Assembly (NCBI GenBank): GCA_017934175.1
Contig: JAGBKB010000061.1
Location: 1 to 64,000, forward strand
Reading direction: 5' to 3'
Origin: Lachnospiraceae bacterium
Lineage (GTDB): Bacteria; Bacillota; Clostridia; Lachnospirales; Lachnospiraceae
Length of the DNA stretch: 64,000 nt
In this document: in pieces, positions 1 through 64,000 of the stretch
Numbering within the stretch: the first letter of the stretch is position 1
Layout of the letters: each line of letters opens with the position of its first letter
Notes under the pieces: generated by a model
Told to the model about the DNA's origin: nothing
The model's input: only the letters and a program-made list of their open reading frames with translations
The model's database searches: none
Position numbers and translations under genes: made by a program

Positions 1-1
1 G

Positions 2-202
2 ATTAGCAAAAAAAATATATTGGATTATATAGATGGCGACAATTCAGCACTTGATAAAGATGTATTTCCTAAGTTATTTAAAATTGGTGAAGTTAATAGT
101 TTTAGACACGATGATAAATGGCGAATGATAGAAAAAGCAAATGATGTAAAAGAATTAAATGAATTATGGGAAAGCGGTAAAGCTTTTTGGAAAAATTGGT
201 AG
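2..202 (+). CDS. Glucose-1-phosphate cytidylyltransferase-like protein, C-terminal fragment (cut by window edge)
   Basis: Only the last 66 or so residues are inside the window; the frame is open to the left edge, so the gene starts outside. The fragment contains Y-I-D-G-D, then a stretch ending in F-R-H-D-D-K-W-R-M, and finishes with E-L-W-E-S-G-K-A-F-W-K-N-W. This is the usual end of RfbF-type glucose-1-phosphate cytidylyltransferases, which make CDP-glucose for dideoxysugar synthesis in the cytoplasm. Related sugar-1-phosphate nucleotidyltransferases share this ending, so the nucleotide and sugar are not certain. It suggests that a polysaccharide locus continues to the left and that the island at 0.4-13.85 kb lies inside that locus. 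Confidence 0.72.
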   Translation: MSKKNILDYIDGDNSALDKDVFPKLFKIGEVNSFRHDDKWRMIEKANDVKELNELWESGKAFWKNW

Positions 203-424
203 CAAGTATTTAACTTTTTTTAATTAGGTGAAATTTATATATTAAATTTAATTTTTCAAAAATTAATAATAATGACGGCTTTATTGTACAAGTTTTGTAC
301 TTGAATTTTTTTATATTAGAAAGGTTTTCGGTTTTTTATTGGATTAGAGTGTTTTTGGAAAAAACTTGGCAAAGCTGATAATAAACCTATTACTGATACA
401 TATATATTTTCATAAATTTGGGTT

Positions 425-951
425 GTGTTTAATATATCTTTTGCTATTATAATAATTAATTTAATTAAAATTAATTCTGCGTTTCCTAAAAATGTTGTAA
501 TTGTTATATTTGCATATTCATTTTTAAGAGTAGTTGATATGTTTGTATATCAGATTAATGTACTTTTCTTCCATAGGCTTAATCAATACATGTGGATAGA
601 AGAGAACGATGAAACTAATGTCAAAGCAAGTGATGGCAAAAGGATGATTCGTATGTTCTTAAATCAGCAACAAGGACTATAATAATGCTTGTTTTAAATA
701 TGATAGAATATGTTTTGCAGTTTTCAGTTATTTTTAGGTGCTTAAGTGTTATATTTGACAATCCAACAATTTTAATGTCACTTTTTGACAGATTTAAAGT
801 ATTTATGTTGAGTAGTGGGACTGAAAATGTAGAAGGTCAGCTTTTGATTAATCTGGTCAACTTTGAAGTGATAATAGGTATATTTATGAATATACTATGC
901 ATAAGTAGGTTTATTAATGAGATGCCAAATATGAGGCAAATTGATAATTAG
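425..951 (+). pseudogene. Split membrane protein resembling a two-helix ion channel (copy A)
   Basis: Two consecutive open frames (425-682, 85 aa, and 685-951, 88 aa) lie two bases apart in different frames. The first has a hydrophobic helix, then V-Y-Q-I-N-V-L-F-F, a charged loop and K-R-M-I-R-M-F-L. The second begins N-M-I-E-Y-V-L-Q-F-S and ends with a hydrophobic helix followed by S-R-F-I-N-E-M-P. Joined, they resemble small bacterial two-transmembrane ion-channel proteins, but the selectivity-filter sequence I would expect is not recognisable. A second copy lies at 5712-5975 with the same break point upstream of its start codon. I read this as a decayed or frameshifted gene; a genuine two-gene arrangement is possible. 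The channel assignment is an inference from pattern only. Confidence 0.4.
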
Positions 952-1442
952 AATCTTTTACTCGAACAAATTAATATTAAAATAATTGTTATTTTGCTAA
1001 TGAGTACAATATGATAAAAGTAAAAAATTTTTTTAACAGGAAATAATGTGAATAGAGTATTTCTTCATTTATAAGTTAAAGTATGAGCGAAAATATGTGG
1101 GATAAGTATCCAGATTGATAATGAAAATAATTGATTATTTTGATTGATCAAATAAGACTGATGTGATAAATGAGAAATCAGTATTTAAATTTGCGATAAC
1201 CTATTACTCTAATGATAATTCATTAATTATTGATTCTTCATATATTAAAAAAATTTGTGTTAGATTGTGTTTTGCTGGAATACTTATTTGCTTAAAGTAT
1301 TGAACTGGAGTTTCTTATAATGGAGTTTATTTGTTTTTGTCCAAAGACAATGGTATATATCAAAAATGCAGGCATAATTTAATATACATTTAAATTCAAT
1401 TGTATATGGATTCTAATATATTTATAATTCTTTCTAGAAAAT
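952..1442 (+). other. Gene-free stretch with possible coding debris
   Basis: No intact gene is visible. One open frame without a start codon (about 1148-1303) reads as a plausible protein piece (S-N-K-T-D-V-I-N-E-K, later S-L-I-I-D-S-S-Y-I-K-K) and then stops. Its composition is like the neighbouring broken genes. It is probably debris of another decayed reading frame, but I cannot assign a family. Confidence 0.3.
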
Positions 1443-2082
1443 ATGTTACCAATAGTGTATATAGGTTCTAATGCTGATGTCAAAATGAGTACATACATTA
1501 GATTTGGTGATGGTATAGTTACAGCAAAACATTGTCTTGAAGATTTGCAAGAAGCAAGTATAATTGGATATGATTCAGAATTTTTAAATAAATGTAATAT
1601 ATATGTATCTGATAATAAGAATGTAGATTTGGCATATTTTGAAAAAATGAGCAAGTCACTGGTATGGAATTGATTTGTGATGCTAAAATTTTAGATGAGA
1701 TTTTAGTGCTAGGATACCACAAAGTTCCAACGTATACAGACTTGTTAACAGCAGAGCTTATCACAGTATCAAGTAAATCAAATGTACGATTGACTGTGTC
1801 GCAGCATATGGCAACTAAAATACATCTGCTATTGAAGCAATGTTAATTACTGCAAAGATTAGAGGTGGCAACAGTGGAGGGTCAGTAATTAATTGTGCGG
1901 GGTATGTAGTTGGTTTTGCTTGCCAAAGCCCTTATTATGGCGAAAGTACTCGAGATTATGATGATCTAGGATATGGAATAGCAAAACCAATCCCAATAAA
2001 ATATCTTTTAGATATATTTCAAAGTAAAAAAAATAAAATGATATTAAAAAATAATTTCTTTGTAAATTATGAATCTGAATGA
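1443..2082 (+). pseudogene. Trypsin-like serine protease, broken by two frameshifts
   Basis: Three overlapping open frames in three different phases (1443-1673, 1664-1846, 1840-2082) add up to one chymotrypsin-fold protease of about 210 residues. The first carries G-I-V-T-A-K-H-C, the region of the catalytic histidine, and N-V-D-L-A-Y, which fits the catalytic aspartate. The last carries R-G-G-N-S-G-G-S-V-I, the serine nucleophile motif, followed by the usual G-Y-V-V-G-F strand. All three members of the triad are therefore present but in separate frames, so the gene is recently inactivated, unless the sequence has errors or frameshifting is programmed. No signal peptide is seen, so a cytoplasmic role is likely. 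Such stand-alone proteases occur in defence loci; that role is inference. Confidence 0.65.
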
Positions 2083-2211
2083 GAATGCCTATAAAAATTT
2101 TTAAATAGTAAATGATAAAGTTAAATTTAAATTTAATATTTAATAAATTAAAATGATTGAGCTGTAAAGTGTTATTATTATGAATCTATAAATTTTTAAT
2201 CTAAGATAATT

Positions 2212-3509
2212 ATGAGGTTTAATATATGGAATGGAATATTCTTGTTAAAAGAATTAAAAAAAATATTTGAGGGTGCAAGATTTTTTCGCATTGAAGATGC
2301 CAGAGAAAAGATAGTTTTGCATAATGATAATACACATTACGTTGAAAATAGTTTGGTTTTTTATAAATGTGAATTTGAAAAGATACAAAATAAGTTAACT
2401 GCATTTAGTTGCAACTCAACATATATATATAATGAAAATGAAATTGAAAGAATTATTATTGATTCAACCAATAAAATTAGAAGAGAATATGATTATGATG
2501 ATTTTAGTGTAATAAGTTTAAGCTTTGAGTATTCTATTCAAACTCCTTCACATGAATTAATTCTTTCATTGGTATCTTTATTATCTGATAATGAAATTTG
2601 CAGTATAAATAGATATTTTTTAGAGCATGAAGTCCTATATAATTCAAGATTTCCTCAAATTAAATTATATGATTTTATTTTACAAATATTGAGAATAAAT
2701 TGTTCTATCAAGGTAAAAGCTAAAGTTGATAAAATTTCGTTGGACAATTTTAAAAAACATATAAAATCATATTTATATAACATTGCATATAATTTGAATT
2801 ATTTGTTTATCCGATTGATAGTATGTCAAATTTGTATTTGAATAAAGGTTCCAACAAACAAAGGTATTTAAGACTTAAACCTAGTGAAATTATTGCTCCT
2901 AAATTGTTTTATAATGATGATTTAATTGAAAGATATAATATTGCTTTAGAATCAAAAGAACCATATATTCAGTTTATTTCTTACTATCAAATTATTGAAT
3001 ATTGTTTTAACAAAGTTTCAAAAGAAAAAATGTTAAATGATACTAAAGAAATATTGCAAAAGCCTGATTTTTCATATAAAAATGATGACAAGGTTCAGGC
3101 ATTAGTTAAAATTGTGCAGAAGAATACTAGGATGTATGAGATTGAAGCATTAGGTAGTGAATTATCTGATTTAAAGCTTGTCATCGAAAAGTATATTTTA
3201 AAGGAAGACTTAATTACAAATATTAATGATTTTGATGATGATCTTATGCAGTATTATAGAACGCAAAAAGTATCATTTTCTTGTGGAATGCAAATAGATT
3301 TTGATTGTAATGATAATAAAAATTTCATTGATACTCTTTCTGATAGAATTTATAAAACAAGAAATGCACTTGTTCATAATAAATCTAATTATTCAGAAGC
3401 TATTTATCATCCATCAAATGAAAATGATAAAAAAGCATTAAATAAAGAAATACCTTTAATGCGAATAATCGCTGAAAGAATAATATTTAAAACAGCTAAA
3501 GAAATTTAA
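2212..3509 (+). pseudogene. HEPN-domain protein split by a frameshift (ApeA-like candidate)
   Basis: Two open frames, 2212-2841 (209 aa) and 2823-3509 (228 aa), overlap by 19 bases and read as one protein of about 430 residues with a frame change near 2795-2825. Just upstream of the second ATG its own frame continues as sensible coding sequence, which supports a single original gene. The second half ends with a helical region containing K-T-R-N-A-L-V-H-N-K, an R-x4-H motif typical of HEPN RNases. Proteins of this layout (unknown N-terminal domain, C-terminal HEPN) occur in abortive-infection systems such as ApeA, but I cannot prove that family. If both halves are translated separately, the C-terminal one could still be a HEPN protein on its own. 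Confidence 0.5.
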
Positions 3510-3572
3510 ATATAATTAATTAATTATGAAAAATAATTTATTGTTATAATTAAGTAAAGAATAAATTCATTT

Positions 3573-4271
3573 GTCAATGGCTCTTAATACTTTACGATGT
3601 TTCCTTGGTTTGTAGCGTACTTTCCTTGATAAGTCAATGTTTTTAACAGAAAGAGCATTTAGTTCAATTTATCTATAAATTGTTCTTGGAGATACAGGAA
3701 TGTCAGTTTTATTATTAGCACAAATTAGATATGGTGACTGACCCTGCATAATCAAAGGCTTTATTAATTCGTCCAATATGAGTAATTCTATTTAAGAGAT
3801 ATTAATACCTTGTAAAGATTCAACAAGTTTTTCTTTGTAAAGCCTATCTGCAGAAGTTGCTTTATAAAAATATTTTGTAAATCGACATTTTTTAGTTTTA
3901 GAACAAGCATTTCAAACGAAAGGAGCATATTTAACAGTTTCACAGTATTCTTGAATAAAGTGTTTGCAGTTTGTATTGCATCTTTTGCAGCTTTTACATG
4001 ACATGCCGTTATACACACTTCTAAAACATTTTTCACATACATGTTGCCTTTTGCAAGCATCTTTTAACGTACAATGATTTAAAGAACGATTATAAGCATT
4101 ATTCGGAGTACTAAGCCTATGATTAAATACTTCTCTGCTTTTAGTACTTGGGTCTTTACATAGCAGTTTGGCAATTTTAGAAAATGAAGTACCTTTATTA
4201 AGCTCTACTTCAATATCAGTTCTATCTTTAAGAGTTAGATGTTTTCCGTTACCTGGAATTAAATTAGACAT
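3573..4271 (-). pseudogene. IS30-family transposase remnant, N-terminal part with disruptions
   Basis: Read on the minus strand, the start at 4271 gives the N-terminal helix-turn-helix region of a clostridial IS30-type transposase: L-T-L-K-D-R-T-D-I-E, then S-F-S-K-I-A-K-L-L-C-K-D-P-S-T, then a cysteine-rich segment with C-x2-C-x2-C spacing. Past the first stop, other frames carry the expected continuation (A-D-R-L-Y-K-E-K-L-V-E-S, and S-V-K-N-I-D-L-S-R-K-V-R-Y-K-P-R-K-H). The match ends near 3573, before the DDE catalytic domain, so the element is truncated and frameshifted. No terminal repeats were identified. It marks past mobile-element activity in the island. Confidence 0.75.
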
Positions 4272-4404
4272 ATATACCTTCTTTCTAACCCTTAGTCATA
4301 GTATTATTATAATAAATTTTAGATATATATGTGACAGACTAAATGCTATGTAAAATATAGGAATTTAGCATTTAAGTTGTCATTTAAATTAATAAAAGTT
4401 TTAC

Positions 4405-4464
4405 TTGACTTTTTAGATTTATTACTGTATAATCTGTCATACAAACAGATTATACAGTAATAAA
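4405..4464 (+). promoter_or_regulatory. Strong promoter with the -10 box inside a perfect 20-bp inverted repeat
   Basis: TTGACT at 4405-4410 and TATAAT at 4428-4433 are separated by 17 bp. The -10 box lies within the left arm (4418-4437) of a perfect inverted repeat whose right arm is 4445-4464, with a 7-base centre. Transcription would start near 4440, between the arms. The palindrome therefore looks like an operator for a dimeric regulator, or a DNA element covering the core promoter, placed directly upstream of the AbiD/AbiF-type gene. Confidence 0.65.
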
Positions 4465-4509
4465 CAAATTTGGAACTTACTCCGGTTACCTACGGGCCCG
4501 GAGTTTATT
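4440..4509 (+). ncRNA. Candidate small structured RNA upstream of the Abi gene
   Basis: The predicted start near 4440 is followed by a 7-bp GC-rich hairpin (arms 4479-4485 and 4498-4504, loop of 12 bases including ACGGGC) and then a T-rich run. This resembles an intrinsic terminator and would give an RNA of about 65-70 nt. The 3' arm contains GGAG, the only possible ribosome binding site before the ATG at 4518, so the hairpin could also control translation. Abi_2/AbiF-type HEPN proteins have been described with an associated non-coding RNA; linking this RNA to that class is inference. Confidence 0.45.
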
Positions 4510-4517
4510 TATATTAG

Positions 4518-5504
4518 ATGGAAGAAAAAGTTTATAAAAACATAAATGAATTAATTAGTATTCAACAGGATAGAGGGTTGAATATTATTAATGATGAAAA
4601 AACAAGAAAAATAATTACTTTTTCAAATTATTATGGTATATTTAATCGCTATAAGGATCCATTTTTAGATAGCAATTCAAAAGAAGAAAAATACATAAGT
4701 GATTCGGACTTTGATGAAATATATGAATTATATAAATTCGATCAAAGGATTAAGAGTATATTTTTTGAATATATATTGATGATTGAAAACAATGTAAAAA
4801 GTATTATAGCAAATGAATTTTCAAAAGAATATGGACACAAAAATTATTTACTGATAGATAATTTTAATAATACCATTTCCTTAAATCAGCATATAACATT
4901 AGAATTTAAAAAAGCACAAATATTAGATTTGATTTCTAAAATTCATCAAGAAATCTCAAATAAATTGATAAATAATAATCAAATGATTAATCATTATATT
5001 ATAAATCATGGCTATGTTCCATTATGGGTTTTAGTAAACATTTTATCTTTTGGTACAATTAGCAAGTTTTATTATTTGATGAAAGATAGAGATAAAAATA
5101 ATGTTTCTAAGTATTATAATATAAAACCAGATCAATTTGAATCAGTTTTAAAAATATTGACAGAATTTAGAAATGCATGTGCACACAGTGAAAGAATATA
5201 CTCCTTTAGAGTGTTAAATAAATCAAATAAGCCAAAATATATTCCTGATTTTGATTTGCATTTCAACCTAGGTATTCCTAAAGATGTGAGTGGAAACTAT
5301 GTTTGTGGCAAAAATGATTTGTTTTCAATTGTCATTGTTTTTAAATATTTTTTAACTAATGATTATTTTATTAAATTTTTCAATTCATTAATTGAAGAAT
5401 GTGATAATTTTGAAAAACACTTGAAAAGTATAAATATAAGTAAAATTTATAAAATCATGGGGTTCCCACATAATTGGAAAGATATTAAAGATATAGAATG
5501 TTAA
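4518..5504 (+). CDS. Abi_2 (AbiD/AbiF)-family abortive infection protein with HEPN motif
   Basis: This 328-residue protein has the hallmarks of the Abi_2 family: N-terminal T-F-S-N-Y-Y-G-I-F-N-R-Y-K, then Y-E-L-Y-K-F-D-Q-R-I-K, a central V-P-L-W-V-L-V-N-I-L-S-F-G-T-I-S, and late R-N-A-C-A-H-S-E-R, the HEPN R-x4-H RNase motif. Members cause abortive infection of phages, probably by RNA cleavage in the cytoplasm. The gene is complete and lies behind a strong promoter, a palindrome and a structured RNA, which suggests tight control. No clear ribosome binding site is at normal spacing; the nearest GGAG is 14 bases upstream, inside a hairpin. It is flanked by decayed genes, consistent with an acquired island. 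Confidence 0.85.
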   Translation: MEEKVYKNINELISIQQDRGLNIINDEKTRKIITFSNYYGIFNRYKDPFLDSNSKEEKYISDSDFDEIYELYKFDQRIKSIFFEYILMIENNVKSIIANEFSKEYGHKNYLLIDNFNNTISLNQHITLEFKKAQILDLISKIHQEISNKLINNNQMINHYIINHGYVPLWVLVNILSFGTISKFYYLMKDRDKNNVSKYYNIKPDQFESVLKILTEFRNACAHSERIYSFRVLNKSNKPKYIPDFDLHFNLGIPKDVSGNYVCGKNDLFSIVIVFKYFLTNDYFIKFFNSLIEECDNFEKHLKSINISKIYKIMGFPHNWKDIKDIEC

Positions 5505-5711
5505 GAAATATATGGGCGGTGATAATTATTGCAATAAAAGTGACGTTCTTTAGATTTTTTTTAAAATTATAATTTTCACTATAGAAAATGTTAAATTTTT
5601 CAAAGATTTTATTCGTATATATGATTAATGAAAGCGGTATAGGCTGAACCAAATGCAAGTTTGTAAAAGTATAACGAATATGTTATTAATTCTTACAAAA
5701 GTACTATAATA

Positions 5712-5975
5712 ATGATTTTTTTAAATATGATATAATATGTTTTTCAGTTTTCGGTAATGTTTGGGTGTTTAAGCATTATATATGATAACCCGGCAATTTC
5801 TATGTCACCTTTTTATAGTTTTAAAGTATTTATGTTAAGCAGCGGAACTGAAAATGTTGAAGGCCAGCTGCTGATTAATCTTGTTAATTTTGAAGTAATA
5901 ATAGGTATATTTATGAATATTCTTTGTATTAGTAGGTTCATTAATGAGATGCCAGGGGTGAAGCATGGTAGCTAA
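5712..5975 (+). pseudogene. Ion-channel-like membrane protein fragment (copy B)
   Basis: This is a diverged second copy of the 685-951 frame. From L-S-S-G-T-E-N-V-E-G to S-R-F-I-N-E-M-P the two proteins are almost identical, while the DNA differs at many third codon positions, so the copies are old and were kept under protein-level selection for some time. In copy B the codon equivalent to GAA in copy A (in N-M-I-E-Y) is TAA, which stops the frame near its start; translation could only resume at an internal ATG (5757). The upstream segment also matches copy A loosely. I read copy B as inactivated. Confidence 0.5.
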
Positions 5976-6245
5976 ATAACATTTTTCTTTGTGAATATGA
6001 TTGTTTAATGTGATATTTGATGATTTGTTTGTTGACAAAATATATACATTGCATTATTATATAGTTATATTAAAGATTAAGAATTAATAACAAGTTTTTA
6101 GTATGTTTTTGTTGCTGGGGCAAAATTCGAATTATAAAGAATTATAAATTCCTATATAATTATACTATGATTATAATTTATAAATAAATAATTTGTTAAT
6201 AAAAATAAGCCATCACATGTTTGTGATGGCTTATAAACTTTAAAT

Positions 6246-6557
6246 TTAATCCAAAAAGTCGTCTGTAACATCTTTAACAAATTTATTATCTTCAAAAATA
6301 CTTTTATTAGTATAAAACACCAAGCACCCTGCAGGTATTGATGCATTAAGTTTATCTAGTATTTGCGCTGATGTTAATTCGCTTTCAACTATTTTGATTC
6401 TTGTTATTTGATCTGCTCTTAATTGATATCCATCAACATTGAAAACATCACCGCTTTTAAATTCAGAGATTTTCTTATCAACTTTATCTTTTGGAAGATC
6501 AAATTTCATAATTGCATTTTTGAGACCATCTTTATTTATTAGTAAGTTATAATACAT
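6246..6557 (-). CDS. Small uncharacterised protein (103 aa)
   Basis: I do not recognise this family. The product is soluble-looking and rich in Lys and Asp, with no membrane segment or cysteine motif. It reads as a mixed alpha/beta protein with L-R-A-D-Q-I-T-R-I-K and A-G-C-L-V-F-Y-T-N-K. A good ribosome binding site (AAAGGAG) precedes the ATG. It follows the DUF2188-like gene by 18 bases on the same strand, so the two are probably co-transcribed. The association with a DUF2188 partner inside an accessory island suggests a small cargo operon of unknown role. Confidence 0.6.
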   Translation of the reverse strand: MYYNLLINKDGLKNAIMKFDLPKDKVDKKISEFKSGDVFNVDGYQLRADQITRIKIVESELTSAQILDKLNASIPAGCLVFYTNKSIFEDNKFVKDVTDDFLD

Positions 6558-6575
6558 TATTTTTCTCCTTTCAAA

Positions 6576-6806
6576 TTAAAATTTCTTATCACGAGGTGGA
6601 TGTGGATCATTGCCATAGGAATCCTTATCTCTTATTTTTCCGTCTACACCATGAATAACTAATTCGGTATGAGATTTTTTTGCAAGGATTACACCTTTTT
6701 TTATTGAAGCAGCTTGAGTTTTTGACTGATAAATTGGGGTTGGATTTCCCTCGTTTTTTATACCCCAGTTACCGTTTTTTAAACGAACTACGTGTTTATT
6801 AGCCAT
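6576..6806 (-). CDS. DUF2188-like small protein (76 aa)
   Basis: The sequence K-H-V-V-R-L-K-N-G-N-W-G-I-K-N-E-G, then repeated Lys/Ala segments and H-T-E-L-V-I-H-G-V-D-G-K-I-R-D-K-D-S-Y-G-N-D-P-H-P-P-R-D matches the DUF2188 pattern: an N-terminal beta hairpin 'V-x-P-x-x-x-G-W-x-V' type segment and a C-terminal 'G-x-I-x-x-x-x-S-Y-G-x-D-P-x-P-P' tail. The function of the family is not established. A GAAAGGAAC ribosome binding site lies upstream of the ATG. It is the first gene of a two-gene minus-strand unit. Confidence 0.7.
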   Translation of the reverse strand: MANKHVVRLKNGNWGIKNEGNPTPIYQSKTQAASIKKGVILAKKSHTELVIHGVDGKIRDKDSYGNDPHPPRDKKF

Positions 6807-6896
6807 ATGAAAAAAGTTCCTTTCTTAATATTTGTTTAACTGCACAAAGTAGTATACAGAGCCTTTCTCATCTATATATTTATTTTTACAAAACAC

Positions 6897-6976
6897 TTGA
6901 CATTTATTTATATTTATAATATAATAAAACTTGCGTTAATGTGTCTAAAAGGAATATGTAAATATTCCGTTTTTTT
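6897..6976 (+). ncRNA. Consensus promoter followed at once by a terminator: candidate very short RNA
   Basis: TTGACA (6897-6902), a 17-bp spacer and TATAAT (6920-6925) form a consensus promoter on the plus strand, with a start expected near 6932. Only about 20 bases later a 7-bp hairpin (arms 6951-6957 and 6962-6968, loop GTAA) followed by a T run (6970-6976) looks like an intrinsic terminator. The transcript would be about 45 nt. No gene follows on this strand until 7643. It could be a small RNA, or an attenuator left behind when a downstream gene was lost. Confidence 0.4.
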
Positions 6977-7251
6977 GTGCAATTTAACATAACTTGATTA
7001 TACACTATAATATCAGCATTGCCAATTGATGAGTGCTAATTTTAATACATTCTTAATAATTTAAGCATTAGATATAGTAATGTCTTTATTTTAAGATGTT
7101 TTAAATAGCATCTCTATTGGTTTTATATATAATTTACTACAAAAAATGCAGAATTATGGATGAGTGTTAAACATTATTTTAGGCTGATTTATCTTTCAAC
7201 TGTATAAAATTTTTATACATTGATATGTATAAATACTAAAATGAGAATGTA

Positions 7252-7460
7252 GTTTTTGCTAATAAATTAATTTATTAATTAAGTCAATAATAAAATGTTG
7301 GTTTTGGCTAAATAATTTATGTAGGTTTTGGCTAACTGTATAAGGTATCTTTTGTCTCTATTTATTGTACTTTTTCTTTAATTCTATAAGATGTTCCATG
7401 TATTGGTATTATTGTTGAATGATATAACAGTCTATTGATGTGCATTCGCTAAAACATTAA
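7252..7460 (-). mobile_element. IS21-family remnant: end of an IstB-like gene plus terminal repeats
   Basis: On the minus strand, codons ending with a TAA at 7362-7364 read I-N-R-L-L-Y-H-S-T-I-I-P-I-H-G-T-S-Y-R-I, which fits the C-terminus of an IstB-type ATPase (D-R-L-x-H-x-x-x-R-I pattern). The frame is shifted just upstream (V-L-A-N-A-H lies in a neighbouring frame). Beyond the stop are three spaced copies of a GTTTT(G/T)GCTAA repeat (7252-7262, 7301-7311, 7325-7335), as expected of the multiple terminal repeats of IS21 elements. The rest of the element is gone. Confidence 0.5.
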
Positions 7461-7591
7461 ATATAGTTGTTCTATATATTAACTTTATGGTTAATTGTTA
7501 ATACTTAATTGAACTATACATAAAAAATGCTAATTTTAGTATGAAATAATAGAAAGATACATATAGATGCTATGTATAAAACAATTTGATA

Positions 7592-7643
7592 GATATTATC
7601 GAGCGACTTGACAGATAATATCGATTTTGTTATAATATTGGTA
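7592..7643 (+). promoter_or_regulatory. Promoter of a leaderless gene, flanked by a 9-bp inverted repeat
   Basis: TTGACA (7608-7613) and TATAAT (7631-7636) are spaced by 17 bp. The expected transcription start coincides with the ATG at 7643, so the mRNA should have no leader. A 9-bp inverted repeat (GATATTATC at 7592-7600 and its complement at 7614-7622) brackets the -35 box and is a likely operator, possibly for autoregulation by the AlbA-type protein encoded next. Confidence 0.65.
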
Positions 7644-9442
7644 TGAAAATTAATGTTAAAATTGAAGATTTGATTGAAAATCAGATTATTGAATCTCAAA
7701 GGGTTGAGTTTAAGACTGGTTTTAACCCTGACGCAATTATAAGAACGATTTGCGCTTTTGCGAATGATATTGATAACATAGGAGGGGGGTATATTGTCGT
7801 TGGTGTGGAACAAGAAGATGGTGTTATTAAGCAACCTATTAAAGGCATTGATATAAAGAAAATAGATGAAATCCAAAAAAAAATATTTGATTATTGTCAT
7901 GCAATAGAGCCATCGTATCAACCTGTTATTGAAGATATGATATATAAAAATGTTCACTTAATTGTGATTTATGCATATGGAGGATATAATAGACCATATA
8001 CAGCACCAAAAGAAGTAACATCAAAAAATAAAGAGAAATATAAATATATAAGAAAAAATGTTTGTACATCTATTCCAAGCCAAGAAGAAGAAATTGAATT
8101 GATTGAAGTTTCTAAAAGAATACCATTTGATGATTCACCATGTTATCAGTCGGACATTGTTGATTTAGATATTGGATTGATGCGTGAGTATTTAAAAGAA
8201 GTAAATAGCAAACTTTATATTGATAGTCAAAACCTTTCTCTTGAAAAGTTGGCATCAAATTTAAATATTATAACTGGAAATGGAGTTAAGAATGTACCTT
8301 TAAATGCTGGCATACTTTTATTTTCTGAAAATCCACAAAAGTATTTTAAAAGAGCAGTTATAGAAATAGTAATCAAACCATCATTAGACGGACAGAATAT
8401 GATTGAAAAGAGGTTTGATGGGCCTATACAAAGGCAACTTGTGAATGCACTGCAATATATAAAAGGATTCGTTATTGAACAAAAAAATATAAAGCTTGAT
8501 ATGGAAGCAGAATCAAAAGTTTATTATAACTATCCATTTCCTGCTATTGAAGAGTTACTCTCAAATGCAGTATATCATAAATCGTACGAGATTGATTGTC
8601 CTATAACTATGACAGTATATAATGATAGGATTGAAATAACAAGTTTTCCAGGTTTTGATAGAAGTATCAGTAGAGAAGATATAATTAATCATAATATTTC
8701 GTCTAAAATTTATAGGAATCGTAGAATAGGAGATTTTTTAAAGGAATTAAAGCTGATTGAAGGTAGAAATACTGGGTATCCGAGAATTTACGATGCACTT
8801 AAAAATAATGAATCAGAAGACTTACAAATTAATATGGATGATGAAAGAAGATATGTATCTATAACTATAAGTATAAACCAATTATTTATAAACAGTAAAA
8901 ATATAGATTTATCTGAATATGAGCAAAGAGTGGTAAATTCTTTAAGGCAAATGCCATTAAATATAACTGAAATATCAAAATGTATGGGATATAAGTTCAT
9001 TAGTAAGAAATTAACAGATACGGTTTCTAAATTATGCGACAAAAAAATTATTTTCAAAACATTTGGGAATAAGTATTCAATTAGCGAGATTACTATTAAA
9101 GACGGAATAGTAACATCAACAATTAAAACTGATATGAGAATAGTAAAAGAAGGGAAACAAATATTGAATACAAAAATTCCTAATAACATTTTAGAATTAG
9201 AAATACTTCTTGGTGCAATAAAAGATATTCAAAAAAAGATTGATGTTGCTGGTTATGGACAACAGATTAGAGACTTTGATGATTTATATGTTAATAGTGG
9301 ATTGATAAATACCTTCCCAAATAATGAAATAAAATTGAATTATGATTATGTTACACTTCAATTAAGGTTAAATGATATGGAAAGACTGGTGCTTGATAAA
9401 CTGATTGCGGAATATAAAAAGAAATCTAATTTTAATCTATGA
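7643..9442 (+). CDS. Schlafen/AlbA_2-domain ATPase (HATPase_c_4 type)
   Basis: This 599-residue protein begins with an AlbA_2 (Schlafen-like) putative DNA-binding domain: S-Q-R-V-E-F-K-T-G near residue 20 and G-G-G-Y-I-V-V-G-V near residue 47. A central ATP-binding segment of the RecG-related HATPase_c_4 type follows, with P-F-P-A-I-E-E-L-L-S-N-A-V-Y-H-K and D-R-I-E-I-T-S-F-P-G. The C-terminal part has winged-helix character and a coiled region. Such proteins are annotated as transcriptional regulators or helicase-related proteins and are common in defence islands; their substrate is not known. It has its own promoter and appears leaderless. A role in regulation or defence is inference. Confidence 0.8.
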   Translation: MKINVKIEDLIENQIIESQRVEFKTGFNPDAIIRTICAFANDIDNIGGGYIVVGVEQEDGVIKQPIKGIDIKKIDEIQKKIFDYCHAIEPSYQPVIEDMIYKNVHLIVIYAYGGYNRPYTAPKEVTSKNKEKYKYIRKNVCTSIPSQEEEIELIEVSKRIPFDDSPCYQSDIVDLDIGLMREYLKEVNSKLYIDSQNLSLEKLASNLNIITGNGVKNVPLNAGILLFSENPQKYFKRAVIEIVIKPSLDGQNMIEKRFDGPIQRQLVNALQYIKGFVIEQKNIKLDMEAESKVYYNYPFPAIEELLSNAVYHKSYEIDCPITMTVYNDRIEITSFPGFDRSISREDIINHNISSKIYRNRRIGDFLKELKLIEGRNTGYPRIYDALKNNESEDLQINMDDERRYVSITISINQLFINSKNIDLSEYEQRVVNSLRQMPLNITEISKCMGYKFISKKLTDTVSKLCDKKIIFKTFGNKYSISEITIKDGIVTSTIKTDMRIVKEGKQILNTKIPNNILELEILLGAIKDIQKKIDVAGYGQQIRDFDDLYVNSGLINTFPNNEIKLNYDYVTLQLRLNDMERLVLDKLIAEYKKKSNFNL

Positions 9443-9620
9443 ATTTGTTGTGTTAAATATAAGTTATTGATAAGAGTAAAGAGTAATTATAATGTGACAA
9501 GATAAATGTTGTAGCACATTAATAAATTTATTAAAGGATTTTAGATTTTATGTTTGCATAACAGCATTAATTATTATTGGTTCATCTTTTTACTTTTATA
9601 GGAGGCCATCTATTAATATT

Positions 9621-10958
9621 ATGAAGAAAGAAGAATTTTATAAGATTGTTACTGAAAACTCAAACGATGGGACACTTGCATTTTTTACAGGATCTGGTTT
9701 TGTTAAATCTTTCTGCGAGAGTGCAATGACTTGGAATGAATTAATTAAAGAGACGGCTAAAAATCTTGAGATTGAATTAAAAGATGAATGGAATAATTTT
9801 TCTGAGCCTGTGAAGTTTTCTATTATTGCCGATGAATTTGCTAATAAAAATAGTGTAACATTTGAAGATGCTCAATTGAGAGTCAAAGATATAATTTCAG
9901 ATTTGACAAATTATAGTGTAAGTAATTGCCAAAAGTATACCAAAATCTTTTTAAATCTAAAACCAAGTTTTATAGTAACAACAAATTATGATACAACACT
10001 GGAAAAGATATTATGTGGGAAAGGTATTTCGTTATCAATTGAAGATGCCTTTATAAAGAGAAATGATACTATACCTATTTATCATATTCATGGTATAAGA
10101 ACAAATTCACAATCTATTGTTGCAACGCAACAGGATTATGTTAAATATTTGAGACCTAGTAATTATGCGCTGAATAGATTGCCGCTACTTTTTTCTGAAA
10201 ACTGTGTGATTATTTTTGGGTATTCTATTCATGATCTCAATGTTTTACATGCAATTGATTTTGCAAATAATTTTTATAAGATTAATAAGAATTTAAATAA
10301 AAGTATATTTCAAATAAAGTATATAAGAGATAATGAAGTTTGCAAAGAAGATTTGTATTTACAAGATGGAATCTGGGTATTAGAATCAAACAATATTTTT
10401 AAATTATTTGAAGAAATATGTGAATTTAAAAATGACTATACTGCGCAAAAAAGTAATGATATAGTAAAGAAAATGCTGGATGGCGACCAACAATTGATTG
10501 ATGATTATATTAAAGATAATGATAAGCGGAATCAGATTAATGCAGTGATATGTGATACCAACCAAATGGCTCAATCCAATTATCCGTATGTACTGAATTT
10601 CTTTAGCTCGGTTTTTGATTCGCTTGATGTAGAAAGCAGTAAACCTTATAATTTTTCAGCATATAAAACAAAACTTAAAATTATTTTAATCCTTATTAAT
10701 GATATTAATTTTTCGTCAATTCCAGAATTAATATTAGACTATATAATTGATCAGTTTGTTAATGTATCACGATATGTTGGTTATGAATTTGGTAAATCTT
10801 GGGATGCTAAATCATTTTGGAATGCAAACAAATTTAATATTAATAAAGAGAAATTAAAAACTGTATTTGATATAATCAAAATGAAGAAAGAAGCTGATAC
10901 TTATTATTTTTGTAGTGATGCTATGAATTTATTGAATGAGGTTGTTGACAAAGAGTAA
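9621..10958 (+). CDS. SIR2-like domain protein (putative NAD-cleaving defence effector)
   Basis: The N-terminal 250 residues form a SIR2-like Rossmann domain: F-F-T-G-S-G-F near residue 22, V-T-T-N-Y-D-T-T-L-E near 117, and Y-H-I-H-G near 153 with the conserved histidine, then I-I-F-G-Y-S-I-H-D near 190. SIR2-like domains of this kind act in anti-phage systems as NAD hydrolases that deplete NAD after infection. The C-terminal 200 residues are helical and not recognised; they may sense a phage signal. A GGAGG ribosome binding site lies upstream at 9601. It is a single gene between the AlbA-type ATPase and the DUF4143 ATPase. The defence role is inferred from the domain and its neighbours. Confidence 0.8.
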   Translation: MKKEEFYKIVTENSNDGTLAFFTGSGFVKSFCESAMTWNELIKETAKNLEIELKDEWNNFSEPVKFSIIADEFANKNSVTFEDAQLRVKDIISDLTNYSVSNCQKYTKIFLNLKPSFIVTTNYDTTLEKILCGKGISLSIEDAFIKRNDTIPIYHIHGIRTNSQSIVATQQDYVKYLRPSNYALNRLPLLFSENCVIIFGYSIHDLNVLHAIDFANNFYKINKNLNKSIFQIKYIRDNEVCKEDLYLQDGIWVLESNNIFKLFEEICEFKNDYTAQKSNDIVKKMLDGDQQLIDDYIKDNDKRNQINAVICDTNQMAQSNYPYVLNFFSSVFDSLDVESSKPYNFSAYKTKLKIILILINDINFSSIPELILDYIIDQFVNVSRYVGYEFGKSWDAKSFWNANKFNINKEKLKTVFDIIKMKKEADTYYFCSDAMNLLNEVVDKE

Positions 10959-11173
10959 AAATTATAAATAGAATATAAAGCATATGATTATGAATTTAAT
11001 GGTACGGAATATATGGGACGGAGACTAACTATTAATTTCAATAAAGGCGACTGTCCTTGAAAAACTCTCTAAATGAGAACTTTTGATTCCTTCATCTTAA
11101 AGTTTTTACCTACAAACGCTTTACTTTATTAAAAAGATGATCAACTGTCACTACCAATTTCTTTATTAAATAC

Positions 11174-11209
11174 TTGACAAATCCTATATTTAATATTATA
11201 ATTGGCATA
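11174..11209 (+). promoter_or_regulatory. Consensus promoter producing a leaderless mRNA
   Basis: TTGACA at 11174-11179, a 17-bp spacer and TATAAT at 11197-11202. The transcription start is expected at or next to the ATG at 11209, and there is no ribosome binding site, so the mRNA should be leaderless. The layout is the same as for the gene at 7643. Confidence 0.65.
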
Positions 11210-12489
11210 TGGAAGGTTATTTAAAAAGAATAGCAGATAATGTTTTAATGGATAAACTGTCTTTAGTAGGTGCTGTTTTAGTTGAGGGACCAAAATGGTG
11301 TGGGAAATCAACTACTGCGGAAGAATTTGCTAAGACAGTTATTTATATGCAAGATCCAGAAAAAAGAGATCAATATAAGGCTTTGGCAAAAAATGCTTCT
11401 AGTAAGTTTTTGACTGGTGAAACTCCGGTTCTTATAGATGAGTGGCAAATCATACCATTTATTTGGGATGCAATAAGATTTGAAATTGACAAACGAAAAA
11501 CAACAGGTCAGTTTATACTAACAGGATCTACTACGCCAGTTGATAAGTCAGAAATTTCACATACTGGCACTGGAAGAATTTCAAGAATAATAATGAGACC
11601 AATGTCTTTATTTGAATCAATGGATTCAAATGGAAATATATCTTTGAAAAAACTGTTTGAATTAAATAGTGACGACTATTCTGTTTCAGATAAAGTTCAA
11701 AAGGATATTGACGATGTAGCTTTTGTCACTTGTAGAGGTGGCTGGCCTAGTGCGTGCGTTAAAAATGATCAAGATTCACTCAAATTAGTTTTCGAATACT
11801 ACAACGGATTAATAAATTCAGATATGACGAAAGTTGATAATGTGGAAAGAGACCCAAGAAAAGTTGATTTGTTACTAAAATCTTATTCAAGAAATATTTC
11901 AACTGAATGTTCAAATGAGACTATAAAAGATGATATGTCGAAATTCGAAGATAAGTCATTAAGCACACAAACTATAACAAACTATATTGATGCATTAAAA
12001 AAGATATTTGTTGTTGAGGAATTAGAGGCATGGAATCCTAATCTTAGAAGTAAAATAGCAATTAGAACTTCTAATACAAGACATTTTGTAGACCCATCAA
12101 TAGCTATAGCAAGCATGATGATAGGCCCAAATGATTTGATTAATGATTTTAAATATTTTGGATTTTTGTTTGAAGATTTATGTGTAAGAGACATAAGAAT
12201 ATATTCAGAATTAATTGATGCAAAAGTATATCATTATAGAGACAAAAGCGACTTGGAATGTGATGCTGTTATACATAGAAGAAATGGAGACTATGCGCTT
12301 GTAGAAATCAAGCTTTATTCAGATGAAGGAATAGAAGTAGGCGCTGAAAATTTAAAGAAATTAAGGAATAAAATTAATACTGATAAGATGAAAGAACCTA
12401 AATTTATGGCAGTACTTACTGGGTCGCCGTTTAGTTATAGAAGAGATGATGGAATATATGTAATATCAATTTTTTCATTCGGACCATAA
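11209..12489 (+). CDS. AAA_14/DUF4143 ATP-binding protein
   Basis: This 426-residue protein has a Walker A (E-G-P-K-W-C-G-K-S-T-T near residue 26), a Walker B-like V-L-I-D-E-W-Q near residue 76, and sensor segment F-I-L-T-G-S-T near residue 105. The C-terminal half is a DUF4143 region ending in a restriction-endonuclease-like part with D-L-E-C-D-A-V and Y-A-L-V-E-I-K, which matches the D...E-x-K nuclease-fold pattern. The family is widespread and its function unknown; it is often accessory and strain-variable. The gene is monocistronic and leaderless. Confidence 0.82.
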   Translation: MEGYLKRIADNVLMDKLSLVGAVLVEGPKWCGKSTTAEEFAKTVIYMQDPEKRDQYKALAKNASSKFLTGETPVLIDEWQIIPFIWDAIRFEIDKRKTTGQFILTGSTTPVDKSEISHTGTGRISRIIMRPMSLFESMDSNGNISLKKLFELNSDDYSVSDKVQKDIDDVAFVTCRGGWPSACVKNDQDSLKLVFEYYNGLINSDMTKVDNVERDPRKVDLLLKSYSRNISTECSNETIKDDMSKFEDKSLSTQTITNYIDALKKIFVVEELEAWNPNLRSKIAIRTSNTRHFVDPSIAIASMMIGPNDLINDFKYFGFLFEDLCVRDIRIYSELIDAKVYHYRDKSDLECDAVIHRRNGDYALVEIKLYSDEGIEVGAENLKKLRNKINTDKMKEPKFMAVLTGSPFSYRRDDGIYVISIFSFGP

Positions 12490-13071
12490 TTTATTAACAA
12501 TAATATAATTTAAAACATTCATTTTATTCATTACTTTTTCAATATTTATATAATTTCTTTATATATTTGCTTTTAATCTTCTCCGGCAACATTTTTAAAC
12601 TTCTTTTCAACTATAAATAGTTTTCTTTTTTATGGTATCGTCAATGTGGATGGTTATACTTGAATTTAAAGTCCATTTTTCTTTGCTAATTTCAAGCTTT
12701 TTATATATTAATCATAGTTTATGCACATAACCTAACTTCACAATATCAGTATTACTTGTAATAAACACAATATTTAATTATATATATAATTATATTGTGA
12801 TAATAAATGTTAAACTATGAAACCTAATTTTATTGAAAAATTGGCATATAATTGATATAATAAGCAGTAGTACTTTAGAAACTAAGAAATAATTATTTAA
12901 GTTTACACTCGACAAGTGTTTTTATGAGTTGATTAATAGATATTAACAAAACACCAGCAGTGTTGTATAATATATGTAGTTAATTTTGAATATATTATTG
13001 CTAATTATACTCGTATAATTAGATTTTTCTTATATGTATAATATATATATTCATTGAGGAGATATTTTATT
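12490..13071 (+). other. Gene-free AT-rich stretch (582 bases)
   Basis: No intact gene is visible on either strand. On the minus strand around 12630-12700 an open segment reads S-I-T-I-H-I-D-D-T-I-K-K-K, reminiscent of the N-terminus of RelB/DinJ antitoxins, but it has no start codon and stops soon; at best it is a relic. Near its right end (13036-13041, TATAAT) a possible promoter for the nucleotidyltransferase/HEPN pair is seen. Confidence 0.4.
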
Positions 13072-13413
13072 GTGTATACCTTTCCTATTGTTGAAAAAAG
13101 ATTACAAAAAATTAAAAATATAGAACACATACACCCAAGGAAACAAAGGCTTGTTGAAAAAATATTAAAAGAGATTCCATCGTTTCGTGTATTTGGTAGT
13201 TCCACGAGATGGGATTGTAATGAAAGAAGCGATATTGACTTATTATTAAGCAAGAAAGAATTAAATATGAGCAAAGAAGATGTATTTAGTAGATTGGTTA
13301 AAATAATTGATTCAGACTTTGATATTTTATGGGATGATGAAATAGAAAATTGTTTGAATAAAAATCAAAAAGATAATATTTTAAATAGGAGCGTAAAACT
13401 TTATGGAAGATAA
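13072..13413 (+). CDS. MNT-type minimal nucleotidyltransferase
   Basis: The product has R-V-F-G-S-S-T-R-W-D near residue 37 followed by S-D-I-D-L-L-L, the G-S...D-x-D active site of the minimal nucleotidyltransferase (polymerase beta-like) family. GTG at 13072 is taken as start because GAGGAG lies 10 bases upstream; the earlier in-frame TTG at 13054 overlaps that site. It overlaps the next gene by 11 bases. In MNT-HEPN toxin-antitoxin modules the MNT protein adds AMP to, and thereby silences, the HEPN RNase. Here MNT precedes HEPN. Confidence 0.8.
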   Translation: MYTFPIVEKRLQKIKNIEHIHPRKQRLVEKILKEIPSFRVFGSSTRWDCNERSDIDLLLSKKELNMSKEDVFSRLVKIIDSDFDILWDDEIENCLNKNQKDNILNRSVKLYGR

Positions 13414-13846
13414 TTTTAATCTTATTGCTCAATCAAGATATTATCTAAAAAGATTTACTTCTTTGATGAATGAGTTTAAAAAAGTTAGTGAGAAAGAACA
13501 GGATTATGCATTGAGAGAAATGGCATTATTAATTCAAGAATGTATTGAATTGTGTATAAAAGGTTTAGTCGAATTATTAATAGGAATTGATTATAAACAC
13601 ACTCATTTATTGGTTGACAATACTTTATTGTTGAGAAACCACAAAAATAATATAAATGGCTTTGACGAATTAGAAATAATTTTAGATAAAATTGATATTA
13701 AAGCACCAAGAATATGTGATTTTCATACAAAAGCAGTATATATTAATTCTTTTGCTACTTCAGAAAAAGAATTAAATGAATGTATGGAAATTGCAAAGGA
13801 ATTACATTACTGGATAGATATTAATTTAATTAATTCTGCAGTTTGA
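13403..13846 (+). CDS. HEPN-domain partner of the MNT protein (HI0074-like)
   Basis: This 147-residue, mostly helical protein has the layout of HEPN proteins of the HI0074 group: a central A-L-L-I-Q-E-C-I-E-L-C-I-K-G-L-V-E helix, then H-T-H-L-L, the segment usually written K-T-H-x-L. A textbook R-x4-6-H motif is not obvious, so RNase activity is uncertain. The start overlaps the MNT gene, so the two are translationally coupled. The pair is most likely a toxin-antitoxin module at the right edge of the accessory island. Confidence 0.75.
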   Translation: MEDNFNLIAQSRYYLKRFTSLMNEFKKVSEKEQDYALREMALLIQECIELCIKGLVELLIGIDYKHTHLLVDNTLLLRNHKNNINGFDELEIILDKIDIKAPRICDFHTKAVYINSFATSEKELNECMEIAKELHYWIDINLINSAV

Positions 13847-13870
13847 TTATATATATTAAGTGAGGGAATT

Positions 13871-14944
13871 ATGAGTTCGTTAAAAAATAAAACATTGTTA
13901 ATTACTGGCGGCACAGGTTCATTTGGAAATGCTGTGCTAAACAGATTTTTAAAAACTGACATCAAAGAAATAAGGATTTTTTCTCGTGATGAAAAAAAGC
14001 AAGATGATATGAGGCATGAGTTCCAAGCAAAGATGCCTAAAGTAGCAAATAAAATTAAGTTTTATATTGGCGATGTCCGTGAAGAAAATTCTATAGCAAA
14101 TGCAATGTATGGTGTTGATTATATTTTCCATGCAGCTGCCTTAAAGCAAGTTCCTTCTTGCGAATTCTTCCCAATTGAGGCAGTAAAAACCAATGTTTTT
14201 GGAACAGAAAATGTTTTAAATGCTGCAATTAACGCAGGCGTAAAAAATATTGTATGTCTATCTACAGATAAAGCAGCATATCCTGTAAATGCTATGGGTA
14301 CATCTAAAGCGATGATGGAAAAAGTTATAGTAGCAAAATCAAGAACAGTTGATGAAAAAAATACAAAGATTTGTTGCACAAGATATGGGAATGTTATGTG
14401 CTCACGTGGCTCTGTAATACCACTTTGGATAGACCAAATTAAAAATGGTAATGACATTACAATCACAGAACCAAATATGACACGATTCATTATGTCACTC
14501 GAAGAAGCTGTTGATTTAGTTTTATTTGCTTTTGAAAAAGGAAAGTCTGGTGACATATTAGTACAAAAAGCACCGGCTTGCACAATAGAGATTCTTGCAA
14601 AGGCAGTCGTAGAAATTTTCAAAGATAAATATGGTTGTTATATTAAAGATAAAAAAATTAGTGCAAAAGCACCTAAAATAAAAGTTATAGGAATAAGACA
14701 TGGTGAAAAAATGTATGAGACACTTCTTACAAATGAAGAGTGTGCACATGCAATAGATTTAGGAGACTTTTATAGAGTTCCTTGTGATAAGAGAGATTTG
14801 AACTATGATAAATATATTAAAGAAGGTGATAATAAGAGAAATACTTTGAAAGAGTTTAATTCAAATAATACTAAACTTTTAGATGTGAATGCTGTAAAAA
14901 AGAAATTACTAAGTTTAAAATATATACAAGAAGAATTGAAGTAG
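13871..14944 (+). CDS. capE: UDP-N-acetylglucosamine 4,6-dehydratase (5-epimerising), CapE-type
   Basis: This 357-residue extended short-chain dehydrogenase has the NAD-binding T-G-G-T-G-S-F-G near residue 12, H-A-A-A-L-K-Q-V-P near residue 89, and S-T-D-K-A-A-Y-P-V-N with M-G-T-S-K-A, in which the usual catalytic residues sit as in inverting dehydratases such as CapE/FlaA1. It converts UDP-GlcNAc to a 4-keto-6-deoxy sugar with inversion at C5, the first step to UDP-N-acetyl-L-fucosamine. It heads the operon (ribosome binding site GAGGG at 13861) and is followed by CapF- and CapG-type genes in the canonical order, which supports the specific role. Confidence 0.87.
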   Translation: MSSLKNKTLLITGGTGSFGNAVLNRFLKTDIKEIRIFSRDEKKQDDMRHEFQAKMPKVANKIKFYIGDVREENSIANAMYGVDYIFHAAALKQVPSCEFFPIEAVKTNVFGTENVLNAAINAGVKNIVCLSTDKAAYPVNAMGTSKAMMEKVIVAKSRTVDEKNTKICCTRYGNVMCSRGSVIPLWIDQIKNGNDITITEPNMTRFIMSLEEAVDLVLFAFEKGKSGDILVQKAPACTIEILAKAVVEIFKDKYGCYIKDKKISAKAPKIKVIGIRHGEKMYETLLTNEECAHAIDLGDFYRVPCDKRDLNYDKYIKEGDNKRNTLKEFNSNNTKLLDVNAVKKKLLSLKYIQEELK

Positions 14945-14958
14945 TGTTGGCTTATAAT

Positions 14959-16149
14959 ATGAATATTTTAGTAACAGGTGCCAAAGGTTTTGTAGGAAAA
15001 AATCTTTGTCTTGCACTTAATCAAATTAAAAATGGCAATGACAAGGTTCATGAATCGTTATTAGGGATGATTGATGAGATTTTTGAATATGATAAAGATA
15101 ATGATTTTAGTGACTTGGAAAAGTTTTGCAAAGATGCTGATTTTGTATTTAATCTTGCAGGAGTTAATAGACCAAAGAATGAAAAAGAATTTATGGATGG
15201 CAATTTCGGATTTGCGAGTACATTACTAAATACATTAAAAAAATATAATAATACTGCACCAGTTATGTTGTCATCATCTACTCAGGCAGAACTCACAGGG
15301 AGATTCAAAAATTCTGAATATGGGAAATCAAAACTTGCTGGAGAAGAATTATTTTTTGAATATAGCAGAGAAACTAATACAAAAGTTTTTGTGTATAGAT
15401 TCCCAAATCTTTTTGGTAAGTGGTGTAAGCCTAATTATAATTCAGCCGTTGCTACATTTTGTAATAATATAGCAAATAATTTACCAATACAAGTAAATGA
15501 TAGAAACACTGAACTTGAATTACTCTATATAGATGATTTAGTTGAAGAAATGATTAATGTATTGTCCGATGTTAATAAATACGATACAAGTAAGGTGTTG
15601 TATGTAAACAAAACATATAAGAGAACTTTAGGTGAAATTGTAGATAAATTGTATGAGTTTAACAGTCAATCAAAAACACTTGATATGCCACTTATCCCTA
15701 TTGATTCGTTTGAAGAAAAATTATATGCAACATATTTATCATATTTACCTAAAGAAAGAGTAAAAGTGCCATTACATATGAACATTGATGATAGGGGCTC
15801 TTTTACAGAGTTAATGAGAACATTTGAGCATGGACAGTTTTCAGTAAACGTATCCAAACCAGGAATTGAAAAAGGTAACCATTTCCACAATACTAAATGG
15901 GAATACTTTATTGTTGTAAGTGGTCATGCACTTATAAGAGAAAGAAGAATTGGGTTAGATGAAAATGGCAATAAATATCCGATTATTGAATTTGAAGTTT
16001 CAAGTGACAATATTGAGGCAGTTCATATGCTCCCAGGTTATACACATAGTATATTAAATTTATCTAAAACTGAGGACTTAGTTACAATTATGTGGATAAG
16101 TGAGAGATTTCATAAAGAAAAACCCGATACTTTTTATGAAAAAGTTTAA
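14959..16149 (+). CDS. capF: CapF-type reductase: epimerase domain plus C-terminal cupin
   Basis: The N-terminal domain is an NAD-binding reductase (N-I-L-V-T-G-A-K-G-F-V-G near residue 2). From about residue 270 a cupin domain begins (D-D-R-G-S-F-T-E-L-M, then G-N-H-F-H-N-T-K-W-E-Y-F-I-V-V-S-G). This two-domain build is characteristic of CapF, which epimerises and reduces the CapE product to UDP-2-acetamido-2,6-dideoxy-L-talose. ATG at 14959 is preferred because the earlier in-frame GTG (14944) overlaps the capE stop and adds residues outside the Rossmann fold; no strong ribosome binding site is seen, so coupling to capE is likely. Confidence 0.85.
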   Translation: MNILVTGAKGFVGKNLCLALNQIKNGNDKVHESLLGMIDEIFEYDKDNDFSDLEKFCKDADFVFNLAGVNRPKNEKEFMDGNFGFASTLLNTLKKYNNTAPVMLSSSTQAELTGRFKNSEYGKSKLAGEELFFEYSRETNTKVFVYRFPNLFGKWCKPNYNSAVATFCNNIANNLPIQVNDRNTELELLYIDDLVEEMINVLSDVNKYDTSKVLYVNKTYKRTLGEIVDKLYEFNSQSKTLDMPLIPIDSFEEKLYATYLSYLPKERVKVPLHMNIDDRGSFTELMRTFEHGQFSVNVSKPGIEKGNHFHNTKWEYFIVVSGHALIRERRIGLDENGNKYPIIEFEVSSDNIEAVHMLPGYTHSILNLSKTEDLVTIMWISERFHKEKPDTFYEKV

Positions 16150-16158
16150 GAGGTATGT

Positions 16159-17313
16159 ATGTTTAAAAATAATGGAAAACTGAAACTTTTAATAATAGTT
16201 GGAACACGACCAGAAATTATAAGGCTAAGTGAAGTTATAAAAAAGTGTCGTAGTTATTTTGACTGTGTGCTAGCACATACTGGTCAAAACTATGATTATG
16301 AGTTAAATGAAATATTTTTTGAAGACTTAAATCTTGATAAGCCAGATGTATATTTAGAAGCAGTAGGAGATGATTTGGGGAGCACTATTGGAAATATTAT
16401 TGATAAATCATATAAACTTATGAAAGATATAAAGCCTGATGCTTTATTAGTATTAGGAGATACTAATTCTTGCCTTTCTGCTATCTCTGCAAAACGACTT
16501 CACATACCAATATTTCATATGGAAGCAGGTAATAGATGTAAGGATGAGTGTTTGCCAGAAGAAACTAATAGAAGGATAGTTGACATTATTTCTGATGTAA
16601 ATCTTTGCTATAGCGAGAATGCAAGAACTTATCTTCATGAATGTGGATTGCCAAAAGAAAGAGTATATAAAACAGGGAGTCCTATGACTGAAGTACTTGA
16701 AGCAAACTTAGATAAAATAAAAAATAGTTCAGTTCTTAATTATTTAAATTTAGAAAAGAATAAGTATATTTTATTGTCAGCACATAGAGAAGAAAATATT
16801 GATACAGAAGAAAACTTTAAATCTTTATTTAGTGCTATAAACGCTTTAGCAAAAAAATATAATATGAAGATTTTATATTCTTGCCATCCAAGGTCTAAAA
16901 AAATGATAGAGAAACTTAATTTTAAATTAGATGAAAGGGTTATTATGCATGTTCCACTCTCTTTTACTGATTATAACAATCTTCAAATGAATTCATTTTG
17001 TATCGTATCAGATTCTGGAACGCTTCCTGAAGAAGCATCATTTTATTTGAGAGTTGGAACGCCTATTGCGGCAATATGTATAAGAACATCAACTGAAAGA
17101 CCAGAAGGATTAGATAAAGCAGTATTTACTCTTGCTGGAATTGATGAAAAAAATCTTTTAAATGCAGTTGATTTGGCTGTATCACTTAAAAACGATAGAA
17201 ATTATGGTACAGAAGTTCCGGATTATAAAGATATTGATGTTTCAACAAAAGTTGTAAATATTATACAAAGTTATACTAGTATAGTGGATAAAATGGTATG
17301 GAGAAAAAAGTAA
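16159..17313 (+). CDS. capG: UDP-N-acetylglucosamine 2-epimerase family protein, CapG-type
   Basis: This 384-residue protein has the non-hydrolysing 2-epimerase signatures: V-G-T-R-P-E-I-I-R near residue 12, H-T-G-Q-N-Y-D near residue 41, H-M-E-A-G-N-R near 119 with P-E-E-T-N-R-R, and S-D-S-G-T-L-P-E-E near 287. After CapE and CapF the expected reaction is 2-epimerisation giving UDP-N-acetyl-L-fucosamine, a common surface polysaccharide sugar. It overlaps the next gene by 16 bases. Confidence 0.87.
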   Translation: MFKNNGKLKLLIIVGTRPEIIRLSEVIKKCRSYFDCVLAHTGQNYDYELNEIFFEDLNLDKPDVYLEAVGDDLGSTIGNIIDKSYKLMKDIKPDALLVLGDTNSCLSAISAKRLHIPIFHMEAGNRCKDECLPEETNRRIVDIISDVNLCYSENARTYLHECGLPKERVYKTGSPMTEVLEANLDKIKNSSVLNYLNLEKNKYILLSAHREENIDTEENFKSLFSAINALAKKYNMKILYSCHPRSKKMIEKLNFKLDERVIMHVPLSFTDYNNLQMNSFCIVSDSGTLPEEASFYLRVGTPIAAICIRTSTERPEGLDKAVFTLAGIDEKNLLNAVDLAVSLKNDRNYGTEVPDYKDIDVSTKVVNIIQSYTSIVDKMVWRKK

Positions 17314-18569
17314 CTCAAGCAATAATTTTTGCAGGGGGACTTGGAGAGAGGCTTAAACCTTTTACTGAAAATAATCCAAAACCTATGTATCCTATAAATG
17401 GCAAACCATTTATTGAATATTTAGTTGAGCAAATTAAGTCATTTGGCATTTCTGATATAATTATTTTGCTTGGATATTTACATGAAAAAGTTGAGGATTA
17501 TTTTGGTGATGGAACTAAATTTGGTGTAAATATACGATATGTTGTTACACCTGTTGAATGTGACACTGAATTAAGATTAAAAGGTGCAAAAGATATATTA
17601 AACGATGAATTTCTTATGATGTATTGTGATAATATTTGCCCAATTAATTTTGAAAGGCTTTGTGATAATTACTTTAGTCATGATGCTCTTATTGAATTAT
17701 CTATTTATGATAATAGTGATAATTGGACCAAAAGTAATATAATTATTGAAGAGAATAAAATAAGTAATGCTGTTATAAATGAAACTAAAGAATCTAATGA
17801 TAGTTTTAAATCAGGAAAAGTAATAATATATGATAAAAAAAGGTTAACACCTAATTTAAAATATGTAGATATCGGTTATGCAATAGTTTCAAAAAAGGTA
17901 ATTGACTATATGGATAATGCAAATAATAATTTTGAGTCTATCGTGTACCCAAAAGTTTTAAATGAAAAAAAGTTATATGCAACGGTTACAAAACATAGAT
18001 ATTATTCTATTGGTTCTTTTGAAAGAATTGAATATACTAAAAAGTTTTTGTCTAATCAGAAGTATATATTTATAGATAGAGATGGAACTTTAAATGTAAG
18101 ACCTAAAAAAGCAGAATATATAGTTAATCCAGAAGATTTTATATGGATAGATGGTGCTAAAACTGCTATAAAAAAACTAAATGATGCAGGTTATTTTGTT
18201 ATTTTAATTTCTAATCAAGCAGGTATAGCAAGGGGTGCTATGTCTGAAGATAATTTTTATAAAGTACAAAAGAAGATGGGTGATGATTTAAAAGTTATTG
18301 GAGCACATATTGATGCAGTATATTTTTGTCCACATGGATGGGATGATAACTGTGAATGTAGAAAGCCAAAACCTGGTTTAATATATAAAGCCCAAAAAGA
18401 TTATAGTATAAATTTATCAAATTGTGTTATGATTGGAGATGATGAAAGGGATATAATTACTGCAAATAATGCTGATATGAAGGGCATACTTGTTGATGAT
18501 AATTATAAGTTTATTGATGCAGTAAATGATTTGCTTAATGGAGTTATTAAAGAATACAAAATATTATAA
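17298..18569 (+). CDS. Fusion of heptose-1-phosphate nucleotidyltransferase and heptose-bisphosphate phosphatase (HddC-GmhB)
   Basis: Residues 1-250 are a sugar-1-phosphate nucleotidyltransferase with F-A-G-G-L-G-E-R-L-K-P-F-T and K-P-M. Residues 255-423 are a HAD phosphatase of the GmhB type: F-I-D-R-D-G-T-L-N near residue 255, L-I-S-N-Q-A-G-I-A-R-G, and a zinc-site pattern C-P-H near 350 with C-E-C. In the GDP-D-glycero-D-manno-heptose pathway GmhB removes the C7 phosphate and HddC adds the nucleotide, so the fusion performs two linked steps. The kinase HddA and isomerase GmhA follow immediately, which supports this role over a mannose pathway. It overlaps capG slightly. Confidence 0.85.
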   Translation: MEKKVTQAIIFAGGLGERLKPFTENNPKPMYPINGKPFIEYLVEQIKSFGISDIIILLGYLHEKVEDYFGDGTKFGVNIRYVVTPVECDTELRLKGAKDILNDEFLMMYCDNICPINFERLCDNYFSHDALIELSIYDNSDNWTKSNIIIEENKISNAVINETKESNDSFKSGKVIIYDKKRLTPNLKYVDIGYAIVSKKVIDYMDNANNNFESIVYPKVLNEKKLYATVTKHRYYSIGSFERIEYTKKFLSNQKYIFIDRDGTLNVRPKKAEYIVNPEDFIWIDGAKTAIKKLNDAGYFVILISNQAGIARGAMSEDNFYKVQKKMGDDLKVIGAHIDAVYFCPHGWDDNCECRKPKPGLIYKAQKDYSINLSNCVMIGDDERDIITANNADMKGILVDDNYKFIDAVNDLLNGVIKEYKIL

Positions 18570-18607
18570 GATTAAGGTATAATTAATTATATAAACAGGA
18601 GAGATTA

Positions 18608-19594
18608 ATGATTATTTCAAAAACTCCACTCAGAGCATCATTATTTGGGGGTGGAACAGATTTCAAAGCATACTTTGAAACAAGCACTATGGGATACGGA
18701 AGTGTTTTAAGTGCAGCACTTGATATGCATGTATATATTACAGTAAATAAAAAATTTGATGATAAAATTAGAGTTGTCTATAATGGAAATGAATTAGTAG
18801 ATGATATAGAAGAATTAAAACATAATATAATTCGTGAGGCATTAAAACTTACAGGTATAACAAAAGGAATAGAAGTTATTTACATGGCTGATATCCCATT
18901 GAGTACCGCAGGAATAGGGCTTGCATCTTCATCTGCACTTGCAGTTGGGGTCTTAAATGCACTTCATGCATATAAAGGTGAGTTTGTGACACCTGAAGTT
19001 TTGGCAAAAGAGGCTTGCCATATAGAGATAGATTTACTTGGCCAAAGAATTGGAATACAGGACCAGTATGCTGTTGCTAATGGTGGATTTAATAGATATA
19101 GATTTTTAAACGATGGAACTGTATCTGTAACTCCGTTTGTTATTGATGAAAAATATAAAAAAATTTTATATAATAATCTTATGATGTTTTTTACTGGAAA
19201 TACCAGAGATTCAAGAAAAATATTAAGCGAACAATCAGACAACATTGAAAACAAAAGAAAACAACTTGATGAATTAGTATTAACTGTTGATAAGGTTTAT
19301 AAAGAAATCAATAATAAAAATATAGAAATAGTTGGAACTGAACTTGATAAGACTTGGACTATAAAAAAATCTTTATCAAATGGAATATCAAATGAAAATA
19401 TAGATAATATGTATGATTTGGCAAAAAAATCAGGAGCAGTTGGTGGAAAAGTATTAGGTGCAGGTGGTGGAGGTTTTATGTTATTTTATGTAAATGACCA
19501 AAATAAGGAAAAAGTAAGAAATTCACTTAAAGATTATAGAGAAATACCTTTTGAAGTTGATAATGAAGGAAGTAGAATAGTATTTGTAGATTAA
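18608..19594 (+). CDS. hddA: D-glycero-alpha-D-manno-heptose-7-phosphate kinase (GHMP family)
   Basis: This 328-residue protein starts with I-I-S-K-T-P-L-R-A-S-L-F-G-G-G-T-D-F, the N-terminal signature of HddA-type sugar kinases, and has the GHMP ATP loop G-I-G-L-A-S-S-S-A-L-A-V-G near residue 104 and G-A-G-G-G-G-F-M near residue 287. It phosphorylates C1 of heptose-7-phosphate. A CAGGAGAG ribosome binding site precedes the ATG. It lies between the HddC-GmhB fusion and gmhA, completing the pathway to NDP-heptose. Confidence 0.87.
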   Translation: MIISKTPLRASLFGGGTDFKAYFETSTMGYGSVLSAALDMHVYITVNKKFDDKIRVVYNGNELVDDIEELKHNIIREALKLTGITKGIEVIYMADIPLSTAGIGLASSSALAVGVLNALHAYKGEFVTPEVLAKEACHIEIDLLGQRIGIQDQYAVANGGFNRYRFLNDGTVSVTPFVIDEKYKKILYNNLMMFFTGNTRDSRKILSEQSDNIENKRKQLDELVLTVDKVYKEINNKNIEIVGTELDKTWTIKKSLSNGISNENIDNMYDLAKKSGAVGGKVLGAGGGGFMLFYVNDQNKEKVRNSLKDYREIPFEVDNEGSRIVFVD

Positions 19595-19617
19595 ATTACT
19601 TATATTGAAAGAAAAAT

Positions 19618-20187
19618 ATGGATTTTAAAAATGATATTAAAAATTATTTAAAAGAAGAAGTAGAAATAATTAATAATTTAGATATTTCTGCTATTAATGA
19701 TGCAATGAATGTACTCGAAGAAACAAGAAAAAATGGAACTATGGTTTACTTGATTGGAAATGGCGGAAGTGCAGCAACTGCATCACATATGCAAAATGAT
19801 TTTAACAAAGGAATTTCTGAAGGATTAGAGAAAAAGTATAATTTCTGTTGTTTGTGTGATAATTTTGCTACTGTTATGGCTATAGCAAATGATGATAGTT
19901 ATGAAAATGTATTTTATAATCAACTTGTGAATAGACTTAAATTAGGTGATGTGATAATAGCAATTTCTGGTAGTGGCAATTCAAAAAATGTTATAAAAGC
20001 CGTAGAGTATGCAAAGAGTAAAGGAAATAAAATTATTGGTTTTACTGGTTATGATGGAGGAAAGTTAAAACTATTGTCAGATATAAGTTTACATGTGCCA
20101 TTAAATAATATGCAAGTGACTGAAGATGTGCATATTATATTTAATCATACTATGATGTATATATTATGTAAACTTTTGAAAGGATAA
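19618..20187 (+). CDS. gmhA: Sedoheptulose-7-phosphate isomerase
   Basis: This 189-residue SIS-domain protein has I-G-N-G-G-S-A-A-T-A-S-H near residue 46 and I-S-G-S-G-N-S-K-N near residue 116, typical of GmhA. It converts sedoheptulose-7-phosphate to D-glycero-D-manno-heptose-7-phosphate, the substrate of the HddA kinase encoded just upstream. Its stop codon and the next start are one base apart, so it is co-translated with the epimerase gene. Confidence 0.88.
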   Translation: MDFKNDIKNYLKEEVEIINNLDISAINDAMNVLEETRKNGTMVYLIGNGGSAATASHMQNDFNKGISEGLEKKYNFCCLCDNFATVMAIANDDSYENVFYNQLVNRLKLGDVIIAISGSGNSKNVIKAVEYAKSKGNKIIGFTGYDGGKLKLLSDISLHVPLNNMQVTEDVHIIFNHTMMYILCKLLKG

Positions 20188-20188
20188 G

Positions 20189-21211
20189 ATGAATATTTTA
20201 GTAACAGGTGCTGCAGGATTTATTAGTTCGCAACTTTCATACAAATTATATAAGGAAGGTCACAATGTCTCTCTTCTTGATAATTTTTCTTATGGTTATG
20301 AAGATAATTTAATATTTGACGATAAAACATTTACTGATGAGATATATAGAAAAGATATAAGAGATAGTGAGTTTCTTGACAATTTGTTTAAAGAAAAGAA
20401 ATTTGACATTGTATATCATTTTGCAGGAATTACGCCGCTTCCTGATTGTCAGAACAATCCAGCGCTTGCAGTAGATGTAAATGTTCGTGGCACAGTAATA
20501 TTACTTGAATTAGTTAGAAAATATGGAGTTAAGAAATTTATATTTGCAAGCACTTCAGCAGTTTATGAAAATAATAATGATTTCCCATCTGTAGAAAATA
20601 AGGTTGAAAAACCAAGCCTAATTTATCCAAGTACAAAATATACCGCAGAACAGTTTTGCAAAGCATTTTATGATGCATATAATATTCCTATAACTATTTT
20701 TAGATTTGCAAATGTTTATGGACCTCACATTGATTGCTTGAGAACTCAACCACCTGTTATGGGATATATAATAAGAGAATTGTTTAATAATAGGTCACCA
20801 GTATTGCATTCTACTGGAAATCAAGAAAGAGACTTTATATATGTAAGTGATTTAATTGATTTAGCAATTTTGGTATTAAAAAATGATAGGTATGACATAG
20901 TGAATGTATCTACAGGCAAAACAATAACAATAAATAAAATAACAGAAATTATTAAAGAAAAAATGAAAAAAACAAATATTGATACAAAATATGCTGATGT
21001 ATCGCACTATTGGGTAAACTATCCTGAATTGTATGAAGAACCTTATCCAATAAATAATAAATTGATGGAACATGAGGTTTTAAAGTACACTTGTCTGTCA
21101 AATGAACATGCATTTAAAAATTATGGATGGAAACCAAAAGTTAGCATAGAAGAAGGGATACAAAAAACAGTAGACTTTTCGGTAAAAGTTTTGTCTAATA
21201 CTTTAAAATAA
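20189..21211 (+). CDS. NAD-dependent epimerase/dehydratase (extended SDR) of the heptose/polysaccharide operon
   Basis: This 340-residue protein has an N-terminal T-G-A-A-G-F-I-S-S-Q-L loop, F-A-S-T-S-A-V-Y near residue 119, and Y-P-S-T-K-Y near residue 149, the catalytic Tyr-x3-Lys of SDR epimerases and dehydratases. It probably modifies a nucleotide sugar made by the operon, perhaps the NDP-heptose, but the substrate cannot be read from sequence. It starts one base after gmhA ends. Confidence 0.8.
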   Translation: MNILVTGAAGFISSQLSYKLYKEGHNVSLLDNFSYGYEDNLIFDDKTFTDEIYRKDIRDSEFLDNLFKEKKFDIVYHFAGITPLPDCQNNPALAVDVNVRGTVILLELVRKYGVKKFIFASTSAVYENNNDFPSVENKVEKPSLIYPSTKYTAEQFCKAFYDAYNIPITIFRFANVYGPHIDCLRTQPPVMGYIIRELFNNRSPVLHSTGNQERDFIYVSDLIDLAILVLKNDRYDIVNVSTGKTITINKITEIIKEKMKKTNIDTKYADVSHYWVNYPELYEEPYPINNKLMEHEVLKYTCLSNEHAFKNYGWKPKVSIEEGIQKTVDFSVKVLSNTLK

Positions 21212-21229
21212 TTGCTTTATGAGGAGATT

Positions 21230-22165
21230 ATGGATAGAATATCAATTATCATTCCGTGTTATAATGAACAAGAATCAATACCTTTTTTAAAAAATGAACT
21301 TTATAAAGTTATTAATTCAATTAGTGATGTTGAATTCGAGATTATTATGGTCGATAATTGTTCAACTGATAATACGCTTAATTTAATGAAAGAGTTAAAG
21401 CAATCTGATAGTAGATTCCATTATATAAGTTTTTCAAAAAACTTTGGTAAAGATTCATCTATGTATGCAGGGCTAAAGGCAAGCACTGGAGATTATGTCA
21501 CATTAATTGATGCTGATTTGCAAGACCCACCAGAACTTATTATAGATATGTATAATATTTTGAAGAGCGAAGATTATGACTGTGTTGCTGCTTTTAGAGA
21601 AACTCGTGATGGAGAACCATTTTTAAGGTCTATACTTGCTAAATGGTTCTATAATTTGATGAATAAAATATCAGATTCAAATATGGTAAATGGTGCGAGA
21701 GATTTTAGACTTATGAAAAGAAAAATGGTTGATGCAGTTATATCTCTTGAAGAAAGTGAAAGATTTACTAAAGGTATATTTTCTTGGGTAGGATTTAAAA
21801 CCAAGTGGTTACCTTTTAAAAATAAAGAAAGAGTGGCTGGAAAAACTAAATTACCTATGTATAATGCCTTTACATATGCAATAAGGGGTATAGTATCATT
21901 TTCAACTGCACCACTTTTTATAGCATCAATAATAGGTTTTGTTTTTTGCTTTGGCTCATTTGTTTTTTTTATAATAACTGTTATGAAACAATTAATTTTT
22001 AAGGAAGCAGTAGCAGGATATGCTTCAATGATGTCTGTAATTTTATTTTGTTTTGGACTTACATTTATGCTTCTTGGAATTATAGGACAATATCTTGCTC
22101 AAATGTATCTTGAGATAAAACATAGACCAAAATATATAGTAAAAGATAGTGATATTAATTTTTAA
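21230..22165 (+). CDS. Family 2 glycosyltransferase, GtrB/DPM1-like, with two C-terminal membrane helices
   Basis: The start S-I-I-I-P-C-Y-N-E-Q-E-S and the D-A-D-L-Q-D-P-P motif near residue 93 are typical of GT2 enzymes that transfer a sugar to undecaprenyl or dolichyl phosphate (GtrB/ArnC type). Two hydrophobic segments near residues 225-250 and 262-290 anchor it in the membrane. ATG at 21230 is chosen because GAGGAG lies just before it; an upstream in-frame TTG precedes that site. A lipid-linked sugar made here could be used by the adjacent polytopic membrane protein. Confidence 0.85.
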   Translation: MDRISIIIPCYNEQESIPFLKNELYKVINSISDVEFEIIMVDNCSTDNTLNLMKELKQSDSRFHYISFSKNFGKDSSMYAGLKASTGDYVTLIDADLQDPPELIIDMYNILKSEDYDCVAAFRETRDGEPFLRSILAKWFYNLMNKISDSNMVNGARDFRLMKRKMVDAVISLEESERFTKGIFSWVGFKTKWLPFKNKERVAGKTKLPMYNAFTYAIRGIVSFSTAPLFIASIIGFVFCFGSFVFFIITVMKQLIFKEAVAGYASMMSVILFCFGLTFMLLGIIGQYLAQMYLEIKHRPKYIVKDSDINF

Positions 22166-22178
22166 TTAGTTAATTATT

Positions 22179-23381
22179 ATGAAAAGTTTGAATATAAAAC
22201 TTTTAAATGCTAATAAAAGCAAGTATTTGATATATTTGTCATTAGTTTTAATTGCAATATCTTGGTTTGTATTTACTCACATAACAACATTTAAAAATGG
22301 AGATGATTTTGCTTATATGCACTTTAGTTATGACTCGAGTAAAAGAATTGAGAGTTTGATTGATATTATATATTCTCAATTTCGTCAATACTTTTTTTGG
22401 GGTGGAAGAACTATAATAAATGCAACTGCTCAGTTTTTTTATATGCATGACAAGATATATTTTGATATATTTAATTCAATGATTTTTACTGGAACTATAT
22501 ATTTGATATATTCTTTTAAACTTACAAAAGAGAATAACTTATTATTATTGTTGTTTATATTTCTATCATTTTGGTTCTTTTGTGGAGACTTATATAGAGT
22601 GTTCATATGGGAATCCGCTTCGTTTAACTATGGTTGGCCAGCATTTTTTTCATTGTTATTTTTTAAACTGTTTTTTTCACTGCATGATGATAATATGATA
22701 ATTAATAACTTTTTAATATGTATATTGTTTTTACTATTTTCTTTTATTGTTGGATGGGGACATGAAGCAATAAGCCCAGTTGTATTTTTGTCAATAACTT
22801 TGTATTTTTGTTATGCAATAAAAAACAAGATTGAAATTTCTAAATTTAAAATATTTGGCGCTATTGGATTTACTTTAGGATTATGTTTCCTTTTATTTGC
22901 TCCTGGCAATTTTGTTCGCTATAATTTAGAGAAGAATTTATTTATACCATTTGATTTTTTCCCATTTTCAAGATATTTGTTTGCCTTGTTTAGAAATGGA
23001 TATTTTTTGTTATATTTTACTATGCCTGTTTTTATTGTGATGGTATTAGTGATAATGCATTCAATTAAAAATTGTAATAATACATTAGACATAACATATA
23101 AACTTAAGTTAATGTATTGTTTATTTTTACTATTATTTTCATCATTTTTTACTTTTGTAATACTATCATATGCTACATCTATAATTATCACACCATTGAT
23201 TATTATGTTAATAATTATAGAAAGATATTTAGATTATACTTTGATAGATAAATATATTGAGTATTTTTTTGTTGCTATAATGTTATTATTGCTATTATAT
23301 ATTTTGCAAGGAACTGCTACCGTATATTATGTTATTGTCAAAGGTAAAATTATTGAGCATGGATTTAAATTAGTTTCATAA
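22179..23381 (+). CDS. Polytopic membrane protein, DUF6056/GtrC-like glycosyltransferase candidate
   Basis: This 400-residue protein has about ten hydrophobic segments. After the first helix comes N-G-D-D-F-A-Y-M, an acidic motif in the first external loop as in GT-C-fold glycosyltransferases, followed by W-G-G-R-T-I-I-N. Together with the upstream GtrB-like enzyme it probably transfers a lipid-linked sugar onto the surface polymer outside the membrane. The family resembles DUF6056; the specific activity is inference. No strong ribosome binding site is visible. Confidence 0.65.
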   Translation: MKSLNIKLLNANKSKYLIYLSLVLIAISWFVFTHITTFKNGDDFAYMHFSYDSSKRIESLIDIIYSQFRQYFFWGGRTIINATAQFFYMHDKIYFDIFNSMIFTGTIYLIYSFKLTKENNLLLLLFIFLSFWFFCGDLYRVFIWESASFNYGWPAFFSLLFFKLFFSLHDDNMIINNFLICILFLLFSFIVGWGHEAISPVVFLSITLYFCYAIKNKIEISKFKIFGAIGFTLGLCFLLFAPGNFVRYNLEKNLFIPFDFFPFSRYLFALFRNGYFLLYFTMPVFIVMVLVIMHSIKNCNNTLDITYKLKLMYCLFLLLFSSFFTFVILSYATSIIITPLIIMLIIIERYLDYTLIDKYIEYFFVAIMLLLLLYILQGTATVYYVIVKGKIIEHGFKLVS

Positions 23382-23382
23382 T

Positions 23383-24510
23383 ATGAAAAGAATACTTGAA
23401 ATGTTTGGGGAGCCAATTACATATGGAGGTCAAGAGAGTGTTGTATTTAATATGCTCTCTTCTTTAAATTTAAATAAAGATTATAATATAAATCTTTATA
23501 CACCTTATTATGCTGATAATGAAAAACTTATAGGCTTAGTAGAGAATAATAAAGGGCAAGTGTATCATGATGATATAGAATTTAAATTAAACGACAATAG
23601 ATTTAGATTAAACAGTTTAGTTGATTCATTTTTTAAAACTCATAATAAATATGATGTAGTTCATATACATACTGGTTCTCTTACCACTATGTATGTATAC
23701 GCAAAAAATGCAAAAAAATATGGCATTAAAAAAGTTATTGTTCATTCTCATACAACTGGATTTAAGGTGAGCCTCGCCATGAGAATTAGAAGATTTATTT
23801 TAAATATACTTTTAAAAAGATATGTAGATGTATATTTTGCATGTAGTGAAGATGCGGCTAATTTTAAGTTTGGGAATTATTATTCAAGTAAACCGATTAT
23901 TGTTTACAATGGAATAGATATAAATATTTTTAAATTTAATAATGCATATAGGAATGAAATAAGAAATAAATATAATATCGGCAATAAATATTTAATAGGA
24001 AGTCTTGGAAGATTAAGTTTTGAAAAAAATAACTTTTTTTTGTTAGATATTTTAAATAAAATTATTAAAGTAAATGAAAATGTTGTGTTAATGATTGCTG
24101 GGAATGGAGAATATTACGAATCATTACAACAAAAATGTAAAGAATTGAAATTAGATAATAATGTTATTTTTACTGGTAGTGTTTTAGATGCATATAAGTA
24201 TTATAGTGCGTTTGATATTTTCCTTATGCCATCATTTTATGAAGGAATGCCAGTTACTGCAATTGAAGCACAAATTTCTGGGTTGCAATGCTTAATTTCA
24301 GATACTGTTACAAGAGAGTGCAATATTTCGGATATAACTACTTTCATTTCAATTTCAAATATTAAATTATGGGTTGATAGTATTGTTAAAAGTATGAATG
24401 AGTTTAATGTAAATACTGTTGATAAAAATAGGATGAATGTAAATGTAGATTTTAATAAATTTGATAGAAGAAGTACTTTTAAAATTGTTGAGAAAGTTTA
24501 TAATGATTAA
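23383..24510 (+). CDS. Family 4 glycosyltransferase (GT-B fold)
   Basis: This 375-residue protein has the GT4 layout: N-terminal G-G-Q-E-S-V-V-F-N-M, V-I-V-H-S-H near residue 120, G-S-L-G-R-L-S-F-E-K-N near residue 206, and the donor-binding P-S-F-Y-E-G-M-P-V-T-A-I-E-A near residue 283. It likely uses a nucleotide sugar made by the operon in the cytoplasm. It begins two bases after the membrane protein ends and is the last gene of the polysaccharide operon. Confidence 0.85.
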   Translation: MKRILEMFGEPITYGGQESVVFNMLSSLNLNKDYNINLYTPYYADNEKLIGLVENNKGQVYHDDIEFKLNDNRFRLNSLVDSFFKTHNKYDVVHIHTGSLTTMYVYAKNAKKYGIKKVIVHSHTTGFKVSLAMRIRRFILNILLKRYVDVYFACSEDAANFKFGNYYSSKPIIVYNGIDINIFKFNNAYRNEIRNKYNIGNKYLIGSLGRLSFEKNNFFLLDILNKIIKVNENVVLMIAGNGEYYESLQQKCKELKLDNNVIFTGSVLDAYKYYSAFDIFLMPSFYEGMPVTAIEAQISGLQCLISDTVTRECNISDITTFISISNIKLWVDSIVKSMNEFNVNTVDKNRMNVNVDFNKFDRRSTFKIVEKVYND

Positions 24511-24580
24511 GATTAATATTTTAGTTTTATACAATTATAAAAGTAATGATATTTAAATTATTTATATATGGAGGTATTAT

Positions 24581-25807
24581 ATGGCAGGTTTAAATGAGAC
24601 AGCAAATGCTGATAGGTTGCATATTGGTTTTTTTGGTTGTAGAAATGCAGGTAAGTCAAGCGTAGTAAATGCGGTAACAAATCAAGAAATAGCAGTAGTA
24701 TCAGATGTAAAAGGGACTACAACGGACCCAGTTCAAAAAGCAATGGAACTTTTGCCACTTGGACCTGTTGTAATAATAGATACTCCTGGATTTGATGATG
24801 ATGATAAGTTACTTGGTGAAAAGAGAGTTGAAAGAGCAAAAAAGATTTTAAATAAATCAGACATTGCTGTTCTCGTGGTTTCGGCTGTGGATGATATCAA
24901 TAATTATGATAAAGAACTAATAGAAATTTTTAAAAATAAAAATATACCTTATATTGTTGTGTTTAATAAATGTGACTTAATAGATGAGAACAAAAAGAAA
25001 ACTCTTAAAGATTCTGCTAACAACATTTTAAATTCAAATAATATTTTATTTGTCAGTGCTGTTAAAAAAGATGGAATTGAAGACTTAAAGAATCTTCTTG
25101 GCACATTAAAGCCTAAAGATTCTGATAAATCACTGCTTGATGGAATTGCTAATAAAAATGATTTTATAGTTTTAGTTACTCCAATAGATGAATCGGCACC
25201 AAAAGGTAGAATGATACTTCCACAAGTTCAAATGATTAGAGATGTATTAAATCATGATGCATATGCAATAGTTACTAAAGAAACTGAACTGAAAACAGTA
25301 TTAGAAAATGCAGGTAAAAAACCTAATTTCATTATAACTGATAGTCAAGTATTTAAATTTGTTGATAGTATAGTTCCAAGTGACATTCCACTTACATCAT
25401 TTTCAATATTACTTGCAAGATATAAAGGGTTTTTAAGCACTGCTGTAAAAGGAGTTAAGGCAGTAGATTCACTTAAAACTGGTGACAAGGTATTAATTGC
25501 TGAAGGTTGTACTCATCATAGGCAATGTTATGATATAGGGACATATAAGATTCCAAAATGGTTAAAAGAAAAAACAGGTGCAGATTTAATACTTGAAACT
25601 TCATCTGGAACTGAATTCCCAGAAGACTTATCTAAATATAAAATGGTTATTCACTGTGGAGGGTGTATGACACCAGATAGAGAAATGCTCTATCGTATGA
25701 AATGCGCTAATGATGCAAAAATACCATTTACAAATTATGGTATATTTATAGCATATGTCAATGGAATATTAGAAAGAAGTATAAAGAATGTTCCATTTAA
25801 TGATTAA
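24581..25807 (+). CDS. hydF: [FeFe]-hydrogenase H-cluster maturation GTPase HydF
   Basis: This 408-residue protein has a GTPase domain with P-loop G-C-R-N-A-G-K-S-S near residue 20, D-T-P-G near residue 67 and N-K-C-D. The C-terminal part carries C310-T-H-H and H358-C-G-G-C362, the cluster-binding motif that distinguishes HydF from other GTPases. HydF is the scaffold on which the diiron subcluster is built before transfer to the hydrogenase. HydE and HydG are not in the window. The target is probably the hydrogenase at 40890-42623. A GGAGG ribosome binding site lies at 24571 and a strong terminator follows. Confidence 0.93.
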   Translation: MAGLNETANADRLHIGFFGCRNAGKSSVVNAVTNQEIAVVSDVKGTTTDPVQKAMELLPLGPVVIIDTPGFDDDDKLLGEKRVERAKKILNKSDIAVLVVSAVDDINNYDKELIEIFKNKNIPYIVVFNKCDLIDENKKKTLKDSANNILNSNNILFVSAVKKDGIEDLKNLLGTLKPKDSDKSLLDGIANKNDFIVLVTPIDESAPKGRMILPQVQMIRDVLNHDAYAIVTKETELKTVLENAGKKPNFIITDSQVFKFVDSIVPSDIPLTSFSILLARYKGFLSTAVKGVKAVDSLKTGDKVLIAEGCTHHRQCYDIGTYKIPKWLKEKTGADLILETSSGTEFPEDLSKYKMVIHCGGCMTPDREMLYRMKCANDAKIPFTNYGIFIAYVNGILERSIKNVPFND

Positions 25808-25842
25808 AAAAAGGGTTCGTAAATATTACGAACCCTTTTTAT
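25806..25842. terminator. Bidirectional intrinsic terminator
   Basis: A near-perfect 15-bp inverted repeat with GGGTTCG / CGAACCC at its core, a 3-base loop, A run on one side and T run on the other. It serves hydF on the plus strand and the converging yihY-type gene on the minus strand. Confidence 0.9.
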
Positions 25843-25853
25843 TTTATATGTTT

Positions 25854-26798
25854 TTAGTTTTTTATTTGTTTTGAAAGTTCATCAGATTTAATTTTCTTTT
25901 CCATTTCTATTACACTTTGAGGATATATTGCTTCATTTACACATGCACCTATAAATACAAGATTTATACATACGAATAGCCAAAGAAGGGCTATAATTAA
26001 ACCAGTTAGTGAACCATATACATTTTGACTTATAGGGTGTGCTATATAATAGTTAGAAAATAATCTTGAAATAATTAGCCAACTAAAAGTAGCAAAAACA
26101 GAACCATATATATTTTTAAGCATGTGTCTTTGAAAGTTAGAACAACAAGTGTATAATGACATAGTGAGTATTATTAACAAAATGCTTATAGCAAGATATC
26201 TATAACTCAATATTTCGGTAAAGATATTTGTTGCAAATGGGAAATACTGGGTAACATAATTTAAAAACATTTTTCCGAGAACGAAGAGTATAAGAGTTAG
26301 AATTACAGTGGCATAAAGGACAAATATATTTAAAATTGTCATGATTTTTATAAGTGCATAGTTACTTGTTCTTGTAATATAATGAACCCTTTTTATTCCC
26401 ACTATAAAAGCAAAAAGGCAAGTTGAACCAGAAATTAATGCAGTTATTATATTTACATATAATACATTTGATGTAGAAAGTTCATTTGCCATATGCATAA
26501 CATAACGGACTATTTCCAATACATAAGGTATATTTGGAAAGAGAAGATTTATTTGTTTTGCTATATCTTCAGCGTGTATAGATGGGATAAGTGATATAGT
26601 TGAAAACAATAACATAAAAAGAGGTATTGCAGAAATTATCATAAAAAATGAAGTGCTTGCGGCAAATATAGGTAAGTCATTATACAAATATAATTTAAAT
26701 GTTTTTACAACAATTCTTAATACTCTTTTTAATGGATCTGGCAAAGATTTTTCAATGCTATTTTTATACTCTTTGACAGTCATTTTATTATTTTGCAA
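25854..26798 (-). CDS. YihY/BrkB-family membrane protein
   Basis: This 314-residue protein has six hydrophobic segments and the family hallmarks: D-L-P-I-F-A-A-S-T-S-F-F early, and near the end V-Y-G-S-L-T-G-L-I-I-A-L-L-W-L-F-V-C-I-N-L-V-F-I-G-A. YihY/BrkB proteins are inner-membrane proteins of unclear function, once misnamed ribonuclease BN. It overlaps the 3' end of ackA by 11 bases, so the two form an operon. I see no functional reason for the pairing. Confidence 0.85.
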   Translation of the reverse strand: MQNNKMTVKEYKNSIEKSLPDPLKRVLRIVVKTFKLYLYNDLPIFAASTSFFMIISAIPLFMLLFSTISLIPSIHAEDIAKQINLLFPNIPYVLEIVRYVMHMANELSTSNVLYVNIITALISGSTCLFAFIVGIKRVHYITRTSNYALIKIMTILNIFVLYATVILTLILFVLGKMFLNYVTQYFPFATNIFTEILSYRYLAISILLIILTMSLYTCCSNFQRHMLKNIYGSVFATFSWLIISRLFSNYYIAHPISQNVYGSLTGLIIALLWLFVCINLVFIGACVNEAIYPQSVIEMEKKIKSDELSKQIKN

Positions 26799-27981
26799 GT
26801 CTTAAAGTTTCTCTTGCTATCATAAGTTCTTCGTTGGTTGGAATTAAAAATACTTTTATTTTTGAATCATCTGTAGATATAAGTTGCATTTTTCCACGAA
26901 CATTATTTCTTTCTTTATCAATCTTAACTCCAAGGAATGAAAGATTATTACATATTGCTTCACGAATACTAATATCATTTTCTCCTATACCTGCTGTAAA
27001 TGCTATAGCATCACATCCACCAAGTGCAACCATATAGGCACCAATGTATTTACCAATTCTATATTTCATTACTTCCATGGCTCTTTTAGCACCAGCATCA
27101 CCTTTTTCATAAGCAAGTTCTACATCTCTACAGTCAGAAGAAATACCACTTAAACCAAGAAGACCAGATTTCTTATTTAAAATATTTAACATTTCATTTA
27201 TATCTATTTTTTCTTTATTGCAAATATATTGTAGAACTGCTGGGTCTACGTCACCAGAACGAGTTCCCATAACAAGTCCTTCAAGCGGAGTTAATCCCAT
27301 AGAAGTATCTACACATTTACCACCAACAGATGCTGATATTGATGCACCATTGCCAAGATGACAAACTATAACTTTTGCATCTGGCTTAAGGTTGCCAAAT
27401 TTAATTGTTTCTCTTGATACAAACATATGACTTGTGCCGTGGAAACCATAACGACGAATAGAATATTTCTCATAATATTCATAAGGGATAGCGTATAAAT
27501 ATGCCTTCTCCTCCATACCCATACCAAATGTAGTATCAAATACTACAACATTTTTTTTGCCAGGAGCATTTTTTTCACATGCTTCTATACCCATAAGGTT
27601 TGCAGGATTGTGAAGAGGACCTAAATCAAAACATTCTCTAATAACATCTTTTACGTGATTATCTACAAGAGTAGATTCAGTTAGTTTTATTCCACCGTGG
27701 AGAACTCTATGACCTATTGCAGAAATGTCATCAAGTGATTTGATTACACCATGTGTATTATCTGTCAATGCACTAAACATCGCATTTGCTGCATCACTAT
27801 GGTCTTTCATAGGATTCTCAATTACATAATCATCTTTTCCTGGAACTTTATGTGTAAGTTTTGAACCATCAATTCCTATTCTTTCTACGAGACCTTTTGC
27901 TACAACTTCCTCATTGTCCATATTGATAAGTTGGTATTTTAGTGAAGAAGAACCACAATTAATTACTAAAATATTATTCAT
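26788..27981 (-). CDS. ackA: Acetate kinase
   Basis: This 397-residue protein has all AckA signatures: N-C-G-S-S-S-L-K-Y at the N-terminus, H-R-V-L-H-G-G near residue 91, F-D-T-T-F near residue 149, H-L-G-N-G-A-S near 208, and F-T-A-G-I-G-E-N near 328. It converts acetyl phosphate plus ADP to acetate plus ATP. Acetyl phosphate is the product of glycine reductase, whose genes lie just downstream, so AckA supplies the energy-conserving step. No phosphotransacetylase gene is adjacent, which fits a pathway that makes acetyl phosphate directly. Confidence 0.96.
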   Translation of the reverse strand: MNNILVINCGSSSLKYQLINMDNEEVVAKGLVERIGIDGSKLTHKVPGKDDYVIENPMKDHSDAANAMFSALTDNTHGVIKSLDDISAIGHRVLHGGIKLTESTLVDNHVKDVIRECFDLGPLHNPANLMGIEACEKNAPGKKNVVVFDTTFGMGMEEKAYLYAIPYEYYEKYSIRRYGFHGTSHMFVSRETIKFGNLKPDAKVIVCHLGNGASISASVGGKCVDTSMGLTPLEGLVMGTRSGDVDPAVLQYICNKEKIDINEMLNILNKKSGLLGLSGISSDCRDVELAYEKGDAGAKRAMEVMKYRIGKYIGAYMVALGGCDAIAFTAGIGENDISIREAICNNLSFLGVKIDKERNNVRGKMQLISTDDSKIKVFLIPTNEELMIARETLRLAK

Positions 27982-28001
27982 ATTAAACCCCTTATATTGA
28001 T

Positions 28002-28032
28002 ATTATATGAAAATGTAATCAAACATTACATT
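28002..28032 (-). promoter_or_regulatory. Putative ackA promoter with an 8-bp inverted repeat at the -35 region
   Basis: On the minus strand TATAAT (28007-28002) sits upstream of ackA. The -35 region at 28025-28030 is a weak match and lies in the right arm of an inverted repeat, AATGTAAT (28012-28019) and ATTACATT (28025-28032), with a 5-base centre. This looks like an operator that would compete with RNA polymerase. Confidence 0.4.
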
Positions 28033-28174
28033 GTAAGAACATAAAATTTGACTTTTATTTCATATTCAGTATATTATAAACTAAATAATTAAAAATCGCA
28101 ATACTTGAAATTAAGGTAATATAGTCAAGTTATTATGGGTTAAAAAAATATATGTAAAAAAAATTAAATTGTGC

Positions 28175-28188
28175 TATAATAGAATCTA
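28175..28188 (+). promoter_or_regulatory. Extended -10 promoter of a probably leaderless gene
   Basis: TGC-TATAAT (TATAAT at 28175-28180) is an extended -10 box, and the ATG at 28188 is where transcription would start. The -35 region is weak. No ribosome binding site exists, as in the genes at 7643 and 11209. Confidence 0.5.
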
Positions 28189-28856
28189 TGAAAGTTGGAG
28201 ATTATGAATTAAAAACAATAGTTATTCCTATTATGGGGACAAATTGTTATTTTTTAAGTAAAGATAATAATGCTATTTTAGTTGATGCAGGAGGCGATGG
28301 GGAAATATTATATGAATATATAAAAAATAATGATTTGCACCTTGAGGCAATACTACTTACACATGGACATTTTGACCATATAGAAGCACTTGATTTATTA
28401 CATGAAAAGTATAGTGACATACCTATATATGCTTTTTATGATGAAAAAATAGTCATAGAAAATATGACAAATAGTCTTATGGAGCATGAGTTAAAAGATA
28501 ATACGAAAAATTCAATAACTTATTTAAAAGACAATAGTGTATTAAATGCATTAAATCTTACTATAAAACTTATTAGTACCCCGGGGCATACTGTTGGGTG
28601 TTGTTGTTACTATATTGAAGAACTAAAGATATTATTCTCTGGGGATACCTTATTTTGTGAAACCTATGGTCGGACAGACCTACCAACGAGTGACACAAAA
28701 GCGATAGTTAGAAGTGTCGCAGTGAAACTTATGAAATTAAATGATGATGTAGAGGTATATCCTGGACATGGATTTAGAACAAGTATAGGACATGAACGAA
28801 AAAACAACGAATTAGTGAGAGATTATGTAATAAAATGGGCGGAAAGTGACAATTAA
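28188..28856 (+). CDS. Metallo-beta-lactamase-fold hydrolase, glyoxalase II-like
   Basis: This 222-residue protein has T-H-G-H-F-D-H near residue 64, the zinc-binding H-x-H-x-D-H motif, then S-T-P-G-H-T near residue 130, F-S-G-D-T-L-F near residue 149 and P-G-H-G near residue 193. This is the YcbL/GloB-like group that hydrolyses thioesters or similar substrates with two metal ions. The native substrate is unknown. It stands alone between ackA and the glycine reductase operon and appears to be leaderless. Confidence 0.87.
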   Translation: MKVGDYELKTIVIPIMGTNCYFLSKDNNAILVDAGGDGEILYEYIKNNDLHLEAILLTHGHFDHIEALDLLHEKYSDIPIYAFYDEKIVIENMTNSLMEHELKDNTKNSITYLKDNSVLNALNLTIKLISTPGHTVGCCCYYIEELKILFSGDTLFCETYGRTDLPTSDTKAIVRSVAVKLMKLNDDVEVYPGHGFRTSIGHERKNNELVRDYVIKWAESDN

Positions 28857-28890
28857 ATATAAAAATATTAATAATTTTATTAAATTTCTA

Positions 28891-29175
28891 TTGATTTTAT
28901 ATTATAAATATGCTAATATTTGTTATGTAAGGTATAACCTAATATACTAACATAAATTGCAAATTTCTAATTTTTGTCTGGCTTTATGCCAAATGAGGGG
29001 GAATATGTATTTTAATGATTGTAAAAAGTTAAATGCGGAGAAATATGTTGCATCTAACTACAGAGAGAAAAACAATAGTGTTTTAATTTGTTATAATCCT
29101 ATTTTAAGATTAGGAAATTGTTTAGTTTCGTTTTATCTATAATATTGCCTTTGCTAATTTTGCGAAGGTTTTTTT
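28891..29175 (+). promoter_or_regulatory. Promoter and long leader with terminator ahead of the glycine reductase operon
   Basis: TTGATT (28891-28896) and TAATAT (28914-28919, preceded by TG at extended spacing) form a likely promoter. The following leader of about 250 bases has no convincing gene. It contains a small hairpin (TGGC-TTTAT-GCCA region near 28980) and ends with a 7-bp hairpin (arms 29148-29154 and 29162-29168) followed by seven T residues (29169-29175), an intrinsic terminator placed 30 bases before the trxB start. This is the layout of an attenuator or riboswitch. I do not see the conserved core of the glycine riboswitch. Confidence 0.5.
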
Positions 29176-29205
29176 ATTAAAATAAAAAATTTGTGGAGGT
29201 GCAAA

Positions 29206-30144
29206 ATGGCTGATAAATATGACGTAATAATTATTGGTGCAGGTCCTGCAGGTCTTGCAGCAGGTCTTTATGCCGGTAGGTCAAGACTTAAAACATTAAT
29301 TATTGAAAAAGGTCAAGATGGTGGTCAAATAGCAATAACTAATGAAATTGAAAATTATCCTGGAGCAATGCTTGAAGGTGAGTCAGGACCAAGTCTTATA
29401 AAGAGAATGACAGAGCAAGTTGCAAAGTTTGGTGCTGATAGAGTATCAGATATGGTTAAGAGCGTTGACTTAAAAGGTGATGTAAAGAAAGTTGAATGTG
29501 CAAAGGGAACATATGAAAGTAAGGCTGTGATTATCGCTACTGGATGTTTCCCAAAACCAATTGGTTGTAAGAATGAAGGTCAATATGTTGGAAAGGGAAT
29601 TTCATTCTGTGCAACTTGTGACGCAAACTTTTATCAAGACCTTGAGGTTTATGTAGTAGGTGGTGGAGACTCTGCAGTTGAAGAGGCAATGTATCTTACA
29701 GGTTTTGCAAGACACGTAACTATCATTCATAGAAGAGATGAACTTCGTGCTGCTAAATCTATTCAAGAGAAAGCATTTAAAAATAATAAATTATCTTTCA
29801 TGTGGGATACTGTAGTTGATGAAGTTGGTGGCGATGAAATCATGCAATATATGATAGTTAAAAATGTAAAAACTGGAGAGACAAAAAAGATAGAAGCAGA
29901 CCCAGATGATGGCATCTTTGGACTTTTCGGATTTATTGGTTACAATGCAAATTCAGAATTATTTAAAGGTGTCATAGATATGGATGAAGGTGGAAATATT
30001 TTAACTGATGAGAATATGCACACCAATATTCCTGGTGTATTTGCAGCAGGAGATATTAGAAAAAAGAGTTTAAAACAAGTTGTAACTGCTGCTGCAGATG
30101 GTGCTATCGCAGCAATGCAAGCAGAAAAGTTTATAAATGCATAG
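29206..30144 (+). CDS. trxB: Thioredoxin reductase of the glycine reductase system
   Basis: This 312-residue flavoprotein (from ATG 29206; GGAGG eight bases upstream) has the FAD loop G-A-G-P-A-G-L-A-A near residue 12, the redox-active C-A-T-C-D near residue 136, the NAD(P)H loop G-G-G-D-S-A near residue 154 and the C-terminal G-V-F-A-A-G-D segment. It reduces the thioredoxin encoded next, which in turn supplies electrons to the glycine reductase selenoprotein A. It opens the grd operon. Confidence 0.93.
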   Translation: MADKYDVIIIGAGPAGLAAGLYAGRSRLKTLIIEKGQDGGQIAITNEIENYPGAMLEGESGPSLIKRMTEQVAKFGADRVSDMVKSVDLKGDVKKVECAKGTYESKAVIIATGCFPKPIGCKNEGQYVGKGISFCATCDANFYQDLEVYVVGGGDSAVEEAMYLTGFARHVTIIHRRDELRAAKSIQEKAFKNNKLSFMWDTVVDEVGGDEIMQYMIVKNVKTGETKKIEADPDDGIFGLFGFIGYNANSELFKGVIDMDEGGNILTDENMHTNIPGVFAAGDIRKKSLKQVVTAAADGAIAAMQAEKFINA

Positions 30145-30171
30145 TAATTAAATTAATAGGAGGAAAATAAA

Positions 30172-30492
30172 ATGTTAGAAGTTAATAAGGAAACATTTGA
30201 ACCAGAGGTTTTAAAAGCAACAGGAAAAGTATTCGTAGATTTTTATGGAGATGGATGTGTACCATGTGCTGCACTTATGCCACATGTTCATGAGTTCGCA
30301 GAAAAATATGGTGACAAGATGAAGTTTTGTGCACTTAACACTACTCAAGCAAGAAGACTCGCTATAAGTCAAAAGATATTAGGACTTCCAGTTATGGCTA
30401 TATATGAAAATGGAGCGATGATAGATTCAGTTGTAAAAGATGATGCTACAGTAGAATCTATAGAAGCAATGATTAAGAAGCATATTGCATAA
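30172..30492 (+). CDS. trxA: Thioredoxin with the atypical active site GCVPC
   Basis: This 106-residue protein has the thioredoxin fold, with D-F-Y-G-D-G-C-V-P-C-A near residue 28 in place of the usual W-C-G-P-C, and the conserved cis-proline region L-G-L-P-V-M-A near residue 73. The GCVPC variant is known from thioredoxins of glycine-reducing clostridia and matches their special reductase. It transfers electrons from TrxB to glycine reductase. It lies 27 bases after trxB, with a strong ribosome binding site. Confidence 0.92.
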   Translation: MLEVNKETFEPEVLKATGKVFVDFYGDGCVPCAALMPHVHEFAEKYGDKMKFCALNTTQARRLAISQKILGLPVMAIYENGAMIDSVVKDDATVESIEAMIKKHIA

Positions 30493-30513
30493 TTATATTG
30501 AAAGGAAATAAAT

Positions 30514-32049
30514 ATGAAAAGTGTAATTAAAGGAACAGGTTACATATTAGCACATACTCCAGATATGGTTTTCTATAATGGTTCTACTCAAACTACAGAA
30601 CGAATAGTTAATCCTAATAGTGAGTATTTGAAAGAGTTACCAAAGCATTTAAGAAATTATGATCAAGCAGTATCATATTGGCCACACCAAGTATATATTG
30701 GTAATAAAACTCCAGAAGAATTAGCAAATACTGAAGAGCCATATTATGATAAAACTTGTGATTGCAAAGAAAGATATGGTAAATATGGTGAAATAATACC
30801 TGAAGATGAGTTCTACTTACTTTTACAGGCTTCAGATGTTTTTGATTTAGTAATGCTTGATAAAAATTTTGTAAGTAAGACAAAAGATAAATTTGCAAAA
30901 GACCCATATATAGATGAATCAATCGTTAATAGAGTTAAAGAAGGGTTTGACTTAAAAGATATTGAAAAATGTGTAAATGAAGAACACGCTGAAGGCTTAT
31001 ATATAGATTTTAAACTTGTAGGATGTGTAAAGAAAGCACATGATGTTGACCCAAACTTTTCAGCGCACGTAATTCATGAAAATTTAGTTGCAAAAGCATC
31101 ATCAGTTCTTGCTCTTATCGCAGGTGTAAAAAATGCTGGTATAAGTAAAGATGATGTTGATTTTGTTATAGATTGCTGCGAAGAAGCATGTGGAGATATG
31201 CTTCAACGTGGAGGTGGAAACTTTGCAAAGGCTGCAGCAGAAATTGCTGGACTTAACAATGCAACTGGTGCAGATACAAGAGGTTTCTGTGCAGGACCAT
31301 CTCATGCTATTATTGAAGCAGCATCACTTGTTGCAGCAGGTACTTATAAAACTGTAGCCGTAACAGCAGGTGGATGTACTGCTAAACTTGGTATGAATGG
31401 TGTAAATATAGTTAAGAAAGGTCTTCCTATCATGGAAGATGTTATAGCAGGATTTTGTATAATCATTTCTGAAAATGACCAAAAGAACCCAGTTATAAAT
31501 CTTGACATTCATGGAAAACTTGCAGTAGGTGCAGGAAGTGCTCCACAAAATGTTATAGGTGCTCTTGTTATGGACCCACTTGCAGAAGCAGGACTTAAAG
31601 TTACAGATATAGATAAGTTCTCTCCTGAAATGCAAAATGCAGAAATCATGAAAGCAGCAGCAACAGGTGATGTTGCAGAAGCAAACTATAAGATGATAGC
31701 AGCACTTGCAGTTAAACGTGGTGACCTTGACAAGGCAGCAGTTGCTACATTCCCTAAAGAAAAAGGTGTTAAAGGTTATGCTCCTATACAAGGGCATATA
31801 CCATCTGGTGTTCCACCAATAGGATATTTTAGAGATGAGATGCTAAAAGGTAAGATGAATAGAGCAATGATTATTGGTAAAGGTTCTCTTTTCCTTGGCC
31901 GTCTTACAAATCTTTTTGATGGTGTATCATTTGTTATAGAGAAAAATGATGGTTCAAAAGATAGTGGAGGAGCATCAGAAGAAGAAATCAAAGGATTAAT
32001 CGCCAAGGCTATGAAAGAATTTGCAAGTACACTTTTAAAATCAGAATAA
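30514..32049 (+). CDS. grdC: Glycine/sarcosine/betaine reductase component C, beta subunit
   Basis: This 511-residue protein matches GrdC over its whole length: K-G-T-G-Y-I-L-A-H-T-P-D-M near the start, then a long FabH/PlsX-like domain with C-C-E-E-A-C-G-D-M-L-Q-R-G-G-G-N-F near residue 222 and A-G-G-C-T-A-K-L-G-M near residue 286. With GrdD it releases acetyl phosphate from the Se-carboxymethyl group passed on by selenoprotein A. It is preceded by a GAAAGGAAA ribosome binding site and followed by grdD. Confidence 0.95.
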   Translation: MKSVIKGTGYILAHTPDMVFYNGSTQTTERIVNPNSEYLKELPKHLRNYDQAVSYWPHQVYIGNKTPEELANTEEPYYDKTCDCKERYGKYGEIIPEDEFYLLLQASDVFDLVMLDKNFVSKTKDKFAKDPYIDESIVNRVKEGFDLKDIEKCVNEEHAEGLYIDFKLVGCVKKAHDVDPNFSAHVIHENLVAKASSVLALIAGVKNAGISKDDVDFVIDCCEEACGDMLQRGGGNFAKAAAEIAGLNNATGADTRGFCAGPSHAIIEAASLVAAGTYKTVAVTAGGCTAKLGMNGVNIVKKGLPIMEDVIAGFCIIISENDQKNPVINLDIHGKLAVGAGSAPQNVIGALVMDPLAEAGLKVTDIDKFSPEMQNAEIMKAAATGDVAEANYKMIAALAVKRGDLDKAAVATFPKEKGVKGYAPIQGHIPSGVPPIGYFRDEMLKGKMNRAMIIGKGSLFLGRLTNLFDGVSFVIEKNDGSKDSGGASEEEIKGLIAKAMKEFASTLLKSE

Positions 32050-32073
32050 TTAATTTATTGAAAGGAAAAGAGT

Positions 32074-33228
32074 ATGAGTACATTAAAAGAACAAATTGCA
32101 AAATCATTTATGGCTATGGCAGAGGGTTTGGAATCAGGACAGTTCGGTGAAAAACCAAAAGTAGCCCTTACTGGTATGGGTTCTGAACACGGAGAGGCTA
32201 ACTCAATGCAGGCTGCAATTATGGCGGCAAAGAGTGGTATTGATGTTTATTATATAGGTACTTATGAAAATCCATTAGTAAAAACTATAAAAGTTAAAGA
32301 CGATGAAGAAGGACACAAGATGATGGAAAAGATGGTTGACAATAAAGAAGTAGATGCTGCAGTTACTATGCACTATCCATTTCCTATAGGAGTGTCAACT
32401 GTTGGTCGAGTAGTTACTCCAGCACATGGAAAAGAAATGTTTATAGCCAATACTACTGGAACATCAAGTACAGATAGAGTTGAAGGAATGGTCATAAATG
32501 CTATAAGTGGTATAATAGTTGCTAAAGCAACTGGTATCGCTGACCCGACTGTAGGAATATTAAATGTTGAAGGTGCAAAAGCAGTTGAGAAAGCATTAAA
32601 TGAATTAAAAGCAGGAGGATATAAGTTTACTTGGGGAGAATCAAAAAGAACTGATGGTGGTGTGTGCTTAAGAGGTAATGATGTATTGCAAGGAACTACA
32701 GATATATTAGTTACTGATTCACTTACTGGAAATGTTCTTATGAAAGTTTTATCTGCTTTTATGAGCGGCGGAAATTATGAGTCAACTGGATTTGGGTATG
32801 GACCTGGCATGGGAATAGGATATGATAAATTAGTATTTATAGTATCTCGTGCATCAGGTGCTCCAGTTCTTGCACATGCTATGACACTTGCAGGTGACCT
32901 TGTTCGTAATCATATACTTGATATAGCAAAAGATGAATATAAAAAAGCAAAAAAAGCAGGTCTTGATAATATACTTGAAGCAATAAGAGCAAAGAATAAA
33001 TCTGCTGGTACATCTACTGAAGAAGTAAAGATGCCACCAAAAGAGCCAGTTCCTGCAGCAATCCTTGGTGTTGAAGTTATGGACCTTGAAGATGCTGTTA
33101 AAACACTTTGGAAAGAAAATATTTATGCTGAATCAGGAATGGGATGTACAGGACCAGTTGTTATGATGAGCGATGCTAATGAAGCAAAGGCTCGTGAGAT
33201 ATTAAAGAAGGCTGGATATATTTCTTAG
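32074..33228 (+). CDS. grdD: Glycine/sarcosine/betaine reductase component C, alpha subunit
   Basis: This 384-residue protein resembles PlsX-like phosphate acyltransferases and matches GrdD: G-M-G-S-E-H-G near residue 35, G-M-G-I-G-Y-D near residue 247, and the C-terminal E-S-G-M-G-C-T-G-P-V-V near residue 354 with the cysteine used for the acetyl intermediate. It forms component C with GrdC and produces acetyl phosphate in the cytoplasm. A 158-base gap with its own likely promoter separates it from grdA. Confidence 0.95.
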   Translation: MSTLKEQIAKSFMAMAEGLESGQFGEKPKVALTGMGSEHGEANSMQAAIMAAKSGIDVYYIGTYENPLVKTIKVKDDEEGHKMMEKMVDNKEVDAAVTMHYPFPIGVSTVGRVVTPAHGKEMFIANTTGTSSTDRVEGMVINAISGIIVAKATGIADPTVGILNVEGAKAVEKALNELKAGGYKFTWGESKRTDGGVCLRGNDVLQGTTDILVTDSLTGNVLMKVLSAFMSGGNYESTGFGYGPGMGIGYDKLVFIVSRASGAPVLAHAMTLAGDLVRNHILDIAKDEYKKAKKAGLDNILEAIRAKNKSAGTSTEEVKMPPKEPVPAAILGVEVMDLEDAVKTLWKENIYAESGMGCTGPVVMMSDANEAKAREILKKAGYIS

Positions 33229-33257
33229 TCAAAATGTAGATATAACGATATATAAAA

Positions 33258-33285
33258 TTGTTTACTAAAAGTTTATACATATAAT
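33258..33285 (+). promoter_or_regulatory. Likely internal promoter for grdA
   Basis: TTGTTT (33258-33263) and TATAAT (33280-33285) are spaced by 16 bp in the gap between grdD and grdA. It would allow extra expression of selenoprotein A, which is needed in larger amounts than component C. A transcript start near 33292 leaves a leader of about 95 bases. Confidence 0.45.
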
Positions 33286-33386
33286 AGAATATCTAAGTGT
33301 GCTTTTATGAATTATAATGATAATTTGTTAAAACACTTTTTTGGACATTCTATGAATTAAAATTAAATATTAAGGAGGTAATAGTC

Positions 33387-33863
33387 ATGAGTATTTTAGC
33401 CGGAAAGAAAGTAGTCATCATTGGCGATCGTGATGGCGTACCAGGTCCCGCTATTGAGGCTTGTGCTAAATCTGCAGGTGCAGAAGTAGTATTTTCATCA
33501 ACAGAATGCTTCGTCTGAACAGCCGCAGGAGCAATGGATCTTGAGAACCAAAAGAGAGTAAAGGAATTCGCTGAAAAGTTTGGAGCAGAGAATGTAGTAG
33601 TACTTCTCGGAGCAGCAGAAGGTGAGGCATCAGGTCTCGCTGCTGAAACAGTTACAAACGGCGACCCTACTTATGCAGGTCCATTGACAGGAGTTCAGTT
33701 AGGACTCACAGTTTATCACGTATGTGAACCAGAAGTTAAGGCAGAATTTGATGCTGCAGTTTATGAAGATCAAGTTTCTATGATGGAAATGGTTCTTAAT
33801 GTTGATGATATTATAAAAGAAATGTCATCAATAAGATCTCAATACTGCAAATATTTAAAATAG
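33387..33863 (+). CDS. grdA: Glycine reductase selenoprotein A (Sec44)
   Basis: The gene reads through an in-frame TGA at 33516-33518 (codon 44), giving 158 residues. The context C-F-V-U-T-A-A-G-A-M-D is the GrdA redox motif C-x-x-U, and Sec44 is the position known in the family. The N-terminus ([17 protein letters not shown]) and the remaining sequence match GrdA. It carries the carboxymethyl-selenoether between components B and C. The start ATG has AAGGAGG seven bases upstream. By eye the hairpin after this TGA is weaker than those after grdB and the ABC permease. Confidence 0.97.
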
Positions 33864-33869
33864 TTTTTT

Positions 33870-33902
33870 AGCGAAAGTGACTTCGTGTTGCTTTCGCTTT
33901 TC
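33870..33902 (+). terminator. Intrinsic terminator after grdA
   Basis: AGCGAAAG (33870-33877) pairs with CTTTCGCT (33891-33898) around a 13-base loop, followed by a T-rich run. It separates grdA from the symporter gene, though partial read-through is likely in such operons. Confidence 0.8.
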
Positions 33903-34026
33903 TTTATTGTTTTAAGTAAAAAATAATTAAATAATTATTTTACTGAATAGATATTTTAAATAGTGAACTTTAAAAGAATGCAATGACAGAATTTGCATTT
34001 TAAATATAAGTTTTGGAGGTAGTTTT

Positions 34027-35508
34027 ATGAGTTTAAGTTCTTTCATTACAGCATTTGACAATTTACTTTGGTCACCAATTCCAGTATTGCAGAATGTACC
34101 ACTTCTTGGATGGTTAAGTCCACTTGCTATCTTACTTGTTGGTACTGGAATTTGGTTTTCTTTTGCTACTGGTTTTATCCAAGTTAGAAAATTCGGGGAA
34201 GGAATGAAAAATGTGTTCGGCGGATTATTCAAAAAATCTGAAAAAGCCGGAGCGCATGGTATGTCATCTTTCCAAGCACTTTGTACAGCAATTGCTGCTC
34301 AAGTAGGTACAGGAAATATAGTAGGTGCATCAACTGCTATAGCTGTTGGTGGTCCAGGTGCTATATTTTGGATGTGGATAGCAGCATTTTTCGGTATGGC
34401 AACTATATTTGTAGAAGCAACTCTTGCTCAGAAGTATAAGAAAGTCGGTGATGATGGTCATGTAACTGGTGGACCAGTATACTATATTTCTGCAGCATTT
34501 AAGGGTGGTTTTGGCAAGTGTTTGGCAGCATTATTTGCTATTCTTATCATTTTATCACTTGGCTTTATGGGTTGTGCAGTTCAATCTAATGGTATAGTAG
34601 ATGCTTGGAGAACAGTTGCTGAGCATGCTAATTTAGATGAGGGAACAGTTAATATGATTATGATTATAATAGGTGTTGTATTAGCTGTTATAGCATTATT
34701 AATATTTGTTGGTGGTATAAGTGCTATTGCATCATTCACAGAAAAGATTGTTCCTGCAATGGCAGTTATATTCATAATAGGTTCACTTATAGTTATTATT
34801 GCTCATGCAAATACTATTCCAACAATATTTGCATTAATATTTAAAGGTGCATTTAATGGACAGGCACTTGCAGGTGGTGCTACTGGATGGATTATAAGTC
34901 AAGCATTAAGTAAAGGTGTTGCAAGAGGATTATTCTCAAATGAGGCAGGAATGGGTTCTACTCCACATGCACATGCAGTTGCTAAAGTTGATCATCCAGT
35001 AGATCAAGGTTATACTGCTATGATAGGTGTATTTATTGATACATTTATAATTCTTGATTTAACTGCATTTGTTGTTATAGGTTCTTATATAGCTCCAAAT
35101 CTCACTAATGCTGAGATATTTAAACCGGATGGTACACTTGTTCTTACAGGTGCAAACCTTGCACAAGCAGGTTTCTCATCATTATACGGATCATTTGGAA
35201 ATATCTTTATAGCATTCTGCCTTACATTCTTTGCATTCTCAACTGTTATTGGTTGGTATTTCTTTGGTGCAACAAACTGGAAATATTTATTCGGTTCAAA
35301 GACTATTAAGTTATATGCTGTTTTAGTTTCAGTTTGTGTATTCTTTGGAGCATTTGCTACTCTAAAGAATAATGGTGCATTATTATTAGAAACAAATGAT
35401 ATTTGGAATTTACAAGATGCATTAAATGGTCTTATGGTAATACCTAACTTACTTGGTATTCTTGCATTAACTGGTGTCGCTATTGCAGTTATGAAAGAAA
35501 AAAAATAA
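34027..35508 (+). CDS. Amino-acid carrier protein, sodium:alanine/glycine symporter (AGCS) family
   Basis: This 493-residue protein has about eleven membrane helices and the AGCS signatures T-A-I-A-A-Q-V-G-T-G-N-I-V-G near residue 90 and G-L-F-S-N-E-A-G-M-G-S-T-P-H-A-H near residue 305. Members import alanine or glycine with sodium ions. Its place between grdA and grdX makes glycine the likely substrate, feeding the glycine reductase. GGAGG lies ahead of the ATG. Confidence 0.92.
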   Translation: MSLSSFITAFDNLLWSPIPVLQNVPLLGWLSPLAILLVGTGIWFSFATGFIQVRKFGEGMKNVFGGLFKKSEKAGAHGMSSFQALCTAIAAQVGTGNIVGASTAIAVGGPGAIFWMWIAAFFGMATIFVEATLAQKYKKVGDDGHVTGGPVYYISAAFKGGFGKCLAALFAILIILSLGFMGCAVQSNGIVDAWRTVAEHANLDEGTVNMIMIIIGVVLAVIALLIFVGGISAIASFTEKIVPAMAVIFIIGSLIVIIAHANTIPTIFALIFKGAFNGQALAGGATGWIISQALSKGVARGLFSNEAGMGSTPHAHAVAKVDHPVDQGYTAMIGVFIDTFIILDLTAFVVIGSYIAPNLTNAEIFKPDGTLVLTGANLAQAGFSSLYGSFGNIFIAFCLTFFAFSTVIGWYFFGATNWKYLFGSKTIKLYAVLVSVCVFFGAFATLKNNGALLLETNDIWNLQDALNGLMVIPNLLGILALTGVAIAVMKEKK

Positions 35509-35537
35509 ATAGCGATAGATTATAATAGTTAAGATAT

Positions 35538-35906
35538 ATGAAATATATAATCATAACAAACAATCCACTTGTTAAAGAAAAATATGTGGATAAAGAAGTA
35601 GAGTTTAGTGATGTGAGTTATCAAGAAATTTTACAATCGGTAAAAAACAAAATTGCATTAGGACATAAAATACTGACTCATCCGCTATCAGGTTCAGTAA
35701 AACCAAAAGAGACTCCATATAAGTCAATTATGATTTCAAAAGAAAGAGCAAGTGTGGACTTGGAGTCAATAGACATAATTGAAAATGCAATTATCACAGC
35801 ATCAAAGTTTGTTGAAAGAAGAGATAAGTGGACACCAAGAGTTTTAGAAGATTTTAAACTCGTAGATTTTACACTAATTGATAGTGCGATGGGCTCAGTT
35901 AGTTAG
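35538..35906 (+). CDS. grdX: GrdX family protein
   Basis: This 122-residue protein matches GrdX, a small protein always found in grd operons: I-I-T-N-N-P-L-V at the start, then H-P-L-S-G-S-V-K-P-x-x-T-P-Y and S-I-x-x-I-E-N-A-I. Its function is not established. It has no membrane segment or cysteine motif. It sits directly upstream of grdE, as in other glycine-fermenting species. The gap to grdE holds a GC-rich imperfect hairpin near 35970-35998. Confidence 0.88.
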   Translation: MKYIIITNNPLVKEKYVDKEVEFSDVSYQEILQSVKNKIALGHKILTHPLSGSVKPKETPYKSIMISKERASVDLESIDIIENAIITASKFVERRDKWTPRVLEDFKLVDFTLIDSAMGSVS

Positions 35907-36020
35907 TTTACTAAACTAAAGAAGAAGAGAGTTATAACTTATTATTATTTACACTGTAATTATATTATAGAGTGCGCCCACCGTAGGGTGCGCCCACAAA
36001 AATAAAAGGAGGAAAGAAAA

Positions 36021-37304
36021 GTGAAACTCGAATTAGGTTATGTTCAGATTAAAGATATTGTATTCGGTAATGAATCAAAGATATCTAATGGTGTTTTAAC
36101 AGTTGATAAAGCGCCAATCGAGGCTCTTGCTAAAGAGGATGATAGAATTAAATCAGTGACTATTGATATAGCAAAGCCAGGAGAATCAGTTCGTATAACT
36201 CCTGTTAAGGATGTTATTGAACCAAGATGTAAAGTAGAAGGAGACTGCGACATCTTCCCAGGAACTATAGGTTCAGTAAAGATGGCAGGCTTTGGAAAAA
36301 CTCATGTATGTAAAGGAATGGCAGTTGTAACTGCTGGTAAGATAGTTGGTTTCCAAGAGGGAATCATTGATATGAAAGGACCAGGTGCAGACTACACTCC
36401 ATTCTCAAAACTTTTAAATCTCGTATGTGTATTTGAACCAGTTGATGGCTTAAAACAACACGATTACGAGGAAGCCGTTAGATTTGCAGGATTTAAGATT
36501 GCAAAGTATATTGGTGAATTATCAAAGGATGTAAAACCAGATAGCACTGAAACATTTGAAGTATGTGACTTTAAAGAGAATATGGAGAAGTTTAAAGGAC
36601 TTCCAAGAGTAGGATATGTACATATGTTACAATCTCAAGGTCTTTTACATGATACTTATGTATATGGAGTAGATGCTAAGAAGATTCTTCCTACACTTAT
36701 GTATCCAACAGAAGTATTTGATGGTGCTATAGTATCAGGAAACTGTGTTTCTGCATGTGACAAGAACCCTACATATGTTCATATGAATAACCCAGTAGTA
36801 GTTGATTTATTTAAGCATCATGGAAAAGAAATCAATTTCTGTGCACACATAATTACAAATGAAAATGTTTATCTTGCAGATAAGCAAAGATCATCAAATT
36901 TCACAGCAAAACTTTGTGAGATGTTAGCCCTTGATGCAGTTATCATAACAGAAGAAGGATTTGGAAATCCAGATGCAGACCTTATTATGAACTGTACTAA
37001 GATAGAAAAGAAAGGTATAAAGACAGTTCTTGTAACTGATGAGTATGCAGGAAGAGATGGTGGTTCACAATCTCTTGCAGATGCTGACCCACTTGGAAAT
37101 GCATGTGTAACTGGTGGTAATGCAAATGAAGTTGTTGTCCTTCCTAAACTTGATAAAGTTATAGGAACACTTGATTATGTAAATAAGATTGCTGGTGGTA
37201 ATGAAAATAGTATGAGACCAGATGGTACTATTGAGATAGAGATTCAAGCAATAACTGGTGCTACAAGTGAAGTAGGTTTCAATAAACTTACTGCTACATA
37301 TTAA
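36021..37304 (+). CDS. grdE: Glycine reductase component B, alpha/gamma precursor
   Basis: This 427-residue proprotein matches GrdE. The family is cleaved before a cysteine, which becomes a pyruvoyl group that binds glycine as a Schiff base; here S-G-N-C242-V-S-A-C-D is the expected site. GrdE and the selenoprotein GrdB form component B, which activates glycine and passes the carboxymethyl group to selenoprotein A. AAAGGAGG precedes the start. grdB follows after 18 bases. Confidence 0.95.
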   Translation: MKLELGYVQIKDIVFGNESKISNGVLTVDKAPIEALAKEDDRIKSVTIDIAKPGESVRITPVKDVIEPRCKVEGDCDIFPGTIGSVKMAGFGKTHVCKGMAVVTAGKIVGFQEGIIDMKGPGADYTPFSKLLNLVCVFEPVDGLKQHDYEEAVRFAGFKIAKYIGELSKDVKPDSTETFEVCDFKENMEKFKGLPRVGYVHMLQSQGLLHDTYVYGVDAKKILPTLMYPTEVFDGAIVSGNCVSACDKNPTYVHMNNPVVVDLFKHHGKEINFCAHIITNENVYLADKQRSSNFTAKLCEMLALDAVIITEEGFGNPDADLIMNCTKIEKKGIKTVLVTDEYAGRDGGSQSLADADPLGNACVTGGNANEVVVLPKLDKVIGTLDYVNKIAGGNENSMRPDGTIEIEIQAITGATSEVGFNKLTATY

Positions 37305-37322
37305 TAAAGGAGGAGATGGAAG

Positions 37323-38633
37323 ATGAGTAAATTAAGAGTGGTTCACTATATCAACCAATTTTTCGCTGGTATAGGTGGTGAAGAAAAAGCGGATACTCCT
37401 GCTGAATTAAGAGTAGGCGAAGTTTTAGGACCAGGAATGGCACTTAAAGCTAATTTTGGAGATAATGCTGAAATAGTTGCAACTATAATTTGTGGTGATT
37501 CATATTTCGCAGAGAATATGGATAAGGCAAAAGAGCAAATTATTGGTTGGGTTAAAGAGCAAAATCCAGATGTATTTATAGCAGGACCTGCATTTAATGC
37601 TGGTCGTTATGGTACAGCTTGTGGAGCAATTTGTGAAGCAGTTCAAAATAAATTAAACATCCCAGTTGTTACTGGTATGTATATTGAGAACCCAGGTGCA
37701 GACATGTATAAAAATAAGGTATATGTATTCCCTACAAAAGATAGTGCAGCTGGTATGAGAGAAGCAGCTCCAGTTCTTGCAAAGTTTGCATTGAAACTTG
37801 GAAATCATGAAAAGATAGGTTCTTCAAAAGTTGAAGGATTTATGGAAGGTAAGAGAATTAACTTCTTTGCTGAAAAGCGTGGTTCTGAAAGAGCTGTTGA
37901 AATGCTCCTTAAGAAAATTAAAGGAGAAAAGTTTGAGACTGAGTATCCAATGCCAGAATTTGATAAGGTACCACCAAATCCAGCAATTAAGGATATAACA
38001 AAAGCTACAATAGCTCTTTGTACTTCAGGTGGTATTGTACCAAAGGGAAACCCAGATCATATCGAGTCATCAAATGCACTTAAATATGGTGAATACGATA
38101 TAACTGGTGTTATGGAATTAACTTCTGATAAGTATGAGACAGCACATGGTGGTTATGACCCAGTATATGCAAATGAGAGACCAGATAGAGTTCTTCCAGT
38201 TGATGTTATGAGAGACCTTGAGAAAGAAGGAAAGATTGGAAAACTTCACAATAAATTCTATACTACTGTTGGTAATGGTACTGCAGTTGCATCTGCTAAA
38301 AAGTATGCTGCAGAATATGCACAAAAACTTAAAGCAGATGGAGTAGATGCTGTTATTATGACAAGTACATGAGGAACTTGTACACGTTGCGGTGCAACGA
38401 TGGTTAAAGAGATAGAGAGAGCAGGAATACCTGTAGTACATATGTGTACTATAACTCCTATATCACTTACAGTTGGTGCAAATAGAATCGTTCCAACTAT
38501 AGCAATTCCTCACCCACTTGGAAATCCAGCACTTGATAAAGCAGATGAAAAGAAACTTCGTCGTCAATTAGTTGAAAAAGCGCTTAATGCTCTTACAACT
38601 GAAGTTACTGGACAAACTGTTTTTGATAAATAA
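37323..38633 (+). CDS. grdB: Glycine reductase component B, selenoprotein GrdB (Sec350)
   Basis: The frame runs through TGA at 38370-38372 (codon 350) and ends at TAA 38631-38633, 436 residues. The context S-T-U-G-T-C-T-R-C-G is the known GrdB selenocysteine motif. Sequence on both sides matches GrdB, which binds glycine's alpha carbon and makes the Se-carboxymethyl intermediate with GrdE. A textbook bacterial SECIS hairpin follows the TGA. The operon ends with a strong terminator at 38670. Confidence 0.97.
38370..38399 (+). promoter_or_regulatory. UGA codon and bacterial SECIS hairpin of grdB
   Basis: After TGA (38370-38372) there is a perfect 6-bp stem, CGTTGC (38385-38390) and GCAACG (38394-38399), with a GGT loop. 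The loop starts 18 bases after the TGA and begins with G, as required for SelB binding. It serves as an internal reference for judging the permease UGA at 54840. Confidence 0.85.
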
Positions 38634-38669
38634 TATTACTTATGGGGCGAAAGAATATAAGCCCGATTT

Positions 38670-38697
38670 GGGGCGGATCTTATCCGCCCCCTTTTTT
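38670..38697 (+). terminator. Strong intrinsic terminator of the glycine reductase operon
   Basis: GGGGCGGAT (38670-38678) pairs perfectly with ATCCGCCCC (38682-38690) around a 3-base loop, followed by C and six T residues. It isolates the grd genes from the hydrogenase unit, which has its own promoter (TTACAA 38755-38760, TATAAT 38777-38782). Confidence 0.92.
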
Positions 38698-38811
38698 ATA
38701 AATATTAGTAACTGCTAAAATAAAAAAAATGTATATTTTTTAAATATAATATAATTACAAAATTTATAACTTATGATATAATAACATACAAATCTTTATT
38801 GGAGGTATGTG

Positions 38812-39039
38812 ATGAGACAAATCTATGAAATGTCAACAGATGACATGGTTAAGATTATTGAAGAAGAACTTTTAGGTAAAGTAGACTGTAGTGGTGCAAA
38901 AGTTGGCGGAACAGCAGGCAAAACTGAAGTAATAGGAATTAAAGTAAAAGAAACTGGCGAGGAAATTACTTTTCCATTTGACTATAATATGAACGAAGAT
39001 GATTTTAGAGTAAGCGTAAAGAATCATTTTTTAACTTAG
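38812..39039 (+). CDS. Small uncharacterised protein heading the hydrogenase operon (75 aa)
   Basis: I do not recognise a family. The protein is acidic, with a helical start (S-T-D-D-M-V-K-I-I-E-E-E-L) followed by a beta-rich part containing V-G-G-T-A-G-K-T-E-V-I-G-I-K-V. It contains one cysteine. The ATG at 38812 has GGAGG seven bases upstream; a GTG three bases earlier is possible. It shares the promoter with the oxidoreductase and hydrogenase genes that follow 24 bases later, so it may be an accessory to them. Confidence 0.6.
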   Translation: MRQIYEMSTDDMVKIIEEELLGKVDCSGAKVGGTAGKTEVIGIKVKETGEEITFPFDYNMNEDDFRVSVKNHFLT

Positions 39040-39063
39040 TATGAAAGGAGGGGATATTAAATT

Positions 39064-40896
39064 ATGAGTAGATTAACAGTATTTACAAAGGACAAGCAAG
39101 AGTCAGTAAAGGAATTGCTATATAGAGATTTGGAAAGAAGAATCATTGCAAGTCCAACTGGGCTATGTCCAGTAGATTTAACTAACTCGTTTGTAAGACT
39201 TTGTTTGTCACAAAGTTGTGGTAAATGTACACCATGTAGAATTGGCTTAAATAAATTAGTAGAACTTCTTGAAAGTGTATTAGATGGTAGAGCAACTCTT
39301 GAGACACTTGATTTAATAAAAGAAACAGCAAGAGGTATATATCTTTCCTCTGATTGTGCAATAGGTCAAGAAGCAGGTAAACTTGCATATGATAGCATAA
39401 CAGAATGCTATGATGATTATAAGGAACATGTTGTTAATGGAAATTGTACTTGTAATAGCAACAAGCCAGTTGCATGCGTTAATTTATGTCCGGCTCATGT
39501 AGATATTCCTGGATATATAGCATTAGTAAAAGAAGGTAGATATGATGATGCAGTAAATGTGATAAGACACATGAACCCATTCCCAATTACTTGTGCATAT
39601 ATATGTGAACATCCTTGCGAGAATAGATGTAAAAGAACATTGATTGATGCACCAATTAATATAAGAGGAATAAAGAGAGTTGCAATAGAAAAATCAAAGA
39701 ATCCAAAATTGCCACCAAAAGCAGCAACTACTAATAAAAAAGTTGCAGTGATAGGTGGAGGACCAAGTGGATTAAGTTGCGCTTATTATTTATCTCTTAT
39801 GGGCCATGAAGTTACAGTTTATGAACAAAGAAAACAACTTGGTGGTATGCTTAGATATGGAATACCAAGTTATAGATTCCCAAGAGAAAGACTTGATGAA
39901 GAAATTAATTTCTTACTTTCTGCTGGAATTAAAGTAGAATTAAATGTAAGTATAGGAAAAGATATAGAGTTTTCTGATTTAAAGAAAAAGTTTGATGCTA
40001 TTTATATTGCTATTGGTGCACATACTGATAAAAAGATAGGTATAGATGGTGAAGATGCAAAGGGTGTTATGTCTGCTGTTGAAATGCTTCGTGCAATAGG
40101 TGATGGCAATCCTACAAGTTTTGAAGGAAAGAGAGTTATAGTTGTAGGTGGTGGAAATGTTGCTATGGATGTTGCAAGGTCATCTGTAAGACTTGGAGCA
40201 AAATCTGTTGATATTGTATATAGAAGAAGAAAGGCTGACATGACTGCACTTGCAGAAGAAGTAGAAGGAGCAGAGGCTGAAGGTTGTAATGTAGTAGAAC
40301 TTATGTCTCCTGTTGCTATAGAAAAAAATCCTGATGGAACTGTAAAAGGTCTTAGGGTAAAACCTCAAATGACAAGTATCATAGAATCAAGAAGACCATC
40401 ACCAAAGAATAAAAATACTGATGAAGTTTTAATTCCTTGCGATATACTTGTTGTATCTATAGGACAAGGTATAGACAGTAAGCATTTTGAAGATAAAGGT
40501 ATTGCAGTAAAGAGAGGAAATATTTCAACATTTGATTCTGCGGCTGTAGGAGATATGGATGGAGTATTTGCTGGTGGAGACTGCGTATCTGGTCCAGCAA
40601 CAGTTATACGAGCAATCGCTGCAGGTCGAGTTGCTGCAGCAAACATAGATGAATATTTAGGATTTAACCATGAAATAGTTCAAGATATTGATATTCCTGA
40701 AGTATCATTTGATGATAAAGTTCCTTGTGGAAGAGTTGAATTATCAATGAGAAAACCACAAGATAGAAAAAATGATTTTGACGCTATTGAAAACACTATG
40801 AGTGATGAAGAAGCATGTCAAGAATGTGGTAGATGTCTAAGATGTGATCACTTTGGCTTCGGAGCAATAAGAGGCGGAAGGAGTACAAAATGGTAA
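39064..40896 (+). CDS. NuoF-type iron-sulfur domain fused to a GltD-like NAD(P)/FAD oxidoreductase
   Basis: Residues 1-125 form the NuoF C-terminal iron-sulfur module (S-Q-S-C-G-K-C-T-P-C-R-I-G near residue 49 and S-D-C-A-I-G near 98). From about 130 there is a GltD/NfnB-like region with a cysteine-rich N-terminal bundle (C-V-N-L-C-P-A-H; C-E-H-P-C-E-N-R-C-K), an FAD loop G-G-G-P-S-G-L-S near residue 230 and an NAD(P)H loop G-G-G-N-V-A-M near residue 361. The C-terminus adds E-C-G-R-C-L-R-C. The FMN- and NAD-binding domain of NuoF is absent. It overlaps the hydrogenase gene by 7 bases, so it probably passes electrons from NAD(P)H to it, possibly in a bifurcating complex; that is inference. 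Confidence 0.85.
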   Translation: MSRLTVFTKDKQESVKELLYRDLERRIIASPTGLCPVDLTNSFVRLCLSQSCGKCTPCRIGLNKLVELLESVLDGRATLETLDLIKETARGIYLSSDCAIGQEAGKLAYDSITECYDDYKEHVVNGNCTCNSNKPVACVNLCPAHVDIPGYIALVKEGRYDDAVNVIRHMNPFPITCAYICEHPCENRCKRTLIDAPINIRGIKRVAIEKSKNPKLPPKAATTNKKVAVIGGGPSGLSCAYYLSLMGHEVTVYEQRKQLGGMLRYGIPSYRFPRERLDEEINFLLSAGIKVELNVSIGKDIEFSDLKKKFDAIYIAIGAHTDKKIGIDGEDAKGVMSAVEMLRAIGDGNPTSFEGKRVIVVGGGNVAMDVARSSVRLGAKSVDIVYRRRKADMTALAEEVEGAEAEGCNVVELMSPVAIEKNPDGTVKGLRVKPQMTSIIESRRPSPKNKNTDEVLIPCDILVVSIGQGIDSKHFEDKGIAVKRGNISTFDSAAVGDMDGVFAGGDCVSGPATVIRAIAAGRVAAANIDEYLGFNHEIVQDIDIPEVSFDDKVPCGRVELSMRKPQDRKNDFDAIENTMSDEEACQECGRCLRCDHFGFGAIRGGRSTKW

Positions 40897-42623
40897 AATT
40901 AGTTATTGATGGAAAAAATATACAAGTAAAAGAAGGAACATCTATATTAGAGGCAGCAAAAATTAATGGTATAAACATACCTACATTATGCTTTTTAAAA
41001 GACTTAAATGAGATTGCTGCATGTAGAGTTTGTGTTGTTGAAGTTGAAGGAATTGAAAAATGTGTAACGGCTTGTAATAATAAAGTTCAAGAAGGAATGG
41101 TTATACACACTAATTCAAAAAAAGCAAGAGAAGCAAGAAAACTTAATTTAGAACTTATTTTATCACAACATAATTTTACTTGTGCAACTTGTATTAGAAA
41201 TGGTATTTGCAAACTTCAAGAACTCACAAAAGAATTTGGAATCACTGATACACCTTACAATATAAAATATGAGCAAAAAAAATGGGATAACTCAATTCCA
41301 CTTATTCGTGATTTTACAAAATGTATTAAATGTATGAGATGCGTACAAGTTTGTGAAAAAGTTCAAAGTCTTGGTGTATGGGATATAGTTAATACTGGTG
41401 GTAAAACCACAGTTAATGTTAGGTCAAATAAAAAATTAACAGATGTTAATTGCTCATACTGTGGACAATGTATAGTAAATTGTCCTGTAGGAGCACTTCA
41501 TGAAAGAGATGATGTAAAGGTAGTATTAGATGCTCTTGATAATAAAGATAAGATAACCATTGTGCAAGTAGCGCCTGCAGTTCGTGCAGCATATGGAGAA
41601 GGAATAGGATTAAAGAGAGAAGAGGCAACTGAAAAGAAACTTGCAGGAATACTTAAATCTATTGGTTTTGACCATGTATTTGATACAGTATTTAGTGCAG
41701 ATATGACAATAATGGAAGAAGGGTCAGAGTTTTTAACAAGACTTGATGATATTAGAAAAACTGGACTTCCAATGTTTACATCTTGTTGCCCTGGATGGCT
41801 TAGATTTATTAAATCTGAGTTCCCTGACTTAGTAGGAAGGCTTTCATCAGCAAAATCTCCTCAAGGTATGTTTGGTGCTCTTGCAAAATCATATTATGCA
41901 GAGATTTTAGGAGTTCCTGAGGAAAAGATTTTCAGCGTATCTATTATGCCATGTCTTGCTAAAAAAGATGAAGAGACACTTGATAACAATCATGATATAG
42001 ATGCAGTTTTAACTACAAGAGAATTAGACAGACTTCTTGTATCAACTATGGTAAATCCAAAAGATATACCTGAAACTGAATTTGATAGTCCACTTGGAGT
42101 TGGAACAGGTGCAGGAGTAATATTTGGAGTTACTGGTGGTGTTATGGAAGCCGCTCTTCGTTCTGCTTATTTCTTAGTAAATAAAAAGAATCCAGATGCT
42201 GATGCATTTAAAGATGTGAGAGGACTTGATGGATATAAAGAAGCATCATTTGATTTTGGAAATGGAGTAGTAGTAAAAGTAGCAGTTGTTCATAGTCTCT
42301 CAAATGCAAGAAAACTTATAAACAAAGTTTTAAAGGGTGAAGTTAAATATGACTTTGTAGAAGTTATGGCTTGCCCAGGTGGATGTATAAATGGTGGCGG
42401 ACAAATCATTAACCTTGAAGGCAGTGATTTGGCTGCAAGGTCAAATGTACTATACGGACTTGATAAAGTAAATAATTTAAGATTCTCTCATGAGAATCCA
42501 GAAGTTATTGAGTGTTACAAGAAGTATTTAAAAGAACCATTAAGTGAGAAAGCACACCACTTATTACATAGAGACCACATAAAAGAAATGAAAGAGCAAA
42601 AAGCATTAGGTAAACAAGTTTAA
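40890..42623 (+). CDS. [FeFe]-hydrogenase catalytic subunit
   Basis: This 577-residue protein begins with a [2Fe-2S] ferredoxin domain, followed by a His/Cys [4Fe-4S] region (H-N-F-T-C-A-T-C), two [4Fe-4S] motifs (C-I-K-C-M-R-C-V-Q-V-C; C-S-Y-C-G-Q-C-I-V-N-C-P) and the H-cluster domain with all three signatures: T297-S-C-C-P-G-W, M353-P-C-L-A-K-K-D-E and M493-A-C-P-G-G-C. It is therefore a group A [FeFe]-hydrogenase that evolves or takes up hydrogen in the cytoplasm. The overlapping upstream gene is its likely NAD(P)H partner and HydF at 24.6 kb its maturase. Confidence 0.94.
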   Translation: MVKLVIDGKNIQVKEGTSILEAAKINGINIPTLCFLKDLNEIAACRVCVVEVEGIEKCVTACNNKVQEGMVIHTNSKKAREARKLNLELILSQHNFTCATCIRNGICKLQELTKEFGITDTPYNIKYEQKKWDNSIPLIRDFTKCIKCMRCVQVCEKVQSLGVWDIVNTGGKTTVNVRSNKKLTDVNCSYCGQCIVNCPVGALHERDDVKVVLDALDNKDKITIVQVAPAVRAAYGEGIGLKREEATEKKLAGILKSIGFDHVFDTVFSADMTIMEEGSEFLTRLDDIRKTGLPMFTSCCPGWLRFIKSEFPDLVGRLSSAKSPQGMFGALAKSYYAEILGVPEEKIFSVSIMPCLAKKDEETLDNNHDIDAVLTTRELDRLLVSTMVNPKDIPETEFDSPLGVGTGAGVIFGVTGGVMEAALRSAYFLVNKKNPDADAFKDVRGLDGYKEASFDFGNGVVVKVAVVHSLSNARKLINKVLKGEVKYDFVEVMACPGGCINGGGQIINLEGSDLAARSNVLYGLDKVNNLRFSHENPEVIECYKKYLKEPLSEKAHHLLHRDHIKEMKEQKALGKQV

Positions 42624-42635
42624 TGTTGAGAAATA

Positions 42636-42664
42636 AAAAAGGCGGCTATATGCCGCCTTTTTTT
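42636..42664. terminator. Bidirectional terminator between the hydrogenase gene and thrB
   Basis: GGCGGC (42641-42646) and GCCGCC (42652-42657) form a 6-bp GC stem extended by A and T runs on both sides. It stops the plus-strand hydrogenase transcript and the minus-strand thrB transcript; the thrB stop codon lies within it. Confidence 0.9.
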
Positions 42665-43506
42665 ATTTTAACTGGCTTGATAGTCCAAGTTGCTTTAGTG
42701 TTTTTTAAGATTAAATTATTAGAAAAACTAGCATTATTTGAAATGGCGAGTAGTGTTGGTCCAGAACCAGAAATAAGTAGGACAGCATCGCCATTTTTTT
42801 CTACTATTTTTTTTATGTTGTCATAATCTTTAATTAATTGTTTTCTATATGGTTCATGTATACAATCTTTACAAACAGTTTTTAGTAAATTAAAATCACC
42901 ACTTTTAAGTGCTTCAACCATAAGTATGCTATGAGAAATAGTTGAGATAACATCATTTTTTGCATATTTTTGTGGCAGAAGTTTTCTTGCAATTTGAGTC
43001 TGTGTTTTAAAGTCAGGAATTAGCGCTGTAAAATATAGTTTGTTAGAAATTTTATATTTTTTACAATAATATTTACCATTATTTAATCTAACTGATGCAG
43101 TTAACCCACCAAAAATAGCAGCGGCTACATTATCAGGATGACCCTCAATTTTTGTAGAGATATTAAATATATCTTCATTTGTGAGTTTATTATTCCCATA
43201 AAGAATATTGGCAGTTTTACAACCAGCAACTATGACACTTGCAGATGAGCCAAGACCTCTTGATGATGGTATTTTGGGAATCTCGTATAAATGATATGAG
43301 CCTTTTTTATTTAATACTTTCATTGTGGCATTAAATGCCTTATTAAATTCATTGTTTTTATTATTAAAAACTGGGTCACAACCTTCAATAAACATTTTGT
43401 TTGATTTTTCTACTTGATATTCGTTACAAAATGAAAAAGCAAGCCCAAGACAATCAAAACCAGGACCAATATTTGCTGAAGTTGCAGGTACTTTAAATTT
43501 AATCAT
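42646..43506 (-). CDS. thrB: Homoserine kinase
   Basis: This 286-residue GHMP kinase starts with K-V-P-A-T-S-A-N-I-G-P-G-F-D-C-L-G, the ThrB signature, and has the ATP loop P-S-S-R-G-L-G-S-S-A-S near residue 83. It phosphorylates homoserine for threonine synthesis. It lies downstream of thrC on the minus strand and probably shares its promoter. Confidence 0.94.
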   Translation of the reverse strand: MIKFKVPATSANIGPGFDCLGLAFSFCNEYQVEKSNKMFIEGCDPVFNNKNNEFNKAFNATMKVLNKKGSYHLYEIPKIPSSRGLGSSASVIVAGCKTANILYGNNKLTNEDIFNISTKIEGHPDNVAAAIFGGLTASVRLNNGKYYCKKYKISNKLYFTALIPDFKTQTQIARKLLPQKYAKNDVISTISHSILMVEALKSGDFNLLKTVCKDCIHEPYRKQLIKDYDNIKKIVEKNGDAVLLISGSGPTLLAISNNASFSNNLILKNTKATWTIKPVKIKKGGI

Positions 43507-43551
43507 ATAATCCTTTCAAGCATATGCTTAATATAAAATATTTAAAATATG

Positions 43552-45153
43552 TTAAATGTTGTTTTTTATATTATTTACTACGTATTCTTTACATTCGTCA
43601 TAAGAAAATACAGTGCTGAATCTAACTTTTTTATCTTTAAGTGCCAATAAGTTTTTTGGAATAGGCTCATTTGTCAATTTATATAATTTATCTATACATT
43701 CAAAATCACCAAGATTATCAATATTTTCATTTGTTATACATTTGAGCACATCACGAGTAAACTTATAAGGACTTGCAGTTGATAGTATGACATATTTTTC
43801 ATCAAGAGCATCATTTTTGTTTATTTTTACATTGCCACATACATCATGTGATACATACTCATTAAATCCAATTAAGTGTTTTTTTAAGCAACAATATGCG
43901 ACAGAAGTGTGAGTGTCTATTAGTCTCTTGTCATTTTCAAATGCTTGTTTAATTCCCTTTCTACATTCATCTTCTGTAGCATAGTAAGCAACAAAATGCT
44001 CTTTAACTTTATTTAATAGGTTTTCACTAATTGTATATTCTCCGCTATTACTTAATGAACTCATTAATTGATTTATTAGTTTATCATCATTGTCTGACAA
44101 AAGGAATAGTAGTCTTTCTAAATTACTTGAAATTAATATGTCCATAGATGGTGAAATTGTTTTAATTAGTTCCCTATTTTTATTATATTTTCCAGTATTT
44201 ATAAAATCAGTTAAAACTTTGTTATCATTACTTGCACATATAAGTTTATCTATTGGAGTTCCAAGTAGTTTGGCTAAATAACCTGCAAGTATGTCTCCAA
44301 AGTTTCCTGTAGGAACTATGAAATTAATTTTTTCATTGAGTTTAATTTCATTTGAATTTACTAAATCAATATAAGTTTGAATATAATATACTATTTGTGG
44401 AACAAGGCGTCCTATATTTATAGAATTGGCACTTGATAAAACTACATTGTTCTCAATGCATATTTTTTTTATAGACTCATCAACATATATTTCTTTTACA
44501 AGTCTTTGGCAATCATCAAAGTTACCTTTGATTGCTATAACAGAAACATTATTCCCCTCTGAAGTTTGCATTTGAAGTTTTTGAATGTTTGAAACACCAT
44601 CAGTTGGATAAAAAACAGTTATGGAAGTATTTTCTACATCTTTAAAACCTGATAGTGCAGCCTTGCCTGTATCGCCAGATGTTGCAGTAAGTATATAAAC
44701 CTTTTTGTTTTCATTTTTGCTTTTATATGCTGTTGTTAAGAAATGAGGTAATATAGTTAGTGCCACATCTTTAAATGCAGAAGTAGGACCATGATATAAT
44801 TCCATAAGATAGTTGTTGCCAATTTTGCTAATTGGAGTGATATTAAGATTTGAAGTTTTTATATTTGCGAAATTATCAATTGATGATTTAGTAACATCAA
44901 AATTCTCATTATTGTAAGCGGAATTGATACAATCATCTATCTCAATATCGGTGAAGTCATCAAAAAAAGTTTTGAATACCTGTTTGGCTGTGGTTTTATA
45001 ATCATTTTTAAGTAAATCTTTGATGTCAAAACTATTAGCCATTATATCTTCAATTTTTGGACAATAAAGTCCACCATCATTTGTAAGACCTTTTATTATG
45101 GCATCTTTTGGAGTAGATATTTCATTTATATTTCTTGTAGAATATAGTTTCAT
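43552..45153 (-). CDS. thrC: Threonine synthase
   Basis: This 533-residue protein matches long-form threonine synthases: S-T-R-N near the start, H-G-P-T-S-A-F-K-D-V-A with the PLP lysine near residue 129, A-T-S-G-D-T-G-K-A-A near 158 and P-T-G-N-F-G-D near 277. It makes threonine from O-phosphohomoserine. With thrB it forms a two-gene minus-strand operon behind a good promoter. Confidence 0.94.
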   Translation of the reverse strand: MKLYSTRNINEISTPKDAIIKGLTNDGGLYCPKIEDIMANSFDIKDLLKNDYKTTAKQVFKTFFDDFTDIEIDDCINSAYNNENFDVTKSSIDNFANIKTSNLNITPISKIGNNYLMELYHGPTSAFKDVALTILPHFLTTAYKSKNENKKVYILTATSGDTGKAALSGFKDVENTSITVFYPTDGVSNIQKLQMQTSEGNNVSVIAIKGNFDDCQRLVKEIYVDESIKKICIENNVVLSSANSINIGRLVPQIVYYIQTYIDLVNSNEIKLNEKINFIVPTGNFGDILAGYLAKLLGTPIDKLICASNDNKVLTDFINTGKYNKNRELIKTISPSMDILISSNLERLLFLLSDNDDKLINQLMSSLSNSGEYTISENLLNKVKEHFVAYYATEDECRKGIKQAFENDKRLIDTHTSVAYCCLKKHLIGFNEYVSHDVCGNVKINKNDALDEKYVILSTASPYKFTRDVLKCITNENIDNLGDFECIDKLYKLTNEPIPKNLLALKDKKVRFSTVFSYDECKEYVVNNIKNNI

Positions 45154-45258
45154 ATTAACCTTCTTTAAAATTTATATTTTGGGAACTTTTATGGATTATA
45201 TTAAGTATTTAGATTAAAATAGTATTAAATAATGTTTATTATGTTACCCTTATTAAAT

Positions 45259-45287
45259 ATTATACTATAAATTAAATTTTTTGTTAA
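45259..45287 (-). promoter_or_regulatory. Promoter of thrC-thrB
   Basis: On the minus strand TTAACA (45287-45282) and TATAAT (45264-45259) are separated by 17 bp and lie about 105 bases upstream of the thrC start. I see no T-box or other riboswitch core in the short leader. Confidence 0.65.
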
Positions 45288-45319
45288 GAGGAATTACTTT
45301 ATTATGTAAAAAGAATTGC

Positions 45320-45348
45320 TTGAAATCAACCGCTTGATATTGTATAAT
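45320..45348 (+). promoter_or_regulatory. Promoter of the small membrane protein gene
   Basis: TTGAAA (45320-45325), 17-bp spacer, TATAAT (45343-45348). A GAAAGGAGA ribosome binding site follows about 30 bases later, ahead of the ATG at 45398. Confidence 0.7.
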
Positions 45349-45397
45349 TCTGTTTAATATTAATATTCAAAAGCAAGAAAGGAGATTAAAGATCTAA

Positions 45398-45832
45398 ATG
45401 GAAAGTATAAATCAAAATAAAGAAAATCCTTATAAAGCTTGGGGGATATTTGTAATTATAATGAATATTTTTGCTGCTATTTATTATGTGATTAGTAATA
45501 AAGAACTTATAATAGCTATAGACTATTATCGTGCCAATAAAGATATTTTGAATCTTGTTCTAGTGTTGTCACAATTTATCATTTTGATATTTTCATTGAT
45601 TGAAGGATTAATATGCATAATTGCTAGTAAAAATAATAAATATATTTTAGCAGCTTTTATATTAATGATTATGGATAATATTATATATATTTCTTTACTG
45701 ATTTTTACCTTTGACCCAACTAAAACAGTGGCACCAGTTTTTTGGATAGGTTTAAGACTCTATTTTATTTATTTGGCCTTTGGTGTATTGAAAAATAATA
45801 TAATAACTAGCAATAATAAGGTTAATAAATAG
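45398..45832 (+). CDS. Small four-helix membrane protein (144 aa)
   Basis: I do not recognise a family. Four hydrophobic segments (about residues 12-33, 49-74, 80-104 and 112-134) with short loops make it an integral membrane protein. No conserved charged residue or cysteine in the helices suggests a function. It has its own promoter and ribosome binding site and no partner gene; the selenium cluster downstream has a separate promoter. Confidence 0.6.
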   Translation: MESINQNKENPYKAWGIFVIIMNIFAAIYYVISNKELIIAIDYYRANKDILNLVLVLSQFIILIFSLIEGLICIIASKNNKYILAAFILMIMDNIIYISLLIFTFDPTKTVAPVFWIGLRLYFIYLAFGVLKNNIITSNNKVNK

Positions 45833-45871
45833 TATTATATAAAAAAATAATTAAAAAATTACAATATTTAG

Positions 45872-45900
45872 TTGCATTTTTTGGTTATAATTGGTATAAT
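45872..45900 (+). promoter_or_regulatory. Extended -10 promoter of the yedE leader
   Basis: TTGCAT (45872-45877), 17-bp spacer and TGG-TATAAT (TATAAT 45895-45900). Transcription would start near 45907, 30 bases before the tRNA-Sec-like element. Confidence 0.7.
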
Positions 45901-45936
45901 TAAGTCATAATTTAATAGATGAATTTCATTAGATAG

Positions 45937-45993
45937 GGAGTTTTCTATTTCTCTGGTGAGAAAAATTATTAGGTTCGATTCCTAAAAATTCCG
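45937..45993 (+). ncRNA. tRNA-Sec-like RNA lacking the anticodon and variable arms
   Basis: The segment folds as an acceptor stem, GGAGTTT (45937-45943) with AAATTCC (45986-45992), one G-U pair, and G45993 as the unpaired discriminator-like base, as in tRNA-Sec. It has a 6-bp D stem (45948-45953 with 45958-45963) closed by a four-base TGGT loop, the long D stem and short loop typical of bacterial tRNA-Sec, and a 5-bp T stem with the seven-base loop TTCGATT (45974-45980). Only five bases join D and T arms, so there is no anticodon or variable arm. The 3' end reads GACCA, so an encoded CCA follows one base later than normal. It cannot decode; a regulatory or binding role is proposed. Confidence 0.7.
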
Positions 45994-46051
45994 ACCATTT
46001 ATCTTATGTCAAATGTAGAAACAAAATAATATTTGGTTTTCTATTTTAATG

Positions 46052-46082
46052 AGATTCTTTTCGTGTGGAGAGGGTCTTTTTT
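46052..46082 (+). terminator. Terminator in the yedE leader (attenuator candidate)
   Basis: An 11-bp stem with several G-U pairs (46052-46062 with 46067-46077), a GTGT loop and a T run ending at 46082. It lies between the tRNA-Sec-like element and the yedE start at 46173, so it either ends a small RNA or controls read-through into the selenium operon. Confidence 0.75.
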
Positions 46083-46172
46083 ATTTTAAAAATGCTTAAA
46101 GAAATGATATAAGGAAAAAAATGAAACTTATCTATGATGAAAATTGGCAATGCCAAAAAATTGGAGGAGATT

Positions 46173-47327
46173 ATGAAAACAAAAATTAATCCACTTATTA
46201 TTATTACTGGAATTATTATTGGTGTAGCGGCTGTTGCACTTACTGCATTTGGTAATCCTAAAAATATGGGATTTTGTATTGCTTGTTTTATAAGAGATAT
46301 TGCAGGAACTACTAAACTTCATTCAGCAGGAGTAGTTCAATATTTAAGACCTGAAATAGTTGGTATAGTATTAGGAGCATTTATAATGTCACTTGCTGGT
46401 GGAGAATGGAGAGCAAAAGCAGGTTCAAGCCCAGCATTAAGATTCATTCTTGGATTTATGGTTATGGTTGGTGCGCTTATATTCCTTGGTTGCCCACTTC
46501 GTATGGTTATAAGAATGGGAGGTGGAGATTTAAATGCATTTGTAGGACTTGCTGGATTTGTAGTTGGTATTTTAATTGGTGTAGTATTCCTTAAGAAAGG
46601 ATTTGGCTTAAAAAGAAATTATGATGTAGCAAATCTTGATGGAATGGTTTTACCAGTTGTTTTAGTAATATTATTTGTATTATTCTTTATGGCATGGCCA
46701 GCACTTTCTCAATATGTTGCAGATGTAAAAAATGGTGTTGAAGGTGCAAAGAATACAACTTCATTTGCAATATCAACTTCTGGTCCAGGATCTATGCATG
46801 CTCCAATATTTATGGCATTAGTTATTGGTTTAGTAGTTGGTGCACTTGCACAAAAATCAAGAATGTGTATGGTTGGCGGTATCCGTGATATAGTAATGTT
46901 TAAGAATTATAATTTAATTCTTGGATTTATTGGTGTATTTGTCGCAGTACTTGTTGGGAATATTGTTCTTGGCAATTTCAAAGGTTTTGCTACTCAAAGT
47001 CAACCAATAGCACACACTGATGAAATATGGAATTTCCTTGGTATGGTTATAGTTGGATGGGGCTCAGCACTTCTTGGTGGATGTCCACTTCGTCAACTTA
47101 TACTTGCAGGTGAAGGAAATGGCGATTCTGCTGTTACTGTTATAGGTATGCTTGTTGGCGCTGCATTTGCACATAACTTTGCTTTAGCAGGTGGGGCTGA
47201 CCCTGGTATGGTAGATGGAGCCTATAAAGCATTCAAATTAAGTGCAAACGGAAGACTTGCAGCAATATGTTGCTTAATAGCACTTCTTGTTATTTCTCTC
47301 ACTAACTTAAAAGGTGAAGAGAATTAA
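46173..47327 (+). CDS. yedE: YedE-family selenium transporter
   Basis: This 384-residue polytopic protein belongs to the YeeE/YedE family, selenium-linked branch. It has the paired motifs of the family: N-M-G-F-C-I-A-C-F near residue 32, L-G-C-P-L-R-M-V near residue 109 and L-G-G-C-P-L-R-Q-L near residue 299, with cysteines placed to pass thiol-reactive sulfur or selenium species. The start at 46173 has TTGGAGGAG nearby; an upstream in-frame ATG (46134) is within the leader. A small overlapping frame (46121-46189) with its own weak ribosome binding site could be a leader peptide. It probably imports a selenium compound for the enzymes encoded downstream. Confidence 0.87.
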   Translation: MKTKINPLIIITGIIIGVAAVALTAFGNPKNMGFCIACFIRDIAGTTKLHSAGVVQYLRPEIVGIVLGAFIMSLAGGEWRAKAGSSPALRFILGFMVMVGALIFLGCPLRMVIRMGGGDLNAFVGLAGFVVGILIGVVFLKKGFGLKRNYDVANLDGMVLPVVLVILFVLFFMAWPALSQYVADVKNGVEGAKNTTSFAISTSGPGSMHAPIFMALVIGLVVGALAQKSRMCMVGGIRDIVMFKNYNLILGFIGVFVAVLVGNIVLGNFKGFATQSQPIAHTDEIWNFLGMVIVGWGSALLGGCPLRQLILAGEGNGDSAVTVIGMLVGAAFAHNFALAGGADPGMVDGAYKAFKLSANGRLAAICCLIALLVISLTNLKGEEN

Positions 47328-47358
47328 TCGTAGGGATTAAAATCTCAAAGGAGGCAAA

Positions 47359-47562
47359 ATGGTAGATGCAAGAGGTTTTTCATGTCCTAAGCCAGTGCTT
47401 ATGACTGAAGAAGAAATAAATAAAAATAACCCAAGTGAGTTAGTTGTTCTTGTTGACAATAGAACTGCAGAAAATAATGTGGCAAACTTTGCAATGTCAA
47501 AAGGTTATAAAGTAACTCATGATAGGGAAGGCAGAGATTTTAAATTAATTTTAAGTAAATAA
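47359..47562 (+). CDS. yedF: TusA-like sulfur/selenium carrier (YedF-type)
   Basis: This 67-residue protein is a TusA/SirA domain: V-D-A-R-G-F-S-C-P-K-P-V-L near the start, with the C-P-x-P motif whose cysteine carries a persulfide or perselenide. The selenium-associated YedF is usually longer, with a DsrE-like second domain; here only the TusA domain is present, while a DsrE-like protein is encoded at 57921. It follows yedE and its stop overlaps the start of the next gene by one base. Confidence 0.85.
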   Translation: MVDARGFSCPKPVLMTEEEINKNNPSELVVLVDNRTAENNVANFAMSKGYKVTHDREGRDFKLILSK

Positions 47563-48716
47563 TGATTTATTTAGATAATGGAGCAACAACTTTATATAAA
47601 CCAGATTCAGTTATTGATGCAGTAGTAAATGCAATGAGAACACAGGGAAATGCATCTCGTGGCGCTCACGGAGCAACATTATCTGCATCAAGAACTGTTT
47701 ACGATGCAAGGGTAAAGATTGCTAAGTTATTTAATTTTGATACTCCATCAAATGTAATTTTTACTTGTAACTCAACAGAAGCATTAAATATAGCAATCAA
47801 TGGAGTTATAAAGAGTGGTGATAGGGTAGTATCTACAGATACAGAGCACAACTCTGTACTTAGACCACTATATCATTTGCAAAAAGTAAAAAATATTGAT
47901 TTACAATTTGTAAAAGCAGATAATAGTGGACTATTAAATATTTCTGACTTTGAGAAATTAATTGATGACAAGACAAAAGTAGTGGTAGTTAACCACATTT
48001 CAAATCTAACTGGAAATGTAAACGACATAAAAAGAATATCGGAAATTGTGCATAATAAAAATGCAATATTAATTGTCGATGGTTCACAATCTGCAGGTAC
48101 AAGAAATGTAGATGTTAAAGAACTTGGCATAGATATATATTGTTTTACAGGCCACAAAGGTCTTTATGGACCACAAGGTACTGGTGGACTTTTAGTAAAA
48201 GATGGTATAGAAATTGATGCTTGGAAACGTGGAGGTTCTGGAGTAAAAACTTATGAAGAAGAACAACCACATGAATATCCAACCAGACTTGAAGCAGGCA
48301 CTCTCAATTCACATGGTATAGCAGGACTTTCTGCTGCTATAGATTTTTTAAATGAGACTGGTGTAGACAATATAGAAAAGAAAGAATTAGAATTGACAAA
48401 ATATTTTTACAATGAAGTCACAAAAATTGATGGCATAAAAGTTTATGGTGATTTTTCATGGGCGGGAGTTGATACCCCACTTGGACATGCTGCAATCGTA
48501 TCTTTAAATGTAAAAGATTACGATTCCGGAGAGGTTTCAGATGCTTTATCAAATGATTTCGGCATTGCAACAAGACCAGGAGCACATTGTGCACCTCGTC
48601 TACACATTGCACTTGGTACAAAACATCAAGGAGCAGTGCGTTTTAGTTTTTCATATTTTACAACATATGAAGAATTAGATGCCGCTATCAATGCTTTAAA
48701 AGAAATAGCAAGTTAG
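47562..48716 (+). CDS. Cysteine desulfurase / selenocysteine lyase-like aminotransferase (CsdB-like)
   Basis: This 384-residue class V aminotransferase has F-T-C-N-S-T-E-A-L-N near residue 69, D-G-S-Q-S-A-G near residue 171, the PLP lysine in G-H-K-G-L near residue 197 and the catalytic cysteine in R-P-G-A-H-C-A-P near residue 345. It removes sulfur or selenium from cysteine or selenocysteine as an enzyme-bound persulfide or perselenide. Its place between a TusA-like carrier and selenium genes favours delivery of selenium. It is coupled to the carrier gene. Confidence 0.85.
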   Translation: MIYLDNGATTLYKPDSVIDAVVNAMRTQGNASRGAHGATLSASRTVYDARVKIAKLFNFDTPSNVIFTCNSTEALNIAINGVIKSGDRVVSTDTEHNSVLRPLYHLQKVKNIDLQFVKADNSGLLNISDFEKLIDDKTKVVVVNHISNLTGNVNDIKRISEIVHNKNAILIVDGSQSAGTRNVDVKELGIDIYCFTGHKGLYGPQGTGGLLVKDGIEIDAWKRGGSGVKTYEEEQPHEYPTRLEAGTLNSHGIAGLSAAIDFLNETGVDNIEKKELELTKYFYNEVTKIDGIKVYGDFSWAGVDTPLGHAAIVSLNVKDYDSGEVSDALSNDFGIATRPGAHCAPRLHIALGTKHQGAVRFSFSYFTTYEELDAAINALKEIAS

Positions 48717-48763
48717 TTTTTAAAGCAGATTTAAGTATCACAATTTAATAGGATTTTTGAATT

Positions 48764-49570
48764 GTGAGCAAATTTTATATTGGTATTGACATAGGTTCAA
48801 CCTCAGCGAAGACTGTGGTTCTCGATGAAAATAAAAATATCATTTCGAGAATTTTACTTCCTACAGGTTGGAGTAGTAAAGAAACCTCTGAAATCATTTT
48901 AAGAAAATTAAATGATTTAAATTTTGATATCGGAAACTCAACCATAGTCGCAACTGGCTATGGAAGGGTTTCCGTTTCTTTTGCAAATAAAGCAGTTACT
49001 GAAATTACATGCCATGGGAAAGGTGCGAATTATTTATTTGGAGCAAATGCAAAATCTATTGATGATAATGATTTAGGAGTTCTATCAAATAATTTATTAA
49101 TAATAGATATCGGTGGGCAGGACACAAAAATCATTCAAGTTGAAAATGGAAATGTGGTAGATTTCTTAATGAATGATAAGTGCTCTGCAGGTACTGGTAG
49201 ATTTCTTGAAGTTATGAGTAATGCTTTAAATCTCAAAATGGATGAATTATGTGATATGGCTGAAAAAGGTGCAGATACGCATATAAGTTCGCTTTGCACA
49301 GTATTTGCAGAATCTGAAGTAATATCACTTATAGGTAGAGGCGAGAAAAGAGAAAATATCGCATTTGCAATAGTTGATTCAATTGTTAAAAAAGTATGTC
49401 AGCAGGCTCAAAAATTATATAAAAAAGATATGAAAGTATGTTTGACTGGTGGACTTTCAGAATTTAAATATATAAGTGACTCATTAGGTAAAGAATTAAA
49501 AACTAAAGTGTATGCAAAAGAAGATGGAAGATATGCTGGAGCAATTGGTGCAGCACTTATGGGAATATAA
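48764..49570 (+). CDS. ATP-dependent activator of a 2-hydroxyacyl-CoA dehydratase-type enzyme (DccR-like)
   Basis: This 268-residue protein starts with Y-I-G-I-D-I-G-S-T-S-A-K-T, the ASKHA phosphate loop, and has D-I-G-G-Q-D-T-K near residue 123. Cys140 (K-C-S-A-G-T-G-R-F) and Cys178 (L-C-T-V-F-A-E-S-E-V) are the two ligands that let the dimer hold one [4Fe-4S] cluster. It hydrolyses ATP to push a single low-potential electron into its partner, encoded next. The start is a GTG (48764) with a weak ribosome binding site. A reductase role inside a selenium cluster is unusual. Confidence 0.9.
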   Translation: MSKFYIGIDIGSTSAKTVVLDENKNIISRILLPTGWSSKETSEIILRKLNDLNFDIGNSTIVATGYGRVSVSFANKAVTEITCHGKGANYLFGANAKSIDDNDLGVLSNNLLIIDIGGQDTKIIQVENGNVVDFLMNDKCSAGTGRFLEVMSNALNLKMDELCDMAEKGADTHISSLCTVFAESEVISLIGRGEKRENIAFAIVDSIVKKVCQQAQKLYKKDMKVCLTGGLSEFKYISDSLGKELKTKVYAKEDGRYAGAIGAALMGI

Positions 49571-49591
49571 AATAAAAGGAGAATAATAATT

Positions 49592-50866
49592 ATGGCAGAC
49601 AGACACGAAATGTGGAAATTACTTGGTATGAATATTGAGCAACACGATGTATTATGTTCAGTTCTTCCAGGTGCAGTAGGTGATGTATTTATGTCACAAA
49701 AAAATAGACCAAAGGGAATGGAATTCTGGGATATGGTAGTTGCTGATGTTCATGGAATTCGCCCAGCAGAATTGATTGAAGAACAAAAGAAAGGTAGAAA
49801 AGTATTTGGAACTTTTTGTGTATATGTTCCAGATGAAGTAATAATTGCTTGTAATGGTATTGTCACAGGACTTTGTGGTGGTTCACAGTTCTGGGTTCCA
49901 GATGGTGAGGCAGTTCTTCCAAAAAATACTTGCCCACTTATAAAGGCATCTGTAGGTGCAAGACTTGGAAAAACTTGCCCATTCTTTAGAATTGCTGATA
50001 TGTATGTTGGTGAGACTACTTGTGATGGCAAAAAGAAAGCATATGAGATTTTAGGTGAAGATGTACCTATGTATGTAATGGATGTTCCTCAAATGAAGAG
50101 ACCAGAAGATATAGAGAGATGGGCACATGAGATAGCACTATTTGCTAAGAAAGTTGAAGAATTTACTGGAGTAAAACTTACTGTAGAAAACTTAAAGAAT
50201 GCTATTCATATAGTTAATGAGAAGAGAAAAGCAATGCAAAGAGTTTATGACACAAGAAAGAATAAGACTCTTCCAATTTCAGGTAGAGATTCACTTCTTA
50301 TGACACAAATATCATTCTTTGATGACCCAGAGAGATGTGCAACAATGTGCAATAAACTTGCTGATGAATTAGAGCAAAGAGTAAAAGATAACGTATCAGT
50401 AGTTGATGCAGGAACAAAGAGAATACTTGTTACAGGAACTCCACTCGCTATTCCTAACTGGAAACTTCATAATATCATCGAGACTACAGGCGCTGTTGTT
50501 GTATGTGAAGAGATGTGTACAGGAACAAGATATTTTGAAAATCTTGTTGATGAAAATATTAATTCTCTTGAAGAAGGATTTAAAGCACTTGCAAATAGAT
50601 ATATGAAGACAAACTGTGCTTGCTTTACTCCAAATACTGGAAGAATTGATGATATAAAGAGAATGGTTAAAGAATATAATGTAGATGGAGTAATAGATTG
50701 CAATCTTAAGTTCTGTTGCCTCTATGATACAGAGAAATTTTCAGTTGGTCGCGCTCTTAAAGAAGCAAATATTCCAGTTTTACAACTTGAGACAGATTAT
50801 ACAGATACAGATGCAGAGCAATTAAGAACTCGTATTGGTGCATTTGTAGAGATGTTAAGTAAATAA
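49592..50866 (+). CDS. 2-hydroxyacyl-CoA dehydratase-family protein, double-cubane cluster type (DccP-like)
   Basis: This 424-residue single-subunit protein matches the HgdB/HgdC-fold family that does not need a second subunit. Conserved cysteines occur in N-T-C-P-L-I and K-T-C-P-F-F (first third), C-E-E-M-C-T-G (middle) and K-F-C375-C376-L-Y-D (last third). Close relatives carry an [8Fe-9S] double-cubane cluster and reduce small unreactive molecules with electrons from the activator. The substrate here is unknown; the location suggests an oxidised selenium or sulfur compound. A GGAGAA ribosome binding site precedes the ATG. Confidence 0.85.
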   Translation: MADRHEMWKLLGMNIEQHDVLCSVLPGAVGDVFMSQKNRPKGMEFWDMVVADVHGIRPAELIEEQKKGRKVFGTFCVYVPDEVIIACNGIVTGLCGGSQFWVPDGEAVLPKNTCPLIKASVGARLGKTCPFFRIADMYVGETTCDGKKKAYEILGEDVPMYVMDVPQMKRPEDIERWAHEIALFAKKVEEFTGVKLTVENLKNAIHIVNEKRKAMQRVYDTRKNKTLPISGRDSLLMTQISFFDDPERCATMCNKLADELEQRVKDNVSVVDAGTKRILVTGTPLAIPNWKLHNIIETTGAVVVCEEMCTGTRYFENLVDENINSLEEGFKALANRYMKTNCACFTPNTGRIDDIKRMVKEYNVDGVIDCNLKFCCLYDTEKFSVGRALKEANIPVLQLETDYTDTDAEQLRTRIGAFVEMLSK

Positions 50867-50873
50867 GAGATTT

Positions 50874-51146
50874 ATGGATAATTCGGAGTTTCACTATTAC
50901 ATAACATTTGATACATATGAAGAAGCAATGGCTATGCATGATGATTTGGATAAATCCTTAATTAACAATAAAATATCACCAGCGCCCCTTGACTTGGTCG
51001 AGGGGGTCTGCTGTGGTGTTTCATTAATGATAGAGCCAGAAGATAAAGAAAAAATTGAAAAATATTTAAATGAAACAAGTTTTAAATACTTAAGATTTGT
51101 AAAAGCAGAAAGAACTTTTAAACCTAAAAGAGATAGATATTGTTAA
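50874..51146 (+). CDS. DUF3343 protein, putative Se/S carrier
   Basis: This 90-residue protein starts with F-H-Y-Y-I-T-F-D-T-Y-E-E-A and has G-V-C46-C47-G-V-S-L-M, the DUF3343 core with its conserved cysteine. The family is commonly encoded next to selenium-trait genes and is thought to carry selenium or sulfur; no activity has been shown as far as I know. It begins 7 bases after the double-cubane gene and ends with basic residues and a C-terminal cysteine. Confidence 0.8.
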   Translation: MDNSEFHYYITFDTYEEAMAMHDDLDKSLINNKISPAPLDLVEGVCCGVSLMIEPEDKEKIEKYLNETSFKYLRFVKAERTFKPKRDRYC

Positions 51147-51172
51147 AAAAGAGTATGAGTGGAATCAGTTAA

Positions 51173-52150
51173 ATGGAATTACTAAAAGATATTATGATAA
51201 ATATATATCTAAATATGTATTCGTATACTTGTTATGTAATTATTGGGATAGTATTATACATTATAATTTACTTTTTAGCATGGAAATTAAACTTTAACAT
51301 TGCTGTATTAAAAGTAGTAATAACATTGCTTGCATTATTTTTACCAATATGTAGTTGTATATCTATTACTTTTCTATTGTATAAGAGAATAATTAAAGAT
51401 GAAAAGTTTGTATTGGTGATATATTTGATTAGCATCTTTTTCAACATTTCAGGGTTTTTATTTATATACTTGTATTTTGGGTCAATGGTGTTTAGCGTAT
51501 ATGTATTGGTCTTAGCACTTATTTTGATTATATTATATAAAGTTTTGAGTATAGTAGAAAAGAGTAAAAATAGACCTTCAAAATGTAATGATGAAATGTA
51601 TAAAAGTATATCTAATTTATACTATATATCTAATTTTATATTTATTCATTTTATATCTTTGGTAATTATGAGTGTTATAAATGCAGTGTTTATAAATGTT
51701 CAATATATTGATGTTGCTGGAACTAATATAAATTTATCAATTTTTATGTTTAATAATATAGTGCTTAATTATTTTTGTATTCCCAATGATATATTAAAAA
51801 TGAGTCAATATATGTATATAGGATATAGTGTTTCATTAATAATTCCTGTGATTTATATCGCAACTATAATGAATCTACCTGATTTTTTATTAATAATTAC
51901 ACAGTTTAAATGTAAATTATTTTATTTTATAGCGACATTGTTGACCAGCATTGTGATAGGTATAGTTTTTTATATTTTTGATAGTAATGATATGATTAGT
52001 AAAACTAGTATTTGCTATAATGATAACTTGTGTAAATGGGCAAGTATATTGAATGTTAATCCTGGTAACTATATAAGAATCATATCAATTATTATATATA
52101 TATTATTATTGTTATATTATTCACAAAAAAAAGGAGAGTTAAAGTTATGA
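51173..52150 (+). CDS. Polytopic membrane protein, distant ArsP/UPF0718-like
   Basis: This 325-residue protein has about nine hydrophobic segments. In the second third of its first half it has F-L-P-I-C60-S-C62-I, very like the I-P-I-C-S-C-G motif of the UPF0718 permease at 56095, although the following P-L-G-x-S is missing. It may be a diverged permease from the same superfamily. Its TGA stop overlaps the ATG of the lipoprotein gene (ATGA), so the two are translationally coupled. No close family is recognised; it is probably part of the transport system. Confidence 0.6.
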   Translation: MELLKDIMINIYLNMYSYTCYVIIGIVLYIIIYFLAWKLNFNIAVLKVVITLLALFLPICSCISITFLLYKRIIKDEKFVLVIYLISIFFNISGFLFIYLYFGSMVFSVYVLVLALILIILYKVLSIVEKSKNRPSKCNDEMYKSISNLYYISNFIFIHFISLVIMSVINAVFINVQYIDVAGTNINLSIFMFNNIVLNYFCIPNDILKMSQYMYIGYSVSLIIPVIYIATIMNLPDFLLIITQFKCKLFYFIATLLTSIVIGIVFYIFDSNDMISKTSICYNDNLCKWASILNVNPGNYIRIISIIIYILLLLYYSQKKGELKL

Positions 52151-53448
52151 AAAGTAGAGTTTTATCAATTTGTTTAGTATTAAGTATGTCTTTAATGTTG
52201 TTTTCTTGTGGAGATAGTGGTAGTCAAACAGCAATCAAACAGGATACTGCTAATGTAAACCCACTTGCAAAAACACCTTATAGCGAAGGCCCTGATACTA
52301 TTGAAAATATAGTAAAAAAATTAGTATCAGGCTATAATCTTCCAGAATTAAGTGAAGAAGATAAAAATTATGAAATTAATATGGGATACTATAACTGTGA
52401 TCATATGACAGCAGGACCTATAGGTGAGTTTGCTGGCATCTATAAGGCACTTGGAATGAATGTAAAACTTACTGGAAATGCAAATGTGCCAGCAGCGATG
52501 CAAGCAGGTCAAATGGATATAGCATATTGTGGTTGGACAACAACTTTATCAGCAGTTCAAAAAGGTGTTCCACTTTTTATCGCTGCAGAGAATCATATAG
52601 GTGGTGCAGAATATTTGGTAGTGCGCAAGGGAATTGATATGAGCAATCCAGAAAATTTATATGGTAAATCAGTGTCATTTGGAACTGATCCAGAGACAAC
52701 TAATTTAAACTGGGCAGAGTGGACAACAAAACTTGGACTTGATAGAGATTCAAGTAAGTATGAAGGTGTAGCCATGAAAGATGCTGAAGAGTATACTGCT
52801 ATGAAAGCAGGACACCTTGATGCATATATATGCTGCGACCCTTGGGGAACTATGGCACAATATTCAAATGGTAAAGATATAGATTCAGTAGGAAATATTA
52901 TTATAAGACAAGATACAGATAGAACTAAAGATGGTTTGGGACATGGAACCTGTTGCAAAGTGGCTATGAATTATAATTTTGCAAAAGAACATCCAAGGCT
53001 TGCAGAAAGATTATTACTTGCTCATACTATAACTTTGCAGTTCTGTTATGAACATCCATATTTTGCCTCACTTGGATTTTCAGCATATTACAATGTTCCA
53101 GTGAAAGTTGCACTTGAAAACTTCTGGAGAAAATTTGTAAATGAAGGAAGAACCTTAAGATGGGATTTAAATGTCGATTATATGAGAAATCAACTTAATA
53201 CTATGAAACATTATGGTATAAGAGATGATATAAATACAGTAAATGTTGAAGATTATGTTGATTTACAATATTTTAATAATAGTGGTGCTATAGATTTTGA
53301 AGATTTTATAAAGAAAAATATAGACCCAGTATTTCCAGAGACTCAAGACTGGGAAACATACAATAAAGTAGCACTTGCTATAGATGGAATTAATGAAAGT
53401 GATATTCCTGAATATGTTACACTTGATGATTTGAAATTAATAAAATAA
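52147..53448 (+). CDS. saoX: ABC transporter substrate-binding lipoprotein (SaoX-like)
   Basis: This 433-residue protein has a lipoprotein signal (hydrophobic run, then L-M-L-F-S-C) and an SsuA/NMT1-type binding domain: I-N-M-G-Y-Y-N-C-D-H near residue 78, A-G-Q-M-D-I-A-Y-C near residue 120. Vicinal cysteines C229-C230 (I-C-C-D-P-W-G) and C269-C270 (G-T-C-C-K-V) are unusual for this fold and could bind a soft metal or thiol-reactive ligand. It opens a run of transport genes. The name reflects my recollection of the Sao families; the ligand is not known. Confidence 0.75.
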   Translation: MKSRVLSICLVLSMSLMLFSCGDSGSQTAIKQDTANVNPLAKTPYSEGPDTIENIVKKLVSGYNLPELSEEDKNYEINMGYYNCDHMTAGPIGEFAGIYKALGMNVKLTGNANVPAAMQAGQMDIAYCGWTTTLSAVQKGVPLFIAAENHIGGAEYLVVRKGIDMSNPENLYGKSVSFGTDPETTNLNWAEWTTKLGLDRDSSKYEGVAMKDAEEYTAMKAGHLDAYICCDPWGTMAQYSNGKDIDSVGNIIIRQDTDRTKDGLGHGTCCKVAMNYNFAKEHPRLAERLLLAHTITLQFCYEHPYFASLGFSAYYNVPVKVALENFWRKFVNEGRTLRWDLNVDYMRNQLNTMKHYGIRDDINTVNVEDYVDLQYFNNSGAIDFEDFIKKNIDPVFPETQDWETYNKVALAIDGINESDIPEYVTLDDLKLIK

Positions 53449-53469
53449 AAATTAGATTATTCATAAAAC

Positions 53470-54267
53470 TTGATGATGAAAATAAAAAATAGTTTATTTG
53501 TTATTGCTTTTTTGCTATTAATTTTATTTTGTTATAAGATAAATAATGATAATAAAAGCAGTGAAATTAGGATAGCTTATACTAATGATTTATCAGGATT
53601 TATATTTAAAGATATAGAAAATGATAAGAATAGTGGTCTTGACTTTAAAGAATATAAATTTATGGACTTGGGAGATTGTTGTGGTTCAAATGCACAATTT
53701 GCATTTGCAACAAATCAAATTGACTTAGCAATTCTTTGTCCAGATGCCATTAATTATTTAGATGAAGTAGATAATAATAATTACATATCAATTGGCAATG
53801 TAATATATGATAGTGAAATACTTATAAGTGAAAAAGATAAGGCCAGTATTAAAGTTGTAGGATATATGAATAGAAGGGAAAGGCAGAGAGAGATACTTAG
53901 CAGTTATTTTGAAGATAATGTGTCGTTTGTGCCTATGACCCCATTATCACTTGGTTATGCACTAAAATCTAATGTTATTGATGCTGCATATGTAGATATA
54001 AGTACTTATTTGCAACTTGATTATGATGGAGTGACGCTTACAAATGACAATGCAACACAAACAATTGTAATAAATAAAAAAGTAATGAATAGTGATAAGA
54101 TAAAGAAAATCATAACACTGTATAATGAAAAGGTAAGGCAAATTAAAAATGAAGATGAATTATATGATTTTTTATCTAAACATTTAAGACTAAATAATAA
54201 AGAGGCGGTATTAAAAAAATGGAGAGACCAAAAAACAAAATTTGGGATGTTAAGGCAAGAAGATTAG
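53470..54267 (+). CDS. saoB: Second substrate-binding-like protein, membrane anchored (SaoB-like)
   Basis: This protein of about 265 residues has an N-terminal membrane helix (F-V-I-A-F-L-L-L-I-L-F) and a small periplasmic-binding-type domain: I-R-I-A-Y-T-N-D-L-S-G, then F-A-T-N-Q-I-D-L-A-I-L. The vicinal pair C70-C71 in G-D-C-C-G-S-N sits where ligand-binding loops lie. The start is ambiguous: TTG 53470 or the ATGs at 53473 and 53476; none has a strong ribosome binding site. It overlaps the permease gene by 49 bases. It probably cooperates with the lipoprotein SaoX-like and the permease. Confidence 0.7.
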   Translation: MMMKIKNSLFVIAFLLLILFCYKINNDNKSSEIRIAYTNDLSGFIFKDIENDKNSGLDFKEYKFMDLGDCCGSNAQFAFATNQIDLAILCPDAINYLDEVDNNNYISIGNVIYDSEILISEKDKASIKVVGYMNRRERQREILSSYFEDNVSFVPMTPLSLGYALKSNVIDAAYVDISTYLQLDYDGVTLTNDNATQTIVINKKVMNSDKIKKIITLYNEKVRQIKNEDELYDFLSKHLRLNNKEAVLKKWRDQKTKFGMLRQED

Positions 54268-55028
54268 AACTTGTTAATGACACATATCTTGGGTATATAG
54301 TTTTGATGATTTTATGTGCCATTTGGTTTTTTGCATCTAAAAATATAAAAAGTGAATTGATTTTACCAAGTTTTGAAAAAACTGCAGTAGAATTTTTAAC
54401 TGGGTGGACAAATAAAAGAGTAATGACAAACTTTTGGATAACACTTAAAAGAGTGTTATTAGGTGTTGGTTATGCAATAGTAGTAGGAACAATAATTGGA
54501 ATTGGAATGGGTTATTCAAAAAAAGTATATAATGCATTATCGCCTATAATCAATTCAATAAGACAAATACCTATTATGACTTGGGTTCCACTTTCAATAA
54601 TATGGTTTGGACTTGGTGAGGGTCCCACAATATTTTTGATATTTATGAGTGCAGTATTTCCACTTACTATCAATGTAATTGATGGTGTGGCAAATATTGA
54701 TCAAAATCTTGTGTATGCATCAAGAAGTATGGGAGCATCATTATCAGATATTATAAGAGATATAATATTACCAGGAGCATTTCCATCATTCTTGACAGGT
54801 GTTAGACTTGCAATAGGTGGAGGTTGGCAAAGTGTAATATGAGCGGAGTTCATTGCCACGTCAAGTGGCATAGGTTTTATCATGGTAGAAGCACAAAATA
54901 GACTTAATACATCTACATTGTATGCTCTCATGATAATGGCGGCAATTATTGGTTTTGCTATTGATCAAGTTTTAAGAGTGGTAGAGAGAAGTCTTACAAG
55001 ATGGAGATATAAAGATGGAGTGTCTTAA
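54219..55028 (+). CDS. saoP: ABC transporter permease with an in-frame UGA, probable selenoprotein (Sec208; SaoP-like)
   Basis: The frame from ATG 54219 reaches TGA at 54840-54842 (codon 208) and continues for 61 codons to TAA at 55026-55028, 269 residues, the normal length of SsuC/TauC-type permeases. The part before the TGA has the permease loop E-x3-D-G-V-A region and ends G-G-W-Q-S-V-I; the part after begins A-E-F-I-A-T-S-S-G-I-G-F, exactly the conserved continuation of the EAA-family permeases, with a last helix and basic tail. Sec replaces the residue just before A-E, which is normally a small or hydrophobic one. A SECIS-like hairpin follows the TGA. Reading to 55028 overlaps saoA (start 55015), giving normal coupling; stopping at 54842 would not. 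Confidence 0.85.
54840..54870 (+). promoter_or_regulatory. UGA codon with SECIS-like hairpin in the permease gene
   Basis: TGA at 54840-54842 is followed by a perfect 6-bp stem, TGCCAC (54854-54859) and GTGGCA (54865-54870), with a five-base loop GTCAA. The loop begins 17 bases after the TGA and starts with G. In grdB the corresponding stem is also 6 bp and the loop starts after 18 bases with G. This agreement supports selenocysteine insertion. Confidence 0.75.
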
Positions 55029-55818
55029 AATTGATAATATTACAAAAGTATATAAAGGCAACAAAAAAGAACCTGACAAGATAGTATTAAAAGACATATC
55101 TTTTTCAATAAATGAAGGAGAGTTTGTATGCTTACTTGGACCATCAGGTTGTGGGAAGACTACACTCTTAACTATGATGGGTGGTTTTTTGGAACCAACA
55201 TCTGGCAAAATATTACTTGATGGTAATGAAATTAAAGGGCCTGGAAGTGAAAGAGGATATGTATTTCAAAATTATGCTTTGTTTCCTTGGATGACAGTTA
55301 AAGAAAATATAGCTTATGGATTAAAATTCAGCACTAAAACTAAAGAAGAAAAAGAAGAACGAGTTAAATATCTGATAAATATGGCACGATTAAATGGAAA
55401 TGAAAAAAAGTTTCCAATTCAGTTATCGGGAGGAATGCAACAAAGAGTTGCTGTAGCAAGAGCACTTGCAGGGTTCCCAAGAGTATTACTTCTTGATGAA
55501 CCACTTGGTGCAATAGATTTTCAGATGAGAGAATTACTTCAAAATGAACTTGATCAGATGGTTCAAGAAGCACATATAACTGCAGTTATGGTAACTCATG
55601 ATGTGTCTGAATCTGTGTTTATGAGTGATAGAGTTATAGTTCTTGGAAATAACCATGGACATATAGTTTCAGACTACAAAATAGATTTACCAAGAAGAAG
55701 AGATAGAGAAAGTGAAGAGTTTAAAAAATGTGTTACTGAACTTACATCACTTGTAAGAATTGCATTTAATGAAAATATCACAGCTGGAGAAGCATGTATT
55801 ATGAAAAGGAGAAAATAA
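55015..55818 (+). CDS. saoA: ABC transporter ATP-binding protein (SaoA-like)
   Basis: This 267-residue ATPase has Walker A G-P-S-G-C-G-K-T-T near residue 42, Q-loop F-Q-N-Y-A-L-F-P-W near residue 83, signature L-S-G-G-M-Q-Q-R near residue 138, Walker B V-L-L-L-D-E-P near residue 157 and the H-loop histidine (V-T-H-D). It is most like the SsuB/TauB group of nitrate, sulfonate and taurine importers. It powers the permease whose gene end overlaps its start by 14 bases. Confidence 0.88.
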   Translation: MECLKIDNITKVYKGNKKEPDKIVLKDISFSINEGEFVCLLGPSGCGKTTLLTMMGGFLEPTSGKILLDGNEIKGPGSERGYVFQNYALFPWMTVKENIAYGLKFSTKTKEEKEERVKYLINMARLNGNEKKFPIQLSGGMQQRVAVARALAGFPRVLLLDEPLGAIDFQMRELLQNELDQMVQEAHITAVMVTHDVSESVFMSDRVIVLGNNHGHIVSDYKIDLPRRRDRESEEFKKCVTELTSLVRIAFNENITAGEACIMKRRK

Positions 55819-55819
55819 T

Positions 55820-56083
55820 ATGAAACATCCATGTATTGAATTTATTATTGCTTGCTCATGTTGTCAAATTTATAATGAGTTTGTAAAAGAACTTGCAAAA
55901 GATTATCCAAATGTTGAAACTAAAATATATGTTGCAGGAGAGGATTTTGATTACATACCAAAATATGGTGCATTATCAAGTACAATACTTGTAATTAACG
56001 AAAAAGAAAAAATTACTGATATATCTAAAACTACAATAAGGGCAGCATTTGAAAAAGCAAATGAGAGTGCAAAAGTAGAATAG
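55820..56083 (+). CDS. saoT: Small thioredoxin-like protein with CSCC motif (SaoT-like)
   Basis: This 87-residue protein has a short thioredoxin-like fold with I-I-A-C12-S-C14-C15 near the start, so a C-x-x-C pair plus an extra cysteine, and S-S-T-I-L-V-I-N in the strand where thioredoxins have the cis-proline neighbourhood. Homologues that I recall as SaoT can have Sec at the active site; here all three positions are cysteine. It starts one base after saoA and likely reduces the cargo or partner thiols in the cytoplasm. Confidence 0.75.
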   Translation: MKHPCIEFIIACSCCQIYNEFVKELAKDYPNVETKIYVAGEDFDYIPKYGALSSTILVINEKEKITDISKTTIRAAFEKANESAKVE

Positions 56084-56094
56084 ATAGGGTTTAT

Positions 56095-57174
56095 ATGAAT
56101 GAAGTTTTAGATTTTTTGAAAAGTGTTTTTATTACTGCTTGGAGTTTTTTAAATTCGGCTTCATGCTATATAGTGATATCGTTTGTAATAGCAGGAATAA
56201 TTCATGAATTTGTAGGAATTGAGCAGATGAAAAAATTTGCTATAGGAACTACCAAAATATCTGGGATTGTAGCAACAACTGTAATTGGAATGATTATACC
56301 TATATGTAGTTGTGGAACTATCCCACTTGGTATAAGTATGTATTATAGTGGAGCATACTTGGGACCAGTACTAACCTTTATGACTTCGTCTCCGATGATA
56401 AATCCTATAGCATTAGTACTTTCATATGGCTTACTTGGAAAGGAGATAGCAACGATTTATCTTATAACAGGATTTGTAGCACCATTTTTAATTGGAATTA
56501 TAGCAAATAAATTTGCTGGACCAGAATTATATTATAAACCTGCTTATGAAAATGCAAATAAACAAATTCAATTAGAAAAAGAGAAGAAAAGTTTTTTTTC
56601 AAAAATTAAAAGTGGTTTGCATTGGTCATTTTTTGAGTTATCAGTAGTTATAAGTAAATTTACAGTTTCTGGTATGCTTATAGCAGGAATATTATTTTCA
56701 GTTGTGCCACAAACGATGATACAGAGATACCTTGGAAATCCAGGAGCAATTTCACTTCTTGGTATAACTGTAGTTGCTTGTCTTATGTATGTCTGTGCAG
56801 TTGGTCACATACCATTTATAGCAGCCATTGTAGCAAGTGGAGCAGCGCCTGGAGTTGCTATAACTTTTCTTATGGCTGGATGTGCTACAAATATTGCAGA
56901 GTTATTATCAATACGAAAACTAATAGGTAAAAGAGCAGTAATATTATATGCAACTTCAGTTATATTATTGTCAGAAATTGTAGGGTATATTACAAATTTG
57001 CTGTTACCAAATTTTAAACCAGTACTTAGGTATGATAATATTACCCACAGCATTTCATATGCAAATAAATTTATAATAGAGTTTCCAACAGCACTTAAGT
57101 ATAGTTGCAGTATATTACTAATTTTTTATTCACTAATATCTTTATATCGTTATTTAAAAAAGAAAAAATATTAG
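56095..57174 (+). CDS. saoE: Efflux permease of the ArsP/UPF0718 family (SaoE-like)
   Basis: This 359-residue protein has eight to ten membrane helices. The first half has I-I-P-I-C71-S-C73-G-T-I-P-L-G, and the second half has C-A-V-G-H-I-P-F-I-A-A-I-V and M-A-G-C-A-T-N, the paired motifs of the DUF318/UPF0718 permeases. ArsP, a member, exports trivalent organoarsenicals through a cysteine pair, so a thiol-reactive organic or metalloid cargo is plausible. It lies 11 bases after the thioredoxin-like gene, within the same operon. Confidence 0.8.
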   Translation: MNEVLDFLKSVFITAWSFLNSASCYIVISFVIAGIIHEFVGIEQMKKFAIGTTKISGIVATTVIGMIIPICSCGTIPLGISMYYSGAYLGPVLTFMTSSPMINPIALVLSYGLLGKEIATIYLITGFVAPFLIGIIANKFAGPELYYKPAYENANKQIQLEKEKKSFFSKIKSGLHWSFFELSVVISKFTVSGMLIAGILFSVVPQTMIQRYLGNPGAISLLGITVVACLMYVCAVGHIPFIAAIVASGAAPGVAITFLMAGCATNIAELLSIRKLIGKRAVILYATSVILLSEIVGYITNLLLPNFKPVLRYDNITHSISYANKFIIEFPTALKYSCSILLIFYSLISLYRYLKKKKY

Positions 57175-57220
57175 CATAGTTATAGTAAGTTTTACGAGTT
57201 ATTTAGTTTAAGAGAGTTAT

Positions 57221-57763
57221 GTGGAATTAATATATAGGAATGTTTTATCACTAAAAAAAATGATGAATAAAAAAACATTAAAAATAATTATAATATTTAT
57301 ATTAATTATTGCAGGAATTTTTGCTCTTAGTCATTTAAGAAAATATTTGAATGTAACAACAAAAAATTATTTACGTGATGTTGAAACATTTGCAAAACCT
57401 GTGAGTGAAGAGAATAACTTACTTAAAGAGTTTAAAAGATTATTTAGTGAAAGAATAGTTATACTGGCCTGTGAAGAAGATATAAATAATGATAATAGAA
57501 AAGATATAGTGGTTATTTCAAAATTAAATGACGATATATCAACTATAGCATTACTTGATATGGGTGAGGAGTTTAAAACTACTGAACCAATACCTGCTCC
57601 AAGAGAAAATCAATATATGAAATTTTTTAATATGGATAATGAAGGTGCTATTGAGATTTTAATTACTGGAGAAAAAAAAGGTCAGGTTGGTTATGCTATT
57701 TATAAATATGAAGATGGAAAACTCATAGATATATTTGGTGAAGGTATGGAAGATTGTTGTTAA
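57221..57763 (+). CDS. saoC: Membrane-anchored protein with C-terminal Cys-Cys (SaoC-like)
   Basis: This protein has one N-terminal membrane helix (about residues 22-40, counting from the GTG at 57221) and an exported domain with D-I-N-N-D-N-R-K-D-I-V-V-I and N-M-D-N-E-G-A-I-E-I-L, which resemble FG-GAP-like repeats. It ends exactly in E-D-C179-C180 at the stop codon. A terminal Cys-Cys (or Cys-Sec) is the mark of a family I recall as 'Cys-Cys-COOH (seleno)protein SaoC'. The start is uncertain; ATGs at 57260 and 57263 also fit, but ribosome binding sites are weak. It probably binds a soft metal outside the membrane. Confidence 0.7.
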   Translation: MELIYRNVLSLKKMMNKKTLKIIIIFILIIAGIFALSHLRKYLNVTTKNYLRDVETFAKPVSEENNLLKEFKRLFSERIVILACEEDINNDNRKDIVVISKLNDDISTIALLDMGEEFKTTEPIPAPRENQYMKFFNMDNEGAIEILITGEKKGQVGYAIYKYEDGKLIDIFGEGMEDCC

Positions 57764-57882
57764 TTATAAGGGTGAGTTTAAATGTTTCTTGTCTTTTGTA
57801 GAATGATTTATATGTATCTAAATAATTTTTTGAATCTCAAAAGTCTACAGAAACTTTTATGAACCCTAAAAATAAATTAAAA

Positions 57883-57921
57883 GGAGGAGTATAGTTTTAA
57901 GCTATACAAAAAAAAAAGAAA
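57883..57921 (+). promoter_or_regulatory. Ribosome binding site separated from its start codon by a hairpin (gene at 57921)
   Basis: GGAGG at 57883-57887 is 33 bases from the ATG at 57921. Between them GTATAG (57889-57894) and CTATAC (57902-57907) form a hairpin. With the hairpin folded, 14 bases remain. No nearer ribosome binding site exists. The same design, also with 14 residual bases, occurs at 61211. Confidence 0.55.
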
Positions 57922-58253
57922 TGAAAGTAGCTTATTTAATGGAATCAGAACATGCAAGAGAGATATTGGAAAATATGATTATCCCTCAACTTGAAAAAGG
58001 GACACATGTTGCAGAAGTAGTAGGAATGATGTTCTTCTTTGACAATTGTTATATGTTAGTTGAAGGGAATGATATTGCTAACCGCTTAGCAAAAATTGCA
58101 GAGAAAACAGGTATGCTTCTTATGGCATGTGATAGATGCTGTATTTTAAGAGAAATTGATAAGAAATTAGTTTCTCCAGCAGGAATAGGATGTTTCCCAA
58201 ATGTATATCAAGCACTAAGTGGTGTAGGTGTTGACCAAGTTATAACATTATAA
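57921..58253 (+). CDS. saoD: DsrE-related protein (SaoD-like)
   Basis: This 110-residue protein has a DsrE/DsrF-like fold: V-A-Y-L-M-E-S at the start, M-F-F-F-D-N-C-Y-M near residue 38 and M-A-C70-D-R-C73-C74 near the place of the active cysteine in DsrE-type sulfur carriers, then P-A-G-I-G-C-F-P-N. Such proteins pass persulfide or perselenide groups. It follows the Cys-Cys-COOH gene after 157 bases, with a hairpin-controlled ribosome binding site. Confidence 0.72.
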   Translation: MKVAYLMESEHAREILENMIIPQLEKGTHVAEVVGMMFFFDNCYMLVEGNDIANRLAKIAEKTGMLLMACDRCCILREIDKKLVSPAGIGCFPNVYQALSGVGVDQVITL

Positions 58254-58312
58254 TCGTAGATTAGAGTTTGGTAAATTATAATGTTGAGTAATAAAGGTAC
58301 ATTAATAGAGTA

Positions 58313-58558
58313 ATGAGTTATATATTAAATTGTGAAAATTCAAATATTGCAATAGAGATACTGAATGAATTGAGAGATCAAGGTATTAATGCACGTGTAG
58401 TTCCCACACCATCATCTATCATAAATGGCTGTGGGTTATCATTAGTAATTAAGAGTGAAGCAGATTTTGAAAAAACTAATAAGTATAGTGACAAATTTAT
58501 CGCTTATCAGTTTACTAAAAGTATAAATCGAAAGATAGAATATAAGAAATTAAAATAG
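58313..58558 (+). CDS. Second DUF3343-like protein (81 aa)
   Basis: The sequence Y-I-L-N-C-E-N-S-N-I-A-I-E-I-L-N-E-L-R-D-Q-G-I-N-A-R-V-V-P-T-P, then N-G-C-G-L-S-L-V-I matches the DUF3343 core (P-x-x-x-x-x-C-G-x-S/A-I). It is a paralogue of the protein at 50874. The pair supports a shared selenium or sulfur carrier chemistry in the two clusters. The ribosome binding site is weak. Confidence 0.7.
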   Translation: MSYILNCENSNIAIEILNELRDQGINARVVPTPSSIINGCGLSLVIKSEADFEKTNKYSDKFIAYQFTKSINRKIEYKKLK

Positions 58559-58668
58559 AAAACATTAAAATTATACAAAGTTTTATAAAATAAGGATCCG
58601 AAAAGATATTTTTGCATCCTTTAAAAATATTTATAAACAAAATAATTAGTTTTTTAGGAGGATTGTTC

Positions 58669-59199
58669 ATGGATTTTAAACCAAGAGTTACTGAAGTTGA
58701 TTTACACAAAGTTCAGATGGATGCTGAACAAGCATATAAGGATGGATTCTTTTGCTGCGAAGCAGTTCTTGAATCTATTATGCTTAATTTTAATTTAGAT
58801 GTTCCACACGAATTGATTCGTATGACATCTGCAATGTCTATAGGAGCAGGAAGAAGCGGTTGCATGTGTGGTGCTGTAAATGGTGGAATAGCAGCACTTG
58901 GATTGCTATTTGGCAGAGATGAGAAGAGAGGACCAAAAGACCCAGAAGTTAATAAATGTATGGGATTCTCTAAAGAACTTAGAGATTGGTTTGAGGCAAA
59001 TAATGGTAAGAAAGCAACATGCTGCCGTGTATTAACAAGAGAGTTTAATATGGCAGAAGGTGAGCACAAAAAACAATGTATATATTTTACAGGTCTTTGT
59101 GCTTGGAAAGTTGGAGAAATAGTTGCTCGTGAGTTTGGCATAAAAACAATTAATCCAAATGTAACACTGAAGACAAGGGAGGAATTATATGCTGCTTAA
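58669..59199 (+). CDS. C_GCAxxG_C_C family protein
   Basis: This 176-residue protein has F-F-C29-C30-E-A, then S-G-C-M-C-G-A-V-N-G-G near residue 63, K-C-M-G-F, A-T-C-C-R-V and L-C-A-W, the cysteine set of the C_GCAxxG_C_C family, likely redox-active or cluster-binding. Members are often encoded near iron-sulfur, molybdenum or selenium enzymes. The start at 58669 is set by TAGGAGG seven bases upstream; an upstream in-frame extension lacks support. It overlaps the transporter gene by 11 bases. Confidence 0.82.
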   Translation: MDFKPRVTEVDLHKVQMDAEQAYKDGFFCCEAVLESIMLNFNLDVPHELIRMTSAMSIGAGRSGCMCGAVNGGIAALGLLFGRDEKRGPKDPEVNKCMGFSKELRDWFEANNGKKATCCRVLTREFNMAEGEHKKQCIYFTGLCAWKVGEIVAREFGIKTINPNVTLKTREELYAA

Positions 59200-60121
59200 A
59201 AAAACACCACTTCCATTTTGTGGAGTAGCCTTAGGTCTTGCTGCACTTGGAAATCTTTTATCTACATATCCAAATGGAGCAATGATAAAAAATGTGTGTG
59301 GAGTTATCTCTGCACTTATACTTATATGGTTATTCATAAAGTTTGTTACTAATTTTAAAGCCTTTCAAGAAGAGATTAAAAATCCAATAATGGGTAGTAT
59401 TATTGGAACATATTGTATGGCACTTATGATACTTGGTGGTTATAAGTGGCCAAATGCTGAAGTCGGTAAAGTAATTTGGTTTATTGGACTTATTTTACAT
59501 GTGATTTTGATAATTTACTTTACAAAAGAATTTGTTTTAAAATTCGGCATTAAAAAAGTATTTACAAGTTGGTATATCGTATATGTAGGAATAGTAGCAA
59601 TGAATATCAACTGTGTTGATTTTGGTATGCAAGATTTAGGTAAAATAGTATTCTGGTTTGGATTTGCATCTACTATTGTACTATTAGTATTAGTTACATA
59701 TAGATATTTGATAATTAAAGATTTTATGCCACCTGCTATACCACTTTTCTGTATCTATACAGCACCTGTATCACTTTGTCTTGCAGGATACATGAATACA
59801 TTTACTCCTCCAGAACCAAGTTTAATATACTTTATGTTAGTTTTATCACTATTTATATATTTGGTTGTAATTATAAATATACCAAGATTTTTAGTTATGC
59901 CTTTTTATCCAAGTTATGCAGCATTTACATTCCCTATGGTTATAAGTGCTATTGCAGTTAAACTTACAACTGCAAAATTTTTAACAAGTAGTAATCCTGC
60001 TCTTGCAGGTACAAGTAAAATGATATTCACTGCACAAACATGGATTGCAGCCATATTAGTTGCATATACTCTCGTAAGATACATTATGTTTATTGCGATT
60101 TCAGAAGAAGCAAATAAGTAG
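59189..60121 (+). CDS. TDT (TehA/SLAC1)-family transporter
   Basis: This 310-residue protein has about ten membrane helices. Its start, T-P-L-P-F-C-G-V-A-L-G-L-A-A-L-G-N-L-L, is the signature of TDT transporters, a family that includes the tellurite-resistance protein TehA, sulfite exporter Ssu1 and SLAC1 anion channels. An anion such as sulfite or selenite is a reasonable cargo. It is coupled to the C_GCAxxG_C_C gene and followed 8 bases later by a ferredoxin. Confidence 0.82.
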   Translation: MLLKKTPLPFCGVALGLAALGNLLSTYPNGAMIKNVCGVISALILIWLFIKFVTNFKAFQEEIKNPIMGSIIGTYCMALMILGGYKWPNAEVGKVIWFIGLILHVILIIYFTKEFVLKFGIKKVFTSWYIVYVGIVAMNINCVDFGMQDLGKIVFWFGFASTIVLLVLVTYRYLIIKDFMPPAIPLFCIYTAPVSLCLAGYMNTFTPPEPSLIYFMLVLSLFIYLVVIINIPRFLVMPFYPSYAAFTFPMVISAIAVKLTTAKFLTSSNPALAGTSKMIFTAQTWIAAILVAYTLVRYIMFIAISEEANK

Positions 60122-60129
60122 GAGGAATT

Positions 60130-60324
60130 ATGAAACCAGTAATAGATAGAACTTTTTGTATTGGTTGTGGTCGTTGTGTAAATGTATGCCCTGAAGTATT
60201 TAGATGGGAACCAGTAATTCTTGCTAAGGCTGAAGTGTATGCTGATGTGACAGATGCAGTGAAGACTAAAGTAGAAAATGCAGCAAAAGTTTGTCAGACA
60301 CAGGCTATAACAATAGAGCAGTAG
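60130..60324 (+). CDS. Small single-cluster [4Fe-4S] ferredoxin
   Basis: This 64-residue protein has C-I-G-C-G-R-C-V-N-V-C-P near residue 10 and a later A-K-V-C-Q-T-Q-A-I, giving ligands for one cubane cluster; the fourth-ligand partner pattern is that of short monocluster ferredoxins. It may pass electrons to the C_GCAxxG_C_C protein or to the double-cubane system. GGAGG precedes the ATG. Confidence 0.88.
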   Translation: MKPVIDRTFCIGCGRCVNVCPEVFRWEPVILAKAEVYADVTDAVKTKVENAAKVCQTQAITIEQ

Positions 60325-60328
60325 AATT

Positions 60329-60384
60329 AGGATTATATGGTGTCAGAGCCATATAGTCCTTTGAAAGGAGACTATATACATCTT
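60329..60384 (+). promoter_or_regulatory. Structured element and ribosome binding site before the second ABC cassette
   Basis: A 12-bp hairpin (60329-60340 with 60349-60360, one G-U pair, loop of eight) directly precedes AAAGGAG (60364-60370). Its 3' strand (AGTCCTTT) could alternatively pair with that ribosome binding site (AAAGG-AGACT), so two exclusive folds are possible. The start used downstream is TTG at 60384, 13 bases after AAAGGAG. Confidence 0.45.
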
Positions 60385-61172
60385 TGAACGATTTTATATT
60401 AAAAAACATTTCATTTTCATATCCTAATTCAGATAAGTTAGTGATTGACAATATAAGTACAAATATAAGTAATGGTGAATTTGTGTGTGTCCTTGGAAAA
60501 TCTGGATGTGGGAAAAGCACCTTACTTAAACTTTTTGCAGGACTCAATATTCCAAGTAAAGGTGAGTTGTTATTTGAAGATAATATAATAAAATCAGCAA
60601 GTCTTGATAGGGGAGTAGTATTCCAAGACTATGGGTTATTCCCTTGGATGACTGCTGGTGAAAATATTATGCTCGCTTTAAAGCAAAGATATAGAAATAG
60701 AAATGTGAATGAACTAAAAGAAATTGCTATTGATTCACTTAAGCAAGTAGGACTTGATGATAAAGTCTATAATACTTTACCAAAATATTTATCTGGTGGT
60801 ATGCAACAAAGAGTTGCGATTGCACAGGTTTTAAGTGTAAATCCAAAAGTATTTCTTATGGATGAGCCATTTGGTGCTCTTGATGCAGTTACAAGGGCAA
60901 AACTTCAAGATTTGATTTTAGAACTTTGGAATAAAAATGAAGTTAAAAAGACAGTAATATTTATAACTCATGATGTAGATGAAGCAATATATCTTGCAAA
61001 TAGAATAATAGTGCTCGGACAATCACCAAGTAAAATAATATATGATAAAAAAATTAGCCTAAATGAAAAAACAAGCAGAGAAAACTTGTATACTGATGAA
61101 AAAATGATGCTGCTTAGGAATGAATTAATACAAATTATCAATAAAGATATAAGTGAAAAGACATTGATGTAA
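60384..61172 (+). CDS. ABC transporter ATP-binding protein, second cassette
   Basis: This 262-residue ATPase has G-K-S-G-C-G-K-S-T near residue 39, F-Q-D-Y-G-L-F-P-W near residue 80, L-S-G-G-M-Q-Q-R near residue 137, V-F-L-M-D-E-P near residue 156 and I-T-H-D-V-D-E-A. It belongs to the SsuB/TauB group like the ATPase at 55015 but is clearly a separate paralogue. TTG at 60384 is chosen as start from the ribosome binding site. It is followed by its own binding protein and permease, making a complete importer. Confidence 0.86.
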   Translation: MNDFILKNISFSYPNSDKLVIDNISTNISNGEFVCVLGKSGCGKSTLLKLFAGLNIPSKGELLFEDNIIKSASLDRGVVFQDYGLFPWMTAGENIMLALKQRYRNRNVNELKEIAIDSLKQVGLDDKVYNTLPKYLSGGMQQRVAIAQVLSVNPKVFLMDEPFGALDAVTRAKLQDLILELWNKNEVKKTVIFITHDVDEAIYLANRIIVLGQSPSKIIYDKKISLNEKTSRENLYTDEKMMLLRNELIQIINKDISEKTLM

Positions 61173-61210
61173 GATTATAAGCATAAAATGCATATAATAA
61201 TAAAAATAAA

Positions 61211-61257
61211 GGAGGAATATAATCAACAATACATAAGTTGATTATGCTAAAAAGATA
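61211..61257 (+). promoter_or_regulatory. Ribosome binding site separated from its start codon by a hairpin (gene at 61257)
   Basis: GGAGG at 61211-61215 is 41 bases from the ATG at 61257. A perfect 9-bp hairpin (61219-61227 with 61237-61245, nine-base loop) lies between them. Folding leaves 14 bases, as for the gene at 57921. Confidence 0.55.
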
Positions 61258-62342
61258 TGAAAAAGTTATTATTCGTAAGTATTTGTTTAGCAATGCTTAC
61301 AACTGCATGTGGTAGTAAGACAACACCAGTTGCAGAGAAACCAGTTGAAACAACAGTTGCTACTGAAACAAAAAAGGAAAATACAGTAGTTCGCTGGAAC
61401 TATGGTTCAAGTGGAAATGTACTTGTAACTATTGCAGAAGAAAAAGGTTATTTCGATGAAGTTGGTATAACTATTAAACCAGTTGCAGCCACAGCAGTTT
61501 TAAATGCACTTGGACTTTTATCAGCAAATCAAGTTGATATAGTTTCAAATGCCGGAACAAGTAATCCACTTCAACAAATAGCAGCAGGAAATGATTTTAC
61601 TATATTTGGTGGACATATGGTAAATGGTGCTATGCCAGTAGTAGCAAAAAAAGGAACAGAGTGGAAGGGTGTAGAAAGTTTAGTTGGAGAAAAAGTTGCT
61701 ATAAATCCAAGTTACTTTGCATTCCCAGGTGCACTTATGGAAAAAGGTTATGATGACCCACTTCATCAAGTAGAATGGGTTACCTTTGGTACATATGATG
61801 ATGCACTTGCTGCTGTACAAAGAGGAGAAGTTAAGTATGCTCTTATGGGAACAGAAAAGAATTATCCATTATCACAAATGGATGATATAGAGATAGTATC
61901 ATGGCATAGTGAAGTTATGCCAAACTATAGTTGTTGCCGTATGGAGTGCCAAACAAGTTATCTTAAAGAAAATCCTGATGTTATAAAGAGAATTATAAAA
62001 GCACTTCTTAGAGCACAAAGTTATTATGAGACTCATAAAGATGAAGCAATCACACTTCATGCTGCAAAGATTAAAGCCGAGCCAGAATTCGTGGCTGCAT
62101 ATATGAATAATGAACATTATCTTGTATCAGCAGACCCACTTAGAAATCAAGTAAAGAGGGCTTGGGGTATCCTTGACAAAACTGGATTTTTAGATGCAAA
62201 TGCAAAAAACATCAATATTGATGAGCATATAAATACCTCAATATATGAGGAAGCACTTAAAGAAGCAAAATCTGAATATGGTTCAGAGAATCCAACTTTT
62301 TACGAAAAGATGGAAAAATTCTTTAATGAAAATGACAGATAA
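61257..62342 (+). CDS. ABC transporter substrate-binding lipoprotein, second cassette
   Basis: This 361-residue protein has a lipoprotein signal ending L-T-T-A-C-G and an NMT1/SsuA-type binding domain: V-V-R-W-N-Y-G-S-S-G near residue 44, A-N-Q-V-D-I-V-S-N near residue 93 and A-A-V-Q-R-G-E-V-K-Y. It carries the vicinal pair C226-C227 (N-Y-S-C-C-R-M-E) followed by another cysteine, as in the SaoX-like lipoprotein, which suggests a related ligand. Its ribosome binding site is set apart by a hairpin. It is probably anchored outside the membrane and serves the permease at 62470. Confidence 0.85.
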   Translation: MKKLLFVSICLAMLTTACGSKTTPVAEKPVETTVATETKKENTVVRWNYGSSGNVLVTIAEEKGYFDEVGITIKPVAATAVLNALGLLSANQVDIVSNAGTSNPLQQIAAGNDFTIFGGHMVNGAMPVVAKKGTEWKGVESLVGEKVAINPSYFAFPGALMEKGYDDPLHQVEWVTFGTYDDALAAVQRGEVKYALMGTEKNYPLSQMDDIEIVSWHSEVMPNYSCCRMECQTSYLKENPDVIKRIIKALLRAQSYYETHKDEAITLHAAKIKAEPEFVAAYMNNEHYLVSADPLRNQVKRAWGILDKTGFLDANAKNINIDEHINTSIYEEALKEAKSEYGSENPTFYEKMEKFFNENDR

Positions 62343-62357
62343 GATTTTTTCATAAAA

Positions 62358-62431
62358 GAGATTTCTTATGAAATCTCAACTCCAAAAAATGTTGGTTAAG
62401 GTATAAGGCAAGTCCTTATACCTTGGTCAAC
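62358..62431 (+). promoter_or_regulatory. Two hairpins between binding-protein and permease genes
   Basis: The first is an 8-bp perfect hairpin (62358-62365 with 62370-62377). The second is an 11-bp perfect stem (62398-62408 with 62414-62424), extended by a 3x3 internal loop and a further 4 bp (62391-62394 with 62428-62431). Neither is followed by a T run, so these are more likely mRNA-stabilising or processing elements that raise the level of the binding protein over the permease. Confidence 0.55.
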
Positions 62432-62469
62432 AGATTTGATAAAAAAATAATTTATGGAAGATAAAACAA

Positions 62470-63228
62470 ATGAACAAAGTTAGAAATAATGTAATCAAAT
62501 ATAGTATTACAGTTTTTATATTTTTGTTATTGATATTTATTTATTATTATACAACTGAAAATAATATTGCTAATCCATACTTTTTTCCAAAAATTAGTAA
62601 GATAATGAAAGCATTTAATGATAGTAAAGACCAGATGTTAGAAAATCTTATTGCTTCTTTTAAACTTGTAATTCCATCAATATTTGTTTCGTTGATAGTT
62701 GGCATAGGAATAGGAACAATTATGGGACTTAATGAGTGGGTTAGAGATTCATTACACCCTATTATTTATGCGTTTTCAGTAATACCTTCAATTTTGTTAT
62801 CACCATTTGTATTGTTTTTATCACCAAATATTACTATAGCATCAATAATTCTTATAGTATACAATACTTTATGGGCAACTCTTTTTGCAACAATTACTGG
62901 TATAATGACTATTGATAAAAGATATCTTGATAAGTCAAAAACACTGCAATTAAATGGTTTTAAAAAGTTTTTTAGAGTTATTCTTCCTGCCGCAAGTCCA
63001 TCAATAGTGGCTGGGTTTATTAATTCTTTAAGAAGTACCTTTGTTATGCTTGTCTTTGCAGAGATGTATGGTGCACAAAGTGGTATGGGTTATTTTGTAC
63101 GTATAAACTCTGAATATGGATTGTATGACAAAGTATGGTGTGGCTTTATATTTTTAGTGATTGTACTTGTTATAGTTATGCAATTATTTGAATTATTAAA
63201 AAAATATATTTTAAGATGGACAATGTAG
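62470..63228 (+). CDS. ABC transporter permease, second cassette
   Basis: This 252-residue SsuC/TauC-type permease has about six helices and the cytoplasmic EAA-type loop (Y-L-D-K-S-K-T-L-Q-L-N-G, then P-A-A-S-P-S-I-V-A-G). After it comes M-L-V-F-A-E-M-Y-G-A-Q-S-G-M-G-Y, which aligns with the segment holding the UGA in the first permease; here that position is Phe and the frame is uninterrupted. It forms an importer with the genes at 60384 and 61257. Confidence 0.87.
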   Translation: MNKVRNNVIKYSITVFIFLLLIFIYYYTTENNIANPYFFPKISKIMKAFNDSKDQMLENLIASFKLVIPSIFVSLIVGIGIGTIMGLNEWVRDSLHPIIYAFSVIPSILLSPFVLFLSPNITIASIILIVYNTLWATLFATITGIMTIDKRYLDKSKTLQLNGFKKFFRVILPAASPSIVAGFINSLRSTFVMLVFAEMYGAQSGMGYFVRINSEYGLYDKVWCGFIFLVIVLVIVMQLFELLKKYILRWTM

Positions 63229-63238
63229 ATTCTTTGAT

Positions 63239-64000
63239 ATGATTAATTTTGATAAAATAATTGATAGAAGTAATAGAGGTGCAAGAAAAATTGATTATCC
63301 ACTTTCTTTAGGTGAAAGTATTGACACAATAAAGATGTGGATTGCAGATATGGATTTTGAGACAGCACCTTGTGTTAAAGATGCACTAAAAGATTTGATT
63401 GATTATGGTGTGTTTGGTTATACAGATTTTGATAATAAATATTTTGATTCAGTAATTAATTGGTTTCATAAAAGATATAATTTTGAAGTAAAAAGGGATG
63501 AGATAGTTAGAACTCCTGGGGTAATATTTGCACTTGCTATGGCAGTAAAGGCATTTTCAAAAAAGAATGAAAGTGTACTCATATTCAATCCAGAGTATGT
63601 CGCATTTAGAGAAGTAACATATCTTAATGAAAGAAATATAATAGAATCAAATTTTAAATTAGAAAATAATAAATATTATATAGATTATGATGATGTAGAG
63701 AAAAAGATTAAAGAAAATAATGTCAAGATACTTATGTTTTGTAGCCCCTTTAATCCATGTGGAAGAGTGTGGGACAAAGAAGAACTAATAAAATTAGCAA
63801 AAATATGTGTTGATAATAATGTTATAATAGTTAGTGATGAAATACATATGGACTTTGTCTGGGGAGAAAATAAACATATTATATTTTTAGATGCGTTAAA
63901 AGATAATAAGGAATTATATGAAAAAGCAAAAAAATTAACAATAATAAATACATCGGCAAGCAAAACATTTAATTTGGCAGGTTTGCAAGTTGCAAATACG
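63239..64000 (+). CDS. MalY/PatB-family PLP C-S lyase, N-terminal part (cut by window edge)
   Basis: The first 254 residues are in the window and the frame is open to the right edge. M-W-I-A-D-M-D-F near residue 33, T-P-G-V near residue 90, F-C-S-P-F-N-P-C-G-R near residue 167 and V-S-D-E-I-H-M-D-F near residue 200 are signatures of the MalY/PatB group of aminotransferase-fold C-S lyases; S-A-S-K-T-F-N-L-A-G contains the PLP lysine. These enzymes cleave cystathionine or cysteine conjugates. In this context it could release a thiol or selenol from an imported conjugate; that is inference. The start is 10 bases after the permease ends. Confidence 0.88.
   Translation, partial: MINFDKIIDRSNRGARKIDYPLSLGESIDTIKMWIADMDFETAPCVKDALKDLIDYGVFGYTDFDNKYFDSVINWFHKRYNFEVKRDEIVRTPGVIFALAMAVKAFSKKNESVLIFNPEYVAFREVTYLNERNIIESNFKLENNKYYIDYDDVEKKIKENNVKILMFCSPFNPCGRVWDKEELIKLAKICVDNNVIIVSDEIHMDFVWGENKHIIFLDALKDNKELYEKAKKLTIINTSASKTFNLAGLQVANT

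Follow-up and report, generated by a model that had tools for sequence, protein, structure and literature searches.

Does the TGA codon that interrupts the gene of an ABC importer permease end the protein, or does it direct the insertion of selenocysteine (Sec)? The question is raised by a locus in the 64,000-nucleotide stretch of Lachnospiraceae bacterium DNA that was analyzed as a whole and is called the window here (assembly GCA_017934175.1, designated G000 below, contig JAGBKB010000061.1). A sequence-only reading had proposed that the gene encodes a selenoprotein, with UGA as codon 208, inside the conserved A-E-F-I segment of the permease. Three features are at issue.

54219..55028, + strand: saoP, ABC importer permease (NF040733, 335.1 bits against a cut-off of 295; PF00528; translation)
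54840..54842, + strand: in-frame TGA, codon 208, likely selenocysteine (homolog column; other genomes)
54854..54870, + strand: likely SECIS hairpin TGCCAC-GTCAA-GTGGCA (shuffles; 5-bp core; printed SECIS limits)

The saoP reading frame

The frame from 54219 to 55028 contains a sole internal stop, the TGA at 54840-54842, in the context ...GWQSVI-TGA-AEFIATSSG..., exactly where it had been placed. Past the TGA, again as described, the frame runs on for 61 sense codons to a TAA at 55026-55028, 14 bases inside the following ORF, which starts at 55015. With UGA read as Sec, SaoP has 269 residues, and the predicted peptide across codon 208 is WQSVI-Sec-AEFIATSSGIGFIM. The score given above to NF040733, whose NCBIfam model name is ABC_perm_U, was obtained with the TGA translated as U; the score in the genome scan was 328.9 bits. 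Both a purely mechanical ORF call and the protein database end the product at 207 residues, and it is a practical point that database copies of SaoP from the window lineage stop at residue 207. The gene is saoP, encoding the permease of an SAO-type ABC importer, and its codon-208 UGA most likely encodes Sec, with the predicted help of a hairpin 12 bases downstream.

Residue 208 in homologs and in other genomes

A search for homologs of SaoP found 242, and the best 120 of these 242 were examined at column 208. Cys occupies the column in 107 of the 108 that reach it, and Phe in one (P0051). The other 12 stop short of the column: P0024 is 177 residues long, while 11 end at residue 207, show 85-100% identity to the window, and include P0001, the window's own product. 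This column supports the proposal of an ABC importer permease with UGA as Sec, but not the TGG-to-TGA mutation that had been named as its main alternative, which was dropped: Trp occurs in none of those 108 homologs. In alignment A1, all other 54 rows have Cys at the SaoP column just before A-E-F-I-A, where the window has TGA. The criterion "Cys or Sec before A-E-F-I-A" was drawn by us from this same alignment, and the Phe-containing P0051 lies outside it.

Scans with NF040733 covered 299, 391, 344 and 398 genomes, which are overlapping samples of larger groups with G000 present in each, and gave 4, 4, 3 and 9 matches above cut-off, respectively. Nineteen distinct genomes have SaoP, a count of those found in the sampled groups and not of every such genome in existence; the codon is TGA in 12 and TGT or TGC in 7, all at column 208. 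Three weaker relatives that score below the cut-off have Gly or Ala there. Within the genus, a protein-level SaoP match occurs in 3 of 12 genomes, and three assemblies carry the same saoP TGA. The codon pair GAG-TTC (54846-54851 in the window), which follows the codon next to the TGA, is present at 10 of the 12 Sec loci and at 0 of 7 Cys loci. Shared ancestry or a constraint acting on the SECIS region could account for it.

The window's saoP was compared with that of G010, which is 90% identical. The ratio dN/dS is 0.060/1.01 before the TGA and 0.036/0.56 after it. The frame past the TGA is under purifying selection, for which reason a pseudogene reading was dropped.

A hairpin downstream of the UGA

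The stem arms at 54854-54859 and 54865-54870 enclose the loop GTCAA. The stem starts at the 12th base past the TGA, so that the 6-bp stem with a G-first loop reported by the sequence-only reading is present as TGCCAC/GTGGCA, and the loop starts 17 nt past the UGA. According to an excerpt of a 2026 review (PMC13188914), bacterial SECIS elements have a loop of 3-9 nt, a stem of 4-16 bp, G in the first two loop positions, a spacing of 16-37 nt, and a folding energy of -7.5 kcal/mol or lower. The saoP hairpin lies inside these printed limits, with 5 nt, 6 bp, G first, 17 nt, and -11.0 kcal/mol. Compared with the Rfam SECIS models, it gave no match at E up to 10; the same excerpt states that many bacterial SECIS elements do not resemble one another.

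Codons in and beside the hairpin are rare ones: GCG, GCC, ACG and GGC make up 3.8%, 4.5%, 2.5% and 8.6% of the codons for their own amino acids across 38 window genes. G or C stands in the third position of 6 of the 9 hairpin codons, which is equalled in 12 of the 14137 nine-codon windows of those 38 genes, the hairpin's own included. A hairpin score that combines an unbroken stem with a G among the first two bases of the loop, and that was defined after the hairpin had been seen, was compared with scores from synonymous shuffles. Shuffles matched it in 0 of 1000 cases for the window, 7 of 1000 for G010, and 2 of 1000 for G006. At the seven Cys loci, it was equalled in 48-653 of 1000 shuffles, and at nine distant Sec loci in 11-1000 of 1000, with L051 lacking a qualifying stem. 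The hairpin test is strong for the window clade, not for Sec forms generally. With a looser score that admits G-U pairs and any loop base, a stem of at least 6 appears in 3319 of 5000 recodings, and therefore a bare 6-bp stem means little. The folding energy is equalled in 59 of 5000 recodings and in 8 of 200 dinucleotide shuffles (z = -2.0).

Conservation of the hairpin, the lack of which was to count against the earlier proposal, comes out in its favor, though not in full. The 5-bp core is identical in three genomes (the window's, G010 and G006), but the outermost T-A pair is absent from both relatives (ATT to ATA). Between the window and G010, 7 of 9 hairpin codons are identical (P = 0.27), and 5 of 5 in the core (P = 0.09), neither value being significant alone. 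The loop begins 17 nt past the TGA throughout the window clade, whereas among the nine distant Sec loci seven have it at 25 nt. A stem at 25 nt is also present in L062 and L063, both of them Cys loci, and the 25-nt register alone is therefore a weak mark.

Selenocysteine machinery and further genes of known Sec families

Two further genes in the window have in-frame TGA codons and belong to known Sec families.

33516..33518, + strand: in-frame TGA of grdA, glycine reductase selenoprotein A (NF040748, 280.7 bits, cut-off 130)
38370..38410, + strand: in-frame TGA and SECIS of grdB (RF01990, 64 bits at 38373-38410; TIGR01917, 712.9 bits, cut-off 602.2)

The grdB stem, CGTTGC/GCAACG with loop GGT, starts at the 13th base past the TGA at 38370, which agrees with the first description of it, and corresponds to a match to Rfam SECIS_4. 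Elsewhere in the assembly, selD (L105 1501-2415, equal to C2:28381-29295) scores above cut-off, and its reading frame includes a TGA, the U of the motif SCSGG-U-AAK. Thus, beyond saoP, the assembly contains three genes of known Sec families with an in-frame TGA: grdA, grdB and selD. On the + strand of the window, four in-frame TGA codons have long open stretches on either side. Three are those of grdA, grdB and saoP; the fourth (13844) is the end of a HEPN ORF, after which a second ORF lies in the same frame. On the - strand, a short HTH_38 (Pfam) ORF at 3795-4271 ends in TGA with its frame open for 39 more codons, which have no Pfam match. It is probably a decayed mobile-element gene and not a selenoprotein.

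A search of G000 for SelB gave no match above cut-off, and the best tRNA-Sec match reached 41.2 bits, compared to a gathering score of 47. Each of the two, selB and tRNA-Sec, is found in 10 of the 12 genus genomes, and selA and selB were confirmed together on one 6.4-kb contig of G006. Between that contig and G000 there are three short matches only, of 27-68 bases. Because saoP of G006 is 98.6% identical in DNA to that of the window over 708 bases, and because G000 is estimated to be 95% complete, we infer as the simplest reading that a contig is missing from the G000 assembly.

These observations bear on the two ways in which codon 208 might be something other than Sec. If the TGA were a true stop, saoP would be either a recent pseudogene or the gene for a working truncated permease of 207 residues. 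Such a product is what the mechanical ORF call and the protein database contain, and selB and tRNA-Sec are not above cut-off in G000, but the frame is kept beyond the TGA, where dS is about 0.56 and dN 0.036. Moreover, the same TGA recurs in 12 of 19 SaoP genomes, and truncation would remove the last helix, residues 231-259 in the predicted model. Taken together, a true stop appears very unlikely. Still further from the evidence is decoding as another amino acid (for instance Trp, if a tRNA were recoded or acted as a suppressor), or a TGA created by sequencing error. Trp is one base away, but the homologs do not have it at this column, in-frame TGA codons are not scattered through the window, and the presence of the same TGA in three genus assemblies argues against an error; we give these explanations almost no weight. 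The UGA at codon 208 of saoP is, with high probability, read as Sec.

The SAO operon and its neighborhood

SAO stands for "Sec-assisted organometallic", the name of an operon with six selenoprotein genes, according to an excerpt of the 2026 review (PMC13188914), which cites Haft and Gwadz 2023 (J Bacteriol 205:e0025922). The window contains the following genes around saoP.

46134..47327, + strand: YedE-type putative selenium transporter, upstream of the SAO genes (TIGR04112, 469.4 bits, cut-off 200)
52147..53448, + strand: saoX, substrate-binding subunit, without in-frame TGA (NF040735, 402 bits, cut-off 300)
53470..54267, + strand: saoB, second substrate-binding subunit, without in-frame TGA, overlapping the start of saoP (NF040727, 191.7 bits, cut-off 140, at 53497-54267)
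55015..55818, + strand: saoA-like ATPase, with a 14-base overlap with the end of saoP (NF040729, 356.2 bits, just below the cut-off of 360)
55820..56083, + strand: saoT, thioredoxin-like, Cys form (NF040730, 103.6 bits, cut-off 65)
56095..57174, + strand: saoE, efflux transporter, Pfam ArsP_1 (NF040736, 513.3 bits, cut-off 325; PF03773)
57221..57763, + strand: saoC, with C-terminal Cys-Cys (NF040734, 148.9 bits, cut-off 80; translation)
57921..58253, + strand: saoD, DsrE-related (NF040732, 182.7 bits, cut-off 169)

The set saoX, saoB, saoP, saoA, saoT, saoE, saoC and saoD is complete, with seven members above their cut-offs and saoA just under, and the SAO genes recur side by side in relatives. 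A phage origin was considered and dropped, as 51000-58300 had no match in a phage collection searched by megablast only. Also upstream are genes for a cysteine desulfurase family protein, an acyl-CoA dehydratase activase, and a double-cubane-cluster reductase; the reductase and activase (48764-50866) are found near the SAO operon in several relatives, in Sec and Cys forms alike. Just before saoX, an ORF of 325 residues at 51173-52150 appears hydrophobic by eye and has no Pfam or NCBIfam match; it shows 46.7% identity to its G010 counterpart, as compared to 81-95% for three genes beside it. The saoB gene (53470-54267) also diverges faster, with 68.8% identity to G010 versus about 90% for saoX, saoP and saoA. 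At 60384-63228, a second ABC set of ATPase, binding protein and permease is weakly SaoX-like and SaoP-like (29.6 and 75.2 bits), and its permease (L002) has Phe at the SaoP Sec column.

In the window, and likewise on the SAO contigs of G010 and G006, no SAO subunit other than SaoP has an in-frame TGA. Nine other stretches encoding Sec-SaoP were compared. Six of them (L081, L082, L083, L084, L087 and L089) have a TGA in saoT too, and L084 and L089 have one in saoB as well; every such TGA in saoT or saoB falls at a Cys of the window's protein. The other three (L085, L086 and L088) have no TGA in another SAO subunit, saoT and saoB not being found on L086, and the notion that Sec in SaoP alone is peculiar to the window clade was dropped because of them. 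No in-frame TGA occurs in any SAO gene of six Cys-SaoP stretches. A stop within saoX of L084 is a TAA, close to the gene end.

A search for SaoL, a MerB-like lyase, gave no match in G000, G006 or G010 (0 of 3, in assemblies 95, 83 and 82% complete). SaoL scores above cut-off in 8 of the 9 other Sec-SaoP genomes and in 1 of 6 Cys-SaoP genomes, counts that omit G783. As SaoL is the natural enzyme for the "organometallic" reading of the SAO system and was not found in the clade genomes, we infer that this reading is weaker in the window clade.

Phylogeny and a probable independent change from Cys to Sec

A tree of SaoP was built with 76 rows: 55 of the 108 full-length homologs that remained after thinning, the window, and 20 loci. 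Thinning removed 53 homologs, including the Phe-containing P0051, and L017 was omitted as near-identical to the window. The pair formed by the window and G010 is nested in a set of 7 Cys and 2 Sec rows (support 100/99) and in one of 11 Cys and 2 Sec rows (95/92). Placement of all 11 Sec rows in one clade is rejected (p-AU 5.2e-05), in a test that also takes in two Cys rows among the deep Sec rows; a narrower test, which joined the window pair to the five nearest Sec rows, gives only a marginal rejection (p-AU 0.044). Recombination at the C-terminus with a Sec form was considered and dropped, since residues 209-269 match the Cys form P0010 at 47 of 61 positions and the Sec form L045 at 29 of 57.

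Nesting among Cys forms, the hairpin register and the failure to find SaoL together suggest that Cys gave way to Sec independently, in a system that lacks SaoL. Sec could alternatively be ancestral in SaoP, with the Cys forms around the window clade representing repeated losses and no independent gain having occurred. Sec rows do occur close to the base of the tree, interspersed with Cys rows, and the GAG-TTC pair shared by most Sec loci and no Cys locus could be inherited. Against this, the window pair is nested in well-supported Cys-rich sets, so that repeated losses would be needed, and the loop register of the clade differs from that of most distant Sec loci, weak as that mark is given L062 and L063. 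We regard ancestral Sec as improbable. The better reading, probably the correct one although not proven, is that the window lineage acquired Sec in place of Cys separately from the other lineages with Sec-SaoP.

A possible role for residue 208

The predicted fold has a long helix, 175-213, with residue 208 near one of its ends, and a last helix at 231-259. By family topology, we take the end of helix 175-213 near residue 208 to be the periplasmic end. A mechanism can be proposed in which SelB, bound to the hairpin, would direct Sec into a position that is almost always Cys in the family. Sec208 would then lie near the site at which SaoX and SaoB, the binding proteins, deliver their cargo. Were SaoP to act as a homodimer like NrtB, two selenolates would be brought to the outer mouth, and the pair might bind a soft metal, metalloid or organochalcogen cargo and hand it on, with no redox catalysis involved. 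The nature of the cargo is suggested by the operon only. That Sec208 acts as a ligand of soft cargo close to the channel's outer mouth is a possibility that we put at somewhat under an even chance. Literature searches on NrtB/CmpB and on importer gates led, among the matches listed, to nothing on whether this residue lines the channel.

Sec208 could also be real but serve redox regulation or protein structure, for example as a thiol switch in the helix, rather than cargo binding. The thioredoxin-like SaoT would suit such a role, and Cys is present at column 195 of the same helix in 41 of 62 Cys rows. However, Cys195 occurs in 0 of 11 Sec rows, so the partner is lacking in Sec forms, in a comparison with only 3 independent pairs, too few for statistics. 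We consider a redox or structural role rather unlikely. Turning back to the cargo-ligand proposal, its fullest form is tentative: at a position of an ABC importer that lies in the membrane and has no redox function, Cys would have changed to Sec more than once, with a new SECIS hairpin of its own in the window lineage, because a selenolate pair at the outer mouth of the channel would grip a soft-metal or selenium cargo better than thiolates do; and the window lineage, without SaoL, would import or scavenge such a cargo intact. We think it doubtful that every part of this holds.

Should Sec prove to be a cargo ligand, selenium would act as a grip in transport and not as a redox catalyst. The saoP gene adds independent evidence that selenoproteins can include a membrane permease without the usual C-x-x-U redox context, and within this one gene a likely switch from Cys to Sec can be compared with the origin of a SECIS hairpin.

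Comparison with known systems

SaoP does not represent a new family of selenoproteins: the excerpt of PMC13188914 has "ABC transporter permease subunit SaoP, NF040733" among its prokaryotic selenoproteins, so the selenoprotein claim made by the sequence-only reading, well supported as it is, is already in print. Among the matches listed in literature searches, there were no further papers on SaoP or the SAO system, and nothing useful for selenocysteine, rumen and permease; PMC12013277 does not mention SaoP. What is new here is the likely independent change to Sec, the hairpin register, and the finding of no SaoL.

The window's protein resembles the SaoP of SAO operons described in that excerpt (NF040733, PMC13188914) in passing the same family cut-off, in its operon partners, and in its predicted Sec within a permease. 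The window clade differs from SAO-operon SaoP elsewhere in that no SaoL was found in its three genomes, in a hairpin register other than that of most distant Sec loci, and in its nesting among Cys forms. Cys-form SaoP belongs to the same family and has Cys instead of UGA; the closest full-length homolog among the best 120 of 242 is P0010, at 66% identity. At the seven Cys-form loci read as DNA, at least 48 of 1000 shuffles equal the hairpin score, unlike at the window. The permeases NrtB and CmpB (PDB 8w9m and 9u9z), named as nitrate and bicarbonate transporters, have Ala at the aligned column. TauC and SsuC (PRK10160 and PRK11365) are permeases of the same broad type, to whose models SaoP scores 160.8 and 132.3 bits, far under the respective cut-offs of 342 and 347.
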